Assembly (NCBI GenBank): GCA_013373595.1
Contig: JABXHO010000029.1
Coordinates: 1 to 59,664 of the forward strand
Direction of reading: 5' to 3'
Length of the DNA: 59,664 nucleotides
Source of the DNA: Flavobacteriales bacterium
Lineage (GTDB): Bacteria > Bacteroidota > Bacteroidia > Flavobacteriales_D > Crocinitomicaceae
Positions 1 to 59,664 of the stretch are shown here, piece by piece (within the stretch, counting starts at the first letter, position 1; the number at the start of each line of letters is the position of its first letter). Below the pieces are notes generated by a model. That model made no database searches and had not been told where the DNA came from. It saw only the letters and a list, made by a program, of their open reading frames with translations. A program made the position numbers and the translations under genes.

Positions 1-74
1 CGTTACAAGAAATATAAATAAAATGAGGTAGGTTCTCATAATAGTGGAATTATCAGTTGTTGTAAAGGGTATTC

Positions 75-785
75 TCATCGTTCCGTATAAATTTTGTACT
101 CTTCCAATTGAGAGCTTAGAACATATTTCCCATTCTTGACCGTAAAGTACTTGGTTAAATCAAAAGTTGAAGACTGATCAACGTCGTACTGAAATGTTGA
201 ATAATTCAACACAACGTACTGCCCCTTCGAACCAGAATTTCCATACTCATAGGTAATCTTTTGAAGTTTGTTCTTGTTTGTATTCAAGTGTACTTGCATT
301 TCAACTACCCCCTGAATATTGGATATTGCGTATTTTTTTTCTCCGTTAGAGTTAGACAACAATTTGATTTCAGGTTTAGAATCAGCTGTTGAAGTAGCAT
401 TTTCATCAAAAAACTTTTTCAATTTCTTCAAATCCAATTCACTTAACTCGGACAAGATCTCACTCTTCACGCTATCTCTCTTTAGGATCAAAATGGCTTT
501 TTCCTCATGATCAATTTTCAAATCATACTCTGGAGTAGTTATAATTTCTAATTCGCCCAAAACACTCTTTACACTCTTACCATTTTTTTCAACCGAAGCA
601 GTTGTAGAATGAACTACTTGCCCTCCTTTTTGAGAATATACTTTCACAGAAACATTAATTGAGACTGAGCTCGCAGCTTCCATTTGACGCATAATACTCT
701 CAAAATCTTGCTCAAGGCTCTGCGTCCAGCTGTAGAAACCTAGGCACATACTGATAATTAATGTGATACTAATTCTCTGAAACAT
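75..785 (-). CDS. Secreted LolA-like periplasmic protein
   Basis: The 236-residue product has an N-terminal signal peptide (hydrophobic residues about 5-20, cut near the TQS). The rest alternates short charged helices and beta strands; a GELEIITTPEYDLKI stretch followed by many ordered strands resembles LolA/LolB-type half-barrel proteins that bind lipids or lipoproteins in the periplasm. That resemblance is by eye only. It is the last gene of a six-gene minus-strand operon and its start overlaps the end of the RHS-like giant by 17 bases, so translation is probably coupled. No lipobox is present, so it should be soluble. Function is otherwise unknown; the position suggests a periplasmic helper for the large surface protein upstream. 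Confidence 0.75.
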   Translation of the reverse strand: MFQRISITLIISMCLGFYSWTQSLEQDFESIMRQMEAASSVSINVSVKVYSQKGGQVVHSTTASVEKNGKSVKSVLGELEIITTPEYDLKIDHEEKAILILKRDSVKSEILSELSELDLKKLKKFFDENATSTADSKPEIKLLSNSNGEKKYAISNIQGVVEMQVHLNTNKNKLQKITYEYGNSGSKGQYVVLNYSTFQYDVDQSSTFDLTKYFTVKNGKYVLSSQLEEYKIYTER

Positions 786-3700
786 GACCTCTAGATTCTG
801 TAATGGTAAAGATTCCTTCTTCCGTTTCTTGCTCCTTGAGCGTTAGGTTTCCTTCTTCATCATAATAGAAGAACGTAGCGTAATTATCTACATTTAAAGA
901 AGCACGTAACCAGAAACGATTTGGATCATAAACATACGTTGTTATTCCCCCAGTTTTTGGCGAGAAGCGAATATCATCGACATAGAAACCATCACTTGCA
1001 CTTGGTGCTCGAAAAATGACTCCAAGAACCATGTTGTCCACGTTTACTTTAAACTCAATATCAACCTTCTGCCAACCTTCAATAATTTTACTGTAGGTGG
1101 TTTTGTTGATCGTTATTTGACTGTTGGAGTTATCAAATGCTCCACCAACCACTGCTCCCAATTCAACCAAGGGAGTAGAGGAGTTTCCATGTTTACCAGG
1201 TTCATAAGTTGGAACACGTGTATTACTTTCTTTCCTTACCCACATTGAATAAACGTATTGTTTATCTTTAATCAATTTCAACTGTGGCTGATCAAATAAA
1301 GGTGTAGTTGCACCATTAATCAACATACTTTTATCTCCCGTATGCGCAATTCCAGAAATGTACTCACACTCTGCAGAAGTTGGAGCGAAACCGCTCGCCA
1401 TTAAAGGACGCTGCATAAACAGTGCAATTTTTCCCACATATTTAGTTCCGTCTTCGACTAAGTTTAACGTCTCTACAGATTTTTCAATAAAGGGCACCAC
1501 ATTGAATACTATCTGATTATTCCCATTCACTGAAGTTCCTGTAACTTCTCCATTGAAATAGAAGCCTTCATTCGTCCATGACTGGCCACTGCTTGTACTC
1601 GTAGATGTCTTTCTACTTCGTAATGTAAGTCCAACTTTACCACGTTCAGCATAATTCCCAGCAATAAAATTGCTTGCATCTACGTCCGTTGTGATAGTCA
1701 TTACATTGTTCGCTCCCATCTCAGCAGAGAGTATATTATATTGCTCCGTCATGATCACATGACTCAAATTATCCGTACGGTTATTGTCGAAATTCATGTT
1801 TGTTTGTGCAAGAAGTTTATCCAAACCTGACACCCCATTTTCAGATGTTTCAAAATCAAACACCCCCAGTTCGTGAACAGAAGCATTACCTCCTACAGCA
1901 ATAGATAAGGAATTATCATAACCGTAAAGTGCGGAAGAGTATATTCCTAAACGGTTCACATTTTCAACTTCATAGGCATCAGGAGAAAAACGTGTTACTT
2001 CGTTTACCCATTCCCAATTCAGATCGTACTCTTCCATGTTACCTAAATCCCACGAGAACATAGGCACACCATTCATCACACCGTCATCGTAAAGTTTAGG
2101 ATCATCACTTGTATTACTACCTAACTCATCTCCTGAGTCTTCAATACCATCTTCTCCAAGATGATAACCTTGTCTTTTACCAACATACGTATACGACTTA
2201 AATGGTCTCCAAATTCCACTATTTCCAGAAAGGAAAGGATTCTTTGTAATACCGTCAAAGCTTAAATCCGTAGATGATGTTGTTCCCCAATCATCCTTAA
2301 ACAGGCTAGCTGTAGCAGAAAGAACATTATCTAACTCAGCTAAATCCTGATTCTCATTTGTTCCTGGACCAGTATTGGCAAATTGACCAAGAGCAGGATC
2401 TCCAAACTGTAATTTACCTTTTGTTAGGTAATTCGCTGCCATCGACCCGTAATGGTTTCTTCTTCCAGAACGAATTACTTTGAAGTTGTAGCTTTCAATT
2501 CCTTCATTTAAATAATCGAGCACCTGTATTTTTGCTAATGTTGTCGAACCGTCGTAAGCCCACCCCAAGAAATAACCTTTTCCATAGAGATTCGACGATC
2601 CTGTTTGTTCAAAAACAATTAACAACTCATCACCCCGAACAAGGTATTTTTTCATATCCGCCGATGCAGGCACTTCCATATAAGCGGTGGACCTACCCGT
2701 TGTAGGATCAGGTGTATCATTCGTTAATGACGATGGTGTACCATTGAACGAGTAGTTAATATTTCTGTACGCGTGCCCCATCCTATCATAATGGTAGTAA
2801 GCAGGAATATTGTAACTGTAGAAAGACTCTCCAAATTCATTTTTTACACGAGAAACAAGTGGAGTACCTGCTTTTTCATCATACGCCAAAACTTCAGATT
2901 CATTTACTGTTTGAAGGTCTCGTGTTTTGGTTTTCGTCAGAATACCAGTTCTGTGAACCACTTTATTAGTAACATATGTTCTAAATAATGTCTTGTGGTT
3001 AGAATAGGAAGGCCAAAACGATAGAAACGGTATGATACTGGCTATATCCACATTGAAGTCTAGTCCTCCTGAATTCCAAAACGACTTACTTTCCCGTTGA
3101 TCGGTAAAAAGATCCACTTCTAATCCCATTTCTCTAGATACGGTATTTGTCAAATCCTGTCCACTCGATTGAGGAATGACATCAACAGTATTTACCAATT
3201 GTTTCACCGTTTCCCCTTGATAAGAAATCGAGGTAGATTGGTATTCGTAAATCGACTCAGTAATAGGAGATCCATTTCGTTCATATTCATTTAGCTCATA
3301 CGCCTTAACGGACTTCGGCTTTCCGTGCATATCGTTTAACTCAATTCTAAACGCTTGGCTTCCATGGTAATAATTTCGCTTTATCGATCCAATAAACGGA
3401 ATCGGTATCGGTACATTGAAAACATCTTTTGTATTGTTAGCTGGGGTCAACTCACTCCACTTTACCATTGTTGGAAACTCTTTCGAGGTATAGAATTGGT
3501 GCTCTGTGATTCCACCCGTTCTGCCTCGAGCCGTACCGAGAGACCCTGAAGGTTCGGCAGCCTCCTTTATCATTTGATCAGATGTATTTAGCGATCGAAC
3601 GGTCACTTTTCGATAGCCAACCATGGCTCCTGGGAACAATGCCTCATTCATTGGGGCTTCTGCAAACAGATTATTATTCGTAAACATTTTGTTTTTCCCA

Positions 3701-6700
3701 TAAAAATAGATGGGGTACTTTAATGCATTTTCATCTCCACCTGCTTGTGGTTCATACTGAGCAACTCCAGAAGAAATCGTTTCGCCCGTTTTTTCATCCG
3801 TCGTCGTATAGTCATAAATCTGTCCGTATTCTCTTCCAACTTCACTTCCTCCAGTATCAGTATCCCATTGATCAGAAATGGAAATTTGCTTCACACGATG
3901 TCCACCACCATATTTTTTACGGTCAGGACTTGCTAAACGAATCCCTGAATTTTCAAGATCAATATACTGAGCGAATCGCTTTCCTTTACAATACGGGCGA
4001 ATTGCTCCAAAAGAACTTAAAGTTGACGGTACCAAACCAAAAATACTTGTGAATAACGCCAGTACTTCTCCTGTATTATTCGGCGTACTAACAGAACTCA
4101 TACTACCCGAAGGGTTCAGTAATTCAGGAGCATCCGTTTGCATAAACGTCCATGCGGCAAGTGCCATTGGATGATACTGGTCAAAAACGCCATCAGCATC
4201 TTTCTTTTTTCTGGCTGGTTCAATAGTAACATACCCCACAGAGTAATATTCTGTATTTCCCTCAATGAAAGTAGCATCAATATTAAAGCCATTGCTTGTC
4301 ACAGATGTTTCTAATACTCCGCAGTTATAGTGCGTAAGTCCATTATCAATTTTTTGAAAACCGTCTTCCAAGGGTAAGTAACCTCTAATATACTCGTACG
4401 CTTCGTTATTTGCATTATTTGTCAAGCGCATTCGTGATTTAAAGTATAAGTTTCTCTTACCTGATTCATCTTTAACTATTGGTTCAACATAATCCTCATA
4501 AATAATTTCTGCACGTTCTTGGGCAGTTTTACTCACGGGAATAGGTTCTTCCAACTTGAAATAAATACGCCTTCTTTTCTCATCAACGGTCGATTGTTCA
4601 TTATGATAATATCCATTCTCATTCACAATATCATACAAGCGATCTGGAGGGTTATTATCGGCACCAACTTTCACAATTTTGAACATTTGGTTAGCAACCT
4701 TATGCTGAACATGACTGTAATCATCGCATTCATATTCAATGTTAATTTTTCCACCTGAAGGAAGTGTTATTTCTCTTAACGACCAGGTTGAAGCAATCAA
4801 ATCATTTGCTTGTTGAGTTAGTTTTTTATTAGCACTTGTCTCATGATCAGAATTTGGATACAATCCCGACCATTTCTGTAACCAGCCCTGACTGGTTTGT
4901 GCAACATATGGAAAGTTGGCATGTTGCTGATAACCACCATTGAACGTTCCATTTGAATACCCCTGTGTAGTATAGGCTAAATATGGACGATATCCACCCC
5001 AAGGATCATATGCACTTTGTTGATAATTCGGGTTCACAAGATCATGTGTCCCCCCATCTTTTAATGCGTTCTGATAATTCGGGTCAATATTTACAGAGGT
5101 ATAATCAAATTCATAAGGACTTAATTCTCCGCGATTTGAATTTAAGCTTGTGAAATAAAGCCGCTTTAAGGTGAGCTTACCTCCAGCATTTATAGGTGTG
5201 TCTGTCGGGTTTTCATTCGGCAACATATTCCCTGCTGGATTAATTGGTGCGTCCCCATCATTATTCAATACACCTTGACATAAAGAATAATCGTACTCAA
5301 AATGAACCACTTGTAAAGGAGTAGGGTTTGAATTTGCAGGATCTTCAAATGAACTGCGTTCGTATATCTTGATTTTATCAATCTTTAGGCCAGACTGTGT
5401 TCCCATTTTAACCTGATCTGTGGCATTTACAAATTCGCCAGCAGCTTCTTTCATGTCATTTCGTTCAGACATTTCAAAAATGGCAATGTGGGACTTGGTT
5501 TCCATACGTCCCATATACCACTGTTCCTTTTCACCATATTGGTAAGAACCTTTGTCGTCTTGACCCGTGTACGTTTTTCCCTGTGAATAGTTAGCTCCAT
5601 GAAACGGTGCTCTCCATTTTACGTGATTTCCATATTTCACATAAGAAAATTTTACCCAATATCCCAAATCATCAACTGTCGGACCATCGTTCGTTACGTC
5701 CACGTAATCCGCCCCTTGAACAGAAGTGAGCATATACGAATGAGCATAAGGTGATTTCGTAGTTTTATTGATTGACTTATGCGTTCCCTGTTTCTTATAT
5801 TCAACTTCATTGGCTTGAGTATCCTCATCAACATCAACATTGAATTGGCTGTTATGATACCATGGATCGTTTTGACTAGTAGGAGTTTCTACTGAAAACA
5901 GGTTTTCCGTTTCGATTGTATTGTACGCAGGAAGTGCATAAACGTAATAGGTTCCATCTTCATTCAAAACTTTAAAGCCTGCGTTGTGATTGCCAATGTT
6001 CACTTGATCCGTAGAACCTTGAACAGGAGCTCTTCTAATACGGAATTGAGAATCTTCTGATGGTGCTTGCGACAAGTCCGTACTTGGTGAATATGAGTAA
6101 TACGGAACTTTGAATTCACCCAAATGCTCCACTTCTTTGTTCTTCAATGAATGAATAAGTGTGTTACGAACGACACGATCCTCGACGTTTGGTGTTCTCT
6201 GGGATGCAATTGGCCCCCCAGTAATTTTACGTTTTCCTTTAAGAGCTGGATCCTTTTCATCAAACTGAATAAGAGCCAAACTTGTACCATTCACATAATC
6301 ATATTCATTGGGGTGCAAAATAGTTTGCTCCCCATGCACTTGATAATAATGATTTTCTTCAATTCCACCTGAAATGGGATCATTAAAGTTCAATTTCATG
6401 TCATTTCTATTGTCCCATGCACCTTGAGTATCCCAGCCCATATTAACGGACCCTCCAACACCGAAGTGACTAGAAACCACAGCGCTGGCAATTTCAAAAT
6501 CTGCAGCGCCCCCAAAAGTAAAATTTCTCATCATCGGGTCGTGAACACGTCCTACATCCGTTCGATTCCCTTTGAAATAACCGTTTATACCTTGACCTGT
6601 AGATGAATAGGCATCATTAGAATAATAAGATACGGGCAAAATAGCAGACTCTGGCGTTATTTGTCCATCATTAAGACGAACAAAGTCTTGTGTAAAATAC

Positions 6701-7806
6701 TCGCTACTTGAGGCTGAACCAAACTTTGCGTAACCAACTACCGGTCTTTTTTTACCTTTCTTATCCTCGTTAGCAAAGTCCTGCATGCTAAAAGAAATCC
6801 CAAACGAATTCCCAACCATTGTAACAGGTGGAGCTGCAGTCCCCCAAGCAAGGCTACCTGCAATATTGTAGTTATTCACCTTATTACCAATTGAAGGGGT
6901 AAAATTACTTCGAGCAAAAGATAAACTAGAACCAATACTTCCCTTTTGTCTTCCCTTTTGTCTTCCATTTTCATCTTTACTCCCGTCAACATTTAGTCCA
7001 ATACCATAATTTAACGACACATTGCCATCAAAAGACAAAGACAAGTTAAAATCATAATTATTATGCGCGTGAGACCTACCCAATCCAAGTTTAGCGGTAA
7101 CCCCAAGACCGTTATCACTATCTAAACTCAAGCCAATATTAAAAGGACTTGTATATCCAATATAGGAGCTAGCCCCCAAAGAAGCACCTAGACCTCTATA
7201 ATTATTATATCGAATTGATGCCGTAAACTGGTCTTGATCTCCAATCACGTCTCCTCCAAAAATTTCAAGCATTAGGCCATAATTAACTCCCAACGTCCAA
7301 GACTCTTTCATATCTGTTTTCGTCTCAATGTAGTCACTGTATTCCTTATTACCATTTGACAAAGCAATAGGCAAGACTTCATCTTTATCTGTGTATTCAC
7401 TCAAAAACTCATCTGGTAGCCCTCTCATGTTACGTACTAATGCCCCCACGTTTAAGTTCCAACCCAAACCTACCCAAGATGCCTCATCGTCCATAGATAC
7501 ACCGGCGTGATAGGCAATATTCACCGGGTAGCCGCCATTCGGTCCAGGCAGATTAAACAAAGGTATATTGTAATTAAAATCTCCTGTAAACAAGTCTACC
7601 ATTTGAGTTGTACCAATGGGCTCGAAAGATTGCACCTCGGGCTGTGAGGGTCCTTCAGTTAATGCCATTGAGACTGATGGCTGGATCATTTCGAAAATCA
7701 AACTCAACGCAAGCGTCATTGAAATTCCTTTAAAGGTTCTCGATTGTCTTAATCGTAGAATATATCCTTTCTTATTGTTTATCTCCGTTTTACGCATTTT
7801 CAACAT
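769..7806 (-). CDS. Giant RHS/YD-like secreted protein (2345 aa)
   Basis: The N-terminus has a long positively charged region, then a hydrophobic segment (about residues 28-48) that looks like a signal peptide. Residues about 68-115 carry the block common at the start of very large Bacteroidota RHS/SpvB-like proteins: VDLFTGDFNYNIPL, then a proline/glycine-rich NIAYHAGVSMDDEASWVGLGWNLN. The middle is a long series of beta-rich tracts with YxYD-type turns and an LPSGGKINIEYECDDY segment. Near residues 2180-2310 a carbohydrate-binding-like jelly roll is visible (GDKSMLING ... YSMWVRKES ... GFYVDDIRF). The end has a YD-type repeat (YYDEEGNLTLKE). There is no recognisable RHS core hyper-conserved motif, toxin tail or T9SS sorting domain. 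The start overlaps the upstream lipoprotein gene by 17 bases; an ATG at 7797 is an alternative. Probably a surface or cocoon-like structural protein; role unproven. Confidence 0.85.
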   Translation of the reverse strand: MLKMRKTEINNKKGYILRLRQSRTFKGISMTLALSLIFEMIQPSVSMALTEGPSQPEVQSFEPIGTTQMVDLFTGDFNYNIPLFNLPGPNGGYPVNIAYHAGVSMDDEASWVGLGWNLNVGALVRNMRGLPDEFLSEYTDKDEVLPIALSNGNKEYSDYIETKTDMKESWTLGVNYGLMLEIFGGDVIGDQDQFTASIRYNNYRGLGASLGASSYIGYTSPFNIGLSLDSDNGLGVTAKLGLGRSHAHNNYDFNLSLSFDGNVSLNYGIGLNVDGSKDENGRQKGRQKGSIGSSLSFARSNFTPSIGNKVNNYNIAGSLAWGTAAPPVTMVGNSFGISFSMQDFANEDKKGKKRPVVGYAKFGSASSSEYFTQDFVRLNDGQITPESAILPVSYYSNDAYSSTGQGINGYFKGNRTDVGRVHDPMMRNFTFGGAADFEIASAVVSSHFGVGGSVNMGWDTQGAWDNRNDMKLNFNDPISGGIEENHYYQVHGEQTILHPNEYDYVNGTSLALIQFDEKDPALKGKRKITGGPIASQRTPNVEDRVVRNTLIHSLKNKEVEHLGEFKVPYYSYSPSTDLSQAPSEDSQFRIRRAPVQGSTDQVNIGNHNAGFKVLNEDGTYYVYALPAYNTIETENLFSVETPTSQNDPWYHNSQFNVDVDEDTQANEVEYKKQGTHKSINKTTKSPYAHSYMLTSVQGADYVDVTNDGPTVDDLGYWVKFSYVKYGNHVKWRAPFHGANYSQGKTYTGQDDKGSYQYGEKEQWYMGRMETKSHIAIFEMSERNDMKEAAGEFVNATDQVKMGTQSGLKIDKIKIYERSSFEDPANSNPTPLQVVHFEYDYSLCQGVLNNDGDAPINPAGNMLPNENPTDTPINAGGKLTLKRLYFTSLNSNRGELSPYEFDYTSVNIDPNYQNALKDGGTHDLVNPNYQQSAYDPWGGYRPYLAYTTQGYSNGTFNGGYQQHANFPYVAQTSQGWLQKWSGLYPNSDHETSANKKLTQQANDLIASTWSLREITLPSGGKINIEYECDDYSHVQHKVANQMFKIVKVGADNNPPDRLYDIVNENGYYHNEQSTVDEKRRRIYFKLEEPIPVSKTAQERAEIIYEDYVEPIVKDESGKRNLYFKSRMRLTNNANNEAYEYIRGYLPLEDGFQKIDNGLTHYNCGVLETSVTSNGFNIDATFIEGNTEYYSVGYVTIEPARKKKDADGVFDQYHPMALAAWTFMQTDAPELLNPSGSMSSVSTPNNTGEVLALFTSIFGLVPSTLSSFGAIRPYCKGKRFAQYIDLENSGIRLASPDRKKYGGGHRVKQISISDQWDTDTGGSEVGREYGQIYDYTTTDEKTGETISSGVAQYEPQAGGDENALKYPIYFYGKNKMFTNNNLFAEAPMNEALFPGAMVGYRKVTVRSLNTSDQMIKEAAEPSGSLGTARGRTGGITEHQFYTSKEFPTMVKWSELTPANNTKDVFNVPIPIPFIGSIKRNYYHGSQAFRIELNDMHGKPKSVKAYELNEYERNGSPITESIYEYQSTSISYQGETVKQLVNTVDVIPQSSGQDLTNTVSREMGLEVDLFTDQRESKSFWNSGGLDFNVDIASIIPFLSFWPSYSNHKTLFRTYVTNKVVHRTGILTKTKTRDLQTVNESEVLAYDEKAGTPLVSRVKNEFGESFYSYNIPAYYHYDRMGHAYRNINYSFNGTPSSLTNDTPDPTTGRSTAYMEVPASADMKKYLVRGDELLIVFEQTGSSNLYGKGYFLGWAYDGSTTLAKIQVLDYLNEGIESYNFKVIRSGRRNHYGSMAANYLTKGKLQFGDPALGQFANTGPGTNENQDLAELDNVLSATASLFKDDWGTTSSTDLSFDGITKNPFLSGNSGIWRPFKSYTYVGKRQGYHLGEDGIEDSGDELGSNTSDDPKLYDDGVMNGVPMFSWDLGNMEEYDLNWEWVNEVTRFSPDAYEVENVNRLGIYSSALYGYDNSLSIAVGGNASVHELGVFDFETSENGVSGLDKLLAQTNMNFDNNRTDNLSHVIMTEQYNILSAEMGANNVMTITTDVDASNFIAGNYAERGKVGLTLRSRKTSTSTSSGQSWTNEGFYFNGEVTGTSVNGNNQIVFNVVPFIEKSVETLNLVEDGTKYVGKIALFMQRPLMASGFAPTSAECEYISGIAHTGDKSMLINGATTPLFDQPQLKLIKDKQYVYSMWVRKESNTRVPTYEPGKHGNSSTPLVELGAVVGGAFDNSNSQITINKTTYSKIIEGWQKVDIEFKVNVDNMVLGVIFRAPSASDGFYVDDIRFSPKTGGITTYVYDPNRFWLRASLNVDNYATFFYYDEEGNLTLKEQETEEGIFTITESRGHVSEN

Positions 7807-8332
7807 AACACTCAGTAAATAATTCTTTATTCAATTTTATTCGGATCAATCCTTGACCGAACAATTCATCTCTATAGGTAAAGTAGACATCATCTTTTGG
7901 TTTCATCTGCATGAAATTAAACATGATATCAATAGTCGGTTTCAAACCGTAGTTTCTTTCATAATGATGAAAAATGGCAGGGTTGACATGTCCGTTTTCA
8001 TCAATGTATACATCTTTCTTTAACTCAAAAGACAAGTATCCTTCACGTCCTAGGGCTTCTTGCTTCGAGTTTGTTTTGTAGTCTAGAACAGAACCTCCAT
8101 CCTTTCTACTAATTCTTAGATGAACCGTAAACTGGGGGATTTCTTCATTGGAAATAGCAGGTTCGAATTTCAAATCAAATTTCAAGTCTGATGATTCTTC
8201 GCTAACAATAAACCCATTTTTTGGATCATTTACATATGCCTCCCATTCCTCACTATCCTTAAAAGACGTCTTTTTCTCACCATCACAAGCGAAAAGAAAC
8301 AATAGTGAAGCTATGTAGAGTACTCTTCTCAT
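7790..8332 (-). CDS. Outer-membrane or periplasmic lipoprotein, unknown function
   Basis: A 180-residue protein with a type II signal peptide: MRRVLYIASLLFLFAC ends in a lipobox with Cys16 as lipidation site. The mature part is acidic and beta-rich (DLKFDLKFEPAISNEEIPQF) with no domain I recognise. Its ATG overlaps the stop of the OmpH-like gene as TAATG, and its own end overlaps the start of the RHS-like giant by 17 bases, so the three are translated as a coupled set. It could anchor or chaperone the giant, but this is inferred only from position. Confidence 0.8.
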   Translation of the reverse strand: MRRVLYIASLLFLFACDGEKKTSFKDSEEWEAYVNDPKNGFIVSEESSDLKFDLKFEPAISNEEIPQFTVHLRISRKDGGSVLDYKTNSKQEALGREGYLSFELKKDVYIDENGHVNPAIFHHYERNYGLKPTIDIMFNFMQMKPKDDVYFTYRDELFGQGLIRIKLNKELFTECYVENA

Positions 8333-8838
8333 TATTTATTAACGTAATCTAGCACTTCTTCAGTAACATCTTCAGCCTCACTAGCATACATTAGAGCGCC
8401 ATCTCCAACAGCCGAAAACAAATAATCATATCCATTTGCCTCACCAAAAGACTTTGCTTTATCATTGATCGACTTTCGAATTTGATTGAAGTACTCCTCT
8501 TTTAAGCGATAGTTCTCTTGCTCATAATTATTCTGCAGCTTGAGAAAGCGACTCTTCAAATCTTCAAATCGATCCAATTCTTCTTGGTTCGCATTATCCG
8601 ACTGAACTTTATTAGAAAGTAAGGTAAGCTCAAAGTTCAGACTGTCCAGTTGACTTTTTCTAGTGCTCACTATCTTTTCAAGATCCTTTTCCAAATCTCT
8701 CTTTAGATTACACTCTTCATGAACTTCCGCATAATCAAAATATGCCATCTTCTTTTGCTGATTTAACGCCAATAGACTAAATACAATAGAGACAACCACT
8801 AAAAGCACTATCCCTCCAAGAACTATATTTTTCTTCAT
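8332..8838 (-). CDS. OmpH/Skp-like coiled-coil protein with N-terminal membrane anchor
   Basis: 168 residues. Residues about 5-25 are strongly hydrophobic without a good cleavage site, so the protein is probably anchored in the inner membrane and faces the periplasm. The remainder is a charged alpha-helical coiled coil (about residues 35-120) followed by the OmpH-type end in which a YDYLFSAVGDGALMYAS segment precedes the DVTEEVLDYVNK tail. The Skp/OmpH family are periplasmic chaperones for outer-membrane proteins. Another OmpH-like gene lies at the right end of the window. Location in an operon with large secreted proteins fits a dedicated chaperone role. It overlaps the lipoprotein gene as TAATG and starts 5 bases after the DNRLRE gene ends. 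Confidence 0.8.
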   Translation of the reverse strand: MKKNIVLGGIVLLVVVSIVFSLLALNQQKKMAYFDYAEVHEECNLKRDLEKDLEKIVSTRKSQLDSLNFELTLLSNKVQSDNANQEELDRFEDLKSRFLKLQNNYEQENYRLKEEYFNQIRKSINDKAKSFGEANGYDYLFSAVGDGALMYASEAEDVTEEVLDYVNK

Positions 8839-8843
8839 TTATC

Positions 8844-11800
8844 TTAATCGTTTGATTGATTTGCGTTTATATAATCCGTACAAAACTCACTTGTGTAATT
8901 ATTAAAAAATCGCATGTATAATTTTTCCTTCTTACTGTTTATTACTTCTAAATAGAAGAAACCACGACCAATACAATAACCATTAGTTGACACATCAATT
9001 TCTAAATAGTTATCTCCATAAGTGGTTGCTAGAGCCGGATAATCTGCTTGTGTTTTAACCAATTCGTCATTTTGGTTATAGATGTTAAACTTTAAGTCAT
9101 CTGCATCATATTCTTGATCAAAAACGAATCGAATTTGTCCTTCATTCATAATATGGTAAAAGCCATCCAAGCTGTATTTCAAATGACCGTACATTAGGCT
9201 TGGCTGTGGGCAAGGGAATGAAGTAATTACATCTCTAAAACCATCTCCATTTAATATTGAGGTGAATCGAGCAACTGTCGCACTATTTCCTCTATCCACT
9301 TTCTCTTTTAACACCCCGTTCTCATACAGGAAAATTTCACCATTACCACTACCTCCTCCTGATGTAGTAAACTTTACCCGAATCCGCGAATTGTCGTTAA
9401 GCGACATGTAAGATGAGTAACCTTGAGAAGGCGAAAAGAGTTGAGACCAGTAGTAATTATTAAAAACGCTCATTTTAAAAAATGAGGCGAATTCTTCGGT
9501 TAAAATTGCCATAGAATACGGCGAGCTATTTGGGTTTAAAGTTGTTGGGCGAAACATGCTAAGTTCATCATCATTCATCAAAACAGTTGTAAACTCCACC
9601 CAACCTTCTTGATCATGTCGGATTATGTTCTTTGAGAGAGCTCCAAGAAATGTTAATTCATCATGCCCACTCACCAACAATGAGTACGTGTTTGGCACCT
9701 CCATGTACTCCGGGTCGCGTTGCTCCCAGAACGCTTCATATCCCAAGTCAATTTCTCCAGTATACGTCTGTCCAGAATACACATATTCAACAACATAAAT
9801 ACCTGGCAGCAAAGGCGTACCATTTGTAAATGATGTAATCGGGGTTGCTGAAGAATTAAAAAATAAACTTCCGCTTCCAGCACTTAACCCCGTTTCTTGA
9901 TGTGTTACAGAATAGGTGAACTGTGAAGTGTTATTCGATGAAGCTACCGAAAACGAAATAATTGCAGTTTGGTCACCACCACAATTTAAATGACGGATAA
10001 CGTTTGGTCGAAAACGATAAGTCACTATTTCATGCATAAAAGGGAGAAGGTTAAAATTCATCATGGTTATTGACGCTCCATCCTGTATACCAACACCTAG
10101 CTTATACGTATATTCTGTAGGAAGGGATTTAGTAACCAATAATTGCTGATTAGCTTTCATCGTCAACACATCATCTACAACCTGAAATTGGACTTCTCGG
10201 ACATCAAAGTTAATGCTCAATGGTGCACTTAACGATCCGCTCTGAATAGTACGAACACTCGTTCCATCGAAATAAATACCGTACTCCAAATCCGTGTAAG
10301 AGTCAACTTGTATGGTGCTTCCTGCAAACCCAATAAACTGAGGTGAAGCACTCAACGGATCTAATTTAGCTACAAACCCAACATCATCACCTTGTACAGT
10401 ATACAACTCAACTGATCCCACTCCAATTCCACCTGAATTGGCTCGAATTGTATTCTTCATAGACTCAAGCCCTGTTGACCCAGACTCCAAAGTCAAATCT
10501 CCGTATACATCAACGGTTTGATCTAAAATACGATTTCCATTAGCATCAAATACTGCAACAAAATGAGTTCCTGCTACCACCGAACTAAAAATGTGAGTAT
10601 TCGAAGCGCTATTCCCTGTAAAAAATTGCACACTATCTACTGGCATCCCAATACTATCTATCATATAACTATATGTTTCAGAAAGATCTGCTATTGGTAC
10701 ACGAGATATCATATAATGATACGGTCCAGTAGTTGAAAGTGATGAAATATCTACCTGAACTTCACCAAGCTCAGTAGAGTCATTCCATGAAGCGGATACA
10801 GGAATGGCCAATTCAAACTTCATCCAAGGGTGTGTAGCAGGGTCTGCTGCATCCGAACTATAATATTTCATTCGGGTGTATTGATCGTTGTACAACTGTA
10901 GCTGAAACATTACACCGTAGTTTTCAGTATTACTTAACGCCCATTCATCCCAAAATGAACGCATATCCACCACTTTGTTTTCATTCCCCTGAGGGGTAGC
11001 TGAAAGAACCTCCAACGGAGTTGATCCAATCGTAGGCTGGCTATAATGGGTAACTTCATTTTCCTCCCAAGGCTCGATAATCTTTCTGAACTCGGACGTA
11101 TTCGGACGAGAAAGCGGGTAATGATCGTAACCTGACAAATATAAATCTGCCTTGTTAATATTAAAGGTTGGATCCATCCACAATCGAAATTTGAGTAAAG
11201 ACCTTGAATCATACCATGAACCATACGTCCAATTTTCTGCGCGAAATAAACTATAAGTTCCGTAATTGTTCTCACCATAATCCACTCCATTTCTCACCAA
11301 GTCATAGATCATTGCATCATCAGTGTAATTAGGACCAGGGTTAAAATCAACTGTAAACTCCCCGTCTTTGGCACCAACAATAAACGCCATATAGAGCTCC
11401 TCTGAAGTGCTATCATCAGTAACATGGACCCCGTACCATCCAGAGGACAAACCATTCAAAGAAGCGCTTGAACCTAGATTTGATCCAGAGCTACCTTCAA
11501 TCCAACTATATGTATAATTACCACTTCCTCCTGAAATGTCAGGGCTGATCGATCCATCGTTTGTTGTAGAATCAGTTGCATGATTAATAACTGCATCGGC
11601 AACTATAAATGGAGAAGAATAAACTACTTCAACATATGGACGAAAAGGTGCGCTTTTGTATTCCTTAGAATAAAAATACTCTTCACTATAATTGACTGTT
11701 TCGTTACCAGCCCGAAGAAGCCATCCGTAATTCACTTGCGTACCATTGTACATATTAATTACGTCCGAAGTAATATCAAAACTATACAATCCATTAGCCT

Positions 11801-12200
11801 TTTCAAGGAGTTTAATTGTAGTCCCATCAGTTCTGGGTTGATTTGAGTATGATATACTTGCTTCGCTCCAACTACTCTCAAAGCGTTCTAACAAAAAATC
11901 TTCATTACCACTCGTTGTATAGCCCGTGTGCTTATACAGAAATAGTTTTGCAGAAGAAATAACAGCGTTTTCAGGAATACTAGTTAAATCAACCTGAATA
12001 GCTGTTCGAAACATCGCAACTCTAACATCTTTGGAGCCCGCAACGAGCACTTCACTATTTCCATAATTAGAGGATGGACTCCCAGACACTAGGTACGCGT
12101 CTTTCGACAAGGGGATATTAACCGTTGTTTGAGCAAAACTTAAATGCCACTGCAACAAAGTCCCCAAACACATTAATGTGCACAGAAAAATTCGTTTCAT
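8844..12200 (-). CDS. DNRLRE-domain surface protein with SprB-type repeat (1118 aa)
   Basis: A signal peptide (about residues 1-23, ending LSFA/QTT) is followed by a DNRLRE domain at about 25-195: VNIPLSKDAYLVSGSPSSNYG, RTAIQVDL, ISSAKLFLYKHTG. These are beta-sandwich modules of secreted proteins. A SprB-like repeat follows at about 200-270 (ATDSTTNDGSISPDISGGSG, then YSWIEG and VTDDSTSEELY), typical of gliding adhesins. A second DNRLRE-like region lies near 285-465. The C-terminal half is beta-rich without a clear domain, and I do not see a T9SS sorting motif at the end. It is the second gene of the operon, 8 bases after the small secreted protein and 5 bases before the OmpH-like gene. Likely exported to the surface. 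Confidence 0.85.
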   Translation of the reverse strand: MKRIFLCTLMCLGTLLQWHLSFAQTTVNIPLSKDAYLVSGSPSSNYGNSEVLVAGSKDVRVAMFRTAIQVDLTSIPENAVISSAKLFLYKHTGYTTSGNEDFLLERFESSWSEASISYSNQPRTDGTTIKLLEKANGLYSFDITSDVINMYNGTQVNYGWLLRAGNETVNYSEEYFYSKEYKSAPFRPYVEVVYSSPFIVADAVINHATDSTTNDGSISPDISGGSGNYTYSWIEGSSGSNLGSSASLNGLSSGWYGVHVTDDSTSEELYMAFIVGAKDGEFTVDFNPGPNYTDDAMIYDLVRNGVDYGENNYGTYSLFRAENWTYGSWYDSRSLLKFRLWMDPTFNINKADLYLSGYDHYPLSRPNTSEFRKIIEPWEENEVTHYSQPTIGSTPLEVLSATPQGNENKVVDMRSFWDEWALSNTENYGVMFQLQLYNDQYTRMKYYSSDAADPATHPWMKFELAIPVSASWNDSTELGEVQVDISSLSTTGPYHYMISRVPIADLSETYSYMIDSIGMPVDSVQFFTGNSASNTHIFSSVVAGTHFVAVFDANGNRILDQTVDVYGDLTLESGSTGLESMKNTIRANSGGIGVGSVELYTVQGDDVGFVAKLDPLSASPQFIGFAGSTIQVDSYTDLEYGIYFDGTSVRTIQSGSLSAPLSINFDVREVQFQVVDDVLTMKANQQLLVTKSLPTEYTYKLGVGIQDGASITMMNFNLLPFMHEIVTYRFRPNVIRHLNCGGDQTAIISFSVASSNNTSQFTYSVTHQETGLSAGSGSLFFNSSATPITSFTNGTPLLPGIYVVEYVYSGQTYTGEIDLGYEAFWEQRDPEYMEVPNTYSLLVSGHDELTFLGALSKNIIRHDQEGWVEFTTVLMNDDELSMFRPTTLNPNSSPYSMAILTEEFASFFKMSVFNNYYWSQLFSPSQGYSSYMSLNDNSRIRVKFTTSGGGSGNGEIFLYENGVLKEKVDRGNSATVARFTSILNGDGFRDVITSFPCPQPSLMYGHLKYSLDGFYHIMNEGQIRFVFDQEYDADDLKFNIYNQNDELVKTQADYPALATTYGDNYLEIDVSTNGYCIGRGFFYLEVINSKKEKLYMRFFNNYTSEFCTDYINANQSND

Positions 12201-12208
12201 AGGAAAGA

Positions 12209-12610
12209 TTATGGATAATTAATTTCGATTGGAGAGAGATAATTCAGCTGAAAATTCTGCAATTGTACTTTAACAGAGTACTGTCCAGTTGAATCTAGGT
12301 ATCCAACTGGAACTGAAAGAACATTTCCGGAAATATACCCTTCTTGTAAAAGCTCTGCATGACTATACTTCACTCTGGCCATTGGTCGATTATTTGACTG
12401 GTCGTATACGCTAATCATAACTTTACCGACAAAATCAGTATCATTCACCCAAATATCAGCCTTCATTGTTTCTGAAGGAATTAACGTATCCATCGCTAAA
12501 GTGGAATCAGTTACAAAAGAAATTGACACCGAAACTGAATCTAATTGTGAGAAAGAAGTATTACAATAGAGACAGAATGAAATGGTTAGAAGTAAAAAAT
12601 GGTTAATCAT
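12209..12610 (-). CDS. Small secreted protein, unknown function
   Basis: 133 residues with a signal peptide (MINHFLLLTISFCLYC ... SFS, cut before QLDS). The mature part is an all-beta stretch with a DIWVNDTDFVGKVMISVYD segment like an immunoglobulin-type sandwich, about 110 residues. There are no motifs that give a function. It is the first gene of the six-gene minus-strand operon and lies 8 bases before the DNRLRE protein, so it is probably a partner of that surface protein. Only the hydrophobic leader and context support the call. Confidence 0.7.
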   Translation of the reverse strand: MINHFLLLTISFCLYCNTSFSQLDSVSVSISFVTDSTLAMDTLIPSETMKADIWVNDTDFVGKVMISVYDQSNNRPMARVKYSHAELLQEGYISGNVLSVPVGYLDSTGQYSVKVQLQNFQLNYLSPIEINYP

Positions 12611-12987
12611 TACGGTATTTTTTATTAGGCATTATAAATATTGGAATTTTCACCTATTCGGCGAAGAAAAGCATTAAACGTAGTGAATGTACTTAAGTTA
12701 TTAACTTCACTGTTGCACAAACAGCTACGATTTTATTAAGTATTCTCGATTATGAAATTGATCAAAAGTGGCCGGGGTCATTTGTATTCAGGTTTAGTAA
12801 TGTAGAAGGTTCTTCGAAGGATGCAAGGCTCGTTTCTCAACTCGCTTATAATCTATCTTATTTTTTTCTTTATCTCGGTTTATTAAGTATGGCGTAAATG
12901 TACATTTTTTTTTGAAATGAACACCCTCGAATTTCCTAACGGTCGTTTTTAGCTTCTAAAAGACACTCATTTTAATATATACTGTCC
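12611..12987. other. Intergenic region (377 bases), probable 5' region of the surface operon
   Basis: No open frame of note. It should hold the promoter of the six-gene operon that starts at 12610, but I find no perfect TTTG/TAnnTTTG pair; weak -7-like matches on the minus strand lie at 12675-12682 (TACGTTTA) and 12895-12902 (TACATTTA). A possible hairpin is formed by AGTGAA (12682-12687) and TTCACT (12706-12711), enclosing a small palindrome AAGTTATTAACTT. No convincing terminator for the LytTR gene at 12988 is visible. Confidence 0.4.
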
Positions 12988-13731
12988 TTATACCTTTCTA
13001 ATGAATTGCGAAAACTTCTCACGCTTGCTTCTTGACACATCAACGAGATAGCCATCTTCCATCTCAACTTTTCCGCCGTCCGATTTTAGATACTTCAAAA
13101 TACGGTTCACGTTGATCAAATGGGATTTGTGTGTCCTGAAAAATATGCTTTGGGGCAAAACATTTTCAAAATCCTTTAAGTTTCTAGATACTGTCATTTT
13201 CTTTTCACCTGCCAGAATTAACTTCACATAGCTTCGATCAGCTTCAATTCGAATGATATCATTGATTTGTACAAAATCAAAACCATGAATCGTCGGTATT
13301 GCAATTTTCTGATGGTTATTCTCATATACATTCATCATCGCTTGCAATTGATTTTTCTGAAATCCACGCTCTTCTTCCGAGTTGGTTCTTATTTTCGAAA
13401 TACTCTGTTTTAGCAGTTCTATGTCAATCGGCTTTAGCAGATAATCCACCGCGCTATACTGAAAAGCTTTTACGGCATATTCATTGTAGGCGGTAACGAA
13501 AATCACATTTATCCTACTTGAATCAATACAGTCCAATAAATCGAATCCTGTTCCATTCGGCATTTCAATATCCAGAAAGACTACATTAGGATTAGTTGAT
13601 TGAATTAATTTGACACCTTCTAGGGCTGAACTTGCTTCCCCCGTTACGGTCACATCCTCGCAGAACTCTTCCAAAATTAAACTCAAATTTTTCCGTGCAT
13701 CCGCCTCATCATCTATTATAACTGCTATCAT
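12988..13731 (-). CDS. LytTR-family response regulator (pair 1)
   Basis: 247 residues. The receiver domain (about 1-118) has the acidic pair Asp7/Asp8, phospho-acceptor Asp54 (VVFLDIEMPNGTG), Thr80 and Lys100 (VDYLLKPID). The LytTR DNA-binding domain occupies about 140-245 (IIRIEADRSYVKLIL ... FFRTHKSHLINVNRI). Such proteins bind pairs of direct repeats and usually control surface or stress genes. The ATG overlaps the sensor kinase stop by four bases (ATGA), so the pair is co-translated. I found no strong duplicated operator near this pair, unlike pair 2. Confidence 0.95.
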   Translation of the reverse strand: MIAVIIDDEADARKNLSLILEEFCEDVTVTGEASSALEGVKLIQSTNPNVVFLDIEMPNGTGFDLLDCIDSSRINVIFVTAYNEYAVKAFQYSAVDYLLKPIDIELLKQSISKIRTNSEEERGFQKNQLQAMMNVYENNHQKIAIPTIHGFDFVQINDIIRIEADRSYVKLILAGEKKMTVSRNLKDFENVLPQSIFFRTHKSHLINVNRILKYLKSDGGKVEMEDGYLVDVSRSKREKFSQFIRKV

Positions 13732-16682
13732 TCTATTACTGGGATTGAAAAATATACTCGTGTTCCAACTATTTCACCTTGATCGTCGATTCGATCTTCC
13801 ACTTCAAAAAGAAAATGCGTGCTCGACTCCTCGTGCAACAACCCTAATCTTCTTTTGGTGATGGATACACCCGAAGACTTAGCTGTGCTATGTTGTTTCG
13901 ATCGATTTTTTAATGCCGCATCTCTTCCTACTCCGTCATCAAGTACTTCACAAAAGAATTGCTCGCCAATCGAATCAATTTTTATCTGAACAGTTCCTCC
14001 TTCTTCTTTGGACATCAATCCATGCCAGATCGAATTTTCGACAAAAGGCTGAATGAGTAGTGTTGGTATTTTTGAAGATTCATCGATATCGTCTGAAACC
14101 TCGATTGTCCATTGCAATTTATTTTTAAAACGGAGTGTTTCGAGTTCAAGGTATAATTTTAAGGCTTTCAATTCGTCATCAATTGGCACCCAAATCTTCT
14201 TAGAGTTCTCTAGCGTTAACCTCATCAACCCAGAAAATTTCACCAAATATTCATTCGCAATTAAGCGTTCATTTTCAAGAATAAATCGTTGAATCGAATT
14301 CATTGAATTAAAAATGAAGTGCGGATTCATTTGCGCTGTCATCGCATGTTGCTGAAATTTCTTGATTTCATTTTTCAACTCATTGGTTTGATGCAATTTT
14401 CGAACTCTTCTTCGATAGAGAAGAATAGTAACTACAACAACAAAAAGGAACATCAACAAGATGAACCACCACGTTTCCCAGAATGGAAGAGCGATAGCCA
14501 GAGGAATAGCCTTACTTACCTCCCAATTACCCTCTGGGTCAAACACCTCAATTTCTAATGTATAAGAACCACTAGGAACGGAAAAGAACATCGCCTTTAA
14601 CTCTTTAGTGTACTGCCATTTAGCGTTCAACCCACTAAGTCGATAACGATAATGATAATTGCCTGGTGTTTCAAATCCAACAGCTATGAACCTCACTTCA
14701 ATATCATTTTCGTCGTAGTGTAGATCCAACAATCTATTTTCTTCCACGATTTTTCCGTTCAACTTAAGACCATTGACATGAAGTTGCGGTTTCGATTTCG
14801 ACCTGAATGATTCATTGATATTGATGAGACTAACTCCTTTTGAAGAACTCACACACAGTTGATCACCAGATATTGATATGTCAGTTAACAAATTGGAAAT
14901 CAATCCGTCTGATTTTTGAATGACAGTAACCTTTTTCTGTCTAGGATCTATTCGAAAAAGCCCAACACTCGATGTCCCCCAAATGATGCCATTCTTATCT
15001 TTTCGCAGTTGTTTTATGAAAGTACTCTTCACAACTGGCCCTAAATCAACAGGTGAAATGGATTTCTTTGTTGGATCAAAAAGCACAATTCCTCCCTGAG
15101 CATTCGAACACCAGATATCATTGTTATCGAGCTGTACAATTCCAGAAACCGAAATGTTTTCCACGTATGGAATTAAGGTTTCTGTCTCCAAATCAAATCG
15201 AAAGATTCCTCTATCAGAGATCGTCCAGATGTTTTTCTGATGGTCGACTAGTTGGTCTTGCAATCGATTTTGCTTCATCCGATCCGTCTCAAAAAGAATT
15301 GTATTCGTATTCCTATCCCATAAACAAGCACCAAATGACCCAGCCATAGAGAACACATTATAGTTGTACTTTAACATCCTTTTACAACTGAATATGGAAG
15401 AATTTAGATTTACCGGTCTTGCGAATTCAGACATTATCTCCCTCCCAACGCTATCAAATCGAGAGAATCTCGCTGGAGCATGAACATATAATTCGTTATC
15501 AAAAAAATCCATTCCTAAAATATATGCTCCCCCTTGCACAAACCCTTTTTTTTCAGCTGTTAAGATGGAGATTATGTCAATAACACCCGACTCATACCCA
15601 ACTGCCAATTGATCATTTTCCAAGAAAATTTTAGTCACTAAACTTTCCGATAACTCTTCGCCTATTTCGTAGTTCCAAACATGAAATGGCTTAAAACAGT
15701 GTGCTCCTACGCCTGTTTCAACTACCCAAACATTTTCATCATCATCGAGTAACTCAGGAATAAAAATCCCTTTAGAAAATATCTCATACTCTCTAGTTTG
15801 ACTATTATCCATTAAAAACAACCCCTTTCCTTGACTTCCTAACCAAACCTTATCGTCTTGTCGAATAATCTGATTATTCCCTCTATTCGAAATTGAAAAT
15901 TCCAAGTTATTTGGATCCATTAAGACCTCGTGAGAACCTGTTAAGATTGTTAATGAATCCCTATCCCCATAGCACGTGCGCTTGGGTACAATCATCGTTT
16001 CTCCCCATTCGGGATGCCGGAATTTTCTACGCTCTACCAATCCATTCTCATCATAAATGGATATCTGATAGTCTTTACTAAGGCTTAATTCTCTACTCTC
16101 TTTTTTCTCTAATTTTGAAAATAAATTTTCTTCTTTGCCAGTTAAAAAGACCTGATACTGGCTCTCTTTATCCATTTCGTGAATAATACCTTCAGAATTA
16201 ATATGAACCAATCCGCTGTATTTATATGATAGGTACAATTCTTCACCTGCCAAGTGTATCCCTTGGATAATCGCTGTTTCTTTGAAAAAGGTGGATAAAC
16301 TTTTCGCATATCTGGATATAACGACCTTTCCATTTTCAATGTAGCACAATTCATTATTCATCACCCCACACCACATCTTCCCAGAATCATCTTCATGCAG
16401 AACAAACACATCTGGATGTGGCAGTCCCTCATTCACTCCAAAATACTCGAAGGTGTATCCATCGAAACGACTCACTCCATTATCCGTAGCGAACCAAATT
16501 GCACCATCCCTCGCTTGTATAATATCATACACGGTTGAGGATGGTAATCCTTCTTCCATCGTGTAAGTAGTATACGCTGGTTTTTGAGCCACTAACCATG
16601 GACTTAGGACACAGAACAATATTGTAGTGATTATTCTAATGAAGTGATTATTTTTTGATGATTTCTTTATCCATCTTCCCAT
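13728..16682 (-). CDS. Beta-propeller sensor histidine kinase, LytS/YehU type (pair 1)
   Basis: 984 residues. Signal peptide at about 1-32; periplasmic two-component-regulator propeller blades from about 40 to 640 (for example GLPSSTVYDIIQARDGAIWF and GVSRFDGYTF); a Y_Y_Y-type Ig domain near 645-725 (YHYRYRLSGLNAKWQYT); one transmembrane helix near 733-753; then a His_kinase domain. The phospho-acceptor is about His788 in QMNPHFIFNSMNS, with N-box QPFVENSIWHG and glycine box DDGVGRD. The architecture is an outside-in sensor whose periplasmic propeller binds an unknown ligand and phosphorylates the partner LytTR protein encoded next with a four-base overlap. Paralogous to the kinase at 35083-38079. 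Confidence 0.95.
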   Translation of the reverse strand: MGRWIKKSSKNNHFIRIITTILFCVLSPWLVAQKPAYTTYTMEEGLPSSTVYDIIQARDGAIWFATDNGVSRFDGYTFEYFGVNEGLPHPDVFVLHEDDSGKMWCGVMNNELCYIENGKVVISRYAKSLSTFFKETAIIQGIHLAGEELYLSYKYSGLVHINSEGIIHEMDKESQYQVFLTGKEENLFSKLEKKESRELSLSKDYQISIYDENGLVERRKFRHPEWGETMIVPKRTCYGDRDSLTILTGSHEVLMDPNNLEFSISNRGNNQIIRQDDKVWLGSQGKGLFLMDNSQTREYEIFSKGIFIPELLDDDENVWVVETGVGAHCFKPFHVWNYEIGEELSESLVTKIFLENDQLAVGYESGVIDIISILTAEKKGFVQGGAYILGMDFFDNELYVHAPARFSRFDSVGREIMSEFARPVNLNSSIFSCKRMLKYNYNVFSMAGSFGACLWDRNTNTILFETDRMKQNRLQDQLVDHQKNIWTISDRGIFRFDLETETLIPYVENISVSGIVQLDNNDIWCSNAQGGIVLFDPTKKSISPVDLGPVVKSTFIKQLRKDKNGIIWGTSSVGLFRIDPRQKKVTVIQKSDGLISNLLTDISISGDQLCVSSSKGVSLININESFRSKSKPQLHVNGLKLNGKIVEENRLLDLHYDENDIEVRFIAVGFETPGNYHYRYRLSGLNAKWQYTKELKAMFFSVPSGSYTLEIEVFDPEGNWEVSKAIPLAIALPFWETWWFILLMFLFVVVVTILLYRRRVRKLHQTNELKNEIKKFQQHAMTAQMNPHFIFNSMNSIQRFILENERLIANEYLVKFSGLMRLTLENSKKIWVPIDDELKALKLYLELETLRFKNKLQWTIEVSDDIDESSKIPTLLIQPFVENSIWHGLMSKEEGGTVQIKIDSIGEQFFCEVLDDGVGRDAALKNRSKQHSTAKSSGVSITKRRLGLLHEESSTHFLFEVEDRIDDQGEIVGTRVYFSIPVIE

Positions 16683-16868
16683 AAAAAAACCACCCGCTCA
16701 AAACTAAGAGCAGATGGCATTTAGGTAATACGGTCAATCGTATTATTGTAAAAGGTAGGCTACGCAAATGTGCTACTTTTTTCCAATAAACATCATTCGT
16801 AACTTCCCATTGGTAGATATGAGTTTCCGAAGTGGGCGATATCAGTACATTGGCTATTAAATGATTCA
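16683..16868. other. Short intergenic region between T2SS-like operon and kinase gene
   Basis: 186 bases. A short open frame crosses it on the minus strand but has no leader, family signature or good start, so I leave it out. On the minus strand a weak terminator-like hairpin is possible between 16751-16759 and about 16774-16781 (AAAAGTAG pairing with CTACCTTTT), placed as expected for the end of the 13-gene operon. A -7-like TAGTTTTG at 16699-16706 and an alternative TTTG (16765-16768), 22 bases, TACGATTG (16735-16742) are possible promoters for the kinase. Confidence 0.35.
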
Positions 16869-17354
16869 TCATCTCCAAAAAACACGCGTCTCCTTTTGAT
16901 AAATGACCACCATCGAGTCTCTGCCAATTGTCTTAACCAAAATGCCATCATAAAGCGTTTCTCCCTTTCTTAAGGTGTGCTTGTATCCATCTACACTGAG
17001 AATAGCAAGGGGGTTCTTGGATGTTGTTCTACGTACTTGACCATAATATTTTATATCTGGCCAATCGACACCTCTCTTTACTGGACGGGCTACAGGACGG
17101 TTAACCGCAGGATCTGCTGTTTGAGGCGCGGATGCGTTATACGATTTCTTTGTCTCACCAAAAGGGTCACGATAATTCAACTGAATGGAAAAGGTATCTC
17201 GCGAGAGGCTAGCGAACGAAATGGGTTTGTTTCGCGTAGGAGGAGCAATTTCCGTTTCTTCACCAAAAAAACCATCTTTTACACGAAAAAAGGCCTTGTA
17301 CCAAATAAAGGCAACCACTACAATTAGTATCCCTGTAAGTGCTTTGTTTTTCAT
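16869..17354 (-). CDS. PilP/GspC-like bitopic protein of the T2SS/T4P-like machine
   Basis: 161 residues. One N-terminal transmembrane helix (about 5-24, LTGILIVVVAFIWYKAFF), a proline-rich linker (about 85-98), then a small beta domain at about 100-160 with YYGQVRRTTSKNPLAILSVD and HTLRKGETLYDG. That last pattern (short beta-barrel with LAxL.VdG..h.l..Ge.. layout) is typical of PilP and of the homology region of GspC, which join the inner-membrane platform to the secretin. It is the last gene of the operon and its ATG overlaps the lipoprotein stop by four bases. Assignment rests on topology, size, context and this short motif. Confidence 0.7.
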   Translation of the reverse strand: MKNKALTGILIVVVAFIWYKAFFRVKDGFFGEETEIAPPTRNKPISFASLSRDTFSIQLNYRDPFGETKKSYNASAPQTADPAVNRPVARPVKRGVDWPDIKYYGQVRRTTSKNPLAILSVDGYKHTLRKGETLYDGILVKTIGRDSMVVIYQKETRVFWR

Positions 17355-18319
17355 AAAGTCACTGTAACCTGATTGACTGCTGACACCCCTGCTGAATTTC
17401 CTGCTTCATCCGTATTGGTTACGCGCCAGTAATAAGTATCTGGCGTCAAATCAACGTCTGTGGTATTTCCAATAATGGATACAGTGTTGGAAATAGCTCC
17501 AAAAGCAGCATCAGTTGCAATTTCCAGGGTTGATGTTATCGGAGATTGGACCGTTCCTACATCCGTACCATTGCTCCACGAAAAAGTGATAGTTCCCTGC
17601 TGAACGCTTGTTAAATCACCTGGATTTGTGAGAATAGCAAGATTGGGGTCCGTTTCGTCAATCAAAAGTTGATGGATCGTAAAAGGAGTTTCAACCGCTC
17701 CAAAATACGCCTTCACCCCCCATTGATACTCTCCCTCTGAAAGCAATCCACTTGGAACCGTATAGTTCGATGTAAAGATACCATTCTGAGCTTCAATCTC
17801 AGTACCAGTGGAGAAATCACTTCCCTGACGAATCGAAAATTCGTAGCTCGTTGCCCCAGACACAGGTATCCAAGAGAACCCATTTGAAAATTGTGCGTTT
17901 TCATACGCTCCATCAGCGGGATAGTCCAACACAACAGAACCTCCTGTTCCTCCTGAAGGCTGAACGCCGACCCAAAATTTAACTGGGCCAAGAATTTGAG
18001 ACTCATACCCTCCATTTAATGCGGTTAATCGTAACTCGTATTCATTTGAATCTAGGTCATAGAAGAAGTCTGTTCCTGTAACGATCGTATCCAACGGATA
18101 AGAACTGATCGATGTGAAACTAGGAGAAACCACCTCTAAATGGTATTTCGACGCACCTTCCAATTCTTCCCATTTGAAATGAACTGGATTTTGATTCACT
18201 GTATCGTTTACCGAAGGTAAAATCAGGACAGGCGTATCCTCTGTGATATCTTCTGCTACTACCTTATCGCAACTTGTTGCAAGAATGCCTAAACCTATAA
18301 GTATTAATAATGCTCTCAT
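17351..18319 (-). CDS. Ig/FN3-like lipoprotein in the T2SS/T4P-like operon
   Basis: 322 residues with a type II signal peptide: MRALLILIGLGILATSC, lipidation at Cys17. The mature protein contains about three beta-sandwich repeats of the FN3/Ig type with HFKWEELEGASKYHLEV, FSWIPVSGATSYEFSI and ITFSWSNGTDVG, each a W...A..Y.. pattern common in secreted Bacteroidota proteins. It sits between the PilO-like and PilP-like genes with four-base overlaps on both sides (ATGA), which implies a real part in the machine, for example an outer-membrane accessory to the secretin or a surface subunit. It does not look like a standard pilotin (TPR or small beta type). Confidence 0.8.
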   Translation of the reverse strand: MRALLILIGLGILATSCDKVVAEDITEDTPVLILPSVNDTVNQNPVHFKWEELEGASKYHLEVVSPSFTSISSYPLDTIVTGTDFFYDLDSNEYELRLTALNGGYESQILGPVKFWVGVQPSGGTGGSVVLDYPADGAYENAQFSNGFSWIPVSGATSYEFSIRQGSDFSTGTEIEAQNGIFTSNYTVPSGLLSEGEYQWGVKAYFGAVETPFTIHQLLIDETDPNLAILTNPGDLTSVQQGTITFSWSNGTDVGTVQSPITSTLEIATDAAFGAISNTVSIIGNTTDVDLTPDTYYWRVTNTDEAGNSAGVSAVNQVTVTL

Positions 18320-18843
18320 CTTAAATAGTTTTGAATGAGTATTGTTGTAAATAATCCTTTCTCTCCGTCGGCTTCTTTTTTTGTAAACTCAAATGAAACA
18401 TTGAGAATTTTCGCCAACTTAAATCGTTTTTCCACTTCGTAAAGGAAGCGGACCGTATTGTTGTAATTTCCTCTCAACACCACCCGATGCGTATTGATCG
18501 CGAAATCTGGGTGCTGAAAATGTAGAACTTCATTGATTTCATGTACGGATATCCCTTTCGCATTCGCGGCGAAGAAGTTTAAAAACTCTTGCTGTACCTT
18601 TTCAATAGTATTTCCTTCTTCCCCTAACAAACGATTGAGTTGAGCGATTTCAATTTGCTTGGTTTTAATTTGATCATCCGCCGAGGCTGCTAGCACCAGT
18701 TTTTGCTCGAGCTCCGTTCGGTAGTTTTTGATTTCCAAAGTTGGTCCAAACCCTCTTTTGTACGCAACAGCAGCTAGTAACACACCCAAAACGAGTAGGG
18801 CATAATTTTTCTGTTTGTAGGTATATTTATCAAAGAATGTCAT
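18316..18843 (-). CDS. PilO/GspM-like inner-membrane platform protein
   Basis: 175 residues. Short basic cytoplasmic start, one transmembrane helix at about 12-30 (YALLVLGVLLAAVAYKRGF), a coiled coil at about 35-90, and a C-terminal ferredoxin-like domain with NTHRVVLRGNYNNTVRFLYEVE, which is the pattern seen in PilO and GspM (a V.L.G.y..l..fl..ie motif). These proteins form the periplasmic alignment complex with PilN/GspL. ATGA overlaps join it to the genes on both sides. Family call is by topology and this motif. Confidence 0.75.
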   Translation of the reverse strand: MTFFDKYTYKQKNYALLVLGVLLAAVAYKRGFGPTLEIKNYRTELEQKLVLAASADDQIKTKQIEIAQLNRLLGEEGNTIEKVQQEFLNFFAANAKGISVHEINEVLHFQHPDFAINTHRVVLRGNYNNTVRFLYEVEKRFKLAKILNVSFEFTKKEADGEKGLFTTILIQNYLR

Positions 18844-20000
18844 TCGTCCAACGTAATTTGAAGTTCAAACTCTGCCCAATCTTCCGTCGACTTTAAGTAG
18901 TTCAATAGCTCGACACTTTTCACCCAAGCAAAGCGATCCATTTTCTCAATCCAATCGTCTAGGATTTCGTTATCTTTTGTGATTCCCGCAATCCAAATAT
19001 GCTGTTGATCTACCTCGACACGTTGCTTTTCCTTCAGTTTTCCAACCACGGGAAATACCGTCATATCAGAGAGCGTGATCGATTTTGGAACACTTGCTCC
19101 AATTTCATCCATGTAATAAGATAAGAAACTTGATGCATTTACTCCAGCACTATTGATCAATTGCTCTTTACGTGTTTTTTCTTGAGAGAGTCGATCGAGC
19201 ATCGAAATGTTCTCGGTATGAACCGACAAATCCATCTCCAATTGAGCGATCTGATCATTCAGGTAATTCTGATAGAAATAGTTAATGATGAGCGCCAAGA
19301 AGATCACTCCAACAACACCAATCCCAACAGTCTTGAACTGGTTGTATTGATGAAGGTTCTCTCGATTTGTTTCCCCCTTCTCTTCTCCATCAACGAGCCA
19401 CTGGTTTTCAGCACTTCCATTGATCCGAATTGCTTCAGCCAATAACCCTTGCGTTGTCCAAAAATCGTTACGCCAACTTGCTTTTTCTTTCGGAGTTTCA
19501 GCTCGCTTGAAGGTTTCTACCTTGCCCTGCTTCAGTGCAATTTCGAACTGGGTTGAAACTGACTCATCTTCCAAGATACCGCAAATCGGAGAATAACCAC
19601 AACTCACACCGTAGAGAAACCATTTTTGCTCGTCAAACTGCTTGAGATAATCAGAAAAAAGTGCTTTTCGACAAAACGAAACCGTCATGTTCTCTCCATC
19701 ATCGTAGGTCGTGAATAAGAATTCATTCGGGTTTCCATTCATGATTAAGTCTTGGCGATAATTGCCATTACTTTCAATTTTTCGAGAAAGCACTCCCGTA
19801 CCAAGCACGTGAATGTGATAGGCTTTGTACTTTCCAAAATGTTTGACCACCTCATCCAAATCACCAAATGATTGAAATGAATGATTGGCGCTTGTCCCCA
19901 TACTCAACTTTCCAGCCGAAATCGTACAGTCACCCTGTCCGAAGTCTAAAAAGACGACGACTAAGGAACGTGGATGCCATATATTGGAGAATCTACTCAT
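18840..20000 (-). CDS. GspL-like protein (PilM-like cytoplasmic part plus PilN-like part)
   Basis: 386 residues. Residues about 1-215 are cytoplasmic and resemble a shortened actin-like PilM/GspL domain (VVVFLDFGQGDCTISAG start; later KWFLYGVSCGYSPICGIL). One transmembrane helix lies at about 224-243 (VGIGVVGVIFLALIINYFY), followed by a coiled coil (about 250-290) and a PilN/GspL-type ferredoxin-like fold (PKSITLSDMTVFP ... HIWIAGITKDNEILDDWIEKM). This is the layout of GspL, in which PilM and PilN functions are combined; it recruits the GspE ATPase. Its ATG overlaps the secretin stop as TAATG. Confidence 0.75.
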   Translation of the reverse strand: MSRFSNIWHPRSLVVVFLDFGQGDCTISAGKLSMGTSANHSFQSFGDLDEVVKHFGKYKAYHIHVLGTGVLSRKIESNGNYRQDLIMNGNPNEFLFTTYDDGENMTVSFCRKALFSDYLKQFDEQKWFLYGVSCGYSPICGILEDESVSTQFEIALKQGKVETFKRAETPKEKASWRNDFWTTQGLLAEAIRINGSAENQWLVDGEEKGETNRENLHQYNQFKTVGIGVVGVIFLALIINYFYQNYLNDQIAQLEMDLSVHTENISMLDRLSQEKTRKEQLINSAGVNASSFLSYYMDEIGASVPKSITLSDMTVFPVVGKLKEKQRVEVDQQHIWIAGITKDNEILDDWIEKMDRFAWVKSVELLNYLKSTEDWAEFELQITLDE

Positions 20001-21901
20001 TAATAAGTGACGGTTGGTCTTATTAAGATGTGTAATTTTGATTTTGCCCTCGATTTTTTTCGACTACTAAACAACCATTTAATAATTGGAATTTTAGATA
20101 AAATGGGAACCCCATTTCCAGCATCGGATTTTTGCTTTTTTTCTAAGCCTCCCAACAAAATCATTTCTCCATTCTTCACACGAACCATTGATGCAAAGCT
20201 TTGAGTTAAAACATTTGGCGGAGCAGTAGAACCCTCCACCCCTTTGAAATCATTTTGGTCAACAGAAATAGTAAGTGTAACATGCTCATCCGCACTCACA
20301 AAAGGCTTGATCGAAACACTTAAATTCGCTTCAATGGGTTTCCATTGTTGCGATTGTAACACTCCTTGATTGGTTACGGACGTCTGAACATTTACTTGAA
20401 CTTCCTGATAATACGTTGTCTCTCCAATTGAAAGCGTTGCTTCGTGCCCGTTCAATGTCGAAATCTTTGGTGTACTTTCAATATCAATAACACTATTGTT
20501 TTCCAAGGCCTGTAACGAGACATAAAAGTTCTCTGTCACTTGTCCCAAATTAACTAAACCGAAACCTGTAATTGTATTCAGAATTCCGTTAATCGACTGG
20601 GCTCCCAAGGTAACGTCAACTCCAGAACCTCCTATTGTACCAGTTGTTGGTGTTGGTGCATCTTTGATGCCCGCACTCACTCCAGTGATATAGTTCGCGC
20701 TTTTATCAGAAGTAATTAGCATTACATCAATCTGAACCATTGGCACTACGACGTCAACGGAAGAAATAAACGTTTTCAACTCATCAATTTTGCGCGCACT
20801 TCCGGTAAGAATAAGTCCATTTAACTCAACAAACTCCTTTACTTCCAAATCGGTCATCATATCGTTAGGAATTGCAGTCTTCACCGATTCAATGGTTCTG
20901 TTATTAAGTCGAATGAGCTCGGTTTTACGTAATCCCTCCACTTTATTCTCGCCTAACATATACACATCACCTTCCTTCTTGACAGAATAATTAGTTCCGT
21001 TTAATACCATTTGAGCCAGTTCATCAAAACGTACATCTGTAAGATCTAAATTCACTTTTCCTTTGATATCGGAATAAATCACGTAGCGTACTCCCGTTTC
21101 CTCGGCTGCAGCTTGAATAAAACCTTCTAAATCAACATCACGTGCGAACACATCAAGCGTCCCCACATCATTCTTCAATAAGACAAAATCGCCATTCTTG
21201 ATTTTCGATGCGTAATTATCTGGTCGCGCATTAGGTCCTGTAACAGGTTGACTTTTCTGTCCTTTACTGATCGTGTAGTAGTCTCCATTCTTTTCCAGTT
21301 CCAATTCATTCGACTTCACAAACATTTCCAACACTTGTTCATGTGGTCGATTCAAGAAATACGCATTCACCCGTTGATTCCTTACCTCTGGATCCACTAC
21401 GAAATTGAACTTAGACACCCGCGTCAGTTCTTCCATTACTTGCCACAGCGTATCATTTTTCAAGTCCATTGAAAGGAACTTATTCGCAGGATTGTACGAC
21501 ACTTCTGGTTTTCTTGGAGGCACCACCACAGGCTTCACGACGGCTTTCTCTCTTTTCTGTATCGAAATAATACTTCCTACAAATTCATATTCGATTTCAA
21601 AGTTCAAGTACAAAAACACGAGCATGTCTTTTACTTGCGCATCATAGAAATTGTAGGAAATGAGTTGGTTTAAATCTGGATCGATACTTACGTTCAAGTT
21701 ATTCTCCAAGGCAACAGAAGTGACCAACTCCGACAGTGGCAAGCCACTTACATTGAGTTGCAACTTATTGTTCAATCCTGGGTGATCTCCCGCTAGATTA
21801 TCCAAAACATCCCTTAATGTTCCTTCGGAGTATTTTTGTGCTACGGCATTCATCGTGAATCCGCAAAACAAAAGGGTTAGTATGACAAGTATTCTTTTCA
21901 T
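20000..21901 (-). CDS. Secretin (GspD/PilQ family)
   Basis: 633 residues. Signal peptide at about 1-21 (MKRILVILTLLFCGF ... AVA/QKY). Three STN/N0-N1-like domains follow (about 35-105, 140-215 and 245-315; each has a ...LDLTDVRFDELAQMVL-type strand-helix layout), then an N3-like ring-building domain with NGLILTGSARKIDELKTFI, then the secretin domain at about 455-630 with TPKISTLNGHEATLSIG, MVRVKNGEMILLGGL and VPILSKIPIIKWLF, which are signature motifs of the family. It forms the outer-membrane gate of the machine. No S-domain extension is obvious, which fits a lipoprotein or other helper for assembly. TAATG overlap with the ATPase gene. Confidence 0.93.
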   Translation of the reverse strand: MKRILVILTLLFCGFTMNAVAQKYSEGTLRDVLDNLAGDHPGLNNKLQLNVSGLPLSELVTSVALENNLNVSIDPDLNQLISYNFYDAQVKDMLVFLYLNFEIEYEFVGSIISIQKREKAVVKPVVVPPRKPEVSYNPANKFLSMDLKNDTLWQVMEELTRVSKFNFVVDPEVRNQRVNAYFLNRPHEQVLEMFVKSNELELEKNGDYYTISKGQKSQPVTGPNARPDNYASKIKNGDFVLLKNDVGTLDVFARDVDLEGFIQAAAEETGVRYVIYSDIKGKVNLDLTDVRFDELAQMVLNGTNYSVKKEGDVYMLGENKVEGLRKTELIRLNNRTIESVKTAIPNDMMTDLEVKEFVELNGLILTGSARKIDELKTFISSVDVVVPMVQIDVMLITSDKSANYITGVSAGIKDAPTPTTGTIGGSGVDVTLGAQSINGILNTITGFGLVNLGQVTENFYVSLQALENNSVIDIESTPKISTLNGHEATLSIGETTYYQEVQVNVQTSVTNQGVLQSQQWKPIEANLSVSIKPFVSADEHVTLTISVDQNDFKGVEGSTAPPNVLTQSFASMVRVKNGEMILLGGLEKKQKSDAGNGVPILSKIPIIKWLFSSRKKSRAKSKLHILIRPTVTY

Positions 21902-23310
21902 TAAATTCCAGATAGTAAAGGGTAAACTTCCTCCAAAGAGGTTGTTCCTTCTATTAAAACTTCGTAAGCGCGTGTTGCAAGATTTTTTACGCCCCGCTCT
22001 TTTAGTAATTCATCCACTTCGTGATCATTTCCTTTGATCGCCACTGCTAATTTTTGATCAATTGGGATTACTTCGTACAAGGCCATTCGTCCTTTGTAGC
22101 CCGTATAGTGACATTGATCGCACCCCACAGGGGCCATCACTTCTTTTGGTATTTCGAACCCGTCAATTGAAGGCCAATCTAAGGGATTGAGTTCTGCTTT
22201 TACCGTACAATTCGTACAGAGTTTTCGCACCAAGCGTTGTGCTACAGATGTGTTTATTGTATTGGCAAGCAAGAACGGAGGAACGCCCATATCGATCAAA
22301 CGTGAGATGGTTCCCCACGCAGAATTGGTGTGAATTGTTGACAAGACCAAGTGACCAGTTAACGCAGCGCGAATGGCCATTTGTGCTGTTTCTCCGTCAC
22401 GGATCTCCCCGAGCATGATCACATCTGGATCTTGACGCAGAAACGATCGAAGCGCGCTCGCAAATGTCAATCCGATTGATTCTTTCAGTTGCACTTGATT
22501 GATTCCATCCAAGGTATACTCGACTGGGTCTTCCACTGTAACAATATTGCGTTTCTCTTGATTGAGCAACTTCAATGTTGCGTATAAAGTCGTAGTTTTT
22601 CCCGATCCCGTCGGTCCACTAATCAAGATGATTCCATTTGGTTTTCGGACACCTTCCAAGTATTGTTTCTTCTCAACAGGAGAGAATCCTACTTTGTCTA
22701 AGCTGATGGATGAAGCATCATGTCCGAGGATACGCATTACGATTTTCTCTCCGTGTAATGTTGGGAGAATCGACACACGAATATCGAAATCCTGGTATTC
22801 AATACGGCCATCTTGTGGAAGTCGCTTTTCCGAAATATCGAGGTTTGATCGGATTTTAATCTTGTTCACCAATTCAGGATAGTCTTCCTTGGCAATAGAA
22901 AAACGTTGAATTAGGTTTCCATCAATTCGAATTCTGATTCGTGCTTTCTCACCATAAATTTCAATGTGAATATCACTACTTCCCAATCGATTTGCCTCTT
23001 GAATCAATCGATCCACGAAATCGGTATTGGCATCGAAGGAAATTTTCGCATCTTCTCCATCCGTATTGCGATAATACCTCCCCAAACTACGTTGAATAGT
23101 TTCCTTTGAGCACGTTTCCAGCTCTACCTCAATTCCCAATAAAGCCGACAACTCCTCTCGGGTAAGTTCTACATCCATTGTTTCATCGATGTAGAAAGTT
23201 ACTCCACCATCCCGTTCCGACTTAGGCAAAATTCGGTAATGCCAAGCCAAATCTGATCGGATCAACTGCTGAAGCTCTGCTTCCAATTCGATATGTTGAA
23301 GTGTTGCCAT
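21901..23310 (-). CDS. GspE/PilB-type traffic ATPase
   Basis: 469 residues. N-terminal GspE/N2 region (about 90-210, FVDRLIQEANRLGSSDIHIE), Walker A at 232-240 (GPTGSGKTT), Asp box around ATVEDPVEY-like residues 258-264, Walker B near 295-302 (PDVIMLGEIRD), His box at about 320-328 (HLVLSTIHTN). A tetra-cysteine zinc site is present (Cys365, Cys368, Cys397, Cys400: RKLCTNC and VGCDQCHYTGYKGR), as in assembly-type ATPases GspE/PilB and not in retraction PilT. It powers pseudopilus assembly at the inner membrane. No PilT gene is present in the window, so the system looks like a T2SS or non-retracting pilus. The N-terminal MshEN domain is shorter than usual. Confidence 0.95.
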   Translation of the reverse strand: MATLQHIELEAELQQLIRSDLAWHYRILPKSERDGGVTFYIDETMDVELTREELSALLGIEVELETCSKETIQRSLGRYYRNTDGEDAKISFDANTDFVDRLIQEANRLGSSDIHIEIYGEKARIRIRIDGNLIQRFSIAKEDYPELVNKIKIRSNLDISEKRLPQDGRIEYQDFDIRVSILPTLHGEKIVMRILGHDASSISLDKVGFSPVEKKQYLEGVRKPNGIILISGPTGSGKTTTLYATLKLLNQEKRNIVTVEDPVEYTLDGINQVQLKESIGLTFASALRSFLRQDPDVIMLGEIRDGETAQMAIRAALTGHLVLSTIHTNSAWGTISRLIDMGVPPFLLANTINTSVAQRLVRKLCTNCTVKAELNPLDWPSIDGFEIPKEVMAPVGCDQCHYTGYKGRMALYEVIPIDQKLAVAIKGNDHEVDELLKERGVKNLATRAYEVLIEGTTSLEEVYPLLSGI

Positions 23311-23780
23311 CAGATAAGAAGCGTTATGAATTGAAGTTGATCACTAAATGTTACATAGGCAATTCCTACAAGTGCCATATATCCAGCGTAGGGAATTGAT
23401 TTCTGCGGTTTGAACACCGTTGCAATGACGTGAAAAACCAAGGTAAGCATCGTGCCGATGGTAAAAAATAGGATGTACCAATGGAAGGAAAACAAAGGAA
23501 TCATCGCTACTAGAAACAGGATGTCTCCAATAGAAAAGAAGTCATTCGTGATATTTACGAATTCGCCAAATTTCACCGAAAGATAGAGCGTTAAACCTAA
23601 AAGTAACACGAGTAAAAAGCCCAAATTAAGAGCCATCGTTTCCCAGTTCAAGTTATCCCAGTTGAGTGCGATTGCTCCAACCAGAACCAAAGGGAATAAT
23701 ACCCAATGAATTCCTCGGAAACGCACATCTTGATAAAAACACAAGACCAAAACGGCTATGAAAGCTAATAATATGAACAT
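23310..23780 (-). CDS. Minimal prepilin peptidase (A24-like), divergent
   Basis: I place the start at the ATG at 23780, which overlaps the upstream stop as TAATG like the other genes here; a longer frame to 23828 would overlap the pseudopilin gene by 49 bases. The 156-residue product is a multi-pass membrane protein (about five helices). Two aspartates match the A24 catalytic pair: Asp18 in YQDVRFRGIHWVLFP (usual D...R.I...L) and Asp86 in FFSIGDILFLVAM (usual GxGD). An IPYAGYMALVG segment matches the IPFGPFLALG motif. The N-terminal methylase half of PilD/GspO is missing. It ends on the start of gspE (TGATG). I call it prepilin peptidase with moderate confidence; SIGD in place of GxGD is unusual. 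Confidence 0.7.
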   Translation of the reverse strand: MFILLAFIAVLVLCFYQDVRFRGIHWVLFPLVLVGAIALNWDNLNWETMALNLGFLLVLLLGLTLYLSVKFGEFVNITNDFFSIGDILFLVAMIPLFSFHWYILFFTIGTMLTLVFHVIATVFKPQKSIPYAGYMALVGIAYVTFSDQLQFITLLI

Positions 23781-24202
23781 TAGTCGGGCTGTACTTCTTT
23801 TAAGATTCCTTCTTGATCGATTTCCCAAATGTTATATTGTCCATCACCATTAAAATCCTGCACTGCTTGCGCCCTTGCTTTGAATCCTGCGGGAGATGCT
23901 TCCATGATAGAAATTTCATAAAGGGCCGTTCCATTTTGCGTGACTAACTTGTGAGGAATATAGTTGAGTTCTCTCAGGTCGGATGAGTACTTCGAATACT
24001 GCAAAAAGTAGGCGTATTCAAGGTTATGTACCATCTTCAATTCCTGTTGTGCTTCTAATGCTTTTGTTCGTGATGCCACCCCCGCTTGATTGGGAACGAC
24101 CAACATGATCAAGATTCCCATGATGGCTAATACGATTAGGATTTCGGCGAGCGAGAACGCATCCACAAATCCCTTCTTCTTATTTCTTCGTGTGAAAATC
24201 AT
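23780..24202 (-). CDS. Major pseudopilin, GspG-like
   Basis: 140 residues. Short basic leader (MIFTRRNKKKGFVDA) and the class III signal with Glu at +5: DA/FSLAEILIVLAIMGILIML, so Ala15 is at -1 where glycine is usual, Phe16 is +1 and Glu20 is +5. The hydrophobic helix (16-37) is followed by a GspG-like globular region. Near the end, Asp116-Glu127 (DFNGDGQYNIWE) fits an EF-hand/dockerin-like calcium loop, and calcium binding is known in GspG pseudopilins. ATGA overlap with gspF and TAATG overlap with the peptidase gene. The only pseudopilin on this side of gspF, so likely the main subunit. Confidence 0.85.
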   Translation of the reverse strand: MIFTRRNKKKGFVDAFSLAEILIVLAIMGILIMLVVPNQAGVASRTKALEAQQELKMVHNLEYAYFLQYSKYSSDLRELNYIPHKLVTQNGTALYEISIMEASPAGFKARAQAVQDFNGDGQYNIWEIDQEGILKEVQPD

Positions 24203-25278
24203 TTAATAACGTTGCTAAGGTTAAACATTGGCATGTACATGGAAATCATAATAACTCCCACGACCAAACCAATAATTACTATAATGAGCGGTTCGATAAT
24301 CGTTCCGATCAGTTTGGTTTTATATTCTATGTCTTCTTGATACTGTTTCGAGATCCGCTCGAAAGTAGTGTCTAGTTGGTTGATCTCTTCGGCAATTTTG
24401 GTTAGGGAGATCAATCGTTTGTCAAAAATAGGAAATTTCGCCAAGCCTTGGTGAAATGAATCTCCCTTCATGATGTCTTGTTTGATTTCTTTGATTGCCG
24501 ATTCAATGGGATAAAAGCCGATCATTTCCTCAACGAGAGACAATGCAGTTACGAGTGGTGTTTTTGCTCCGAGCAATAAAGCCAGACTTTGACACATTCG
24601 TGCGGTGTACACCTTTTTCATTAATACCCCAAAAATGGGAAGGCGAAGAATGATTTTTGACGTGATGTTTCGGAATCCATCTTCCTTGCGTTGGGTGTAA
24701 CCATAAATTACAATTGCTCCTACAGCGAGCAAGAAGTACATCATAAACGTGGAAAAGTTCTTCGAAAGCGCAATGATTTTCTTCGTTAGGTACGGAAGTT
24801 CTTGTCCAAATTGCTTAAAGACATCTTCAAACATCGGAACAACGCTATTCAACATAAAGTACAAAACCCCAATCGTAATCAGAATTACAAAACTAGGATA
24901 AGTGAATACGCTAATCAGTTGGCGACGGAGCTTCACTTTGTTGGTGAAATAATCTGCCATGTGCCCTAAAATGATTTGGAGTCGACCCGTTTCTTCTCCA
25001 ATGCGAATACTTTGGTACTCGTACGCCGAAAAATGCCCAGTTTTTTCCAAGGCTTCTCCGAGTGAACTTCCTCCTACGAGGTCCTTCAAAATGGATGTAA
25101 GAATTGCGTGGATGCGTTTACTTTCTTGCTCTTCAATCAAAATAGACAAGGCCCGTTGAATGTCAATTCCACTTTCCAGCAGCGAGCTAAACTCCATGTA
25201 GAAGTTCTCTTTTGCTTTGTCGGGAAAGGCTTTGCCTAATTTAATCTCCCGTTGAAATATGGATTGTTGTTCAGTCAT
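24199..25278 (-). CDS. GspF/PilC-type inner-membrane platform protein
   Basis: 359 residues with the family layout of two homologous cytoplasmic helical domains and three membrane segments (about 148-170, 195-212 and 330-352). The signatures are visible: FYMEFSSLLESGIDIQRAL near 26-45 with LGEALEKTGHFSAYEY, and the second repeat MCQSLALLLGAKTPLVTAL. The conserved end reads EPLIIVIIGLVVGVIMISMYMPMFNL. The protein couples the ATPase to the pseudopilus at the inner membrane. ATGA overlaps at both ends tie it to the pseudopilin genes. Confidence 0.95.
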   Translation of the reverse strand: MTEQQSIFQREIKLGKAFPDKAKENFYMEFSSLLESGIDIQRALSILIEEQESKRIHAILTSILKDLVGGSSLGEALEKTGHFSAYEYQSIRIGEETGRLQIILGHMADYFTNKVKLRRQLISVFTYPSFVILITIGVLYFMLNSVVPMFEDVFKQFGQELPYLTKKIIALSKNFSTFMMYFLLAVGAIVIYGYTQRKEDGFRNITSKIILRLPIFGVLMKKVYTARMCQSLALLLGAKTPLVTALSLVEEMIGFYPIESAIKEIKQDIMKGDSFHQGLAKFPIFDKRLISLTKIAEEINQLDTTFERISKQYQEDIEYKTKLIGTIIEPLIIVIIGLVVGVIMISMYMPMFNLSNVIK

Positions 25279-25751
25279 TCTAAATGCGCAAAATAGTCGT
25301 TGATTTTATTCTTTACATCTGGCTCAAAGTAATAGCTCAATGTCATCAAGTCGCCTTTCCATTTAAAGTCGAAAATAACGGTAGTTTTCTCATCTACTTC
25401 CTCCAAACGTATAGATTCCGCCTTTGTTTTAGTGTCTTGCCAATCAAAACCTGTTGATCGCATCACGTTTTCTTCTTCCAACTTGTATCTGATCACCTTG
25501 TTGTTCTCGAAGAGAAGTAACTCACCACCTTGTGAATTAATGGAATCACATGAATACAACTCCGACCAAAGATTCGATCGGAAAGCAAACCACTCATTGA
25601 GTTCTTGATTGATGTCTCCCGTCATTTTCAACTGCTCATTGAAACGATTTACGGAAACGGCAATGAGACCGATCAAAACGCCCATAATCGCAAGCACGAC
25701 GGTTACTTCAAAAATGGTGAATGCCTCGATATGTTGTTTTTTTCTACTCAA
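25275..25751 (-). CDS. Pseudopilin (GspH/I/J-type minor subunit)
   Basis: 158 residues. Leader MSRKKQHIEA is followed by FTIFEVTVVLAIMGVLIGL: Ala10 at -1, Phe11 at +1 and Glu15 at +5 define a type III signal with alanine instead of glycine. The globular domain is about 120 residues with a CDSINSQGGELLLF stretch and is probably a beta-rich minor pseudopilin. It starts eight bases inside the previous gene's end and ends with an ATGA overlap onto gspF. Which minor pseudopilin (H, I or J) cannot be told from the sequence alone. Confidence 0.85.
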   Translation of the reverse strand: MSRKKQHIEAFTIFEVTVVLAIMGVLIGLIAVSVNRFNEQLKMTGDINQELNEWFAFRSNLWSELYSCDSINSQGGELLLFENNKVIRYKLEEENVMRSTGFDWQDTKTKAESIRLEEVDEKTTVIFDFKWKGDLMTLSYYFEPDVKNKINDYFAHLE

Positions 25752-26064
25752 CCCACCAATCTTGTTTAAGAATTACTTTTCCATCTTCTCCGGTAAATAC
25801 CAACCGTTCAATTGAATCGTTATCGGTTGATTCTCGTTCCAATTTGATGTTTTCGATATCGTCGAATTCATGCTCCATCATGAACAAATGCTTCCACAAC
25901 TGCGATTGAATTTCCGTTTGCGTTCGCACTTCCTGAAAATTGACAGTAGACTTTGTCGACCGCACGAATACCAGCGAGGCAATGCCAATGCACAAAGCGA
26001 TTACCGAAATCGCAATCACAACTTCCGCAATACTCGATGCTGGTAATTTTCGCTTCAGAAGCAT
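25744..26064 (-). CDS. Small pseudopilin (GspI/H-like minor subunit)
   Basis: I choose the ATG at 26064 (106 residues), giving a short basic leader MLLKRKLPA and a ten-base overlap with the upstream gene; a start at 26106 would add 14 residues and a 52-base overlap. The processing region is A/SSIAEVVIAISVIALCIG, with Ala9 at -1 and Glu14 at +5. The hydrophobic helix is followed by a short domain of about 75 residues, which is small for a pseudopilin and closest to GspI in size. Coupled to both neighbours. Confidence 0.75.
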   Translation of the reverse strand: MLLKRKLPASSIAEVVIAISVIALCIGIASLVFVRSTKSTVNFQEVRTQTEIQSQLWKHLFMMEHEFDDIENIKLERESTDNDSIERLVFTGEDGKVILKQDWWVE

Positions 26065-27299
26065 GCAATCAATTTTGGTTTTATCACTTTTTCTTCTTTG
26101 AGCCAATTCGGCACAATCATTTCCTTTGGAAGTAAATCGGATGAAATACGGACGTTCAACAAATGATTCGTGTACTGTCCTCCTCCCGCTCGAAGCGTGA
26201 ATTTATTCGTGTATAGATGTCCAATTACATCCCCTTTCAACTCTGTTTCTCCGAGGTTGTACACCAGTCCTCCAATTCGACCTTTCTCCATTTTAAGAAG
26301 CAAGAGTTTTCTCGAATTTGGCTTTTGCGAAAATAGCAGCACTCCTCCCAGCACTTGCGATCCCTCTTCCAGAAAGATTCCATGTTTATCTGAAGTTTCG
26401 TTCCTTCCTTCTTCATGAAGAATCAATGCGGAGGGATAATTCAATTTCACCTTTTTGCCTAGCCGAATGGTTTCGTGTGCCACCACTTGAACCGCACCTG
26501 AAAAACCATCCTCGAAACGCACATTTGGCGCAACGATAATTACATTTTCCAATTGACAATTCGCCTTCACGACAATGGTATCGAAACTGTGTAGCACGAC
26601 ATTCCCTGAAATTTTATGGTTCAAATAAAGTTGAGATGTCACACTTACCAAGCGTGTTTTCTCACTAAAGGAAAAGTTGGTGTCGCGGTCAATCGGATCA
26701 ATTTTGACACAATTCTTGCGGTATTTTTGAATGTTTTCCGTTTTCAAACTGGACTTCAACCCTGGCAAAGAACGCTCACTTAATTTTTGCTTTCCATAAA
26801 TGAGTTTGTCGCCTTTGTATGATTGTCTGGCAATATGTCCACGTTCGGCTCCGCGTTCTCCCAAAAACGCGACTCCTTCAATGCGTGTTTCTCCGCAAAG
26901 TTTGAGTGACTGCTTTCTCTCTGGGATATACAACGCGGGATGTGAATGATCCGTTTCGTATCCAACTATGGCTGATCTTTTCACGGTACCGACCTTGTGT
27001 CTTGTTTCTGAGACGATCACGCGAAATGCTCCCCAGTCGCGGCGGGTAATCACTGAGGTATCGCCCGAAGCATGAATGAGTTCCTGTCTTCCATTCGATT
27101 GAGATCGTGCACCATGAAGTAGGGCGAAATAGTTATTCATCAGAAGGTGCTCCTTCATGTTGTGGTGTCGCTCCAACCGTTTGTTCGCACTGGAAATAAA
27201 CAATACGCCACTCGCCACCAAACCAATCAATAGCATGAATGAGATGGCATAGCCAAGCGCTGAGCTTGAAACTCGTTTAGACAGTGGGAGTTGAGACAT
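26055..27299 (-). CDS. GspK/PilX-like protein with a beta-helix-like body
   Basis: 414 residues. The N-terminus (SKRVSSSALGYAISFMLLIG) is pseudopilin-like with Ala14 as possible -1 residue and no Glu at +5, which is typical of GspK. The hydrophobic stretch is about 15-36. The body is unlike GspK: residues about 225-390 form a run of short repeating strands (GNVVLHSFDTIVVKANCQ, ENVIIVAPNVRFEDGF, AVQVVAHETIRLG, GRIGGLVYNLGETELKG, GDVIGHLYTNKF) resembling a bactofilin or right-handed beta-helix. It begins directly after the MORN gene stop (TAA then ATG). Likely the tip or cap subunit of the pseudopilus; structure prediction would be decisive. Confidence 0.7.
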   Translation of the reverse strand: MSQLPLSKRVSSSALGYAISFMLLIGLVASGVLFISSANKRLERHHNMKEHLLMNNYFALLHGARSQSNGRQELIHASGDTSVITRRDWGAFRVIVSETRHKVGTVKRSAIVGYETDHSHPALYIPERKQSLKLCGETRIEGVAFLGERGAERGHIARQSYKGDKLIYGKQKLSERSLPGLKSSLKTENIQKYRKNCVKIDPIDRDTNFSFSEKTRLVSVTSQLYLNHKISGNVVLHSFDTIVVKANCQLENVIIVAPNVRFEDGFSGAVQVVAHETIRLGKKVKLNYPSALILHEEGRNETSDKHGIFLEEGSQVLGGVLLFSQKPNSRKLLLLKMEKGRIGGLVYNLGETELKGDVIGHLYTNKFTLRAGGGQYTNHLLNVRISSDLLPKEMIVPNWLKEEKVIKPKLIACF

Positions 27300-28109
27300 T
27301 TACTGATTTTCTTCTTTCTTTCGTTTGAACAATGACCGTTTTTCTTTTGGCTCCGTCTCCTTCGTCTCTTCTTTGGGTTTACGCTTAAACCAAGATCGTT
27401 TTTTCTTCTCTCCTTCAGACTCCTCTTTCTCGTCCTTTTTCTTTTTCTCAACGACATCATCCGAAGAAGAAATTAACTCACCACGCTTGTATTTTTCGGT
27501 TTTCTGATGTTTCCCGTTCTCATAGTAGCGTATTTTTCCGTGGAGTTTTCCATCTTTCCATTGCTCCGACTTCAACAGCTTTCCATTTTCGTCGTTATAG
27601 TAGCGATTTTCCTTTCCAGACATCCGTTGAATCACAAGAGTGTCAGCCGAATTCTTGGAGAGTTCATAGCCCCATACTTGTTCAGCCTTGAAAACGTTTC
27701 CATTTTTATCGTACCACTTCTTTGCTTTCAACTCACCCTTGGACCAATCTTCGACAAATACCAATGAGCCGTCATTTCGCCAGTGCATCCATTCGCCTTT
27801 TTTCAATCCACGCTTGAAGTTTCCTTTTTCATACAACTGGCCATTATTGTAAAACGATTCGAATTCACCGTCTAATAAAATCCCAGCAGACTCGCCCTGA
27901 GTGACCATCACTGCTTGAGCTTTATACCAAAAATAGTACTTGTTCTTTTTGTAATGAAAAATGCCGCGTTTGTCTTCATCTAAGACTGAAAACTCGTATT
28001 GTAATCCACCTTGGGTCAGTCTTCGCTTGAGGTAAAACTCCTTGAGTGGTTTCTGCGCAACAATAGGGAATGCGGTTACCATCAATAGGAATAGAAGTAA
28101 TGATTTCAT
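27300..28109 (-). CDS. Secreted MORN-repeat protein heading the T2SS/T4P-like operon
   Basis: 269 residues from the ATG at 28109 (a TTG at 28115 is an unlikely alternative). Signal peptide MKSLLLFLLMVTAFPIVA/Q. Residues about 78-205 contain MORN/YwqK-type repeats (DGEFESFYNNGQLYEKGNF, KKGEWMHWRNDGSL, HGKIRYYENGKHQKTEKY). The last 55 residues are very rich in Lys and Glu with a duplicated RSWFKRKPKEE / RSLFKRKKEE unit, so the tail is likely disordered. It is the first gene after a strong promoter and its stop abuts the GspK-like ATG. Possible roles are scaffold or assembly protein; no enzyme motif is visible. Confidence 0.8.
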   Translation of the reverse strand: MKSLLLFLLMVTAFPIVAQKPLKEFYLKRRLTQGGLQYEFSVLDEDKRGIFHYKKNKYYFWYKAQAVMVTQGESAGILLDGEFESFYNNGQLYEKGNFKRGLKKGEWMHWRNDGSLVFVEDWSKGELKAKKWYDKNGNVFKAEQVWGYELSKNSADTLVIQRMSGKENRYYNDENGKLLKSEQWKDGKLHGKIRYYENGKHQKTEKYKRGELISSSDDVVEKKKKDEKEESEGEKKKRSWFKRKPKEETKETEPKEKRSLFKRKKEENQ

Positions 28110-28174
28110 CAACAATCGTATTAGGAAAGGTGAAGTTAGGGAATTTTAGTTGATGTTATGGGGTTATTGGCCTT

Positions 28175-28206
28175 CAAAGCTATGAAACTTAACATTATTG
28201 AGCAAA
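28175..28206 (-). promoter_or_regulatory. Bacteroidota-type promoter of the T2SS/T4P-like operon
   Basis: On the minus strand TTTG (28203-28206) is followed by a 20-base spacer and TAGCTTTG (28175-28182). This matches exactly the TTTG-N19/21-TAnnTTTG pattern used by the Bacteroidota primary sigma factor. Transcription should begin near 28168, about 60 bases before the MORN-protein ATG at 28109. All 13 genes to 16869 lack internal gaps, so this is probably the main promoter of the machine. Confidence 0.75.
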
Positions 28207-28224
28207 ATATGGGTTTCATTCACG

Positions 28225-28253
28225 AAAAATGGCTCCCTTTTCAGGAAGCCATT
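28225..28253 (-). terminator. Rho-independent terminator after the HCIGH lipoprotein gene
   Basis: Minus-strand hairpin with arms AATGGCT (28253-28247) and AGCCATT (28234-28228), extended inward by TCC/GGG, loop TGAAAA, followed by a short T run. It lies about 29 bases after the stop of the metallopeptidase-like gene and just upstream of the operon promoter on the same strand. Confidence 0.7.
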
Positions 28254-28281
28254 CTCTATTATCGTTCGATTTTGATGTGAT

Positions 28282-29553
28282 CTAGTACCATGAATTTACG
28301 AGTTCGAAAGACTCCCAACTCCATGGGTTTGTACTAATAGCATTCAAGCCACTTCCTCCACCTTGATCAGCCTGTAAGTAATAACTTGTACCTTTAACTT
28401 TTAGGTTGTACTTACCTGGATATAGCGCACTTGGAATCAGCTCGAACGTTTCCCAATCCCATGGGTTTGAGCTATCAGCTGTAACGTTTCCGCCACCTCC
28501 ATTGCTAGCTTGCAGGTAATCACCATTTGTACATTGCAGCACATAATATGGTGCTCCATACAGAGGGCTTTCCATGAGGTGGAATGTTTCCCATGACCAT
28601 GGGTTAGCTGAGTTTCCTGACGCATTTCCACCACCACCGTTTTCAGCGACAGCGTAATTTCCGTTCCATGTTTTCAAGCAAACACGAATTCCTTTACCAT
28701 ACAAGTACTGGATTGCTTTCGTATCCTCAGTTGAGAACGACCATGTTCTTGTGTAATCTTGGTAGTTCATGATTGAATTTGCATCATAAGTTGGCGTTCC
28801 TGGAATGGTGATTCTTCTGTATGAAGACTCGTAACCACTAATGAAGTCTGTATGTCTGAAGCCAACTGCGTGTCCGATACAATGAGAAATATTGTACACT
28901 TTTTGAGCAAGCGAAAGTGGACCTGAAGAAACGTATTGGTCGATATCTATGTTTACTAAAATCTGCGATCCCACTTTACCATAATATGGATATTCCGCAG
29001 CGGCGGCTTGCGCGAGGTAGATTGGATAGGGATCAAGACTCAAAAGGTTGTCATCCTGAAGCATTCCAGCATCTGATTTAACCAAAAGGTCAGGTGTTCC
29101 TGAACTAATAAACGTGAAGTTCAAGCGACAGTTCGAAATTGCATTCCAATTATTAAACGCGTCCTCAATCGCCACTCGCCAATTACTTACAGATCCAGAC
29201 GGAATCGATGGATCAATTTTCACGGTAATGTTTTGATGGTTGTCTAAACTTACTAGATCAGTTCCGTACGCATGCTTCGCGCTTGCTACCCCTTGAATCG
29301 AAGTATTTTCATAAATACGATTTTTAGGAAAAAGAATGTCTCCGTCGACGATAAAATAATCGTTCGTTTCGCGGATCAAGCGCTTATCGAAGCCTAATGA
29401 TTCGATAACTTTCTCAGGGTTGGCTACAACGTCATCGAAGACTGGTGCCACAGCTGAAGGCGAGCTTTCTTCTCTCTCCAAAGTAGGCGCTACTTTCTTA
29501 CAACTGACGAAAAGGGCGGAGACCGCCAAGGTCAAAAAAATTGAATTTTTCAT
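28282..29553 (-). CDS. M57-like zinc metallopeptidase homologue with altered HExxH and a fascin-like tail; lipoprotein
   Basis: 423 residues with a lipobox (LFVSC, Cys18). Residues about 100-285 resemble Bacteroidota M57 metallopeptidases, with an NWNAISNCRLNFTF segment before the active site and a Met-turn SIMNY (Met262). The zinc motif reads H224-C225-I-G-H228-AVGFR-H234: the His ligands are intact but the catalytic glutamate of HExxH is a cysteine, confirmed in the DNA as CAT TGT ATC GGA CAC. Residues about 290-423 are three repeats of a beta-trefoil/fascin-like module (NGxYLQAxNGGGGNVTA and NPWxWETFEL), usual for carbohydrate or surface binding. It may be a non-catalytic binding protein, or use another base. 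Single-gene unit with its own terminator. Confidence 0.85.
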   Translation of the reverse strand: MKNSIFLTLAVSALFVSCKKVAPTLEREESSPSAVAPVFDDVVANPEKVIESLGFDKRLIRETNDYFIVDGDILFPKNRIYENTSIQGVASAKHAYGTDLVSLDNHQNITVKIDPSIPSGSVSNWRVAIEDAFNNWNAISNCRLNFTFISSGTPDLLVKSDAGMLQDDNLLSLDPYPIYLAQAAAAEYPYYGKVGSQILVNIDIDQYVSSGPLSLAQKVYNISHCIGHAVGFRHTDFISGYESSYRRITIPGTPTYDANSIMNYQDYTRTWSFSTEDTKAIQYLYGKGIRVCLKTWNGNYAVAENGGGGNASGNSANPWSWETFHLMESPLYGAPYYVLQCTNGDYLQASNGGGGNVTADSSNPWDWETFELIPSALYPGKYNLKVKGTSYYLQADQGGGSGLNAISTNPWSWESFELVNSWY

Positions 29554-29593
29554 GTATATGGTGTTAGTTAAATTACAAGTGATATGTGGTTTT

Positions 29594-29632
29594 ATGTTGT
29601 CCTGTTGACAACATAATTGCTTCTTAAAGATA
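29594..29632 (-). promoter_or_regulatory. Weak -7 box and 5' leader hairpin of the metallopeptidase-like gene
   Basis: A perfect 8-base inverted repeat, ATGTTGTC (29594-29601) and GACAACAT (29607-29614), has a 5-base loop and lies 41-61 bases before the ATG at 29553. Just upstream on the minus strand is TATCTTTA (29625-29632), one base off the TAnnTTTG -7 box, which would put the transcript start near 29618, so the hairpin would form the very 5' end of the mRNA. It could stabilise the mRNA or be an operator. No -33 box is evident. Confidence 0.45.
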
Positions 29633-29966
29633 GCATCTTTTTACCATCTTGTGAGTAGATCGAAGCTAAAAAAACTGTCGTTTATTTCTTTAAAATTGAA
29701 GTGCTGACAATTAAAGACAGGATGATTATCCCCATCACTCTTCTATTTTATCTTTAGAGTTTATGGTAAGAGTTAGAACTTAAGTAGGAACCAAATGGAT
29801 CAGTTATTCTTTTCATTACCAGACCATTTAACTCACACAAGCATCCTAACATTGCATAATGCTTTCAAAAATGCACATGATTGAATCATCTATGTCTCAT
29901 CTTTCGAAATTGGATTTCCTAAACTGCTTTCTACGTGAGTTCACCCTCAAATCCATTCCGATTGTT

Positions 29967-30003
29967 TTTAAAAGAGGCCGCCTCAAAAAGGGACAGCCTC
30001 TTT
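29967..30003 (-). terminator. Rho-independent terminator after the beta-helix T9SS protein gene
   Basis: Minus-strand arms AAAGAGGC (30003-29996) and GCCTCTTT (29978-29971) pair perfectly over 8 bases with a 17-base loop that can itself fold (CCCTTTTTGAGG). The sequence TTTTAAAAAC follows. It lies 40 bases past the stop at 30043. Confidence 0.75.
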
Positions 30004-30042
30004 ATTCTAAATACGTGATTAGGTAACTTATGCAACTCTCGT

Positions 30043-33000
30043 TTACAGTTTAACCATTTTTGCTTTAGCAAGGATTTCATCTGCCGTTTGAATAGACAAC
30101 GAATAAACTCCTCGGGTTAATGAACTGATGTCGATATTTTGTACACCATGTTGGTAGTTCAACGAATACGCAGCAACACGTTTTCCTGCCATATCGTATA
30201 CCACCAATTCAGCCTCCAAATCTTCTGCGATCGAATAATCGAACTGAACAAAATCATTGGCTGGATTCGGATAAACAGTAAATGTTGCTTGATCCACCTC
30301 TTGAACTTCAATATTTGATAGGTGTTTTGGCGTTAATGTTGGGAAGAACGTGCGCTCATTTGCAACTCCAAATTGATACAAAACACTTTTGGCAATATGC
30401 ACATGCTTAGCGTCACTTGAAACAATTTCATTAAGAATCGCAATCTGCGCTCCGCTTAAAACATCGTTTGCTTCAATTTGAATCTTCTTGATCTCAATCA
30501 AATCTGCCTCATTTGCATCTTGAGGAACAATCGACACGAGTGCTGCCAAAGCAGTAGTATACTCTTCTGCTAAGATTGAGTAATTGTATTCAAACCACTT
30601 TGCATCGTTTCCAGTCAGTAGATTCTGAGCGGAAACTTCGTTGTAAAACACGTCTACATCTGACGCATTCTTTTCATTCAAAGTATGCAAAATATAAATT
30701 AGTGACTCTTTAGACATCCCTTGTAACTTGCTTTGGTATCCATTTACCAAACCATCGTGCGCTACAATTCCATCTCCTTGATTAGACAGGTGATCACACG
30801 TATCGAAACCTCCGATGGATGAATTAGACATATCTACTTGATGACCACATGACGCTGTAGAATTAACATTGTTACCATTGATACTCACACCGCCAGACAC
30901 GAAGTTTACACCAAAATTCCCGAAGGAAGTGAGCGGAGGATTGTCCGTCGCAATATCTGCGATAACTCCCAATCCATTATTGGTAATGAATGAATTTCTT
31001 CCTGCTCCTGCAGAGGGGCTTGAACTCGAACCAACGTCGCCCGTCATATTGACCATTTCCATACCGTATGTTGTATAGTTGTACATGTAATTATTCATCA
31101 ATAAAGGCAGGTTTGAAGGCATGACATTTAATCCCTCAAAATACATAGCGGTGTTTGCTTCAAACACACAGTTGGTCGTGATCTCTGTGGTGTTGTTCGA
31201 CTCCCCAATTGCGAAGTAACCGATTCCCACAGCATTTCCTCCTGATACCAATTCCATATTAATCGTGTTACACGAAACAGATGTTACGATTGGATTATTC
31301 AAGTAAACTCCGTAGATATAACAGTTGTTAATTTCGTTATCTGTTACATAAGTATTGCGCAAGTTTTCCAGTTGAATACCCGTTTCGAAACCTTCGATAT
31401 AGTTTTCTTTAATGTCATGCAATTGGCCACCATCACAGTAAATAGCTGAGTTGTTACCCGACCATGAAGCAACTCCCTGTTGAGTTGTATTCACTATTTC
31501 ATTTCCGCTAATCAAAACTGACTGACATGATTCTGAAGCAATCTGGTGCTCATATCCTTGGAAGACATGCGTCACATCAATATTATTTGATTCCACTTTC
31601 GCGTTAATCTCTCCATGTAAAAGGATCGCTCGGAATGTATTAGCAAAATTGTTCGAATTTAATGAAAGGTCTATTCCATTTCGTGATTCGAAACCTGTGA
31701 AGTTTGTTGCTTCATATGCAGGCGCAATGAAATCATTTTGAGTAATTGACTCAAGGTATGTCATGCCACTGCTGTAAATCCCGAAGTATTCTCCAACAAC
31801 TCCCCAAGAACAAGCTGATCCTTCGAATAATGGCATCGCGCCATCTATAAGAAAGGTGTTTCCGGTAATGCTTCTTACGAATGTAGCCTTATCGAGGTAA
31901 ACTCCAGCTTTACAATTCGCGAAAAGGTTGTTTGTCATTCGTAAATCAACCTGCTTCTGATCATGTGCTTTAATTGCAAAATGTGCATTCTTAAATGTAC
32001 ACTCATTCACAATTCCCTTCGGTTCAGTTGGGGCAGGGTCTGCCTGTGGGTTTTCAACATAAAAGTCAATTCCTCTCCACGTTTGATTCAAGTCACAAGG
32101 ACGGAAAACCGAGTTATTTGCTCTCAATGTTGCTCCATCAATCACATCAATTCCGGCACACTCGCCAAATACAACATCAACATTGGTTACATCAAGAATA
32201 GCATTCTCAACTGTTACGGTTACTCCATCAGCAATGTACACTTTGTTGTCCCATGCCATATCTGTTGTAATCGTAACGTCGCTGCTATAAATTAGGGATG
32301 CATTTCCTGCTGTCACGTAACAACAGTCATCCAACTCCCCTATTTCGAGCCAATTCGATAAGATATTACATCCATTTGCCATTTCTACTTCGAGGTAATA
32401 GATTCCCGGTTGATTCACGGTAATGTTTGTACTCCCAATTACAGGGTTAAACGTTACACCGCCATCCGCACTGTAATACCAACTGTAAGACAAAGTTCCG
32501 ATTCCTAAGTCATCAATATCTGAGTCAATTAAAAGATCTTGTCCTGGACAGATTGAATCTTCTAAAGAAGAAATTTCAGCAGACCATGCAGGCATCGTGA
32601 TGAACTGAGGAAAGTTCAATCCGACTACATTACTTTGAGTATAGTATGACGTTTGGATCGATGCGTTGAACGCAGGTGTGCCTGCCGATAAATCGGGCTC
32701 ACCAATTCTACCAATAAACGTTGCCGTTGGAGTATTTACACTTGCTCCAGTCCAGTAGGCATAGTATACATCTCCATCTGGCCCCAGTTTGATCCCACTA
32801 AGTCTGGTTTGATCGAGTGGTAAGGATTGAACTGCTGCCGTTCCCAAAACAATGTCGTACTGAAAAATATTTCCGTTAGGCGCGTTCCATTCACTCGTGC
32901 TGTAATAGAGCATTCTCCCACTTGGTGAATATTCTACACATACCTCCTTAGAAGTCGTAGAAGCAAGATCAACAACCATCACTACATCTGTAGGACTTGT

Positions 33001-33870
33001 TGAGATTCGTGTACCAGGTGCTGCAGAAGTACTTGCGTTAAACAAGGTAGTAACTACCATTCCATTGGTACTGTCAAACTGAGCATCAGTAGCTGCAAAT
33101 TCTCCAAACGCTCCTACTCCAGAACGCTGGCTTTGAACTGTGTAAGCAAAATTCCCTACCCCCGCAGCTGGATTACCAAACGTATACACTTCTGGAAGGC
33201 TGATTCCTGATGGTGAAATTGTGTACACTCTATAGTTTGCTGTTCCGTAAGTTCTTGTTACTAGATAAAAAGTCAGTGGGTCATCCGAACTTGGGATGAG
33301 GATCATTCCTTCTGTTACATTTACATTTCCTGGATCAGTACCTAGAATAGGTAAATTTTGAGTCGGTCCAAAAGTCCCCGCAATGTGATTGTACATTCTG
33401 TAAGTAACAGGTCCTGTTACAGCACTAGATGTAGGGTTGGAGAAAATATAAAAGGTGCTATCATCATCACAATCTGGATTGGGCAGAATAACAGCTGGTT
33501 GTGTTCCTGAAGGATGTCCCCCAAGTCCAGAACCTGGTGTAATATCATTATGCACAGCATCATAGACACGATCCCCATCGGTATAAAACATTAATTGTCC
33601 TGATTGAGGATGCGTTGCTACAGCCGTTCCTTCCCATCCAAGTTGAACATTATCCGCAGAGGTAATATCTGTAGGAATACTTGAGTTGGTTGAGTTGCTA
33701 AAGGTTCCTCCAACTGGAGCTATTCCTGAAGGTGCGCTAAAATCGAGCATAATCGGTATGCCATTCGCTGGACTTCCATGAAACCCGAAGATCCAATAGT
33801 CTTTTTCGTGTTGTGCAAAGGATGAATGCGCGATAAGCAGCAACATCCCTAAAAAGGTAAGTAACTTCAT
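30043..33870 (-). CDS. T9SS-exported right-handed beta-helix surface protein (1275 aa)
   Basis: Signal peptide MKLLTFLGMLLLIAHSSFA/QH. Residues about 20-430 are a propeller-like region common in Bacteroidota surface proteins (KDYWIFGFHGSPAN, GQLMFYTDGDRVYD, PSGRMLYYSTSEWN). An Ig/PKD-like module lies near 435-515 (SICPGQDLLIDSD ... YSWYYSADGG), then a right-handed parallel beta-helix of many NxF/I repeats at about 525-1020 (TGNTFLIDGAMP, SNNIDVTHVF, ENYIEGFETGIQLEN). The C-terminus is a T9SS type A sorting domain (FTVYPNPANDFVQFDYS ... AKAKMVKL). Cysteines in the central part may form disulfides. The gene is preceded by a putative LytTR-controlled promoter and followed by a terminator, so it is a single-gene unit. 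Confidence 0.9.
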   Translation of the reverse strand: MKLLTFLGMLLLIAHSSFAQHEKDYWIFGFHGSPANGIPIMLDFSAPSGIAPVGGTFSNSTNSSIPTDITSADNVQLGWEGTAVATHPQSGQLMFYTDGDRVYDAVHNDITPGSGLGGHPSGTQPAVILPNPDCDDDSTFYIFSNPTSSAVTGPVTYRMYNHIAGTFGPTQNLPILGTDPGNVNVTEGMILIPSSDDPLTFYLVTRTYGTANYRVYTISPSGISLPEVYTFGNPAAGVGNFAYTVQSQRSGVGAFGEFAATDAQFDSTNGMVVTTLFNASTSAAPGTRISTSPTDVVMVVDLASTTSKEVCVEYSPSGRMLYYSTSEWNAPNGNIFQYDIVLGTAAVQSLPLDQTRLSGIKLGPDGDVYYAYWTGASVNTPTATFIGRIGEPDLSAGTPAFNASIQTSYYTQSNVVGLNFPQFITMPAWSAEISSLEDSICPGQDLLIDSDIDDLGIGTLSYSWYYSADGGVTFNPVIGSTNITVNQPGIYYLEVEMANGCNILSNWLEIGELDDCCYVTAGNASLIYSSDVTITTDMAWDNKVYIADGVTVTVENAILDVTNVDVVFGECAGIDVIDGATLRANNSVFRPCDLNQTWRGIDFYVENPQADPAPTEPKGIVNECTFKNAHFAIKAHDQKQVDLRMTNNLFANCKAGVYLDKATFVRSITGNTFLIDGAMPLFEGSACSWGVVGEYFGIYSSGMTYLESITQNDFIAPAYEATNFTGFESRNGIDLSLNSNNFANTFRAILLHGEINAKVESNNIDVTHVFQGYEHQIASESCQSVLISGNEIVNTTQQGVASWSGNNSAIYCDGGQLHDIKENYIEGFETGIQLENLRNTYVTDNEINNCYIYGVYLNNPIVTSVSCNTINMELVSGGNAVGIGYFAIGESNNTTEITTNCVFEANTAMYFEGLNVMPSNLPLLMNNYMYNYTTYGMEMVNMTGDVGSSSSPSAGAGRNSFITNNGLGVIADIATDNPPLTSFGNFGVNFVSGGVSINGNNVNSTASCGHQVDMSNSSIGGFDTCDHLSNQGDGIVAHDGLVNGYQSKLQGMSKESLIYILHTLNEKNASDVDVFYNEVSAQNLLTGNDAKWFEYNYSILAEEYTTALAALVSIVPQDANEADLIEIKKIQIEANDVLSGAQIAILNEIVSSDAKHVHIAKSVLYQFGVANERTFFPTLTPKHLSNIEVQEVDQATFTVYPNPANDFVQFDYSIAEDLEAELVVYDMAGKRVAAYSLNYQHGVQNIDISSLTRGVYSLSIQTADEILAKAKMVKL

Positions 33871-33894
33871 AATGATTAGATTTAATTGTTTCCA

Positions 33895-33999
33895 TAAACC
33901 TATTCATTTATAATTACTGAAGTGTAGGTGGTTTTGCCGTTTACTCGGTCTCATTTTGTGAAACACCGTTCTCATTTTATGACGTCCTGTTCAGTTTGA
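33895..33999 (-). promoter_or_regulatory. Putative LytTR operator and promoter of the beta-helix protein gene (module A)
   Basis: Two 13-base direct repeats, TCTCATTTTGTGA (33949-33961) and TCTCATTTTATGA (33970-33982), repeat with a 21-base period (two helical turns). Their cores TCATTTTGT and TCATTTTAT each match the LytTR consensus [TA][AC][CA]GTTN[AG][TG] in 8 of 9 positions and are 12 bases apart, the spacing expected for this regulator family. A third near match TCAGTTTGA lies at 33991-33999. On the minus strand a -7-like TAGGTTTA is at 33895-33902, 56 bases from the first repeat. The ATG follows at 33870. The regulator is presumably the LytTR protein encoded at 34389-35105. Confidence 0.6.
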
Positions 34000-34043
34000 A
34001 CGCTCAGTGCGGGACACACTGACAATAAACAACTTATCATTAA

Positions 34044-34077
34044 AAACAAAAAAAAGCAACCGTCTCCAATTGCTTTT
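34044..34077 (-). terminator. Rho-independent terminator ending the candidate ncRNA / LytTR operon
   Basis: Minus-strand arms AAAAGCAA (34077-34070) and TTGCTTTT (34059-34052) with a 10-base loop, followed by a long T run (TTTTTTTTGTTTTTA on the minus strand). This is one of the clearest terminators in the window and lies about 310 bases past the LytTR stop, which is why a separate transcript between them is considered. Confidence 0.8.
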
Positions 34078-34302
34078 CTATCGAAGGAAATTTATCCTTC
34101 TAGGTTTAGTTGTGGTCAGGTTATAATTGTGATTAAAGTTAACTCGGTTTGGCAGTCATTCAATTTAGTTTACCACTTCTACATAAGTAACTACAACTGA
34201 TCTTCGTACGATCTTGAACAAAATGATCTCGGTACGAACTGCCAAAAATTTCCGAATTGAATTCTCTATAATTTAACCCGTATGAAAACGATCACTATCG
34301 CT
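34044..34302 (-). ncRNA. Candidate structured non-coding RNA controlled by LytTR pair 2
   Basis: The minus strand from about 34302 to 34044 has a -7 box upstream (TAGTTTTG, 34308-34315), no open frame longer than about nine codons, several predicted stems, and a terminator at the end. Stems: TTCGTAC (34203-34209) with GTACGAA (34232-34238), extended by GATC (34210-34213) with GATC (34225-34228); an enclosing 9-base pair set TTTGGCAGT (34148-34156) with ACTGCCAAA (34238-34246); and GAAGGA / TTCCTTC near 34082-34101 just before the terminator. Size would be about 255 bases. It could equally be the 3' UTR of the LytTR operon. No family match is claimed. Confidence 0.4.
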
Positions 34303-34307
34303 TGCTT

Positions 34308-34394
34308 CAAAACTAATGAAGGATAAAGAAATAAATCGGTCAGTTTTGCGAAGAACGACCTCTCGATTTGTGAAACACCCGTTTCAGTTTATGA
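34308..34394 (-). promoter_or_regulatory. Putative LytTR operator and promoter of the candidate ncRNA (module B)
   Basis: Direct repeats TCTCGATTTGTGA (34361-34373) and TTTCAGTTTATGA (34382-34394) have the same 21-base period as module A; the 34-base block is 28/34 identical to module A. The core TCAGTTTAT (34384-34392) is a perfect LytTR consensus match and TCGATTTGT (34363-34371) matches 7 of 9. A further near match TCAGTTTTG lies at 34340-34348, and GTTTTGC sits exactly 20 bases before the first core in both modules. On the minus strand TAGTTTTG (34308-34315) is a perfect -7 box, 55 bases from the first core versus 56 in module A. The distal repeat overlaps the LytTR stop codon. Confidence 0.55.
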
Positions 34395-35105
34395 AAGCAA
34401 TGTGCTAATCCTCAAAATGATTTCTTCTCTTCGGTCTGGAGAGATCGGCACTTCGATTCCATCCTTCATGAGTAAGAATCCTCCTTCGGAACGAACAAGC
34501 TCTTCTACGTGATAAAGGTTCGCAAGATAGGAACGATGAACACGCATAAAGTGCTCTTCTCCGAGTTGCTCCGAAACGAATTTCAGGTTTTTGGAGACGA
34601 GTATGGTTGTAGATTCTCTGAGCGTAAGTTCGGCGTAGCTTCCCTCTGCTTTTACACAAATGATTTGTTCTTTGTCAATGAACTGTGTTCCATTGGAGCT
34701 AGGCAATACCAGCTTATTGCCGTGAGAAGAACTTTTCGAATCGGTTTTTGTTTGAGCTTTTAATCGTTGTACGGTGTCTTTCACCTCCTTGATATCAACA
34801 GGTTTCAAAATGTAATCGAATACGCTAAACTTAAACGCCTTCTGCATGTATTCTTTGTGCGCCGTCACAAGAACAAATTTACACGAATGACTTTCTAGAT
34901 TTTCCAACAAATCAAAACCTGTTCCGCCTGGCATCTGTACATCGAGAAAAACAACATCCGCTTCAAGTTTTCCAATCAATGATGCTCCTTTGATCACATT
35001 TTCGGCTTGTCCAATCACTTTGACACCTTCACAATGATTTTCAAGAATAATCTGAAGGTTTTCTCGCTGGTTCAATTCATCATCAATAATTATCGCTCTT
35101 AACAT
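34389..35105 (-). CDS. LytTR-family response regulator (pair 2)
   Basis: 238 residues. Receiver domain with Asp8/Asp9, phospho-acceptor Asp55 (VVFLDVQMPGGTG), a Thr in LVTAHKEYM and Lys in FDYILKPVD. LytTR domain at about 140-236 (IICVKAEGSYAELTL ... FMRVHRSYLANLYHV). The gene overlaps the end of its sensor kinase by 23 bases. It closes a run of minus-strand genes for a T9SS adhesin system. Two near-identical LytTR-type operators flank the region just downstream, one overlapping this stop codon, so it probably controls the beta-helix T9SS protein and the candidate ncRNA. Confidence 0.95.
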   Translation of the reverse strand: MLRAIIIDDELNQRENLQIILENHCEGVKVIGQAENVIKGASLIGKLEADVVFLDVQMPGGTGFDLLENLESHSCKFVLVTAHKEYMQKAFKFSVFDYILKPVDIKEVKDTVQRLKAQTKTDSKSSSHGNKLVLPSSNGTQFIDKEQIICVKAEGSYAELTLRESTTILVSKNLKFVSEQLGEEHFMRVHRSYLANLYHVEELVRSEGGFLLMKDGIEVPISPDRREEIILRISTLLS

Positions 35106-38079
35106 CTTTTCGAATTATAGGTAAGGAAAATCGAACAATCGTGCCACCGCCAACGCGCGGACTCAATTGTAATAAAGGTAACTTGTTTGGCTTATTGCCT
35201 TGGAGTTTATGGAGTAATTGAATCCGTTCGTGGGCAAGCGAAATCCCGTGTGATTTGTGTTCGGTCATGTCCGACTTTAATCCTACTCCATCATCTTCAA
35301 TAATGCATTGAATGGTATCTCCCAGCTGCTCGAACTTCATCATAATATGTCCTTCTCCTTCTTTTATCCCTACTCCATGTTTAATCGCATTTTCCAAGAA
35401 CGGTTGCGCAATAAAGGGAGGGATAAAAATTAATTCGGGAGAAGCCACATTATCTGCTTGAATCTCGAAGGTAAACTTACCGACCATTCGTTTTTGCTCA
35501 AGAAGCAAGTAATTTTCCATCAGTGTCATTTCCTCCGTTAACGGAATCAGCTCCATTCGTGAAGCTTCCAGACCAGAACGAAGAAACCTAGAAAAATCAA
35601 CTATGTATTCGTTTGCCTTTTCTGCATCGCCTTTGAGAATACTATTTTGTAAAGAGCCCATGGCATTGAAGACAAAGTGTGGGTTGAGCTGCTGCGTGAG
35701 TGCTACTTGCTGCAACTCAATAATTCTATTTTTCACTTTCTCCTTCGCCTTCAACCTATCCAAGCGCCAGCGGACAATCAGGAAAATGACTACAATTAGA
35801 AGGGCAACTATCAAAAGACGGAACCACGCAGTACCCCAAAATGGTGGATGCACCTGAAAATTAATCGGCTGAGCAACCATCCAATGTTTTCCGTCTGTTG
35901 AGGCTTCAAGTTGAAAGGAATACTCTCCAGGAGGCAAGTCGGTATAATTAGCAAAGCGCTCAGTTGTAACACTCCAAGGATTAGACGAGCCAATCTTGTA
36001 TCGAAAATAAACTGGTTCTCCTGAAAATGACACAGCATCAAACTCGAAGCGTAAATCACTTTCCGTGTACTTAAGCTCGAATGGTTTCACTCCCATTTGG
36101 CGACCTCCAACAATTACTCCTTTCGAATATATTTTAAGATTTGAGGGTGTGGGTGCATTAAAACTAGTAATTCGGCGTGCCCCGGTGTTTGTCGCAAGAT
36201 AAATTGTATCGTTGATAATATTGCAGTCCGATATTTTCTCGCACGAAAGATCATTAGAAGTAATATCCCTGATCACATGAACTCGGTTTCCATCGAAATC
36301 GACCAACGACATTCCCTTATGACTGACCAACCAAAATTGATTGTCCTTTTTATGAATGATTTTAAATATGAAATTCCTACGGAGTCCATTGCTGCTTGTA
36401 AAGTGCCGAAGCGTATCCCCCAAGACCCAAATCCCATCGCCATGTGTAGCAAAGTAGGTAACACCGTTGGGAGCTTTTAAAACATTGACAGCTCTCCCTC
36501 TGAGCTCTGGTTGGCTTGGTTCACTGAGTTCACCTGTGTTTATGTTCAAAATAGAAGTGCTACGGAAATTAGAAATCCATAAATGATCGTCATCATAGAT
36601 TTCCAATGCGCGGACGCCTGTTTTCACTTCAATTGGTATACGACTACTATTTAAAAAGCTAACACCATATCGGGTACCAACGATGTATACATTGGACTTC
36701 CATTTTTTCACCTCATACGCCACACGATGAAATTTTGAAGCATTTGTTTCGATCGCTTCTACATCATTGAGGTAGTACAAGGGGTGTGTACCATCAGAAT
36801 ATTTTATGAAATCAGAAAATACCGCCAACTCTCCATTTGGCAAAGACAATAGACTCTTTGAGCTATTAAAACTTCGATCGATCTCTAACGTTTTTAGGTT
36901 AAGAGCATTGATGGTAGTATAAGAACGTAAGAGCAAATGGTTTTTAACTTTAACAATTGAATGTACAGGTTTCGATCCGCTCTCTGAATTCAAGCTTTCT
37001 AGTTTCAAGTTTTGAATTTGAAACAATCCTTCATCGAGCGTTGATAACCAAATACTACCATCTGTTGTTTGCGCAATATCTGAGATCGTTTTATCTCGAA
37101 AAAAATGTTCCTCGGAAACAATTGTGCCATTGTCTAGCCTCAAGCGTTTTACTCCCGCTTTCGAAAAACCCAGCCAAACATCATTATTGATGAGCGCGAT
37201 GGTAAGAATTTGCTCGTCGAAAGTGTACACGCTAGATTTGTCCCCCTCAATGACCCATAATTCTTTGTTCAAAGCGACGTACGACGTTTCTTGATGGTGA
37301 AGCAGCTCAAAGCTCATTCCCAAAACAAACTTCTCTTTATGCGTTACTTTATCGTTCCTAAACTCAATATTCTCTTGAGTACTTGGTACTATTTCAGCGT
37401 TTTGCTTACTATGTACAACATGTTGTTTGACCAATGAAAACACGAGGGATTTATCATCGTTCGAGTGAACGTTTTCAGCATCGAAGATTCCAACTTCTCC
37501 CTGATCACTGATTGTAAACGTTCCCAGTTCAAGCGTTGACAACACGATGTTTCCTTCAAAAAGGAATTGATCGTGATACCGAAAAAACGCTGGTTGAATC
37601 TCTTTAAGTTTACTGTTGTACTTAAATGGCTTTACTTTTCCATCTTCTAAAAAATACAACTCTGGAATATTTGAAAAGAACCAAATTCTACCTTGCTTGT
37701 CTTCTAGAATATCGTACACCGTATTACTTCCCAAGCCGTCGTTTGTGGTAATTACATCAAAAGAATGCCCATTGTATTTCGCTACGCCATGATCGGTTGC
37801 CACCCAAACATATCCTTTGGAGTCTTGAAATGTGCTGTAACATTCCATACTCGGGAGGCCATCGTTGACAGTAAAGGTTTTATTTACGGGATTCCAGTAT
37901 TGTGCTGGCACTTGTCCAAAAACCGAATGGAAAATAATTGCACAAAAGAAGAAAAAGAGAACAGGTTGCACTTTCAGAAAATACACCTTTTCAAACCATA
38001 CTTGTATGCGATTTTTCAAACTCTTTTTCAATTTATTTGGTTGAATAAAGATATTATGTTTTACACAATAATTACACAC
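35083..38079 (-). CDS. Beta-propeller sensor histidine kinase, LytS/YehU type (pair 2)
   Basis: 998 residues. The first 38 residues are a long basic region, then a hydrophobic segment (VLFFFFCAIIFHSVFG/Q); a downstream non-ATG start is possible. Propeller blades occupy about 60-650 (GLPSMECYSTFQDSKGYVWV, GVAKYNGHSFDV, GLGSNTVYDILEDKQGRIWF), a Y_Y_Y-type domain about 675-740, one membrane helix about 748-768 (WFRLLIVALLIVVIFLIVRW). The kinase core has about His801 (QQLNPHFVFNAMGSL), N-box QPFLENAIKHGV and DDGVGL. It transmits an outside signal to the LytTR protein encoded next. It starts 22 bases after the phosphopantetheinyl transferase gene. Confidence 0.95.
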   Translation of the reverse strand: MCNYCVKHNIFIQPNKLKKSLKNRIQVWFEKVYFLKVQPVLFFFFCAIIFHSVFGQVPAQYWNPVNKTFTVNDGLPSMECYSTFQDSKGYVWVATDHGVAKYNGHSFDVITTNDGLGSNTVYDILEDKQGRIWFFSNIPELYFLEDGKVKPFKYNSKLKEIQPAFFRYHDQFLFEGNIVLSTLELGTFTISDQGEVGIFDAENVHSNDDKSLVFSLVKQHVVHSKQNAEIVPSTQENIEFRNDKVTHKEKFVLGMSFELLHHQETSYVALNKELWVIEGDKSSVYTFDEQILTIALINNDVWLGFSKAGVKRLRLDNGTIVSEEHFFRDKTISDIAQTTDGSIWLSTLDEGLFQIQNLKLESLNSESGSKPVHSIVKVKNHLLLRSYTTINALNLKTLEIDRSFNSSKSLLSLPNGELAVFSDFIKYSDGTHPLYYLNDVEAIETNASKFHRVAYEVKKWKSNVYIVGTRYGVSFLNSSRIPIEVKTGVRALEIYDDDHLWISNFRSTSILNINTGELSEPSQPELRGRAVNVLKAPNGVTYFATHGDGIWVLGDTLRHFTSSNGLRRNFIFKIIHKKDNQFWLVSHKGMSLVDFDGNRVHVIRDITSNDLSCEKISDCNIINDTIYLATNTGARRITSFNAPTPSNLKIYSKGVIVGGRQMGVKPFELKYTESDLRFEFDAVSFSGEPVYFRYKIGSSNPWSVTTERFANYTDLPPGEYSFQLEASTDGKHWMVAQPINFQVHPPFWGTAWFRLLIVALLIVVIFLIVRWRLDRLKAKEKVKNRIIELQQVALTQQLNPHFVFNAMGSLQNSILKGDAEKANEYIVDFSRFLRSGLEASRMELIPLTEEMTLMENYLLLEQKRMVGKFTFEIQADNVASPELIFIPPFIAQPFLENAIKHGVGIKEGEGHIMMKFEQLGDTIQCIIEDDGVGLKSDMTEHKSHGISLAHERIQLLHKLQGNKPNKLPLLQLSPRVGGGTIVRFSLPIIRKDVKSDNY

Positions 38080-38101
38080 GATTGAGCCAATGCACCTGTT
38101 T

Positions 38102-38752
38102 TCATCCTAAACTGTTGGCTTCACTGACAAATGAAGGATCTATTTCCCTATAAACGAGTGTTTGCTTGTTGTGCGTACAAAGTGCTAATGCGTACTCCTC
38201 CAAAAACACTTCTGAATGAATGCTCCACGTTTCTCCTTTCCAAGTTGGACTCTCTAAGCAGTTTTCTTGATTCGTCCCAGTTTGAAGTCCTCTTCCAATC
38301 GCTTTCAAAAAAGCCTCCTTTCGTGTCCAAACATAAAACCATGAAGTCAGTTTATCTTCTGATTGGGAGATATAATTTCTCTCTTCGGGATGAACATAGT
38401 TTGATATACTTTGGACATCCAACGAAACGCATTTTTCAAGGTCAAGTCCTAATTCGTCGGAGGCAAATGCCACAGCAACGATGTCCCCTGAATGGCTGAT
38501 ACTAAAATGTGCTGCTCCTTCGACATAGGGTTTTCCAAACTCCCCCAACTTCCAATGCTTCAATGAAAAATCTCTCCCCTTTTCGTGTTCATAAAAGCGA
38601 ACAATTAATCGACCAAGAAGCTTTAGCTTTTTTTCTTGGATGGAGTTTTGTCTCTGTAGCTCCTGCTGCATGCCTTTGGGCAAGCCTTTCAGATCTTCCG
38701 CATACGACTCGTTGGAGTAGTTCTTTATATTGATGTACCAAATGTCGATCAC
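38102..38752 (-). CDS. 4'-phosphopantetheinyl transferase (Sfp/AcpT family)
   Basis: I choose the GTG at 38752 (216 residues, MIDIWYINI...), because longer frames have no ATG except one that runs 79 bases into the OmpA gene. Family motifs are clear: GKPYVEGAAHFSISHSGD (the substrate loop), LGLDLEKC (Mg-binding GIDxE-type motif, Asp and Glu present), and FYVWTRKEAFLKAIGRGL (WxxKEA motif). These enzymes transfer phosphopantetheine from CoA to a carrier protein. No carrier protein or synthase is seen in the window, so the substrate is probably the fatty-acid acyl carrier protein. It lies between ompA-like and kinase genes in an adhesin operon, an unexpected place. Confidence 0.85.
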   Translation of the reverse strand: MIDIWYINIKNYSNESYAEDLKGLPKGMQQELQRQNSIQEKKLKLLGRLIVRFYEHEKGRDFSLKHWKLGEFGKPYVEGAAHFSISHSGDIVAVAFASDELGLDLEKCVSLDVQSISNYVHPEERNYISQSEDKLTSWFYVWTRKEAFLKAIGRGLQTGTNQENCLESPTWKGETWSIHSEVFLEEYALALCTHNKQTLVYREIDPSFVSEANSLG

Positions 38753-38820
38753 ATACTTAACGTAAAGCGATGAAGTGAAAACTTCTTGTTTCAACAATTC
38801 ACTGCAGCAGTGATTTCGAA

Positions 38821-40695
38821 CTAATTCTTCGTGATGATGTACTCCGTACGCACGTTTTCTTGATGTTCTCCTTCTGTGCAGTCTACACCATCGCGGCATT
38901 GATTGATTATTTCCTTCTCTCCCACGCCAATGCCAGAGATGCGAGAAGATCCAATTCCTTGAGAAACGATGTATTCAACGGCGGCTTTTGCACGTCTTGA
39001 AGAAAGGTCGAGATTTTCTCTTGAACTACCTCGAGAATCCGTGTGCGATCGCAAGCGAATATGAATGGTTGGGTTCTCATTCATGAATGCCACGATTTTA
39101 TCCAGTTCCACCATCACTTCGTACTTTATATCAGCACCTTTATCTTTAAATGGAAGGGGTTCAACATCAATTACAGAGCTGATATCTACACCAAGCCCGA
39201 TTCCAACACGGTTCATTTTTAATGCATTTCCATACAATTCGTGCAACATAACATCTTGCATCGATGTAACTGTATGTGTAAATCGAACTTCCTTGGTGAG
39301 GTATCCTTCTTTCGCAATTTTGATTGTCAAGTCGAGTGAATCTCCTTCTTTCAAGTCGAGCATTGGCTCAGAAACAAATCCTTCAGGGTCCGAAAGTTCT
39401 CTTAGAAAGGTTCTATTCGTTTGATTATCGATGATACTAACCAAGGCGCCTTCCACAGCTAGTCCCGTTTTTGCGGCAAACAATTGCAAGGTAACTTCAA
39501 TACCGTTATCTTTTTTCATCACAAAATCGTTCTTCAAACCGAAGCCGTCTCCTTTGGTAGATACTTTGATCACCTCTGCATCGTATCCTTCTTTTGAATA
39601 ACGTACCATGAATTGCTTTTCTTCCTCTAAATCGAGTGAGTAATTCCCTTTTTCGTCGGTAAGCTGAGTACTAATCACATTCTTGTTTTCATCCATTACC
39701 TCTACCAGTATTCCCGCTTTATCGTCTACGTCCTCTAACGCAATATTTCCTGAAAGCATAGGAGTAAATCGGAATGGGATTACCTGATCGAAGCTGTAAA
39801 TGTCATCACTTCCATCTCTATTTGTTGAGAAAAAGCCTTTGCTCGAAGCTCCAGGTGAGTACGCGAAGTCATCGTTTTCCGAATTAACTGGGTGACCTAC
39901 GCTCGTGACTCTCGTATAGGTGTCTCCTTTGTAGAGTGCCATAAAAATATCTAGGCCTCCCATACTTTCATGCGACGTACTCGAAAAATACAACTCGTCA
40001 TTACTTCCAACTGCGGGAAACAACTCGTGTCCTGCCGTATTTACTTCTCCTGGGATCGGTTCTGGTTTTCCTACATCACCATTTTCCATGATTGGGGCTC
40101 GATAGATATCGGAACCACCTTTACCACCTGGCATGTTGGAGCTAAAAATCAAAAACTTCCCATCATTTGTAAGAACGGGATGTCCCACAGAGTAATCGAA
40201 GTTGTTAATCGATAGCTGTTTTTCTTCAATCCACTTATCGTCTTTCACCTTGGCTGTAAAGATTCCAAGATTGATCGTTCCATCCGAGCCCACACTTCCT
40301 TTTTTTCCATCGTAATCGCGTGTGAAATACACTCTTTTTCCATCTTTTGAGAAGCAGATCGGACCTTCATTGAATCGTCCGTTCTTTTTCGGTCCAGCGA
40401 ATTGTACTTTCTTTCCTGTTTTAACATCCATAACGAAGAGGTCCAAAAAAGGCTGATTCTCTTCATCCGTCCATTCAACAGGCCATGATTTTCGATCACT
40501 TAAAAAATAGAGCTTTCCATTATTGGGATATACTCCAAAGTCTGTGTGATTTTCAGAACTAAGGTTCGATTTCTTTATGGTATAATGGATTTTGTTCGGC
40601 CGATTACTATTCACCGAATGGTTCATAGGTCCCTGAGCCAATGCAGTCAAACCAAACATCAAACAAAATACAGCGTTAAAAATGTAAGCTTTCAT
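38821..40695 (-). CDS. OmpA-family outer-membrane protein with PD40-type propeller
   Basis: 624 residues. Signal peptide at about 1-20 (MFGLTALA/Q). Residues about 45-300 contain WD40-like PD40 repeats (TDFGVYPNNGKLYFLSDR, FSKDGKRVYFTRDYDG, LTNDGKFLIFSSNMPGGKGG). A carboxypeptidase-regulatory-like beta sandwich lies near 310-385 and a second near 390-475. The C-terminal OmpA domain (about 505-624) has HIRLRSHTDSRGSSRENLDLS and the family layout for peptidoglycan binding. Such proteins are encoded with PorP/SprF in many Bacteroidota and are thought to help anchor T9SS surface adhesins (PorE/SprE-type roles). The ATG is 11 bases after the PorP/SprF gene. Confidence 0.93.
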   Translation of the reverse strand: MKAYIFNAVFCLMFGLTALAQGPMNHSVNSNRPNKIHYTIKKSNLSSENHTDFGVYPNNGKLYFLSDRKSWPVEWTDEENQPFLDLFVMDVKTGKKVQFAGPKKNGRFNEGPICFSKDGKRVYFTRDYDGKKGSVGSDGTINLGIFTAKVKDDKWIEEKQLSINNFDYSVGHPVLTNDGKFLIFSSNMPGGKGGSDIYRAPIMENGDVGKPEPIPGEVNTAGHELFPAVGSNDELYFSSTSHESMGGLDIFMALYKGDTYTRVTSVGHPVNSENDDFAYSPGASSKGFFSTNRDGSDDIYSFDQVIPFRFTPMLSGNIALEDVDDKAGILVEVMDENKNVISTQLTDEKGNYSLDLEEEKQFMVRYSKEGYDAEVIKVSTKGDGFGLKNDFVMKKDNGIEVTLQLFAAKTGLAVEGALVSIIDNQTNRTFLRELSDPEGFVSEPMLDLKEGDSLDLTIKIAKEGYLTKEVRFTHTVTSMQDVMLHELYGNALKMNRVGIGLGVDISSVIDVEPLPFKDKGADIKYEVMVELDKIVAFMNENPTIHIRLRSHTDSRGSSRENLDLSSRRAKAAVEYIVSQGIGSSRISGIGVGEKEIINQCRDGVDCTEGEHQENVRTEYIITKN

Positions 40696-40706
40696 GTGTT
40701 ATTTAG

Positions 40707-41621
40707 TTAGAAGAATCTTGGAGATGCTACTGATGATTTCGAGAAGTTCATATCATACGATAATACAACTTCGTGTGTTCCCATATTGGTTGCTCTCAAC
40801 AAATTTGACGTTCCCAAGTCGAACGCATATCCCAATTTAATTTGAGGATTTAGTTTGTATTGAGCTATGAATCCGATGCTCGCGTTGTGTCGGTAATTGA
40901 CTCCGAAGTAAACGATATTTTTACTTATAAACATTGCTGTTGCATCTATACTTAGTGGTGTATTCATACCTGCTCGAAGTTGCGTACTTGGTCTGAAGAA
41001 CCAATCATTTTTCAAGTCAAACACAACCCCAGCCAAAACATAAGCAGTCATATCATTGACGTAACCACCATTTGTTACAATATTCTTGTTGTCAAGCAAG
41101 CGTGGTACCCCTGCTCCCATAAACCATTTGGGCGATTTATATAAAATTCCAACTCCAGCATTGGGTGTAATGGAATTCGTTAACTCATAGGCACGAGGAT
41201 CATTTTCTGCATTCGATAGGGTCGAAATATCTGCGAAGTTAAAATCCGCTATTCCCTTTACGCCCAGCGATAGCTTTCCTCCATTTTTGAACTTAAAGCG
41301 ATACGCAAAATTGGCTGCTGCCGTGGATCGATTCAAGGTACCAATGTTATCGTTCCATAAATCAAGTCCGATTCCTACTGACTCATAATGAAGTGGTGAA
41401 TGTACCATTAATCCTGTTGTCATTGGAGCTCCTTGAAATCCTGCCCATTGTTGACGATGAATCCCAGCTATCGTAATGTGATCATTCGAACCCGCGTATG
41501 CTGGGTTGGAGTACAATTGTGCATCAATGTATTGCGTAAACAATGCATCCTGCTGTGCAACAACCTCTGTAGCAATTCCTAGAAAGGAAATTACGGTTAG
41601 AAAGATGATAGTATTTTTCAT
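40707..41621 (-). CDS. PorP/SprF family T9SS membrane protein
   Basis: 304 residues. Signal peptide at about 1-22 (ATEVVA/QQ). The family hallmarks are visible: QQDALFTQYIDAQLYSNPAYAGS, HRQQWAGFQGAPMTTGL, and a beta-barrel pattern ending in LSYDMNFSKSSVASPRFF. SprF-type proteins are needed to display a partner adhesin (SprB in gliding species) on the surface. It is 31 bases after a giant T9SS type B adhesin gene and 11 bases before the OmpA-like gene, which is the standard adhesin/SprF/OmpA arrangement. No separate promoter is visible. Confidence 0.95.
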   Translation of the reverse strand: MKNTIIFLTVISFLGIATEVVAQQDALFTQYIDAQLYSNPAYAGSNDHITIAGIHRQQWAGFQGAPMTTGLMVHSPLHYESVGIGLDLWNDNIGTLNRSTAAANFAYRFKFKNGGKLSLGVKGIADFNFADISTLSNAENDPRAYELTNSITPNAGVGILYKSPKWFMGAGVPRLLDNKNIVTNGGYVNDMTAYVLAGVVFDLKNDWFFRPSTQLRAGMNTPLSIDATAMFISKNIVYFGVNYRHNASIGFIAQYKLNPQIKLGYAFDLGTSNLLRATNMGTHEVVLSYDMNFSKSSVASPRFF

Positions 41622-41652
41622 AGAAATCTAGTTTCTTTTAATCGTTTTCAAT

Positions 41653-44600
41653 TTATCTCCTCAAGTCTATGTATCCACGAACAAGAATAGCCTCATTGTC
41701 CTTCTTGATAACATCGAGCACATAGAAATACGTTCCATCTGGAACCTTATCTCCATTCAGTGTCCCTGCTCCTTTTACAGTCACCTCGCCATCCCAATCA
41801 TTTTGATAATTGCGAGATTCATAGATCAAGGCACCCCATCTATTGAATATTTTGAGGTCATAACTATTCACAAACTGAAGTCCTTTGATTTCAAGTTTAT
41901 CATTGATATTATCACCATTTGGAGATACAATATAATTGATCATGTTTCTATCCTCGATACCAACATCCCAATCATCGTCAATTCCATTTCCATTCAAATC
42001 GGTATTACCTGGAGTATTTCCGTCTGCAATATTATGGATTCCATCAAGATCTTCATCACAACCGTTGTCTAGAACGCCGTCGTTGTTTACATCAGCATCC
42101 GCACCATCTGGTATTCCGTCACCATCTGAATCTGGGTTATTATCATTAGGATCGACATGATCTGGCAAGAGATCTTCATCACTATCCGTTGGATCCCAAG
42201 CGACGTCATTCAGTCCATCACCATTGATATCAGGACCATTATCTAAAACTCCAGTAATGTCGTTGAAGGCGTCACATCCATCATTGATACCATCACCATC
42301 CGTGTCTACCATACCTGGATCGATGTTTCCATCTCCATCCGCATCGGCGTCACAACCATCAAAGATACCATCACAGTCGGAATCTATGTTGCCAGTTATT
42401 GGATCATAAAGATCCGTTAAACCATCGTTATCTGTATCCGTATCATCATCAAACAAATTGGCAGATGCGCTGCTGTCAGCACTAATTCCACCCAACGAAG
42501 TGGATGTTATTGTTACAATTATCGTTTCCGTTACCTCTTCCAGAGCATCATCATTCACACTAAAAGTAAGTACATCGGAAAGGCTGCTATCGGCAATTGA
42601 AAATGAAGTACCTCCTGAGTAGCTGTAGTCTACCCCGCCTCCTTGAGCCGTACCTCCGACAGAAATCGTACCTGTAATTGGTCCTCCAGTTTGATTTTCA
42701 AGGTTGCTCCCAAGTCCGTTCACTATACTGACCACAAACTCGGCATCTGTTGCAGTAGGAGCTTCAATACCATCTACAGTACTAGCAATGGTCAATTGAG
42801 CTGCTGCAAGATCATTATCAATAATATCAGCAGTTACAACGCTATCATTACTCATGACACCAAAGTTTGGATTGGTCAAAGTAACTGTCACATTCTCAAG
42901 ATTTTCTATGATCAGATCATTTGCTACCACCAAGGTATGCTCCTCGAAATCCACACCATCTGGAATTGAGAAATTAACAAGCTCCGTAAAGTCAAGACCA
43001 GAAGAAGCTGTTCCAGAATAGATTAGATCACCTGTAATAGGTTGACCAAGGCTATTGACCCAACCTCCATCTATCGAAACAGTAAAAGTAATATCTCCTA
43101 CTCCCTCTTCGCCGTCCACAGGAGATAAGGCTGAAATAGACAGATTTGGAAGCTCATTATCATAAATAAAGGCAGTTGCAGAGTTATTAAATGAACTTAC
43201 TGATCCCACACTAGCTGTTAAAAGTGTTGCTGTTAATGTTTCTGTAAATTCAACATCAAAATCGTCCGTGACTGTAATCATTACTGTATCAGAAGTTTGT
43301 CCGTTGGCAATCGAGTATTCCAATGGCGGTGTGAAACTGTAGTCTCCAGTTCCTGCCGTACCTGTAAGCGCAATACTCCCTGTAATGGGACCTCCTGTAC
43401 CGTTAACATCATTGAACTCTAACGCAACCACAAAAAACACGTTTGAGGATCCTTCCGTACCACTGGAAATTGTATCAATTTCCACCGTAAGATTTGCTGC
43501 ATCGTCATCAAAAATGGTCGCTGTAGAAGTGGTGTTAACATAGGTTGCACCAGCGAGTGATGGGTTTCCAACAAACGATGCAACAACCGTTTCATCAGGT
43601 TCTGAAAGTCCATCATTAATAACTGGTAATACAATTTGTGTAGTCAAATCACCAGCTAAAATGGTATAAGTAGAAGCACCTGTTGTATCAAAATCACTTC
43701 CAATAACTGCCGTACCGCCATTAAAGTTTAAAGTACCTGTAATGTTTGATGCAGCGGGCGTACCTGAGATAATCGAAACATCAAAGGTTACAGTCGCTGA
43801 TAATGATGGAGGTGTTTCTGTTGCATTTACAGGTGAATCGATGGAGATTTGAAGTCCACCAGCATCATTATCAAAAATAGTTACTGAAACACTGTCAGCT
43901 GAAGGGTTTGTGCTACCAAAAGGCATGATATTCGAGATACTCGCAACAACGGTTTCATTTCCTTCGATCAAACCATCATCAATTATTGGTACAATTATTT
44001 GACCACTTGTTGAGTCATTGAGTATAGAAAAGTTCGTTACGTCCGTATAATCAGCTCCGGCAGTTGCACCCGATGCCGAAAGATCAACCGTACCTGTAAT
44101 GGCACTTCCAGTTTCATTGACTAGATTTCCATCTAAGGTCACATTATAAATCAAGTTTCCAACTCCTTCAGAAACGCCATTCACCGGTGAACTCACAGAA
44201 AGCGTCAATCCTAACGTATCTTGATCAAAAATATCCGCTGAGGCACTGCTCACAGAAGTATAATTTGTTCCATTGACATCAATATTGTTGATGTTTGCAG
44301 TTAAGTTCTCCGTTATTTCGACTGCCTGATCATTCACGATGAAAACTGAAAGTGTTTGAGAAGTTCCAAGGTGTGGAATGGAGAAGCTGGGAGGTGCAGC
44401 GGCATAGTCTGCAGCCACAGCACTTCCTCCATAGGTAATTGGTCCAGTAACAGGACCGCCTGTTTGATTTTGAACCCCTCCAGCCAAAGTGTACGTGTAG
44501 GAAACTGAAGATCCTTCAGGAGCATCAACAGGTGATCCAACAACAACCTGAACACCAGCCAACTCATCATCTGTAATATTTGCTGTGGCAGGCGAACCCG

Positions 44601-47442
44601 AAATGGACACACCAGCAGATATCGTCGCAATCTCTGCTGTTACCGTCTCTGTGAGCTCCAAAAACAAATCATCCAATACTGAAACTGTTACGGTATCGTC
44701 ATCATCACCAATAGGTATAGTAAAGTGTACAGGTCCACTGAGTGGGGTGTAATCAGCTGCAGATGTTGCTGATCCAGTTAAGGTAAGGGTTCCTGTTATA
44801 TCACTAGCAGAAGCATTCGGACCACCTCCAAACACTCTAAACATAATATGTGAAGAACCTTCTACGGCATTACCACCTGCTGGCACCTCAATTTCCACGC
44901 TGTATGAATCGTCATCACTAATCGTGTAGAGACAATTTGGCGTTGGCGATCCTGATGCATTCGCATCACCAACAGCAACACCATTACTTGGAAGAGCAAC
45001 GAACTGGTATCGCACTAGTTCATTTGGGGTTTCAGGAATTAGGTCATGAACAATCGTCATGCCTATTAAGACAAAATTGCTATCGTTATAGATATCTTGA
45101 CCTATGTTAAGAATGTCATGTACATAGTCATAATCTGTTACTACAGTTGCCGTAATTGGATCGTCTTCCACCTCAACTGTGGTCGGAATATTAATAACTC
45201 CTGTAGCAATAACTGTCGGGAATGGCGTTGCTGGACCAGCAGCCTCATCTGCTGATGCCATTGTCGCATCCGAGAATTCAACAATCAAACTATTTTTAAC
45301 CGCAAATGTGAAGAAATCATTGGTAACGAAATCAATTCCATCAACCCTCCAAATACCAGAACCAGGAGATGTCTCAGTCATAGCTACGGGAGTTGCAGTG
45401 CCTATTGATGTTCCTCGCACTAAAAAGAGACTGTCAACAAAACTAGGCACATCATTATCTGTGTTGGTTACATCTACTTGTACAGACACTCCTCCAACCG
45501 TCCCTACTTCTTTTACTCTCCACTCTTGAGGGAGAATTGCAAATCCTGTCGGAGCCCCAGACGTTGTCCAACCATTGGATGCGGGGACATCATTATTTCC
45601 CCAAACAAGGTAGCTATTATCTGCTCCAAAACTGGTTCTTGATGGATCAGTATTAGGGTTAGCAAAGTCATTATCCGTTGCTATCGTAACAATGGCAGAT
45701 TTATCTTGAGATTTTGATATACGCTGGTCTAGACCTGAGGCGTCATCGCGACCAATTCCAGCAACATCGTGCCAGTATGGAACACTATTCCAAACAGCAG
45801 TAGTGCCATCCGAAGCCAAATAGTTAGTTGTATTAGATGGTAGCGTTAACCCATACTTTAATGCAAGATAGGATCGAACCTGTCGATTTTGCGTGCTAGT
45901 CAATGATCCTTTGACAATGACTAGTTCGGATACGTTTCCATCAAAATGATCCAGTGAGCAGGCAGCTTCCGATGCTCCTATCCATCTGTGTGTAAATGTA
46001 GTTGTACTTGCGTAATTAATTGGAGCTCCTGTCGTTACTGTATCAGCAAGTCCCTCATTATTGTTGATAATGTAGGTTTGTCCTGAACGATTTACTGATA
46101 CGAGCGAGTAATCGGTTGAAGAATGGCCTGCCTCAACGGTAACAGTATTGCTTCCTGCAACATTCGACCCATCAAAACTCCAACTTTTTGTAGTAGTATT
46201 GTAGTGTAAATAATAGCCCGCCTTTGGCGCACTGCATAGGTCATCAGCAAATAGCACTCCGTTCGCGGTAGTATCAACGCTAGCAACGGCATATATACTA
46301 AAATCACTTGATCCTAGCATCAAGCTGTCACTAGCCGTGGCCTCGCCTAAATCAAGTTTATCCAAATTTCCAGGGTCAAACGTTAAAGACGAATTGTAAT
46401 TATTATCCTTCGGATTAAAAAGAGGTTCTTCACCAGAAGCAGCAGTGCCGTCAAAGTTCCCTTTACCTTGATCGATCCATGAGTTGAGGTTTAACCCAGT
46501 GGTATCAGTTCCTGCATCGCCTTTCATCCAGAGGGCAACGTTACAAGGGTCTATTCCTCCTGGTGTGGACGAAATAATAGGTAAGCCATACTTACAAGCT
46601 AAATAATTGTTGATTTTGGTCATTTGTGCAGGAGAGAGAACCGTATCATAAATGATAACCTCGGCAATCTTCGTGTCACCGTACTCATTTTCCTCTCTAT
46701 TCGTATTTAAAATGTATTCATCAAAAGTATTCCCTGTAGTTGGTACATTGGTACTAACTTGAATTCCGTCTGTATAACACGTAACGTTATTCCCTGATCT
46801 TGAGAACGAATAGAGTGTTGGTGCTGAAATAGCCGCTGCTTGAGTGCCAAAAAGAGAGTTGTTCGGCGTCCCTGCTGTTCCTCCATCGGTCGTATGATGA
46901 ACAAAATTGATCCCTCCAGACTCTAAACTTATCTCGAAGCGAGTATCCTCTATTGCATTACTTCCACCATCATCACCGCTTGAAAACAAACCAGTTCCCG
47001 CTGGCTGGGTACTCTGTTGTTGAAAAACAATAAATAAAGTATGATCTGAACTCCAGGAAGTGAATGAATTATTCCGAAAAGTGGTATTTGCGCCAAAAGC
47101 TAAAACTCCCTTTCCATTAAATGCTGCATCTGACGGTATGTAGGTCGGATCGTTCACATTTGGTGAAGTTAAATCAGATCCTTGAGAAGACTTATCTACC
47201 CAAGAAGTTATCGTTCCCGCCCCTGGTGTAGATCCATTTGCCGCAGGATCACTTCCATCCACCCAGAGTTTTAAGTTACCACTTAGATCACTGGGTAACT
47301 GAGCGAAGCTCATTGTTGAAAGTAGACAAAAGGCCAAAAACACAGCACTCTTACGGACTCTTAACTTGTTATTATTCAGTTTTTTAATCGATTTATCAGC
47401 AATTATTTGCATATGTTGACCAAGTAGTAATGTTCCATTCAT
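41653..47442 (-). CDS. Giant T9SS type B adhesin with seven Calx-beta domains (1929 aa)
   Basis: A hydrophobic leader at about 30-48 (SAVFLAFCLLSTMSFA/Q); the start may be the ATG at 47412. Two jelly-roll/LamG-like modules lie at about 50-290 and 300-530 (LKLWVDGSDPAA, YLACKYGLPIISS and a second LALKYGLTLPSN). Seven Calx-beta repeats of about 115 residues follow (about 865-1668), each with an SPVxxxEG start, an ADYxxx...FSI middle and an ETV/ENV...DD end. Residues about 1670-1833 are thrombospondin type 3-like calcium repeats (DTDGDGINDGCDAF). The C-terminus is the gliding-motility-associated type B domain (SPNGDNINDKLEIKGL, KIFNRWGALIYES). With the following PorP/SprF and OmpA genes it forms a SprB-like surface system; it is likely a calcium-dependent adhesin. 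Confidence 0.93.
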   Translation of the reverse strand: MNGTLLLGQHMQIIADKSIKKLNNNKLRVRKSAVFLAFCLLSTMSFAQLPSDLSGNLKLWVDGSDPAANGSTPGAGTITSWVDKSSQGSDLTSPNVNDPTYIPSDAAFNGKGVLAFGANTTFRNNSFTSWSSDHTLFIVFQQQSTQPAGTGLFSSGDDGGSNAIEDTRFEISLESGGINFVHHTTDGGTAGTPNNSLFGTQAAAISAPTLYSFSRSGNNVTCYTDGIQVSTNVPTTGNTFDEYILNTNREENEYGDTKIAEVIIYDTVLSPAQMTKINNYLACKYGLPIISSTPGGIDPCNVALWMKGDAGTDTTGLNLNSWIDQGKGNFDGTAASGEEPLFNPKDNNYNSSLTFDPGNLDKLDLGEATASDSLMLGSSDFSIYAVASVDTTANGVLFADDLCSAPKAGYYLHYNTTTKSWSFDGSNVAGSNTVTVEAGHSSTDYSLVSVNRSGQTYIINNNEGLADTVTTGAPINYASTTTFTHRWIGASEAACSLDHFDGNVSELVIVKGSLTSTQNRQVRSYLALKYGLTLPSNTTNYLASDGTTAVWNSVPYWHDVAGIGRDDASGLDQRISKSQDKSAIVTIATDNDFANPNTDPSRTSFGADNSYLVWGNNDVPASNGWTTSGAPTGFAILPQEWRVKEVGTVGGVSVQVDVTNTDNDVPSFVDSLFLVRGTSIGTATPVAMTETSPGSGIWRVDGIDFVTNDFFTFAVKNSLIVEFSDATMASADEAAGPATPFPTVIATGVINIPTTVEVEDDPITATVVTDYDYVHDILNIGQDIYNDSNFVLIGMTIVHDLIPETPNELVRYQFVALPSNGVAVGDANASGSPTPNCLYTISDDDSYSVEIEVPAGGNAVEGSSHIMFRVFGGGPNASASDITGTLTLTGSATSAADYTPLSGPVHFTIPIGDDDDTVTVSVLDDLFLELTETVTAEIATISAGVSISGSPATANITDDELAGVQVVVGSPVDAPEGSSVSYTYTLAGGVQNQTGGPVTGPITYGGSAVAADYAAAPPSFSIPHLGTSQTLSVFIVNDQAVEITENLTANINNIDVNGTNYTSVSSASADIFDQDTLGLTLSVSSPVNGVSEGVGNLIYNVTLDGNLVNETGSAITGTVDLSASGATAGADYTDVTNFSILNDSTSGQIIVPIIDDGLIEGNETVVASISNIMPFGSTNPSADSVSVTIFDNDAGGLQISIDSPVNATETPPSLSATVTFDVSIISGTPAASNITGTLNFNGGTAVIGSDFDTTGASTYTILAGDLTTQIVLPVINDGLSEPDETVVASFVGNPSLAGATYVNTTSTATIFDDDAANLTVEIDTISSGTEGSSNVFFVVALEFNDVNGTGGPITGSIALTGTAGTGDYSFTPPLEYSIANGQTSDTVMITVTDDFDVEFTETLTATLLTASVGSVSSFNNSATAFIYDNELPNLSISALSPVDGEEGVGDITFTVSIDGGWVNSLGQPITGDLIYSGTASSGLDFTELVNFSIPDGVDFEEHTLVVANDLIIENLENVTVTLTNPNFGVMSNDSVVTADIIDNDLAAAQLTIASTVDGIEAPTATDAEFVVSIVNGLGSNLENQTGGPITGTISVGGTAQGGGVDYSYSGGTSFSIADSSLSDVLTFSVNDDALEEVTETIIVTITSTSLGGISADSSASANLFDDDTDTDNDGLTDLYDPITGNIDSDCDGIFDGCDADADGDGNIDPGMVDTDGDGINDGCDAFNDITGVLDNGPDINGDGLNDVAWDPTDSDEDLLPDHVDPNDNNPDSDGDGIPDGADADVNNDGVLDNGCDEDLDGIHNIADGNTPGNTDLNGNGIDDDWDVGIEDRNMINYIVSPNGDNINDKLEIKGLQFVNSYDLKIFNRWGALIYESRNYQNDWDGEVTVKGAGTLNGDKVPDGTYFYVLDVIKKDNEAILVRGYIDLRR

Positions 47443-47835
47443 AGCGATGAATATTAAGTATGCTAAACAGAACCGTCAGAATCATTTTTTTCGAATAAAC
47501 ATACTATCGAAATAACAGAAGATGATATCAGCGGTTGGCGAGCCCTTTAATAAAGATGCAATATAAAGAAAAAAATAAATGCGTACCAACTTATCCCTTT
47601 AGAATACTCCGCATTTAAGCTCTGTTCATGTTCGCCCATGTCCATAAATCAAAATATCATTATTTTCCCTTTCACCTAATGATTTAACTGACTAAATTTC
47701 AAACTACTGAAATCCAGTTACATTATCACTGATACACATCCTATTTCGCAAAGGAATGCCGTTAAGATTAGAATTAAAGTTTAGAATTGCTCGAAAAAAC
47801 ACTAACTTCGTACTGTACAATAACTCAACAGAAAA
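47443..47835. other. Divergent promoter region (393 bases)
   Basis: Separates the minus-strand adhesin operon from the plus-strand LamG protein. For the plus strand a weak pair, TTTA, 19 bases, then TAACTTCG at about 47801-47808, is 28 bases before the ATG at 47836. I found no perfect TAnnTTTG on the minus strand for the adhesin. AT-rich, no supported gene or terminator. Confidence 0.35.
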
Positions 47836-49215
47836 ATGAAACAACTTTTATTCACTTTTACCTTAATCTCGTTTACACTTTCTTACTCAACAAGCGCATC
47901 TTACAGTCAGTGTATTACTGCGATTGAACTCGATGGCGTAGATGATTACATGCACACACCTTTTGCTAATTACGATTTCACAAATTTCACCATTGAAATG
48001 TGGATTAACTCTCCTGATTTCAGTCCTAATGAAGTTTATGTTAATTGGAATCAAGATTCCAGAATTCTTCTCGGTGGTTGGGAAGCTGATGGAAGTTTCA
48101 ATGGCGGTGCCAGCGGTCTCTCGCCATCTAGCATAAATTCAGGTGCTGGAACGACGCCGTCAGTTAACAACTGGCATCATGTAGCTTACGTTTTCGATGG
48201 ATCGACTCAATCCATTTATATCGGTGGGACGCTTGTAGCAACCCAAGCTACAACTGGATCTGTAGCACAAGGAACTGGATTCAATAGTGGACTTGTTATC
48301 GGTGCTCGATTTACAATGGGTTCACAGTTTACAAATACCACTTTCGAAGATGTTCGAGTTTGGAACGTTGCTAGAACTGCGACTGAAATCAGCAGCAACG
48401 CAGCATTCAATCTAAACGGTAACGAAACGGGACTGATTGCATACTATCGATTTGAAGACGGTATTGGAAGTAATACGGTCACAGATTTGACTGGGAACGG
48501 TCATACTTTGACGTTATATAATATGGATTCATCTACTGATTGGGTGCCTGGCTTGTTCTCTCAACCTTCACAAGGAACAGATGTCATTTCAAATTGTGGG
48601 CCATATACATGGATTGATGGGAACACGTATAGTGCGGATAACAACACTGCAACGCACACAATTGTAGGTGGTGCAGCTGGTGGATGTGATAGTATTGTAA
48701 CCTTAGATTTAACCGTAAACACTCCTGTTGATACCTCTGTGACAGCTTCTTCTCCAGATTTTACAGCGAATGATGTATCCGCTGGGGTTACCTATCAGTG
48801 GATCGATTGTGGAAATGGCAATGTTGCACTTGCTGGAGAAACTGGACAAATGTTTACCGCTACTGCTACTGGATCTTATGCGGTGGTTGTAACAGGGGCA
48901 AATGGTTGTAGTGATACTTCAAGTTGTTACCCTGCTAACTTCAGCGGGATTGATGAATCCAATTTATCCTTTCAAATTGCGATAGCACCAAACCCAACGA
49001 ATGGTAAATTTTCGATTCGAAGTGCTAACTATTCTGGCGGTGTGACAATTGAAATAAGTGATTTGACAGGTAAGTTGATCCAAAAAGTGGATGCTACCTT
49101 TGATAAAGTTGCGGATTCAGTTCATATTGATTTAACGGATGCGGAAAGTGGTACTTACTTCGTCAAGGTTTCAGACGGTTTAGATTCTTACGTAACAAGA
49201 ATTGTAAAGAAGTAA
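47836..49215 (+). CDS. T9SS-exported LamG-domain protein
   Basis: 459 residues. Signal peptide about 1-24 (MKQLLFTFTLISFTLSYSTSAS). LamG/concanavalin-like domain at about 30-215 (CITAIELDGVDDYMHTPF, NWHHVAYVFDGSTQSIYIGG, FEDVRVWNVARTATEI, GLIAYYRFEDG). A middle module (about 245-370) has the SprB/Ig-type NCGPYTWIDGNTYSADNNTA and a CDS-type CNGCSDTSSC pair. The end is a T9SS type A sorting domain (FQIAIAPNPTNGKFSIRS ... SYVTRIVKK). Likely a surface or secreted glycan-binding protein. It is a single-gene plus-strand unit with a strong terminator 23 bases after its stop. Confidence 0.9.
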   Translation: MKQLLFTFTLISFTLSYSTSASYSQCITAIELDGVDDYMHTPFANYDFTNFTIEMWINSPDFSPNEVYVNWNQDSRILLGGWEADGSFNGGASGLSPSSINSGAGTTPSVNNWHHVAYVFDGSTQSIYIGGTLVATQATTGSVAQGTGFNSGLVIGARFTMGSQFTNTTFEDVRVWNVARTATEISSNAAFNLNGNETGLIAYYRFEDGIGSNTVTDLTGNGHTLTLYNMDSSTDWVPGLFSQPSQGTDVISNCGPYTWIDGNTYSADNNTATHTIVGGAAGGCDSIVTLDLTVNTPVDTSVTASSPDFTANDVSAGVTYQWIDCGNGNVALAGETGQMFTATATGSYAVVVTGANGCSDTSSCYPANFSGIDESNLSFQIAIAPNPTNGKFSIRSANYSGGVTIEISDLTGKLIQKVDATFDKVADSVHIDLTDAESGTYFVKVSDGLDSYVTRIVKK

Positions 49216-49237
49216 TATTTCCCAACATATTTATAAT

Positions 49238-49275
49238 ATCAGGCTTAATCTTTCGACTAAGCCTGATTTTTTTTT
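49238..49275 (+). terminator. Rho-independent terminator after the LamG gene
   Basis: Perfect 10-base arms ATCAGGCTTA (49238-49247) and TAAGCCTGAT (49258-49267), 10-base loop, then nine T residues. Oriented for the plus strand and placed 23 bases after the LamG stop. Confidence 0.9.
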
Positions 49276-49373
49276 GATTTCTTTTAGAAATGAGTTTTCC
49301 CTTTGATTTATCATCCCGTTCTTCTGGGAGGTCTCGTCGAATTATTATCTACTCTATTCAAAATAGGAAATCT

Positions 49374-49556
49374 TTATGTTTTCTGGTGATTACAAATTGA
49401 TGGAGAATATATCAGGTCATCATACTCTGGGAAATCAATTTCCAGAGCATTAAGTAGTGCTTGAGCATCCGATGCATTCTTACTTTGGTTAACTGCTGCC
49501 CCAAAAATAATTTCAAATCCCCCTTTCGTCAGTCTTCTATCAGCTTCAAATCAAAC
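49374..49556 (-). pseudogene. Possible remnant of a protein-coding gene
   Basis: On the minus strand a frame with no methionine runs from a TGA near 49556 to a TAA at 49374 and encodes protein-like sequence: DRRLTKGGFEIIFGAAVNQ, then NASDAQALLNALEIDFPEY and DDLIYSPSICNHQKT. The composition looks like a genuine C-terminus rather than a random frame, but there is no start, and an upstream frame in another register also stops nearby. This suggests a broken or decayed gene. I cannot name it; the DDLIY-type end is seen in several small Bacteroidota proteins. Confidence 0.3.
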
Positions 49557-49603
49557 CTACTACCACTAAACGAACCTAGCAGAGACGATTTATTCAAAAC
49601 AAC

Positions 49604-49611
49604 TAACTTTG
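49604..49611 (+). promoter_or_regulatory. -7 box before the hypothetical gene at 49658
   Basis: TAACTTTG is a perfect match to the TAnnTTTG -7 box and lies 46 bases before the ATG at 49658. There is no TTTG at the expected -33 distance. The upstream sequence AAAACAAC is AT-rich. Included because it supports reading 49658-50035 as a gene. Confidence 0.4.
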
Positions 49612-49657
49612 ATAAGGAATCGCCTATAGATGTCCTACTCGATAACTCAACGTTAAT

Positions 49658-50035
49658 ATGTCTCAATCAGCGGAACGAAAAGCTTTTTTAGCAGAATTCA
49701 ACAAGATCGCCATTTACACTGCCACAGTTTTACATGGAGATGAGGTATCGAAGGTTCGCATAAAACAGATGAAGCAATATTTCAATCGGACCTACAACAT
49801 GCTTAACCGTCTTACTCAGAAGAAAGTCATAAACGACAAATCGTTCCGCTATGGATACGGCGGCAAGGTACTTGTTCGCAAAGTAATGCTTCAACTTGGG
49901 GTGATTGAAAAGGTGGTCGACTCGCGCCCTGCGGAATATTATTTGAAAGTCCGACCTCAAGATATTGACTTAGAACTTGTCTCCAGAATTATTGTTGAGG
50001 TGTATTTAACTCGAAATGATATTCGAGAGTTTTGA
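49658..50035 (+). CDS. Small cytoplasmic protein, unknown function
   Basis: 125 residues, no signal peptide or membrane helix. Basic and mostly alpha-helical: FLAEFNKIAIYTATVLHGDE, MKQYFNRTYNMLNRLTQKKV, then VLVRKVMLQLGVIEKVV, DIDLELVSRIIVEVYLTR. The charge (many Lys/Arg) could suit nucleic-acid contact, but no motif is present. A TAACTTTG -7 box lies 46 bases upstream. The reverse strand also has a 76-residue frame that I regard as a shadow. It ends just before a terminator that serves the neighbour on the other strand. Confidence 0.6.
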   Translation: MSQSAERKAFLAEFNKIAIYTATVLHGDEVSKVRIKQMKQYFNRTYNMLNRLTQKKVINDKSFRYGYGGKVLVRKVMLQLGVIEKVVDSRPAEYYLKVRPQDIDLELVSRIIVEVYLTRNDIREF

Positions 50036-50072
50036 GCAAAAAAAATCCAGACTCTCTGAGAAAGTCTGGATT
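50036..50072 (-). terminator. Rho-independent terminator for the YD-like T9SS protein gene
   Basis: Arms AATCCAGACT (minus strand, 50072-50063) and AGTCTGGATT (50053-50044) pair over 10 bases with loop TTCTCAGAG, followed on the minus strand by TTTTTTTTGCTC. It lies 27 bases past the minus-strand stop at 50099. On the plus strand it has no T run. Confidence 0.85.
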
Positions 50073-50098
50073 CGATGATGCGAATTATCGCGTATCAA

Positions 50099-51310
50099 TT
50101 ATCGTTTCACAAAACGTGTTTGCGCTGCTCCTTTAGATGTCATCGCCTTCACCACGTAAACTCCCGCTGGCAAGTTTGAAACATCCATAGTATTCCCTTT
50201 TTGACTGATCATTAATCTGCCATCTGTTGAAAATACGGAAACTTGATCTACATTCAATTCAGATGAAATTGTAATTACATCACTTGAAGGATTTGGATAT
50301 ACCGTCGCCTCCAAAGCAAATTCTTCATCGATTCCCGCAGTTGACTGGTAGTAAAAATCAAGAATTTCGTATACATACAATGATGAAGAAACGAAATCCA
50401 ATTCGCTGCTTTCAATTTGTTTTACAAAACCTTCAGTATCATAGGTGTAATCTTGTTGAACAAACAAGTCTCCTCCAAAATACCCTTGATAAACAGATAA
50501 CTGATTATCCGCGTTGTAGGTATAATTCAGTTCAATTTCGGTAGTCGTTCCTGGCACTCCTCCTGAAACTGGATACGCCTCAACCAATGAAGGCAAACCA
50601 GCAGAGTATGAATAATCCAAATCGTACGTCCATTCCAATGGTGTAGTTGATGAACCTTCGTAAATTTCTAAACCTGTCAACTCACTTCCCGAGTATGTCA
50701 TTAAGCTTTGAGATTCTGGATACAATGCTGAACCACTCCAAGAATAAGATATGTGGCGCGTCATGTTGTTAGATGCATCATAAAACATCGAATCTACCGA
50801 CTCTGTAACAGGATTTCCTGTAGGATCTGAGATAAATGATTCAACAACTAGGTTATTGTTCGCATCGTATTCGAAATTATTCTCTCCGAGAATATCAAAC
50901 TGTGTCACGTTCCAGAAAAACAATTCAATTTTCGTCAAGTTTCCAGATGCATCGTAGGTATATTCTTGTCGATCTGATTGTGCAATCTCTGAATCAGCCA
51001 AGTTACCGTTAACGATTGTGTTTTGTCGCGCTTCAGTAAAGGCCAAAGGCATTCCACTGTATAAATTCTCCGTGTTACATTTGATGGTCGGTAACTCGTA
51101 CAGCCAATCAAAAACAGGTGAGTCAAATCTGAACTCAGGCTCATTCGAATAGAGCGAACCCTCCCAAGAATTGTAGATATACTCACTTGAATCGATGTCC
51201 ACCATGGTTCCGGTTTCATCAAAGTTTCGTGTAGTTAACCCGATCAGTTTTTGTTGAGCATTTACGCCAAATGCTGTAAGCGCTAATGTGAATAAAATTT
51301 TCTTTTTCAT
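50099..51310 (-). CDS. T9SS-exported YD-repeat-like protein
   Basis: I start at the ATG at 51310 (MKKKILFTLALTAFGVNA/QQ, a clean signal peptide); a frame open to 51397 adds 29 unlikely residues. The 403-residue protein has a series of YxYDxxGNL/YDANNNL units (EYTYDASGNLTKIELF, FEYDANNNLVVESF, SMFYDASNNMTRHISY, YTYNADNQLSVYQG), the YD-type repeat of RHS-like surface proteins. The C-terminus is a T9SS type A sorting domain (ATVYPNPSSDVITISSE ... GAAQTRFVKR). Probably a secreted or surface protein. It is a single-gene minus-strand unit with its own terminator. Confidence 0.85.
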   Translation of the reverse strand: MKKKILFTLALTAFGVNAQQKLIGLTTRNFDETGTMVDIDSSEYIYNSWEGSLYSNEPEFRFDSPVFDWLYELPTIKCNTENLYSGMPLAFTEARQNTIVNGNLADSEIAQSDRQEYTYDASGNLTKIELFFWNVTQFDILGENNFEYDANNNLVVESFISDPTGNPVTESVDSMFYDASNNMTRHISYSWSGSALYPESQSLMTYSGSELTGLEIYEGSSTTPLEWTYDLDYSYSAGLPSLVEAYPVSGGVPGTTTEIELNYTYNADNQLSVYQGYFGGDLFVQQDYTYDTEGFVKQIESSELDFVSSSLYVYEILDFYYQSTAGIDEEFALEATVYPNPSSDVITISSELNVDQVSVFSTDGRLMISQKGNTMDVSNLPAGVYVVKAMTSKGAAQTRFVKR

Positions 51311-51485
51311 ATAAGGTAAATTAAGATGCCGACAAAGATCACTTTTTCCGTCATACCAAAAACAAAAAAAACTAAAAAACCTTGGGTTTTGGGTCATTTA
51401 AAAGCATAATCACGTTGCATTCGGTTTTAACTTTATTTGGATAAACGCGTTATGTTGAATAATTAGTTTTACAAAAAAATACACG

Positions 51486-52196
51486 ATGCGTTTAATTCTT
51501 ATCCTCACCCTTTCCATTCTTCCTTTTCTTTCGAACGCGCAGTTGAAAGCAGTAAAAGGAAAATCGAGTTACAATTACTGGATTCACCTTCCTGAAGACA
51601 GTGTTTTGAACTCAAATCCTCCTGTTTTGATTTTCCTTCACGGAAGAAGTTTATCTGGATCAGACCTCAATAAAGTAAAGCGCTACGGAGTCATCTCAGA
51701 ACTAGAGAAAGGGAGAAATATTCCAGCGATTGTGATTGCACCACAAGTTAAATCAGGCGCATGGGATCCAGACAAGCTATTGACACTTCTCAAGGATGTT
51801 CAGTCTCAATATACAACCGATACAAGTCGTGTGTATGTGTGCGGTATGAGTATGGGCGGATATGGCACTTTGCATTTTATCGGTAAGTATCCTGAGAAAT
51901 TAACTGCTGGTGTTGCGCTTTGCGGCGGTGGTAAATCGAGTGATGCTTGCAACTTATCAAAGGTTCCATTGTGGATTCAGCACGGTACAGCCGACAAACC
52001 CGTTCCGGTGTCCGAATCGCGCAATATCGTGAAGGCAATTAAAGCGTGTGACGGATCCAACTTGATCTACAAGGAAATTCCTGGAGCAAGTCATGGCGCC
52101 ATGGAACGTGAATTCCGAAAGGATGATATGTACGATTGGTTGTTTTCGAAGGAGAAAGTAGCTCCTTCAACTGAAGATCAAATGACAGAAGAATAG
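51486..52196 (+). CDS. Secreted alpha/beta-hydrolase (carboxylesterase/PHB-depolymerase type)
   Basis: 236 residues. Signal peptide at about 1-18 (MRLILILTLSILPFLSNA). Alpha/beta-hydrolase fold with oxyanion strand PPVLIFLHGRSLSG, nucleophile Ser122 in GMSMGGYG, acid Asp170 in WIQHGTADKPVP and His203 in GASHGAM. This motif set is typical of phospholipase/carboxylesterase and polyhydroxybutyrate-depolymerase-like esterases. The substrate is unknown. The stop is two bases from the end of the convergent T9SS gene, with no terminator between them. Confidence 0.9.
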   Translation: MRLILILTLSILPFLSNAQLKAVKGKSSYNYWIHLPEDSVLNSNPPVLIFLHGRSLSGSDLNKVKRYGVISELEKGRNIPAIVIAPQVKSGAWDPDKLLTLLKDVQSQYTTDTSRVYVCGMSMGGYGTLHFIGKYPEKLTAGVALCGGGKSSDACNLSKVPLWIQHGTADKPVPVSESRNIVKAIKACDGSNLIYKEIPGASHGAMEREFRKDDMYDWLFSKEKVAPSTEDQMTEE

Positions 52197-52198
52197 CT

Positions 52199-52804
52199 TC
52201 ATTGAACAGCAATCTTCCCCGAAAAAGGTTCCATTCCACCTTTCGACTTCAAAACAAAGAAATAAACACCTTGTTCGAATTTGTCGCGCTGCAGTGTAAT
52301 GGATTGTTCGGAAGTGTCTTCCTCGAAAAGAATTTCTCCGTTTTCCGTAAAGAAAGTAATTGTCACTTCTTCTTGGTTATCGTTATCAAAAATCAACTTG
52401 GATTCATTGTAAACTGGATTGGGCGCAACTAGGTACTTTTGATCTCCCGCATCAATTACCTCAATATCTACGATGTACGAAAAACCCACTCCTCCCATAC
52501 TTAAGCGGTAATAGTTGGTCGTATTCACATCTGGAGCAACATCGGTAAATTGATAATCAATCGTTTCAGCCGTACTACCACAAATTCCTTCAATCGTTCC
52601 AATTTGACTGAAGTTAATTGAGTCATTCGAACGCAAAACAGTAATTCCATTGCACGTATTACCTTGAGTGATTGCCCAGTTGAGTAGCACCTTGCCGTTA
52701 AACTCATTTGCTGAAAAGTTCAAAACAACACTCTCATTCTGTGAACGCGCAGAAAACGATCCGAAGAAAATTGTTAGAAACAAGAAGAACTCCCATTTTT
52801 TCAT
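52199..52804 (-). CDS. Small T9SS-exported protein
   Basis: 201 residues. Signal peptide MKKWEFFLFLTIFFGSFSARS/Q. An FN3-like beta sandwich at about 25-115 (VVLNFSANEFNGKVLLNWAI, YQFTDVAPDVNTTNYYRLSM) precedes a T9SS type A sorting domain (YLVAPNPVYNESKLIFDND ... SGKIAVQ). Two Cys (about 51 and 75) may be paired. Convergent with the esterase gene by two bases. Likely a small secreted or surface subunit; nothing more specific can be read. Confidence 0.8.
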   Translation of the reverse strand: MKKWEFFLFLTIFFGSFSARSQNESVVLNFSANEFNGKVLLNWAITQGNTCNGITVLRSNDSINFSQIGTIEGICGSTAETIDYQFTDVAPDVNTTNYYRLSMGGVGFSYIVDIEVIDAGDQKYLVAPNPVYNESKLIFDNDNQEEVTITFFTENGEILFEEDTSEQSITLQRDKFEQGVYFFVLKSKGGMEPFSGKIAVQ

Positions 52805-52976
52805 ATTTCAATAACGGAAAAACAATCGAAACATTATTCGGTTCTACACTTTTTACGCTCGACTGTTTTCATCCTCCTGCATCTTGATGATCTAATTAAC
52901 ATTTCTTTCGATCGGAAGATAGGAATCTTCATTTTCCGCATGTACTTTTATCATCTCGGGTACTAAATTCCCTCGC

Positions 52977-54602
52977 ATGAAATCAAGTATATCTGTCCGA
53001 AAACGAAGTAGAAAAGCTTATCGACTTTCCAACCAACTATTGTTTAGCTATCTCTCGCTACACATTGGGAAGAAACTATTCGGAAATCGATTCTACAACC
53101 GACGAATCGAGAAGGTACATGCAAAAAATGCTAAACGTGTTAAAGAAGCTATTTCGGAACTGAAAGGGCTCTTCACGAAAGCTGGACAACTTTTATCGAC
53201 GCTCTCCCACATATTGCCCGATCAATACATGGAAGCATTGGAATCTTTGCAAGATGCGGCACCTGCTTCTCCCTTCGAAGAAACAAAGGCCCTAATCGAA
53301 AAGGAATTGGATGGTAACATCAACGAGCTATTTGCCTCTTTTGAGTCTACTCCAATTGCCTCCGCATCCATCGGACAAGTGTATCGCGCTACGCTTCAAT
53401 CAGGAGAAAAGGTTGCAGTGAAAGTACAGCATTCAAACATTGAAGAGCTCGCTAACGCGGATTTGGTGATCATCGAGAAGCTCATTAAGCGTATTTCATA
53501 TTTCGTCAAGATTCAAGGAATCGAACATGTTTACGGACAAGTAAAATTGATGATTGAAGAAGAACTGAACTACGAAACGGAGGCAAAATCGATGCTACAG
53601 ATAAGCACGAATATATCAGAAGTTGAGAACGTTCGCATTCCGAAGGTCATGACGGATTATTCAACGCAACGTATTTTAACGACTCAATTCGAAGAAGGCG
53701 TCAAGATTACCAACATCAAACAGCTCGATGAATGGCAAATTGATCGCAATGCACTTGCAGAAAAGTTCATTCTTGTGTACTTCCGTATGATTTTAGAAGA
53801 TGGTTTGTTTCATGCAGATCCTCACCCTGGGAATTTGTTAGTGAATCAACAGGGAGAATTGATCATTTTAGACTTCGGTGCAGTCTCTCGTTTGAGTGAA
53901 GGCATGCGCAATGAGATTCCCGTTCTGCTCCAAGCGATTTTACGAAAGGACGAAGCCAAAATTCTTGTCTCATTGAAAAATCTTGGCTTTATCGGGTCTG
54001 ATGCAGAATCGTCGAAAGTTGCAAAGAAGTTAATTGCTGCATTGAGTCAGTTTCTACAAAATGAAGTGAAAATCGACTCTTTGAACGTGAAAGATATTCG
54101 TTTTGATGACATCAAAGGAAGCAGCATCGATGATTTACGGAAGGAAATAGGCTTGAAAGAACTCACCAAAATCATTCGCATTCCCAAGGAGTGGATTTTA
54201 TTGGATCGAACCTTTCAGCTTCTCATTGGAACCAGTGCATCACTTGCTCCTGAAATGAACCCAATGGATGTCATTCGACCGTATATGCGAAAGTTAGTAA
54301 CAAAAAACGGAGGAGTTCGAAAAATGTTGCTGGACGCAATAAAACAGCAGTTCACCGCTCTTTTACAATTGCCAGGTGAGTTATCTGCTTTCTTAAGTAA
54401 AGCAAATCATGGAGAATTGGAGGTGAAGGTTGACTTCGGCAAGGATCGCAGCTATGCAATGGGACAGCAATTCATCTATTTATTTATTGCATTGCCTTCT
54501 TTCTTTGCTTATCAGTTTTATGATCATCTCGGCTACTTAATTGTTGCCATTGCCATGGGTGCATTATTGCTTCGATCTATGTGGATAAACAGACGTGTAT
54601 GA
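52977..54602 (+). CDS. UbiB/ABC1 (AarF) family atypical kinase
   Basis: 541 residues. The UbiB-family motifs are present: KxGQ loop at Lys68-Gln71 (LFTKAGQLLSTL), Ala-rich P-loop at about 127-136 (IASASIGQVYRA), Lys149 (VAVKV), HADPHPGN with catalytic Asp281 and Asn286, and DFG Asp299. The C-terminus has two membrane helices (about 495-535), as usual. The family is linked to ubiquinone/menaquinone biosynthesis and lipid handling and is thought to be an ATPase rather than a protein kinase; which quinone step is served cannot be told. Its TGA overlaps the haemoglobin ATG (ATGA), so the two are co-translated. A 6-base GAAGAT/ATCTTC hairpin lies about 50 bases upstream. Confidence 0.93.
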   Translation: MKSSISVRKRSRKAYRLSNQLLFSYLSLHIGKKLFGNRFYNRRIEKVHAKNAKRVKEAISELKGLFTKAGQLLSTLSHILPDQYMEALESLQDAAPASPFEETKALIEKELDGNINELFASFESTPIASASIGQVYRATLQSGEKVAVKVQHSNIEELANADLVIIEKLIKRISYFVKIQGIEHVYGQVKLMIEEELNYETEAKSMLQISTNISEVENVRIPKVMTDYSTQRILTTQFEEGVKITNIKQLDEWQIDRNALAEKFILVYFRMILEDGLFHADPHPGNLLVNQQGELIILDFGAVSRLSEGMRNEIPVLLQAILRKDEAKILVSLKNLGFIGSDAESSKVAKKLIAALSQFLQNEVKIDSLNVKDIRFDDIKGSSIDDLRKEIGLKELTKIIRIPKEWILLDRTFQLLIGTSASLAPEMNPMDVIRPYMRKLVTKNGGVRKMLLDAIKQQFTALLQLPGELSAFLSKANHGELEVKVDFGKDRSYAMGQQFIYLFIALPSFFAYQFYDHLGYLIVAIAMGALLLRSMWINRRV

Positions 54603-54940
54603 AAGAAATAACAGATCGAAAAGACGTTGAATTCTTAGTGGAATCTTTCTATCAAAAGGTTGTTCAAGATGATGTTCTTGCACCGTTTTTCCAGCATTTG
54701 GATTTTGACAAACACCTCCCAAAGATGATTCACTTCTGGGCGTTCGTCCTTCTTGACGAACCTGGCTACACCACAGATGTCACCCAAAAGCATTCCCACA
54801 TGTGTTTAGCGCAAGTGCATTTCGATCGGTGGTTGGAACTCTTCAACCAAACAGTGGACGCTCATTTCCATGGAGAAAAAGCAGAGGCGGCCAAGCAGCG
54901 TGCCTTTCTTGTTGGCTGGACAATTAAAAGCAAACACTAA
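54599..54940 (+). CDS. Group III truncated haemoglobin
   Basis: I start at the ATG at 54599 (113 residues), which overlaps the UbiB stop as ATGA; the longer frame from 54581 adds six residues. The sequence has the 2-on-2 globin features of group III: FYQKVVQDDVLAPFFQHLDF, HLPKMIHFWAFVLL and HMCLAQVHFDRWLELFNQTV, with the proximal histidine in the HFDRWLELF signature. Such proteins bind O2 and NO. The partner is a UbiB-type quinone biosynthesis protein, which is a sensible pairing with oxygen or redox metabolism. Confidence 0.92.
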   Translation: MKEITDRKDVEFLVESFYQKVVQDDVLAPFFQHLDFDKHLPKMIHFWAFVLLDEPGYTTDVTQKHSHMCLAQVHFDRWLELFNQTVDAHFHGEKAEAAKQRAFLVGWTIKSKH

Positions 54941-54984
54941 GAATTTTGGGATTCGATCACTTTCAGTCCTCACTGTGATTAAAA

Positions 54985-55033
54985 AAAGAAAACGCCCCTC
55001 GCCCCGACAAGTATCGGGATCAAGAGGCGTTTC
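54985..55033 (-). terminator. Rho-independent terminator for the T9SS type B protein gene
   Basis: Minus-strand outer arms GAAACGCCTC (55033-55024) and GAGGGGCGTTTTC enclose an inner stem CCCGATACTTGTCGGG. The run TTTTCTTTTTTT follows on the minus strand. It lies about 20 bases past the stop at 55053 and may also end the plus-strand haemoglobin transcript. Confidence 0.8.
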
Positions 55034-55052
55034 GCAAATCGAATTATATCAC

Positions 55053-57881
55053 TTATCGAATAAGCTGAACATTTCCGTGGATAATGTTCTCGTCATTGTT
55101 TAAATCACGGTACACCATTTTCCAGAAGTAAGTTCCATCTTTTACTTCTTTACCACTGATGTCTTTTCCGTTCCAGTTAATGTCTGGATCATCTGTTTCG
55201 AAAATTACGTTCCCCCAACGGTTCAAAATTGTTGTTTTGGCAGACGAAACGCCATCCATATAAACTGGGTGGAAAAGTCCGTTTGTTGGGTCTGAGTTTG
55301 GTGTAAATACGTTTGGCATCACAATCGTTGCCTCACAGTTTTCTAGGTAAATAGAAACTGAAGCCGCTGGACCTTCACATCCGTTTACCGACTGTGTTAC
55401 GTAGTAATCCGTTGTTCCTTCAATAATTAATGGTTGCAAGCTAAGTCCTGTTCCTAAAACAGTTGTTAAGCTTGGATCACCATACCATGTAAACGTTTGT
55501 CCAGGTCCTGAAGTTAAGAACGGAGGAATATCACCACTTGCACAGTATTCTCCATCAGCAGGGCCTACAGTTGGCGCTGGTGGGTATGCCGTAACAACGA
55601 TATCCATCGAACTTGTATTCTCACATCCATTCGCATCAACTCCAGTTACTGTGTACGTTGTTGTTCCAACAGGAGGCGTGAATGTTGCTCCATCCGTTAC
55701 TCCGTTGTCCCATGTGTACGTTACACCGCCACTACCGCTCACTTGAGTTGATTCACCATCACATAATGCTTGATCAACTCCAGCACTAATAGCAGGAAGA
55801 GCGTTCACAAAAATTGTATCTGTTCCAGATGCAGTGTTCAAACAGATTTGGTCTACCACACCCGTTAAAACGTATGCACCTGCAGCATTTCCAAGGGAAA
55901 TAGGGCTAGTTGTTCCTGTAGCTGTATTTGCTACTCCATCGAGCGTGTATTCAACTGTCCAAGGTCCTGTTCCTGTTACATCAACCAAAATAGGATCTAT
56001 TGCATCACCTTCACAATAGGTATTTCCTCCTGAGATTCCAGTTACCGTAGGTAATACTGGAGGAGTGATATCAAAGGTTTCGATACAACTCAATGAATCA
56101 GAGAAGTAAACCGTCATCGTTGTTACTGATCCATCATTTGGAATTCCAGTTACGGTGTAATTAAACACCGTACTATCTGCGAAAGGTGGGTTGAACGAAG
56201 TTGAATACGTTCCTGTATTGTTTGTTGCTTCCACTTCGATTGTACCTGTTGTTGGACTGTACGAATATTCGAACGTACCTGTTACATCGAACACGCCACC
56301 TGGTTGACAAACCACGTTTCCATCAAAGTTCAAGAAGAAACACTCACATTCGTTCACAAAGATCGTTGAAGTATCTGTTGCAGAACATCCTGTGATTGAG
56401 TTTGACATTGCCACTGTGTACAATTCATCTGCTCCAGGACATGCTACTGGTGTTTGAGCTGTTGGATCATCTACTGTACCCGTTGTCCAGTTATACGTAA
56501 TTGTTGGTGGGTTACATGCAATGTTTACATCATCTAAACTCCAGTTATCAGAAGCTGCAGTACTAGGGAAAAATGCAACTTGACGCCATCTAAAAATCGT
56601 TGAAGTAGTTTGCGCACCAACTGGCATTACCTCCGAAAAACATTGTTGAATATTATTTCCATCCCAAAGTCCTTCGTCGTATGTGGCAATTGCAACCCAT
56701 GTCACTCCTAAATCAGTTGAGTATTCTAACACAACATCATCTCCCATTTCATTATTTTCACAACCTCCAGTACTTCCTCCGGAACCCGTATTTCCCATGA
56801 ATAAGCAAAAATCAATATTGCCACATGTAGTCGCATCAATCGGAACGGTTTCCGCATATCGATCGGGATTATCTCCTGTGAAGTAGAGGGCATCTCCTGA
56901 TGCTCCCCCCCCACATATTGTTGAAGCTGCACCACTTTGGATATCGCCCCATGTTAGTGGATCTGCTCCACCTTCAAAATCATCTACAATTGATCCATTG
57001 TTTCCATTCAGGAATTGCACTTCTAAATCAGTACAAGAACCACAATCAACAGGGTTCGGGTTTCCAACAATGTCAATTTCTAAAGGAAGTACATTCACAA
57101 CAACAGAATCAAAACATGTATCAATTCCATTTGTGTAAGTAACGTAGTACGTCGTTGTATCGTTCGGTGCAACTACCTGATCTGGTGTATCTGGTGAACC
57201 TGGAACATGTGCCCAATCATACCAAAAACCACAATCTACAGGGATTACTGTTACGTTATCAATTCCCCAGTGATCGTTTACACTACTTGAGATGTTTGGT
57301 TGATCCCATTGGAACATCGTGTTTGACGACCATGCTTCTGGTGGCAGGATGAAACAGTAGTTCCCCCACTGGTAATATGGTGTGTTGTTCGCTGAGTTTG
57401 ATTGAAAGTAGAAGATATCTACCCAAGTTGCTCCGTTATCGATTGAGTAACGGAAGAAAACACCTTCGTCTAACAAATCAGGATCTTCACAATCACTGCA
57501 ACCACCACACGGATCATCCCCGGCAAAATCGATGTCAAAACAAATTTGGGCTCCACATGAGAGGTCAAATCCGTTCGTCGTCAACGTTCTTGGCAAGGGT
57601 ACATTTCCAAACCAAGCAGCAGGAGTTCCATCCAATGTTGGTCCACATGGGTTGTTGTAAAGCATGATGGCTGTTGTTGACCATCCTGGACCGATGGTTC
57701 CTCCATCAAAAGTGGTAGCCAGTGCCGGAGTGGCTGAAAGACCAAGCGCACTAATTTCAGTTGGTGAACCACAATCAATCGTCACCTCAGTTGGTGTTGT
57801 CGTGAGATTACATTGTGCAATCAAAGAGGGAGATAATGATGTAATCAAAAGAGCCCCCAGAGCAATTTTTAAAATTTTCAT
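55053..57881 (-). CDS. T9SS type B surface protein (942 aa)
   Basis: Signal peptide MKILKIALGALLITSLSPSLIA/QC. Two repeated jelly-roll-like units (about 20-225 and 285-455), each with a FDGGTIGPGW / FEGGADPLTWG start and an ATWVDIFYF / VTWVAIATYD middle and NDHWGIDNVTV / DNWSLDDVNI end, are rich in Cys pairs. They resemble reelin-type or cleaved-adhesin-type sandwich modules. Ig-like units follow at about 470-835 with repeated CEGD/CDG patterns (GGNTYCEGDAIDPILVDV, VDQALCDGESTQVSGSG). The last 90 residues are the gliding-motility-associated type B sorting domain (NVFTPNSDPTNGLFHP ... TTILNRWGNVIFET). Likely a secreted surface protein; it starts 24 bases after the upstream small secreted protein gene. 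Confidence 0.9.
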   Translation of the reverse strand: MKILKIALGALLITSLSPSLIAQCNLTTTPTEVTIDCGSPTEISALGLSATPALATTFDGGTIGPGWSTTAIMLYNNPCGPTLDGTPAAWFGNVPLPRTLTTNGFDLSCGAQICFDIDFAGDDPCGGCSDCEDPDLLDEGVFFRYSIDNGATWVDIFYFQSNSANNTPYYQWGNYCFILPPEAWSSNTMFQWDQPNISSSVNDHWGIDNVTVIPVDCGFWYDWAHVPGSPDTPDQVVAPNDTTTYYVTYTNGIDTCFDSVVVNVLPLEIDIVGNPNPVDCGSCTDLEVQFLNGNNGSIVDDFEGGADPLTWGDIQSGAASTICGGGASGDALYFTGDNPDRYAETVPIDATTCGNIDFCLFMGNTGSGGSTGGCENNEMGDDVVLEYSTDLGVTWVAIATYDEGLWDGNNIQQCFSEVMPVGAQTTSTIFRWRQVAFFPSTAASDNWSLDDVNIACNPPTITYNWTTGTVDDPTAQTPVACPGADELYTVAMSNSITGCSATDTSTIFVNECECFFLNFDGNVVCQPGGVFDVTGTFEYSYSPTTGTIEVEATNNTGTYSTSFNPPFADSTVFNYTVTGIPNDGSVTTMTVYFSDSLSCIETFDITPPVLPTVTGISGGNTYCEGDAIDPILVDVTGTGPWTVEYTLDGVANTATGTTSPISLGNAAGAYVLTGVVDQICLNTASGTDTIFVNALPAISAGVDQALCDGESTQVSGSGGVTYTWDNGVTDGATFTPPVGTTTYTVTGVDANGCENTSSMDIVVTAYPPAPTVGPADGEYCASGDIPPFLTSGPGQTFTWYGDPSLTTVLGTGLSLQPLIIEGTTDYYVTQSVNGCEGPAASVSIYLENCEATIVMPNVFTPNSDPTNGLFHPVYMDGVSSAKTTILNRWGNVIFETDDPDINWNGKDISGKEVKDGTYFWKMVYRDLNNDENIIHGNVQLIR

Positions 57882-57905
57882 AACTAATAGTGTAGTGTGA
57901 TATGA

Positions 57906-58388
57906 TTAGCGAACTTTCAGGTCTACAAGTTCGAAACTCGTGAGCGTTTGTTCCATCATTCCTGGAACGTGCTTGATGAAGTTTCCGAAAATGTATACTT
58001 CCTTGTTTTCCTTGGTTGTACCATCTCCTTCTATTACTTCTCCTGCTGACAGCACCAATCTGTGATTGAAATCACCATCATATAGCACTTCGCAATTCCA
58101 ACACGCGTCGTTTCTAAATTCTTTAGCTACCCAAGAAAGTACCACTTCGCGGTCGTTTGTATTTGTGAATCTGAATAGTAGCAAATTTTGCGCACGCATC
58201 TTGTCCGTTTCGCATCGTTTCATTCGATACTCGATCTTAACACCATCAATGGTGGTATATTCCTTCCATTCTTCGGATAACTCGATCCCGTCAATTGGAA
58301 GCACGGGAGTTTGGAATTTCTCATTTGCGAACCCTACGAGTGAACAAAGGAGAAATCCTGAGAACAATAATTTTTTCATACGTTTCAT
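57906..58388 (-). CDS. Small secreted protein, unknown function
   Basis: 161 residues from the ATG at 58388 (MKRMKKLLFSGFLLCSLVGFA/NEKF, a signal peptide; ATG 58379 is an alternative). An open frame to 58481 adds a long unlikely leader. The mature part has about 140 residues with four Cys (CETDK, NDACWNCEV and another) and beta strands such as LLLFRFTNTNDREVVLSWVAK. No family recognised. It lies 24 bases upstream of the T9SS type B gene and shares its direction, so it may be co-transcribed. Its function may be linked to that protein. Confidence 0.7.
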   Translation of the reverse strand: MKRMKKLLFSGFLLCSLVGFANEKFQTPVLPIDGIELSEEWKEYTTIDGVKIEYRMKRCETDKMRAQNLLLFRFTNTNDREVVLSWVAKEFRNDACWNCEVLYDGDFNHRLVLSAGEVIEGDGTTKENKEVYIFGNFIKHVPGMMEQTLTSFELVDLKVR

Positions 58389-58413
58389 TTCGATTTGTAG
58401 TAACCAGTTTAAG

Positions 58414-58421
58414 CAAAAATA
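58414..58421 (-). promoter_or_regulatory. -7 box before the small secreted protein gene
   Basis: The minus strand reads TATTTTTG, a perfect TAnnTTTG match, 26 bases before the ATG at 58388. No TTTG at the expected -33 distance. Expected start of transcription near 58407. Confidence 0.4.
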
Positions 58422-58516
58422 CAATAAATCTGCTTTCACATTTAGGGTAAGACGCCTACTTGGCAAATCAGGTTGCACCAACCCGTATTTTGTTGGAAAT
58501 TAAACAAATTACACAA

Positions 58517-59335
58517 TTAGTGTAACGAAACGTGACTTGATTTTACATCGTCTGCGGCAAAAATTGACGCATTGGTATCGAACTCGTTGGTGTTCTCTGA
58601 AGTCAAGTATTGAACGGAACTATTTTTTGAGCAGAATTGATCGATTTCAGGGTGTCTTTCCAAGTAATCAGCCAAGCTTTCTGCAACGATCTTCCCCTGA
58701 GAAATAATCTGTACATGAGAAGGTACAATCGATTCGAGGTATGCTTTCAAAACTGGATAATGCGTGCACCCCAAAACAATCGTGTCGATTTGTCGGTCTT
58801 TCTCCAACAGTGTTTCGATATCTTTTTGAATGAATTCTTGACCTGCGTGTGTCTCGTGCTCATGATTTTCAATCAATGGAACCCACATTGGGCAAGCGTG
58901 TTGCACCACTGTCGACTCTGGAGAAAAGTTCCCAATTTCAATGGTATACGAGTTCGAACTAACTGTTCCTGGCGTAGCCAAAATTCCGATATGGTTCGTT
59001 TTTGTAATGGACCCAATGATTTCGGCGCTTGGACGGATAACCCCCAAAACACGTCTATTCGGAGCAATTACGGGCAGGTCTTTTTGCTGAATGGTACGAA
59101 GTGCTTTTGCTGATGCAGTATTGCACGCCAATATCACCAAATGACACCCTCGGTCGAACAGTTCTTTTACGGCTTGGAGCGTGAATTCATACACGACATC
59201 GAACGATCGAGTTCCATAGGGAGCACGTGCGTTATCTCCAAGGTAGAGATAGTCGTATTGAGGCAATCTTTTACGTAACTCCGAAAGAATCGTTAGGCCA
59301 CCGTAACCTGAATCAAAAACACCAATTGGTCCCAT
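58517..59335 (-). CDS. murI: Glutamate racemase
   Basis: 272 residues. Converts L-glutamate to D-glutamate for peptidoglycan. The conserved motifs are in place: GVFDSGYGGLTI (Asp8, Ser9), YLGDNARAPYG, LACNTASAKAL with catalytic Cys71, GILATPGTV and LGCTHYPVL with catalytic Cys190 and His192. Length is normal for the family. It starts 42 bases after an OmpH-like gene, so the two probably form an envelope-biogenesis operon that continues beyond the window edge. No peptidoglycan partner is visible. Confidence 0.96.
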   Translation of the reverse strand: MGPIGVFDSGYGGLTILSELRKRLPQYDYLYLGDNARAPYGTRSFDVVYEFTLQAVKELFDRGCHLVILACNTASAKALRTIQQKDLPVIAPNRRVLGVIRPSAEIIGSITKTNHIGILATPGTVSSNSYTIEIGNFSPESTVVQHACPMWVPLIENHEHETHAGQEFIQKDIETLLEKDRQIDTIVLGCTHYPVLKAYLESIVPSHVQIISQGKIVAESLADYLERHPEIDQFCSKNSSVQYLTSENTNEFDTNASIFAADDVKSSHVSLH

Positions 59336-59377
59336 GACACAAAGATAGTTGGATTAATTCGATTATGGGTTCGCCAA

Positions 59378-59664
59378 TTATTCTGAGGGAACAAGCTCTG
59401 CTGGTGGAGGATTCAACTGGCTATCCAGAATTCGCGCTTCTTGTATCACTTCTTCTGTGATATCGGGTCCGTTTGCAATGATCAGCGTGCTTTCGTCGAA
59501 TACATAATCATAGTTGTGTCGGTCTGAGACAATCTTAACGGATTTCTCCACCATTTCAAGAATAGGTTGATTCAATTCATTGGAATACGCCTCTAACTCC
59601 ATTTGAGCCGATTGCTCACGTTCTTGAATGGCTTGTTGCTTCTTCATCAGCTTTTCTTGTTCTA
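59378..59664 (-). CDS. OmpH/Skp-like periplasmic chaperone, C-terminal part (cut by window edge)
   Basis: The frame is open to the right edge; the ATG at 59647 is internal (codons EQEKL precede it in frame). The visible part is a charged coiled coil (KKQQAIQEREQSAQMELEAY) followed by the OmpH-type end (KSVKIVSDRHNYDYVFDEST, then DITEEVIQEARIL). It resembles the end of the OmpH-like protein at 8332-8838 (YDYLFSAV, DVTEEVLDYVNK). Such chaperones carry outer-membrane proteins through the periplasm. Upstream of the murI gene on the same strand. Confidence 0.8.
   Translation of the reverse strand, partial: EQEKLMKKQQAIQEREQSAQMELEAYSNELNQPILEMVEKSVKIVSDRHNYDYVFDESTLIIANGPDITEEVIQEARILDSQLNPPPAELVPSE

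What the first reader, a model, noticed from the sequence alone, without database searches (positions are those of the whole stretch)
33928..34394. Two near-identical LytTR-type operator modules with matching promoter spacing
The sequence shows two 34-base blocks (33949-33982 and 34361-34394), 28/34 identical, each made of two 13-base direct repeats with a 21-base period. The cores fit the LytTR consensus as I recall it, [TA][AC][CA]GTTN[AG][TG], with 12 bases between cores; one core (34384-34392) is perfect. In both, a GTTTTGC lies exactly 20 bases from the first core and a -7-like box (TAGGTTTA / TAGTTTTG) is 56 or 55 bases away on the minus strand. The LytTR gene lies beside module B. I infer that pair 2 controls both downstream transcripts.
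Basis: partly seen in the sequence, partly recalled or inferred. Interest (0 to 1): 0.72.

Follow-up and report, generated by a model that had tools for sequence, protein, structure and literature searches.

The report
LytTR switch controlling protein and RNA
Two matching DNA landing pads for a LytTR-type response regulator sit in front of a gene for a secreted surface protein and in front of what looks like a small non-coding RNA, and related marine bacteria carry a similar regulator, landing pad and conserved RNA that the RNA library searched does not contain.

Summary
The two 34-base modules are 28/34 identical; shuffles of the same stretch reach at most 24 (0 of 500). In the 4.69-Mb genome the only sites within 2 mismatches of TTCAYAAAnTSA-N9-TTCAYAAAnTSA are these two. 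Comparison supports the LytTR-operator reading: in 68 loci taken as Bacteroidota, direct repeats within 300 bases of the LytTR gene have period 21 in 10 loci, 20 in one, and the 25 other periods tested total four. TTCAYAAAnTSA pairs recur in flavobacterial LytTR loci, mostly at period 20.

One point changes. Module A precedes a type IX-sorted surface-protein gene, but module B, overlapping the LytTR stop codon, precedes a ~250-nt stretch with no ATG frame above six codons and an intrinsic terminator: a candidate small RNA. Its fold without the terminator is only moderate; no relative was found.

The layout recurs in the host's genus: a paralogous LytTR gene, 21-base repeats (27 of 41 upstream regions), then a covarying structured RNA (model R1) seen in seven genera of one family, without Rfam match in five loci tested. 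The window RNA is not R1. Binding, transcription and RNA function are untested.

The parts
33949..33982 (-). Module A: tandem LytTR-type half-sites, 21-base period; sense-strand half-sites TTCAYAAAnTSA-like at 33983-33972 and 33962-33951
33991..33999 (+). possible third, distal half-site of module A (8/9 to the recalled consensus), 19 bases from the second core, so out of the 21-base register
   Evidence: inference
33895..33902 (-). -7-like box TAGGTTTA of the module A promoter; predicted +1 near 33890 (centre of proximal core about -65), about 20-base leader
   Evidence: sequence; -7 box at -12 to -5 in F. psychrophilum from a passage of PMC9723704
30043..33870 (-). Target of module A: 1275-aa protein with a type IX secretion C-terminal sorting domain
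34361..34394 (-). Module B: tandem LytTR-type half-sites, 21-base period; overlaps the stop codon of the LytTR gene
   Evidence: inference
34308..34315 (-). -7-like box TAGTTTTG (fits TAnnTTTG) of the module B promoter; predicted +1 near 34303 (proximal core about -64)
   Evidence: sequence; box position from a passage of PMC9723704
34048..34303 (-). Candidate small non-coding RNA, about 250 nt; no ATG-started frame above 6 codons, longest other-start frame 26 codons
34050..34079 (-). Intrinsic-terminator-like hairpin (13 pairs, 3 of them G-C) followed by a U run, ending the candidate RNA
   Evidence: 1 found, 0.2 expected
34389..35105 (-). LytTR response regulator (receiver + LytTR domain), presumed to bind modules A and B
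35083..38079 (-). Partner sensor kinase: regulator-propeller repeat, Y_Y_Y domain, His_kinase; HATPase_c just below its cut-off

Best explanation
Modules A and B are tandem half-site operators of the LytTR response regulator encoded at 34389-35105. When the propeller-type kinase (35083-38079) phosphorylates it, the regulator binds as a dimer across the two half-sites, two helical turns apart on one face of the DNA, with the promoter-proximal half-site near -64/-65, and recruits RNA polymerase with the Bacteroidota housekeeping sigma factor to two weak promoters that have a -7 box but no -33 box that I can recognise. From module A this makes the mRNA of a type IX-secreted surface protein; from module B it makes a terminated ~250-nt non-coding RNA encoded between the regulator gene and the surface-protein gene. 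Shown: modules, spacing, terminator-like hairpin, lack of a plausible reading frame, uniqueness in the genome, recurrence of 20/21-base tandem repeats beside other Bacteroidota LytTR genes. Inferred: binding, activation rather than repression, start sites, that the RNA is made, and that it acts as an RNA.
For: 28/34 identity against a shuffle maximum of 24; only these two sites in the genome with <= 1 mismatch, the next four at 3, reversed control none. Within 300 bases of LytTR genes in 68 loci taken as Bacteroidota: period 21 in 10 loci, period 20 in 1, the other 25 periods of 14-40 together in 4. TTCAYAAAnTSA pairs in 128 LytTR-bearing stretches: 32 rows at period 20, 6 at 21, at most 6 at any other period of 13-40; motif read backwards: at most 4. 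Other RR genes are directly followed by such repeats and then a further gene: L042 (repeat two bases after the stop codon, next gene looks exported), L039, L040, L155. In the host's genus a paralogous LytTR gene is followed by 21-base repeats and a conserved structured RNA; 27 of 41 distinct regions upstream of that RNA have a >= 8/9 repeat at period 21, other periods of 14-33 at most 2. Terminator. Known systems in which a regulator of this kind drives a small RNA: FasA-FasX, AgrA-RNAIII, VirR-VR-RNA (passages; that FasA and VirR are LytTR-type is recalled).
Against: No expression or binding data. No close orthologue in the other 239 family genomes searched, so neither the modules nor the RNA can be tested by phylogenetic footprinting. 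Without its terminator the RNA body folds only moderately better than shuffles (z -2.1; 62 control folds from 31 intergenic stretches have median -0.8, and 8 of the 62 lie at or below -3). TTCAYAAAnTSA pairs elsewhere are mostly 20, not 21, bases apart; the period-21 count (6, two of them the window's) does not exceed periods 15 and 27; the motif was partly drawn from the loci counted, and some loci are near-copies of each other. Over all 109 loci, periods 14 and 24 also gave 13 rows each. 14 of 41 R1 upstream regions fall below 8/9 at period 21, the own-genome copy (L132) at 6/9. A relative of the surface protein in G044 (51% over residues 531-1275) has neither a LytTR gene nor a 21-base repeat nearby.
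Confidence: 0.7

Rival explanations
1. The modules are LytTR operators, but the 250-nt stretch behind module B is a decayed intergenic region or an untranslated leader, not a functional RNA.
For: RNA body fold is only moderate (z -2.1); no relative of the stretch in the other 33 genus genomes (other hits are pieces of 16-44 bases, best E 5.5e-4); the nearest coding target downstream of B is the surface-protein gene.
Against: A 13-pair terminator-like hairpin with U run lies between the stretch and module A, and module A already gives the surface gene its own promoter; module B has the better -7 box; LytTR-associated RNAs at this very position exist in the genus.
Confidence: 0.25
2. The modules bind another regulator (another of the 21 LytTR-domain matches of this genome, or a different family), not the neighbouring one.
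For: The genome has 21 LytTR-domain matches, and the adjacent regulator has no orthologues with which to show co-inheritance.
Against: Only two such modules exist in the genome and both lie within 0.5 kb of this regulator gene; several other LytTR genes have different repeats of the same period beside them.
Confidence: 0.15
3. The 34-base repeat is a recent duplication without regulatory meaning.
For: The two copies are 412 bases apart start to start and alike.
Against: Similarity is largely confined to the half-sites, the stretch between them and the GTTTTGC, while the distance to the -7 boxes is kept within one base (read); a like motif with a 20-21-base period recurs in other LytTR loci.
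Confidence: 0.05

Closest known systems
FasBCA-FasX of Streptococcus pyogenes (PMC12675982; abstract sentences and passages seen)
   Same: Signalling locus with a ComE-like regulator (LytTR-type as recalled), a putative operator upstream of the promoter of a small RNA encoded in the same locus, the RNA being the main output
   Different: Different phylum, kinase arrangement and sequence; FasX function is proven; here a second operator serves a surface-protein gene directly
agr P2/P3 and RNAIII of Staphylococcus aureus (PMC4227749; passages seen)
   Same: LytTR regulator as a dimer on two direct repeats, promoter-proximal repeats centred near -60, one output being an RNA; here about -64/-65
   Different: Divergent promoters, peptide quorum sensing, other half-site sequence
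VirR boxes, pfoA and VR-RNA of Clostridium perfringens (PMC2838878; passages seen)
   Same: Paired imperfect direct repeats (34 positions in that paper's matrix) upstream of exported-protein genes; the regulon includes a regulatory RNA gene
   Different: Half-site sequence, phylum, promoter type; VR-RNA is shown to act
LytTR-R1 RNA unit of the window's family, described here (no Rfam 15 match at E <= 1 in five R1-bearing loci)
   Same: Bacteroidota LytTR gene followed by 21-base repeats, a -7-like box and a structured RNA with a terminator-like hairpin; present in the same genome at contig C43
   Different: Regulator only about 33-39% identical; operator ATRTTCATT; proximal repeat about 45-50, not 64, bases before the RNA; RNA unrelated by model search

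Membership tests
LytTR (AlgR/AgrA/LytR) operators | two direct half-sites about two helical turns apart (9-base cores, 12 between; recalled) | tested here: met
   exact 21-base period in both modules; peak at 21 in other LytTR loci
LytTR (AlgR/AgrA/LytR) operators | fit to the consensus [TA][AC][CA]GTTN[AG][TG] (recalled) | tested here: inconclusive
   7/9, 8/9, 8/9, 9/9; but 90 perfect cores in the window
LytTR (AlgR/AgrA/LytR) operators | cognate LytTR regulator encoded nearby | tested here: met
   Response_reg + LytTR protein at 34389-35105
LytTR (AlgR/AgrA/LytR) operators | bound by the regulator, promoter activity depends on it | not testable with these tools
   needs EMSA/footprint and reporter
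Bacteroidota sigma-A promoter | -7 box TAnnTTTG at -12 to -5 | tested here: inconclusive
   TAGTTTTG at B fits; TAGGTTTA at A departs at the last base; start sites unknown (box definition)
LytTR-controlled small RNA | own promoter-like box and terminator, no plausible coding frame | tested here: met
LytTR-controlled small RNA | conserved or exceptional RNA structure | tested here: inconclusive
   z -3.9 with terminator, -2.1 without; no relatives for covariation
R1 RNA family (defined here) | match to covariance model R1 | tested here: not met
   best score on 33800-34700 is 14.8 bits, E 0.038, at 33836-33941, across the surface-gene start and not in the module B transcript; genome hits score 69-162 bits

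The most novel reading that the evidence does not exclude
LytTR two-component systems of Bacteroidota often act through an adjacent small RNA, a FasX/RNAIII-like design that my limited paper searches did not find in this phylum. In this family two unrelated RNAs sit behind two paralogous regulators in one genome: the window RNA, and R1, a structured RNA with an almost invariant ~50-nt core, preceded by 21-base repeats even in genera where no LytTR gene lies next to it. The window regulator would thus set a surface protein directly and other targets through RNA.
Probability: 0.5. Interest if true: 0.7.

Novelty: new variant of a known kind. Interest (0 to 1): 0.55.

Why it matters
This genome alone has 21 LytTR-domain matches, and the two paper searches that paired LytTR with Bacteroidetes (listings only) showed no title on their binding sites. 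A simple rule, tandem half-sites 20-21 bases apart beside or just behind the regulator gene, would let one read the target of such systems from sequence. The R1 RNA is a concrete, testable candidate RNA family with a candidate transcription factor.

Tried and rejected
Close orthologues of the window LytTR protein: none at E <= 1e-50 in the other 33 genus genomes, none at 1e-54 in the other 239 family genomes (up to 11 candidates scored per genome), best 38% among the 80 loci kept from genome contigs. DNA relatives of the candidate RNA: other hits are pieces of 16-44 bases, best E 5.5e-4, in 34 genomes. Rfam on 33500-34800: one hit at E 0.86, far below its cut-off. Module pattern in 240 family genomes: 9 matches (3 own) against 2 for the reversed control; of the six outside, two lie in stretches with a LytTR gene: L191, where TTTCATAAA repeats lie outside the predicted frames, and L193, between a kinase fragment and the LytTR gene but within a short predicted frame; so no general regulon. 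Pair 1 of the window (12988-16682): no 11/13 repeat at periods 15-35 in its gap. Surface-protein relative in G044: no LytTR gene, no 21-base repeat in 14 kb. Idea that the window RNA is a diverged R1: rejected. R1 in 39 named LytTR loci: none at E <= 0.1. L163 has R1 and the adjacent LytTR gene but no clear 21-base repeat.

Full report
What is there. The window is one contig (C106) of a 4.69-Mb, 179-contig genome. On the minus strand lie, in order, a propeller-type sensor kinase (35083-38079), a LytTR response regulator (34389-35105) and, after a 518-base gap, a 1275-aa protein with a type IX sorting domain (30043-33870). Both modules lie in that gap, B at its regulator end (overlapping the regulator's stop codon), A about 80 bases before the surface-protein gene. 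Their 28/34 identity is beyond chance (shuffle maximum 24, 0 of 500 reach 28). In the window, at up to 3 mismatches, the tandem pattern matches only these two sites, and 100 shuffles give none. In the genome, matches to TTCAYAAAnTSA-N9-TTCAYAAAnTSA are these two with one mismatch each and four with three; the reversed control gives none. The regulon visible in this genome is thus these two promoters.

Reading direction and geometry. Read in the sense of the presumed transcripts (minus strand), the half-sites are TTCATAAACTGA and TTCACAAATCGA (B), GTCATAAAATGA and TTCACAAAATGA (A). The classical LytTR consensus, as recalled, reads on the other strand; since the window contains 90 perfect consensus cores, consensus fit is no argument and the tandem spacing is. 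The promoter-proximal half-site is then centred about -64 and -65; AgrA's promoter-proximal repeats are placed at about -60 (passage of PMC4227749). I see no clear -33 box at either promoter (my reading), as one would expect of an activated promoter.

Is the 20-21-base period a LytTR property in this phylum? In a first count over 109 LytTR loci of many phyla, period 21 gave 23 rows and period 20 gave 10; periods 14 and 24 gave 13 each, the others at most 8. Restricting to 68 loci that I took to be Bacteroidota and to 300 bases around the LytTR gene removed most of the noise: 10 loci at 21, one at 20, four at the other 25 periods together; farther out, 7 loci at 20, 3 at 21 and at most 3 at any other. 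The repeats differ in sequence from system to system but keep the period. Several lie directly behind the regulator gene, as module B does: L155 in the same genome, six genus loci, L039, L040 and L042, the last with the repeat two bases after the stop codon and a gene for a protein that looks exported next. A second count used the half-site TTCAYAAAnTSA, which I had drawn from the window and from L055, L059, L064, L100 and L110: 32 rows at period 20 and 6 at 21, against at most 6 at any other period and at most 4 for the reversed motif, in 128 stretches. Leaving out those five loci, 20 rows remain at period 20; some of the rest are near-copies (L056 and L060). At period 21 the count (6, two of them the window's own) is not above periods 15 and 27 (6 each). 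Eight of the 32 period-20 pairs lie about 80 bases upstream of the LytTR gene, in flavobacterial loci.

What module B controls. Between its predicted start (34303) and the terminator there is no ATG frame above 6 codons and no other-start frame above 26. A 13-pair hairpin with a U run ends the stretch at 34079-34050 (0.2 expected in shuffles). The 260-nt fold has z -3.9, but much of that is the terminator: without it z is -2.1 on the sense strand and -1.8 on the other, with 62 control folds (31 intergenic stretches of this genome, both strands) at median -0.8, eight of them at or below -3. So promoter-like box, terminator and lack of frame speak for a small RNA; structure alone does not.

The parallel in relatives. 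The relatives of this regulator listed for the genus (29-39% identical) include a different, conserved LytTR protein (78-87% identical between L016 and ten tested loci in four genera). Directly behind its gene lie ATRTTCATT repeats 21 bases apart, a TAnnTTTG-like box, then an RNA with P1, a variable P2, a CUGC/GCAG hairpin, an almost invariant core and a terminator-like hairpin. Of 41 distinct upstream regions, 27 have a >= 8/9 repeat at period 21 and no other period of 14-33 has more than 2; the 14 below include the window's own genome (L132, 6/9). In loci where no LytTR gene was matched within about 1.5 kb (L164, L165, L170, L171, L186-L190) the repeats are still there (L165 reaches only 7/9), which ties operator to RNA rather than to the regulator gene; L163 is the reverse case, with gene and RNA but no clear repeat. 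An alignment of 31 sequences (L025, L028 and L171 were skipped because the script found no P1) gives 41 cells with changes on both sides against 13.5 in shuffles, 0 of 500 as high; 7 pairs with such a change against 4.5, 14 of 500 as high; all five measures fall on sliding. Six of the seven pairs are in P1; the hairpin and core hardly vary, so they say little. Folded singly, P1 and the hairpin appear in 31 of 31 and P2 in 30 of 31. A covariance model, R1, hits 9 of 395 class genomes at E <= 0.001, all in the window's family, while at least three family members lack a hit under strict filters. The core pattern hits 19 of 299 order genomes, all in that family, in 5 genera; together seven genera. 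Among 18 genomes behind named loci, 5 have it, among them records titled Fluviicola sp. NORP8 and Crocinitomicaceae ALOHA_ZT_7 and ZT_8; another titled Crocinitomicaceae (behind L054) has no hit. Rfam has no match at E <= 1 in the six loci tried, five of which bear R1. The window's own genome has R1 on contig C43 behind its own LytTR gene. The window RNA is not R1.

Identity of the host. Contig numbers, neighbouring coordinates and sizes of genus members agree with those of genomes behind named loci (for example C158 and C285), so the genus includes records called Crocinitomicaceae; this is an inference.

Comparison. FasBCAX is the closest design: a ComE-like regulator acting, as its authors propose, exclusively at the promoter of the small RNA in its own locus (passages of PMC12675982). 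AgrA-RNAIII and VirR-VR-RNA combine RNA and protein targets (passages), as the two modules here would. The design is therefore known in Bacillota; the searches (open-licence PMC papers; two returned nothing, of the others I read listings only) showed no report of it for Bacteroidota. A conserved flavobacterial small RNA, Rfp18, is described in PMC9723704 (passages); its relation to R1 was not tested.

Verdict. Observation confirmed; interpretation as LytTR operators supported by comparison but not by experiment; the second transcript is most likely a small RNA. The larger gain is the recurring rule and the R1 RNA.

Noticed in passing
L132:1921-2082 (G000 contig C43, 50619-50780) and 30 further distinct sequences: R1: conserved structured RNA, in the genus directly behind a LytTR gene, near-invariant core, covarying P1, in seven genera of one family, no Rfam match in five R1-bearing loci tested
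   Followed up: partly
window 16869-27299: Type II secretion/type IV pilus-like cluster (secretin 20000-21901, T2SSE ATPase 21901-23310, T2SSF 24199-25278; further small pseudopilin-like proteins judged by eye) next to LytTR pair 1, in a bacterium that also has type IX secretion genes
   Followed up: no
L155:4938-4993 (G000 contig C43, about 25.74-25.79 kb): Another LytTR gene of the same genome is followed at once by GTTAAATAA repeats 21 bases apart before the next gene
   Followed up: partly
L039 and L040, about 1930-2130: Three tandem ACCGTTAAC-type repeats 21 bases apart behind a LytTR gene and before a large gene whose product looks exported
   Followed up: no
L145:7618-7700: GTCGGTGAATGGT-like repeats (periods 21 and 30) upstream of genes leading to a LytTR gene
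   Followed up: no
window 33991-33999 and 34340-34348: Possible third half-sites, out of the 21-base register; some R1 operators (L188-L190) also show three repeats
   Followed up: partly
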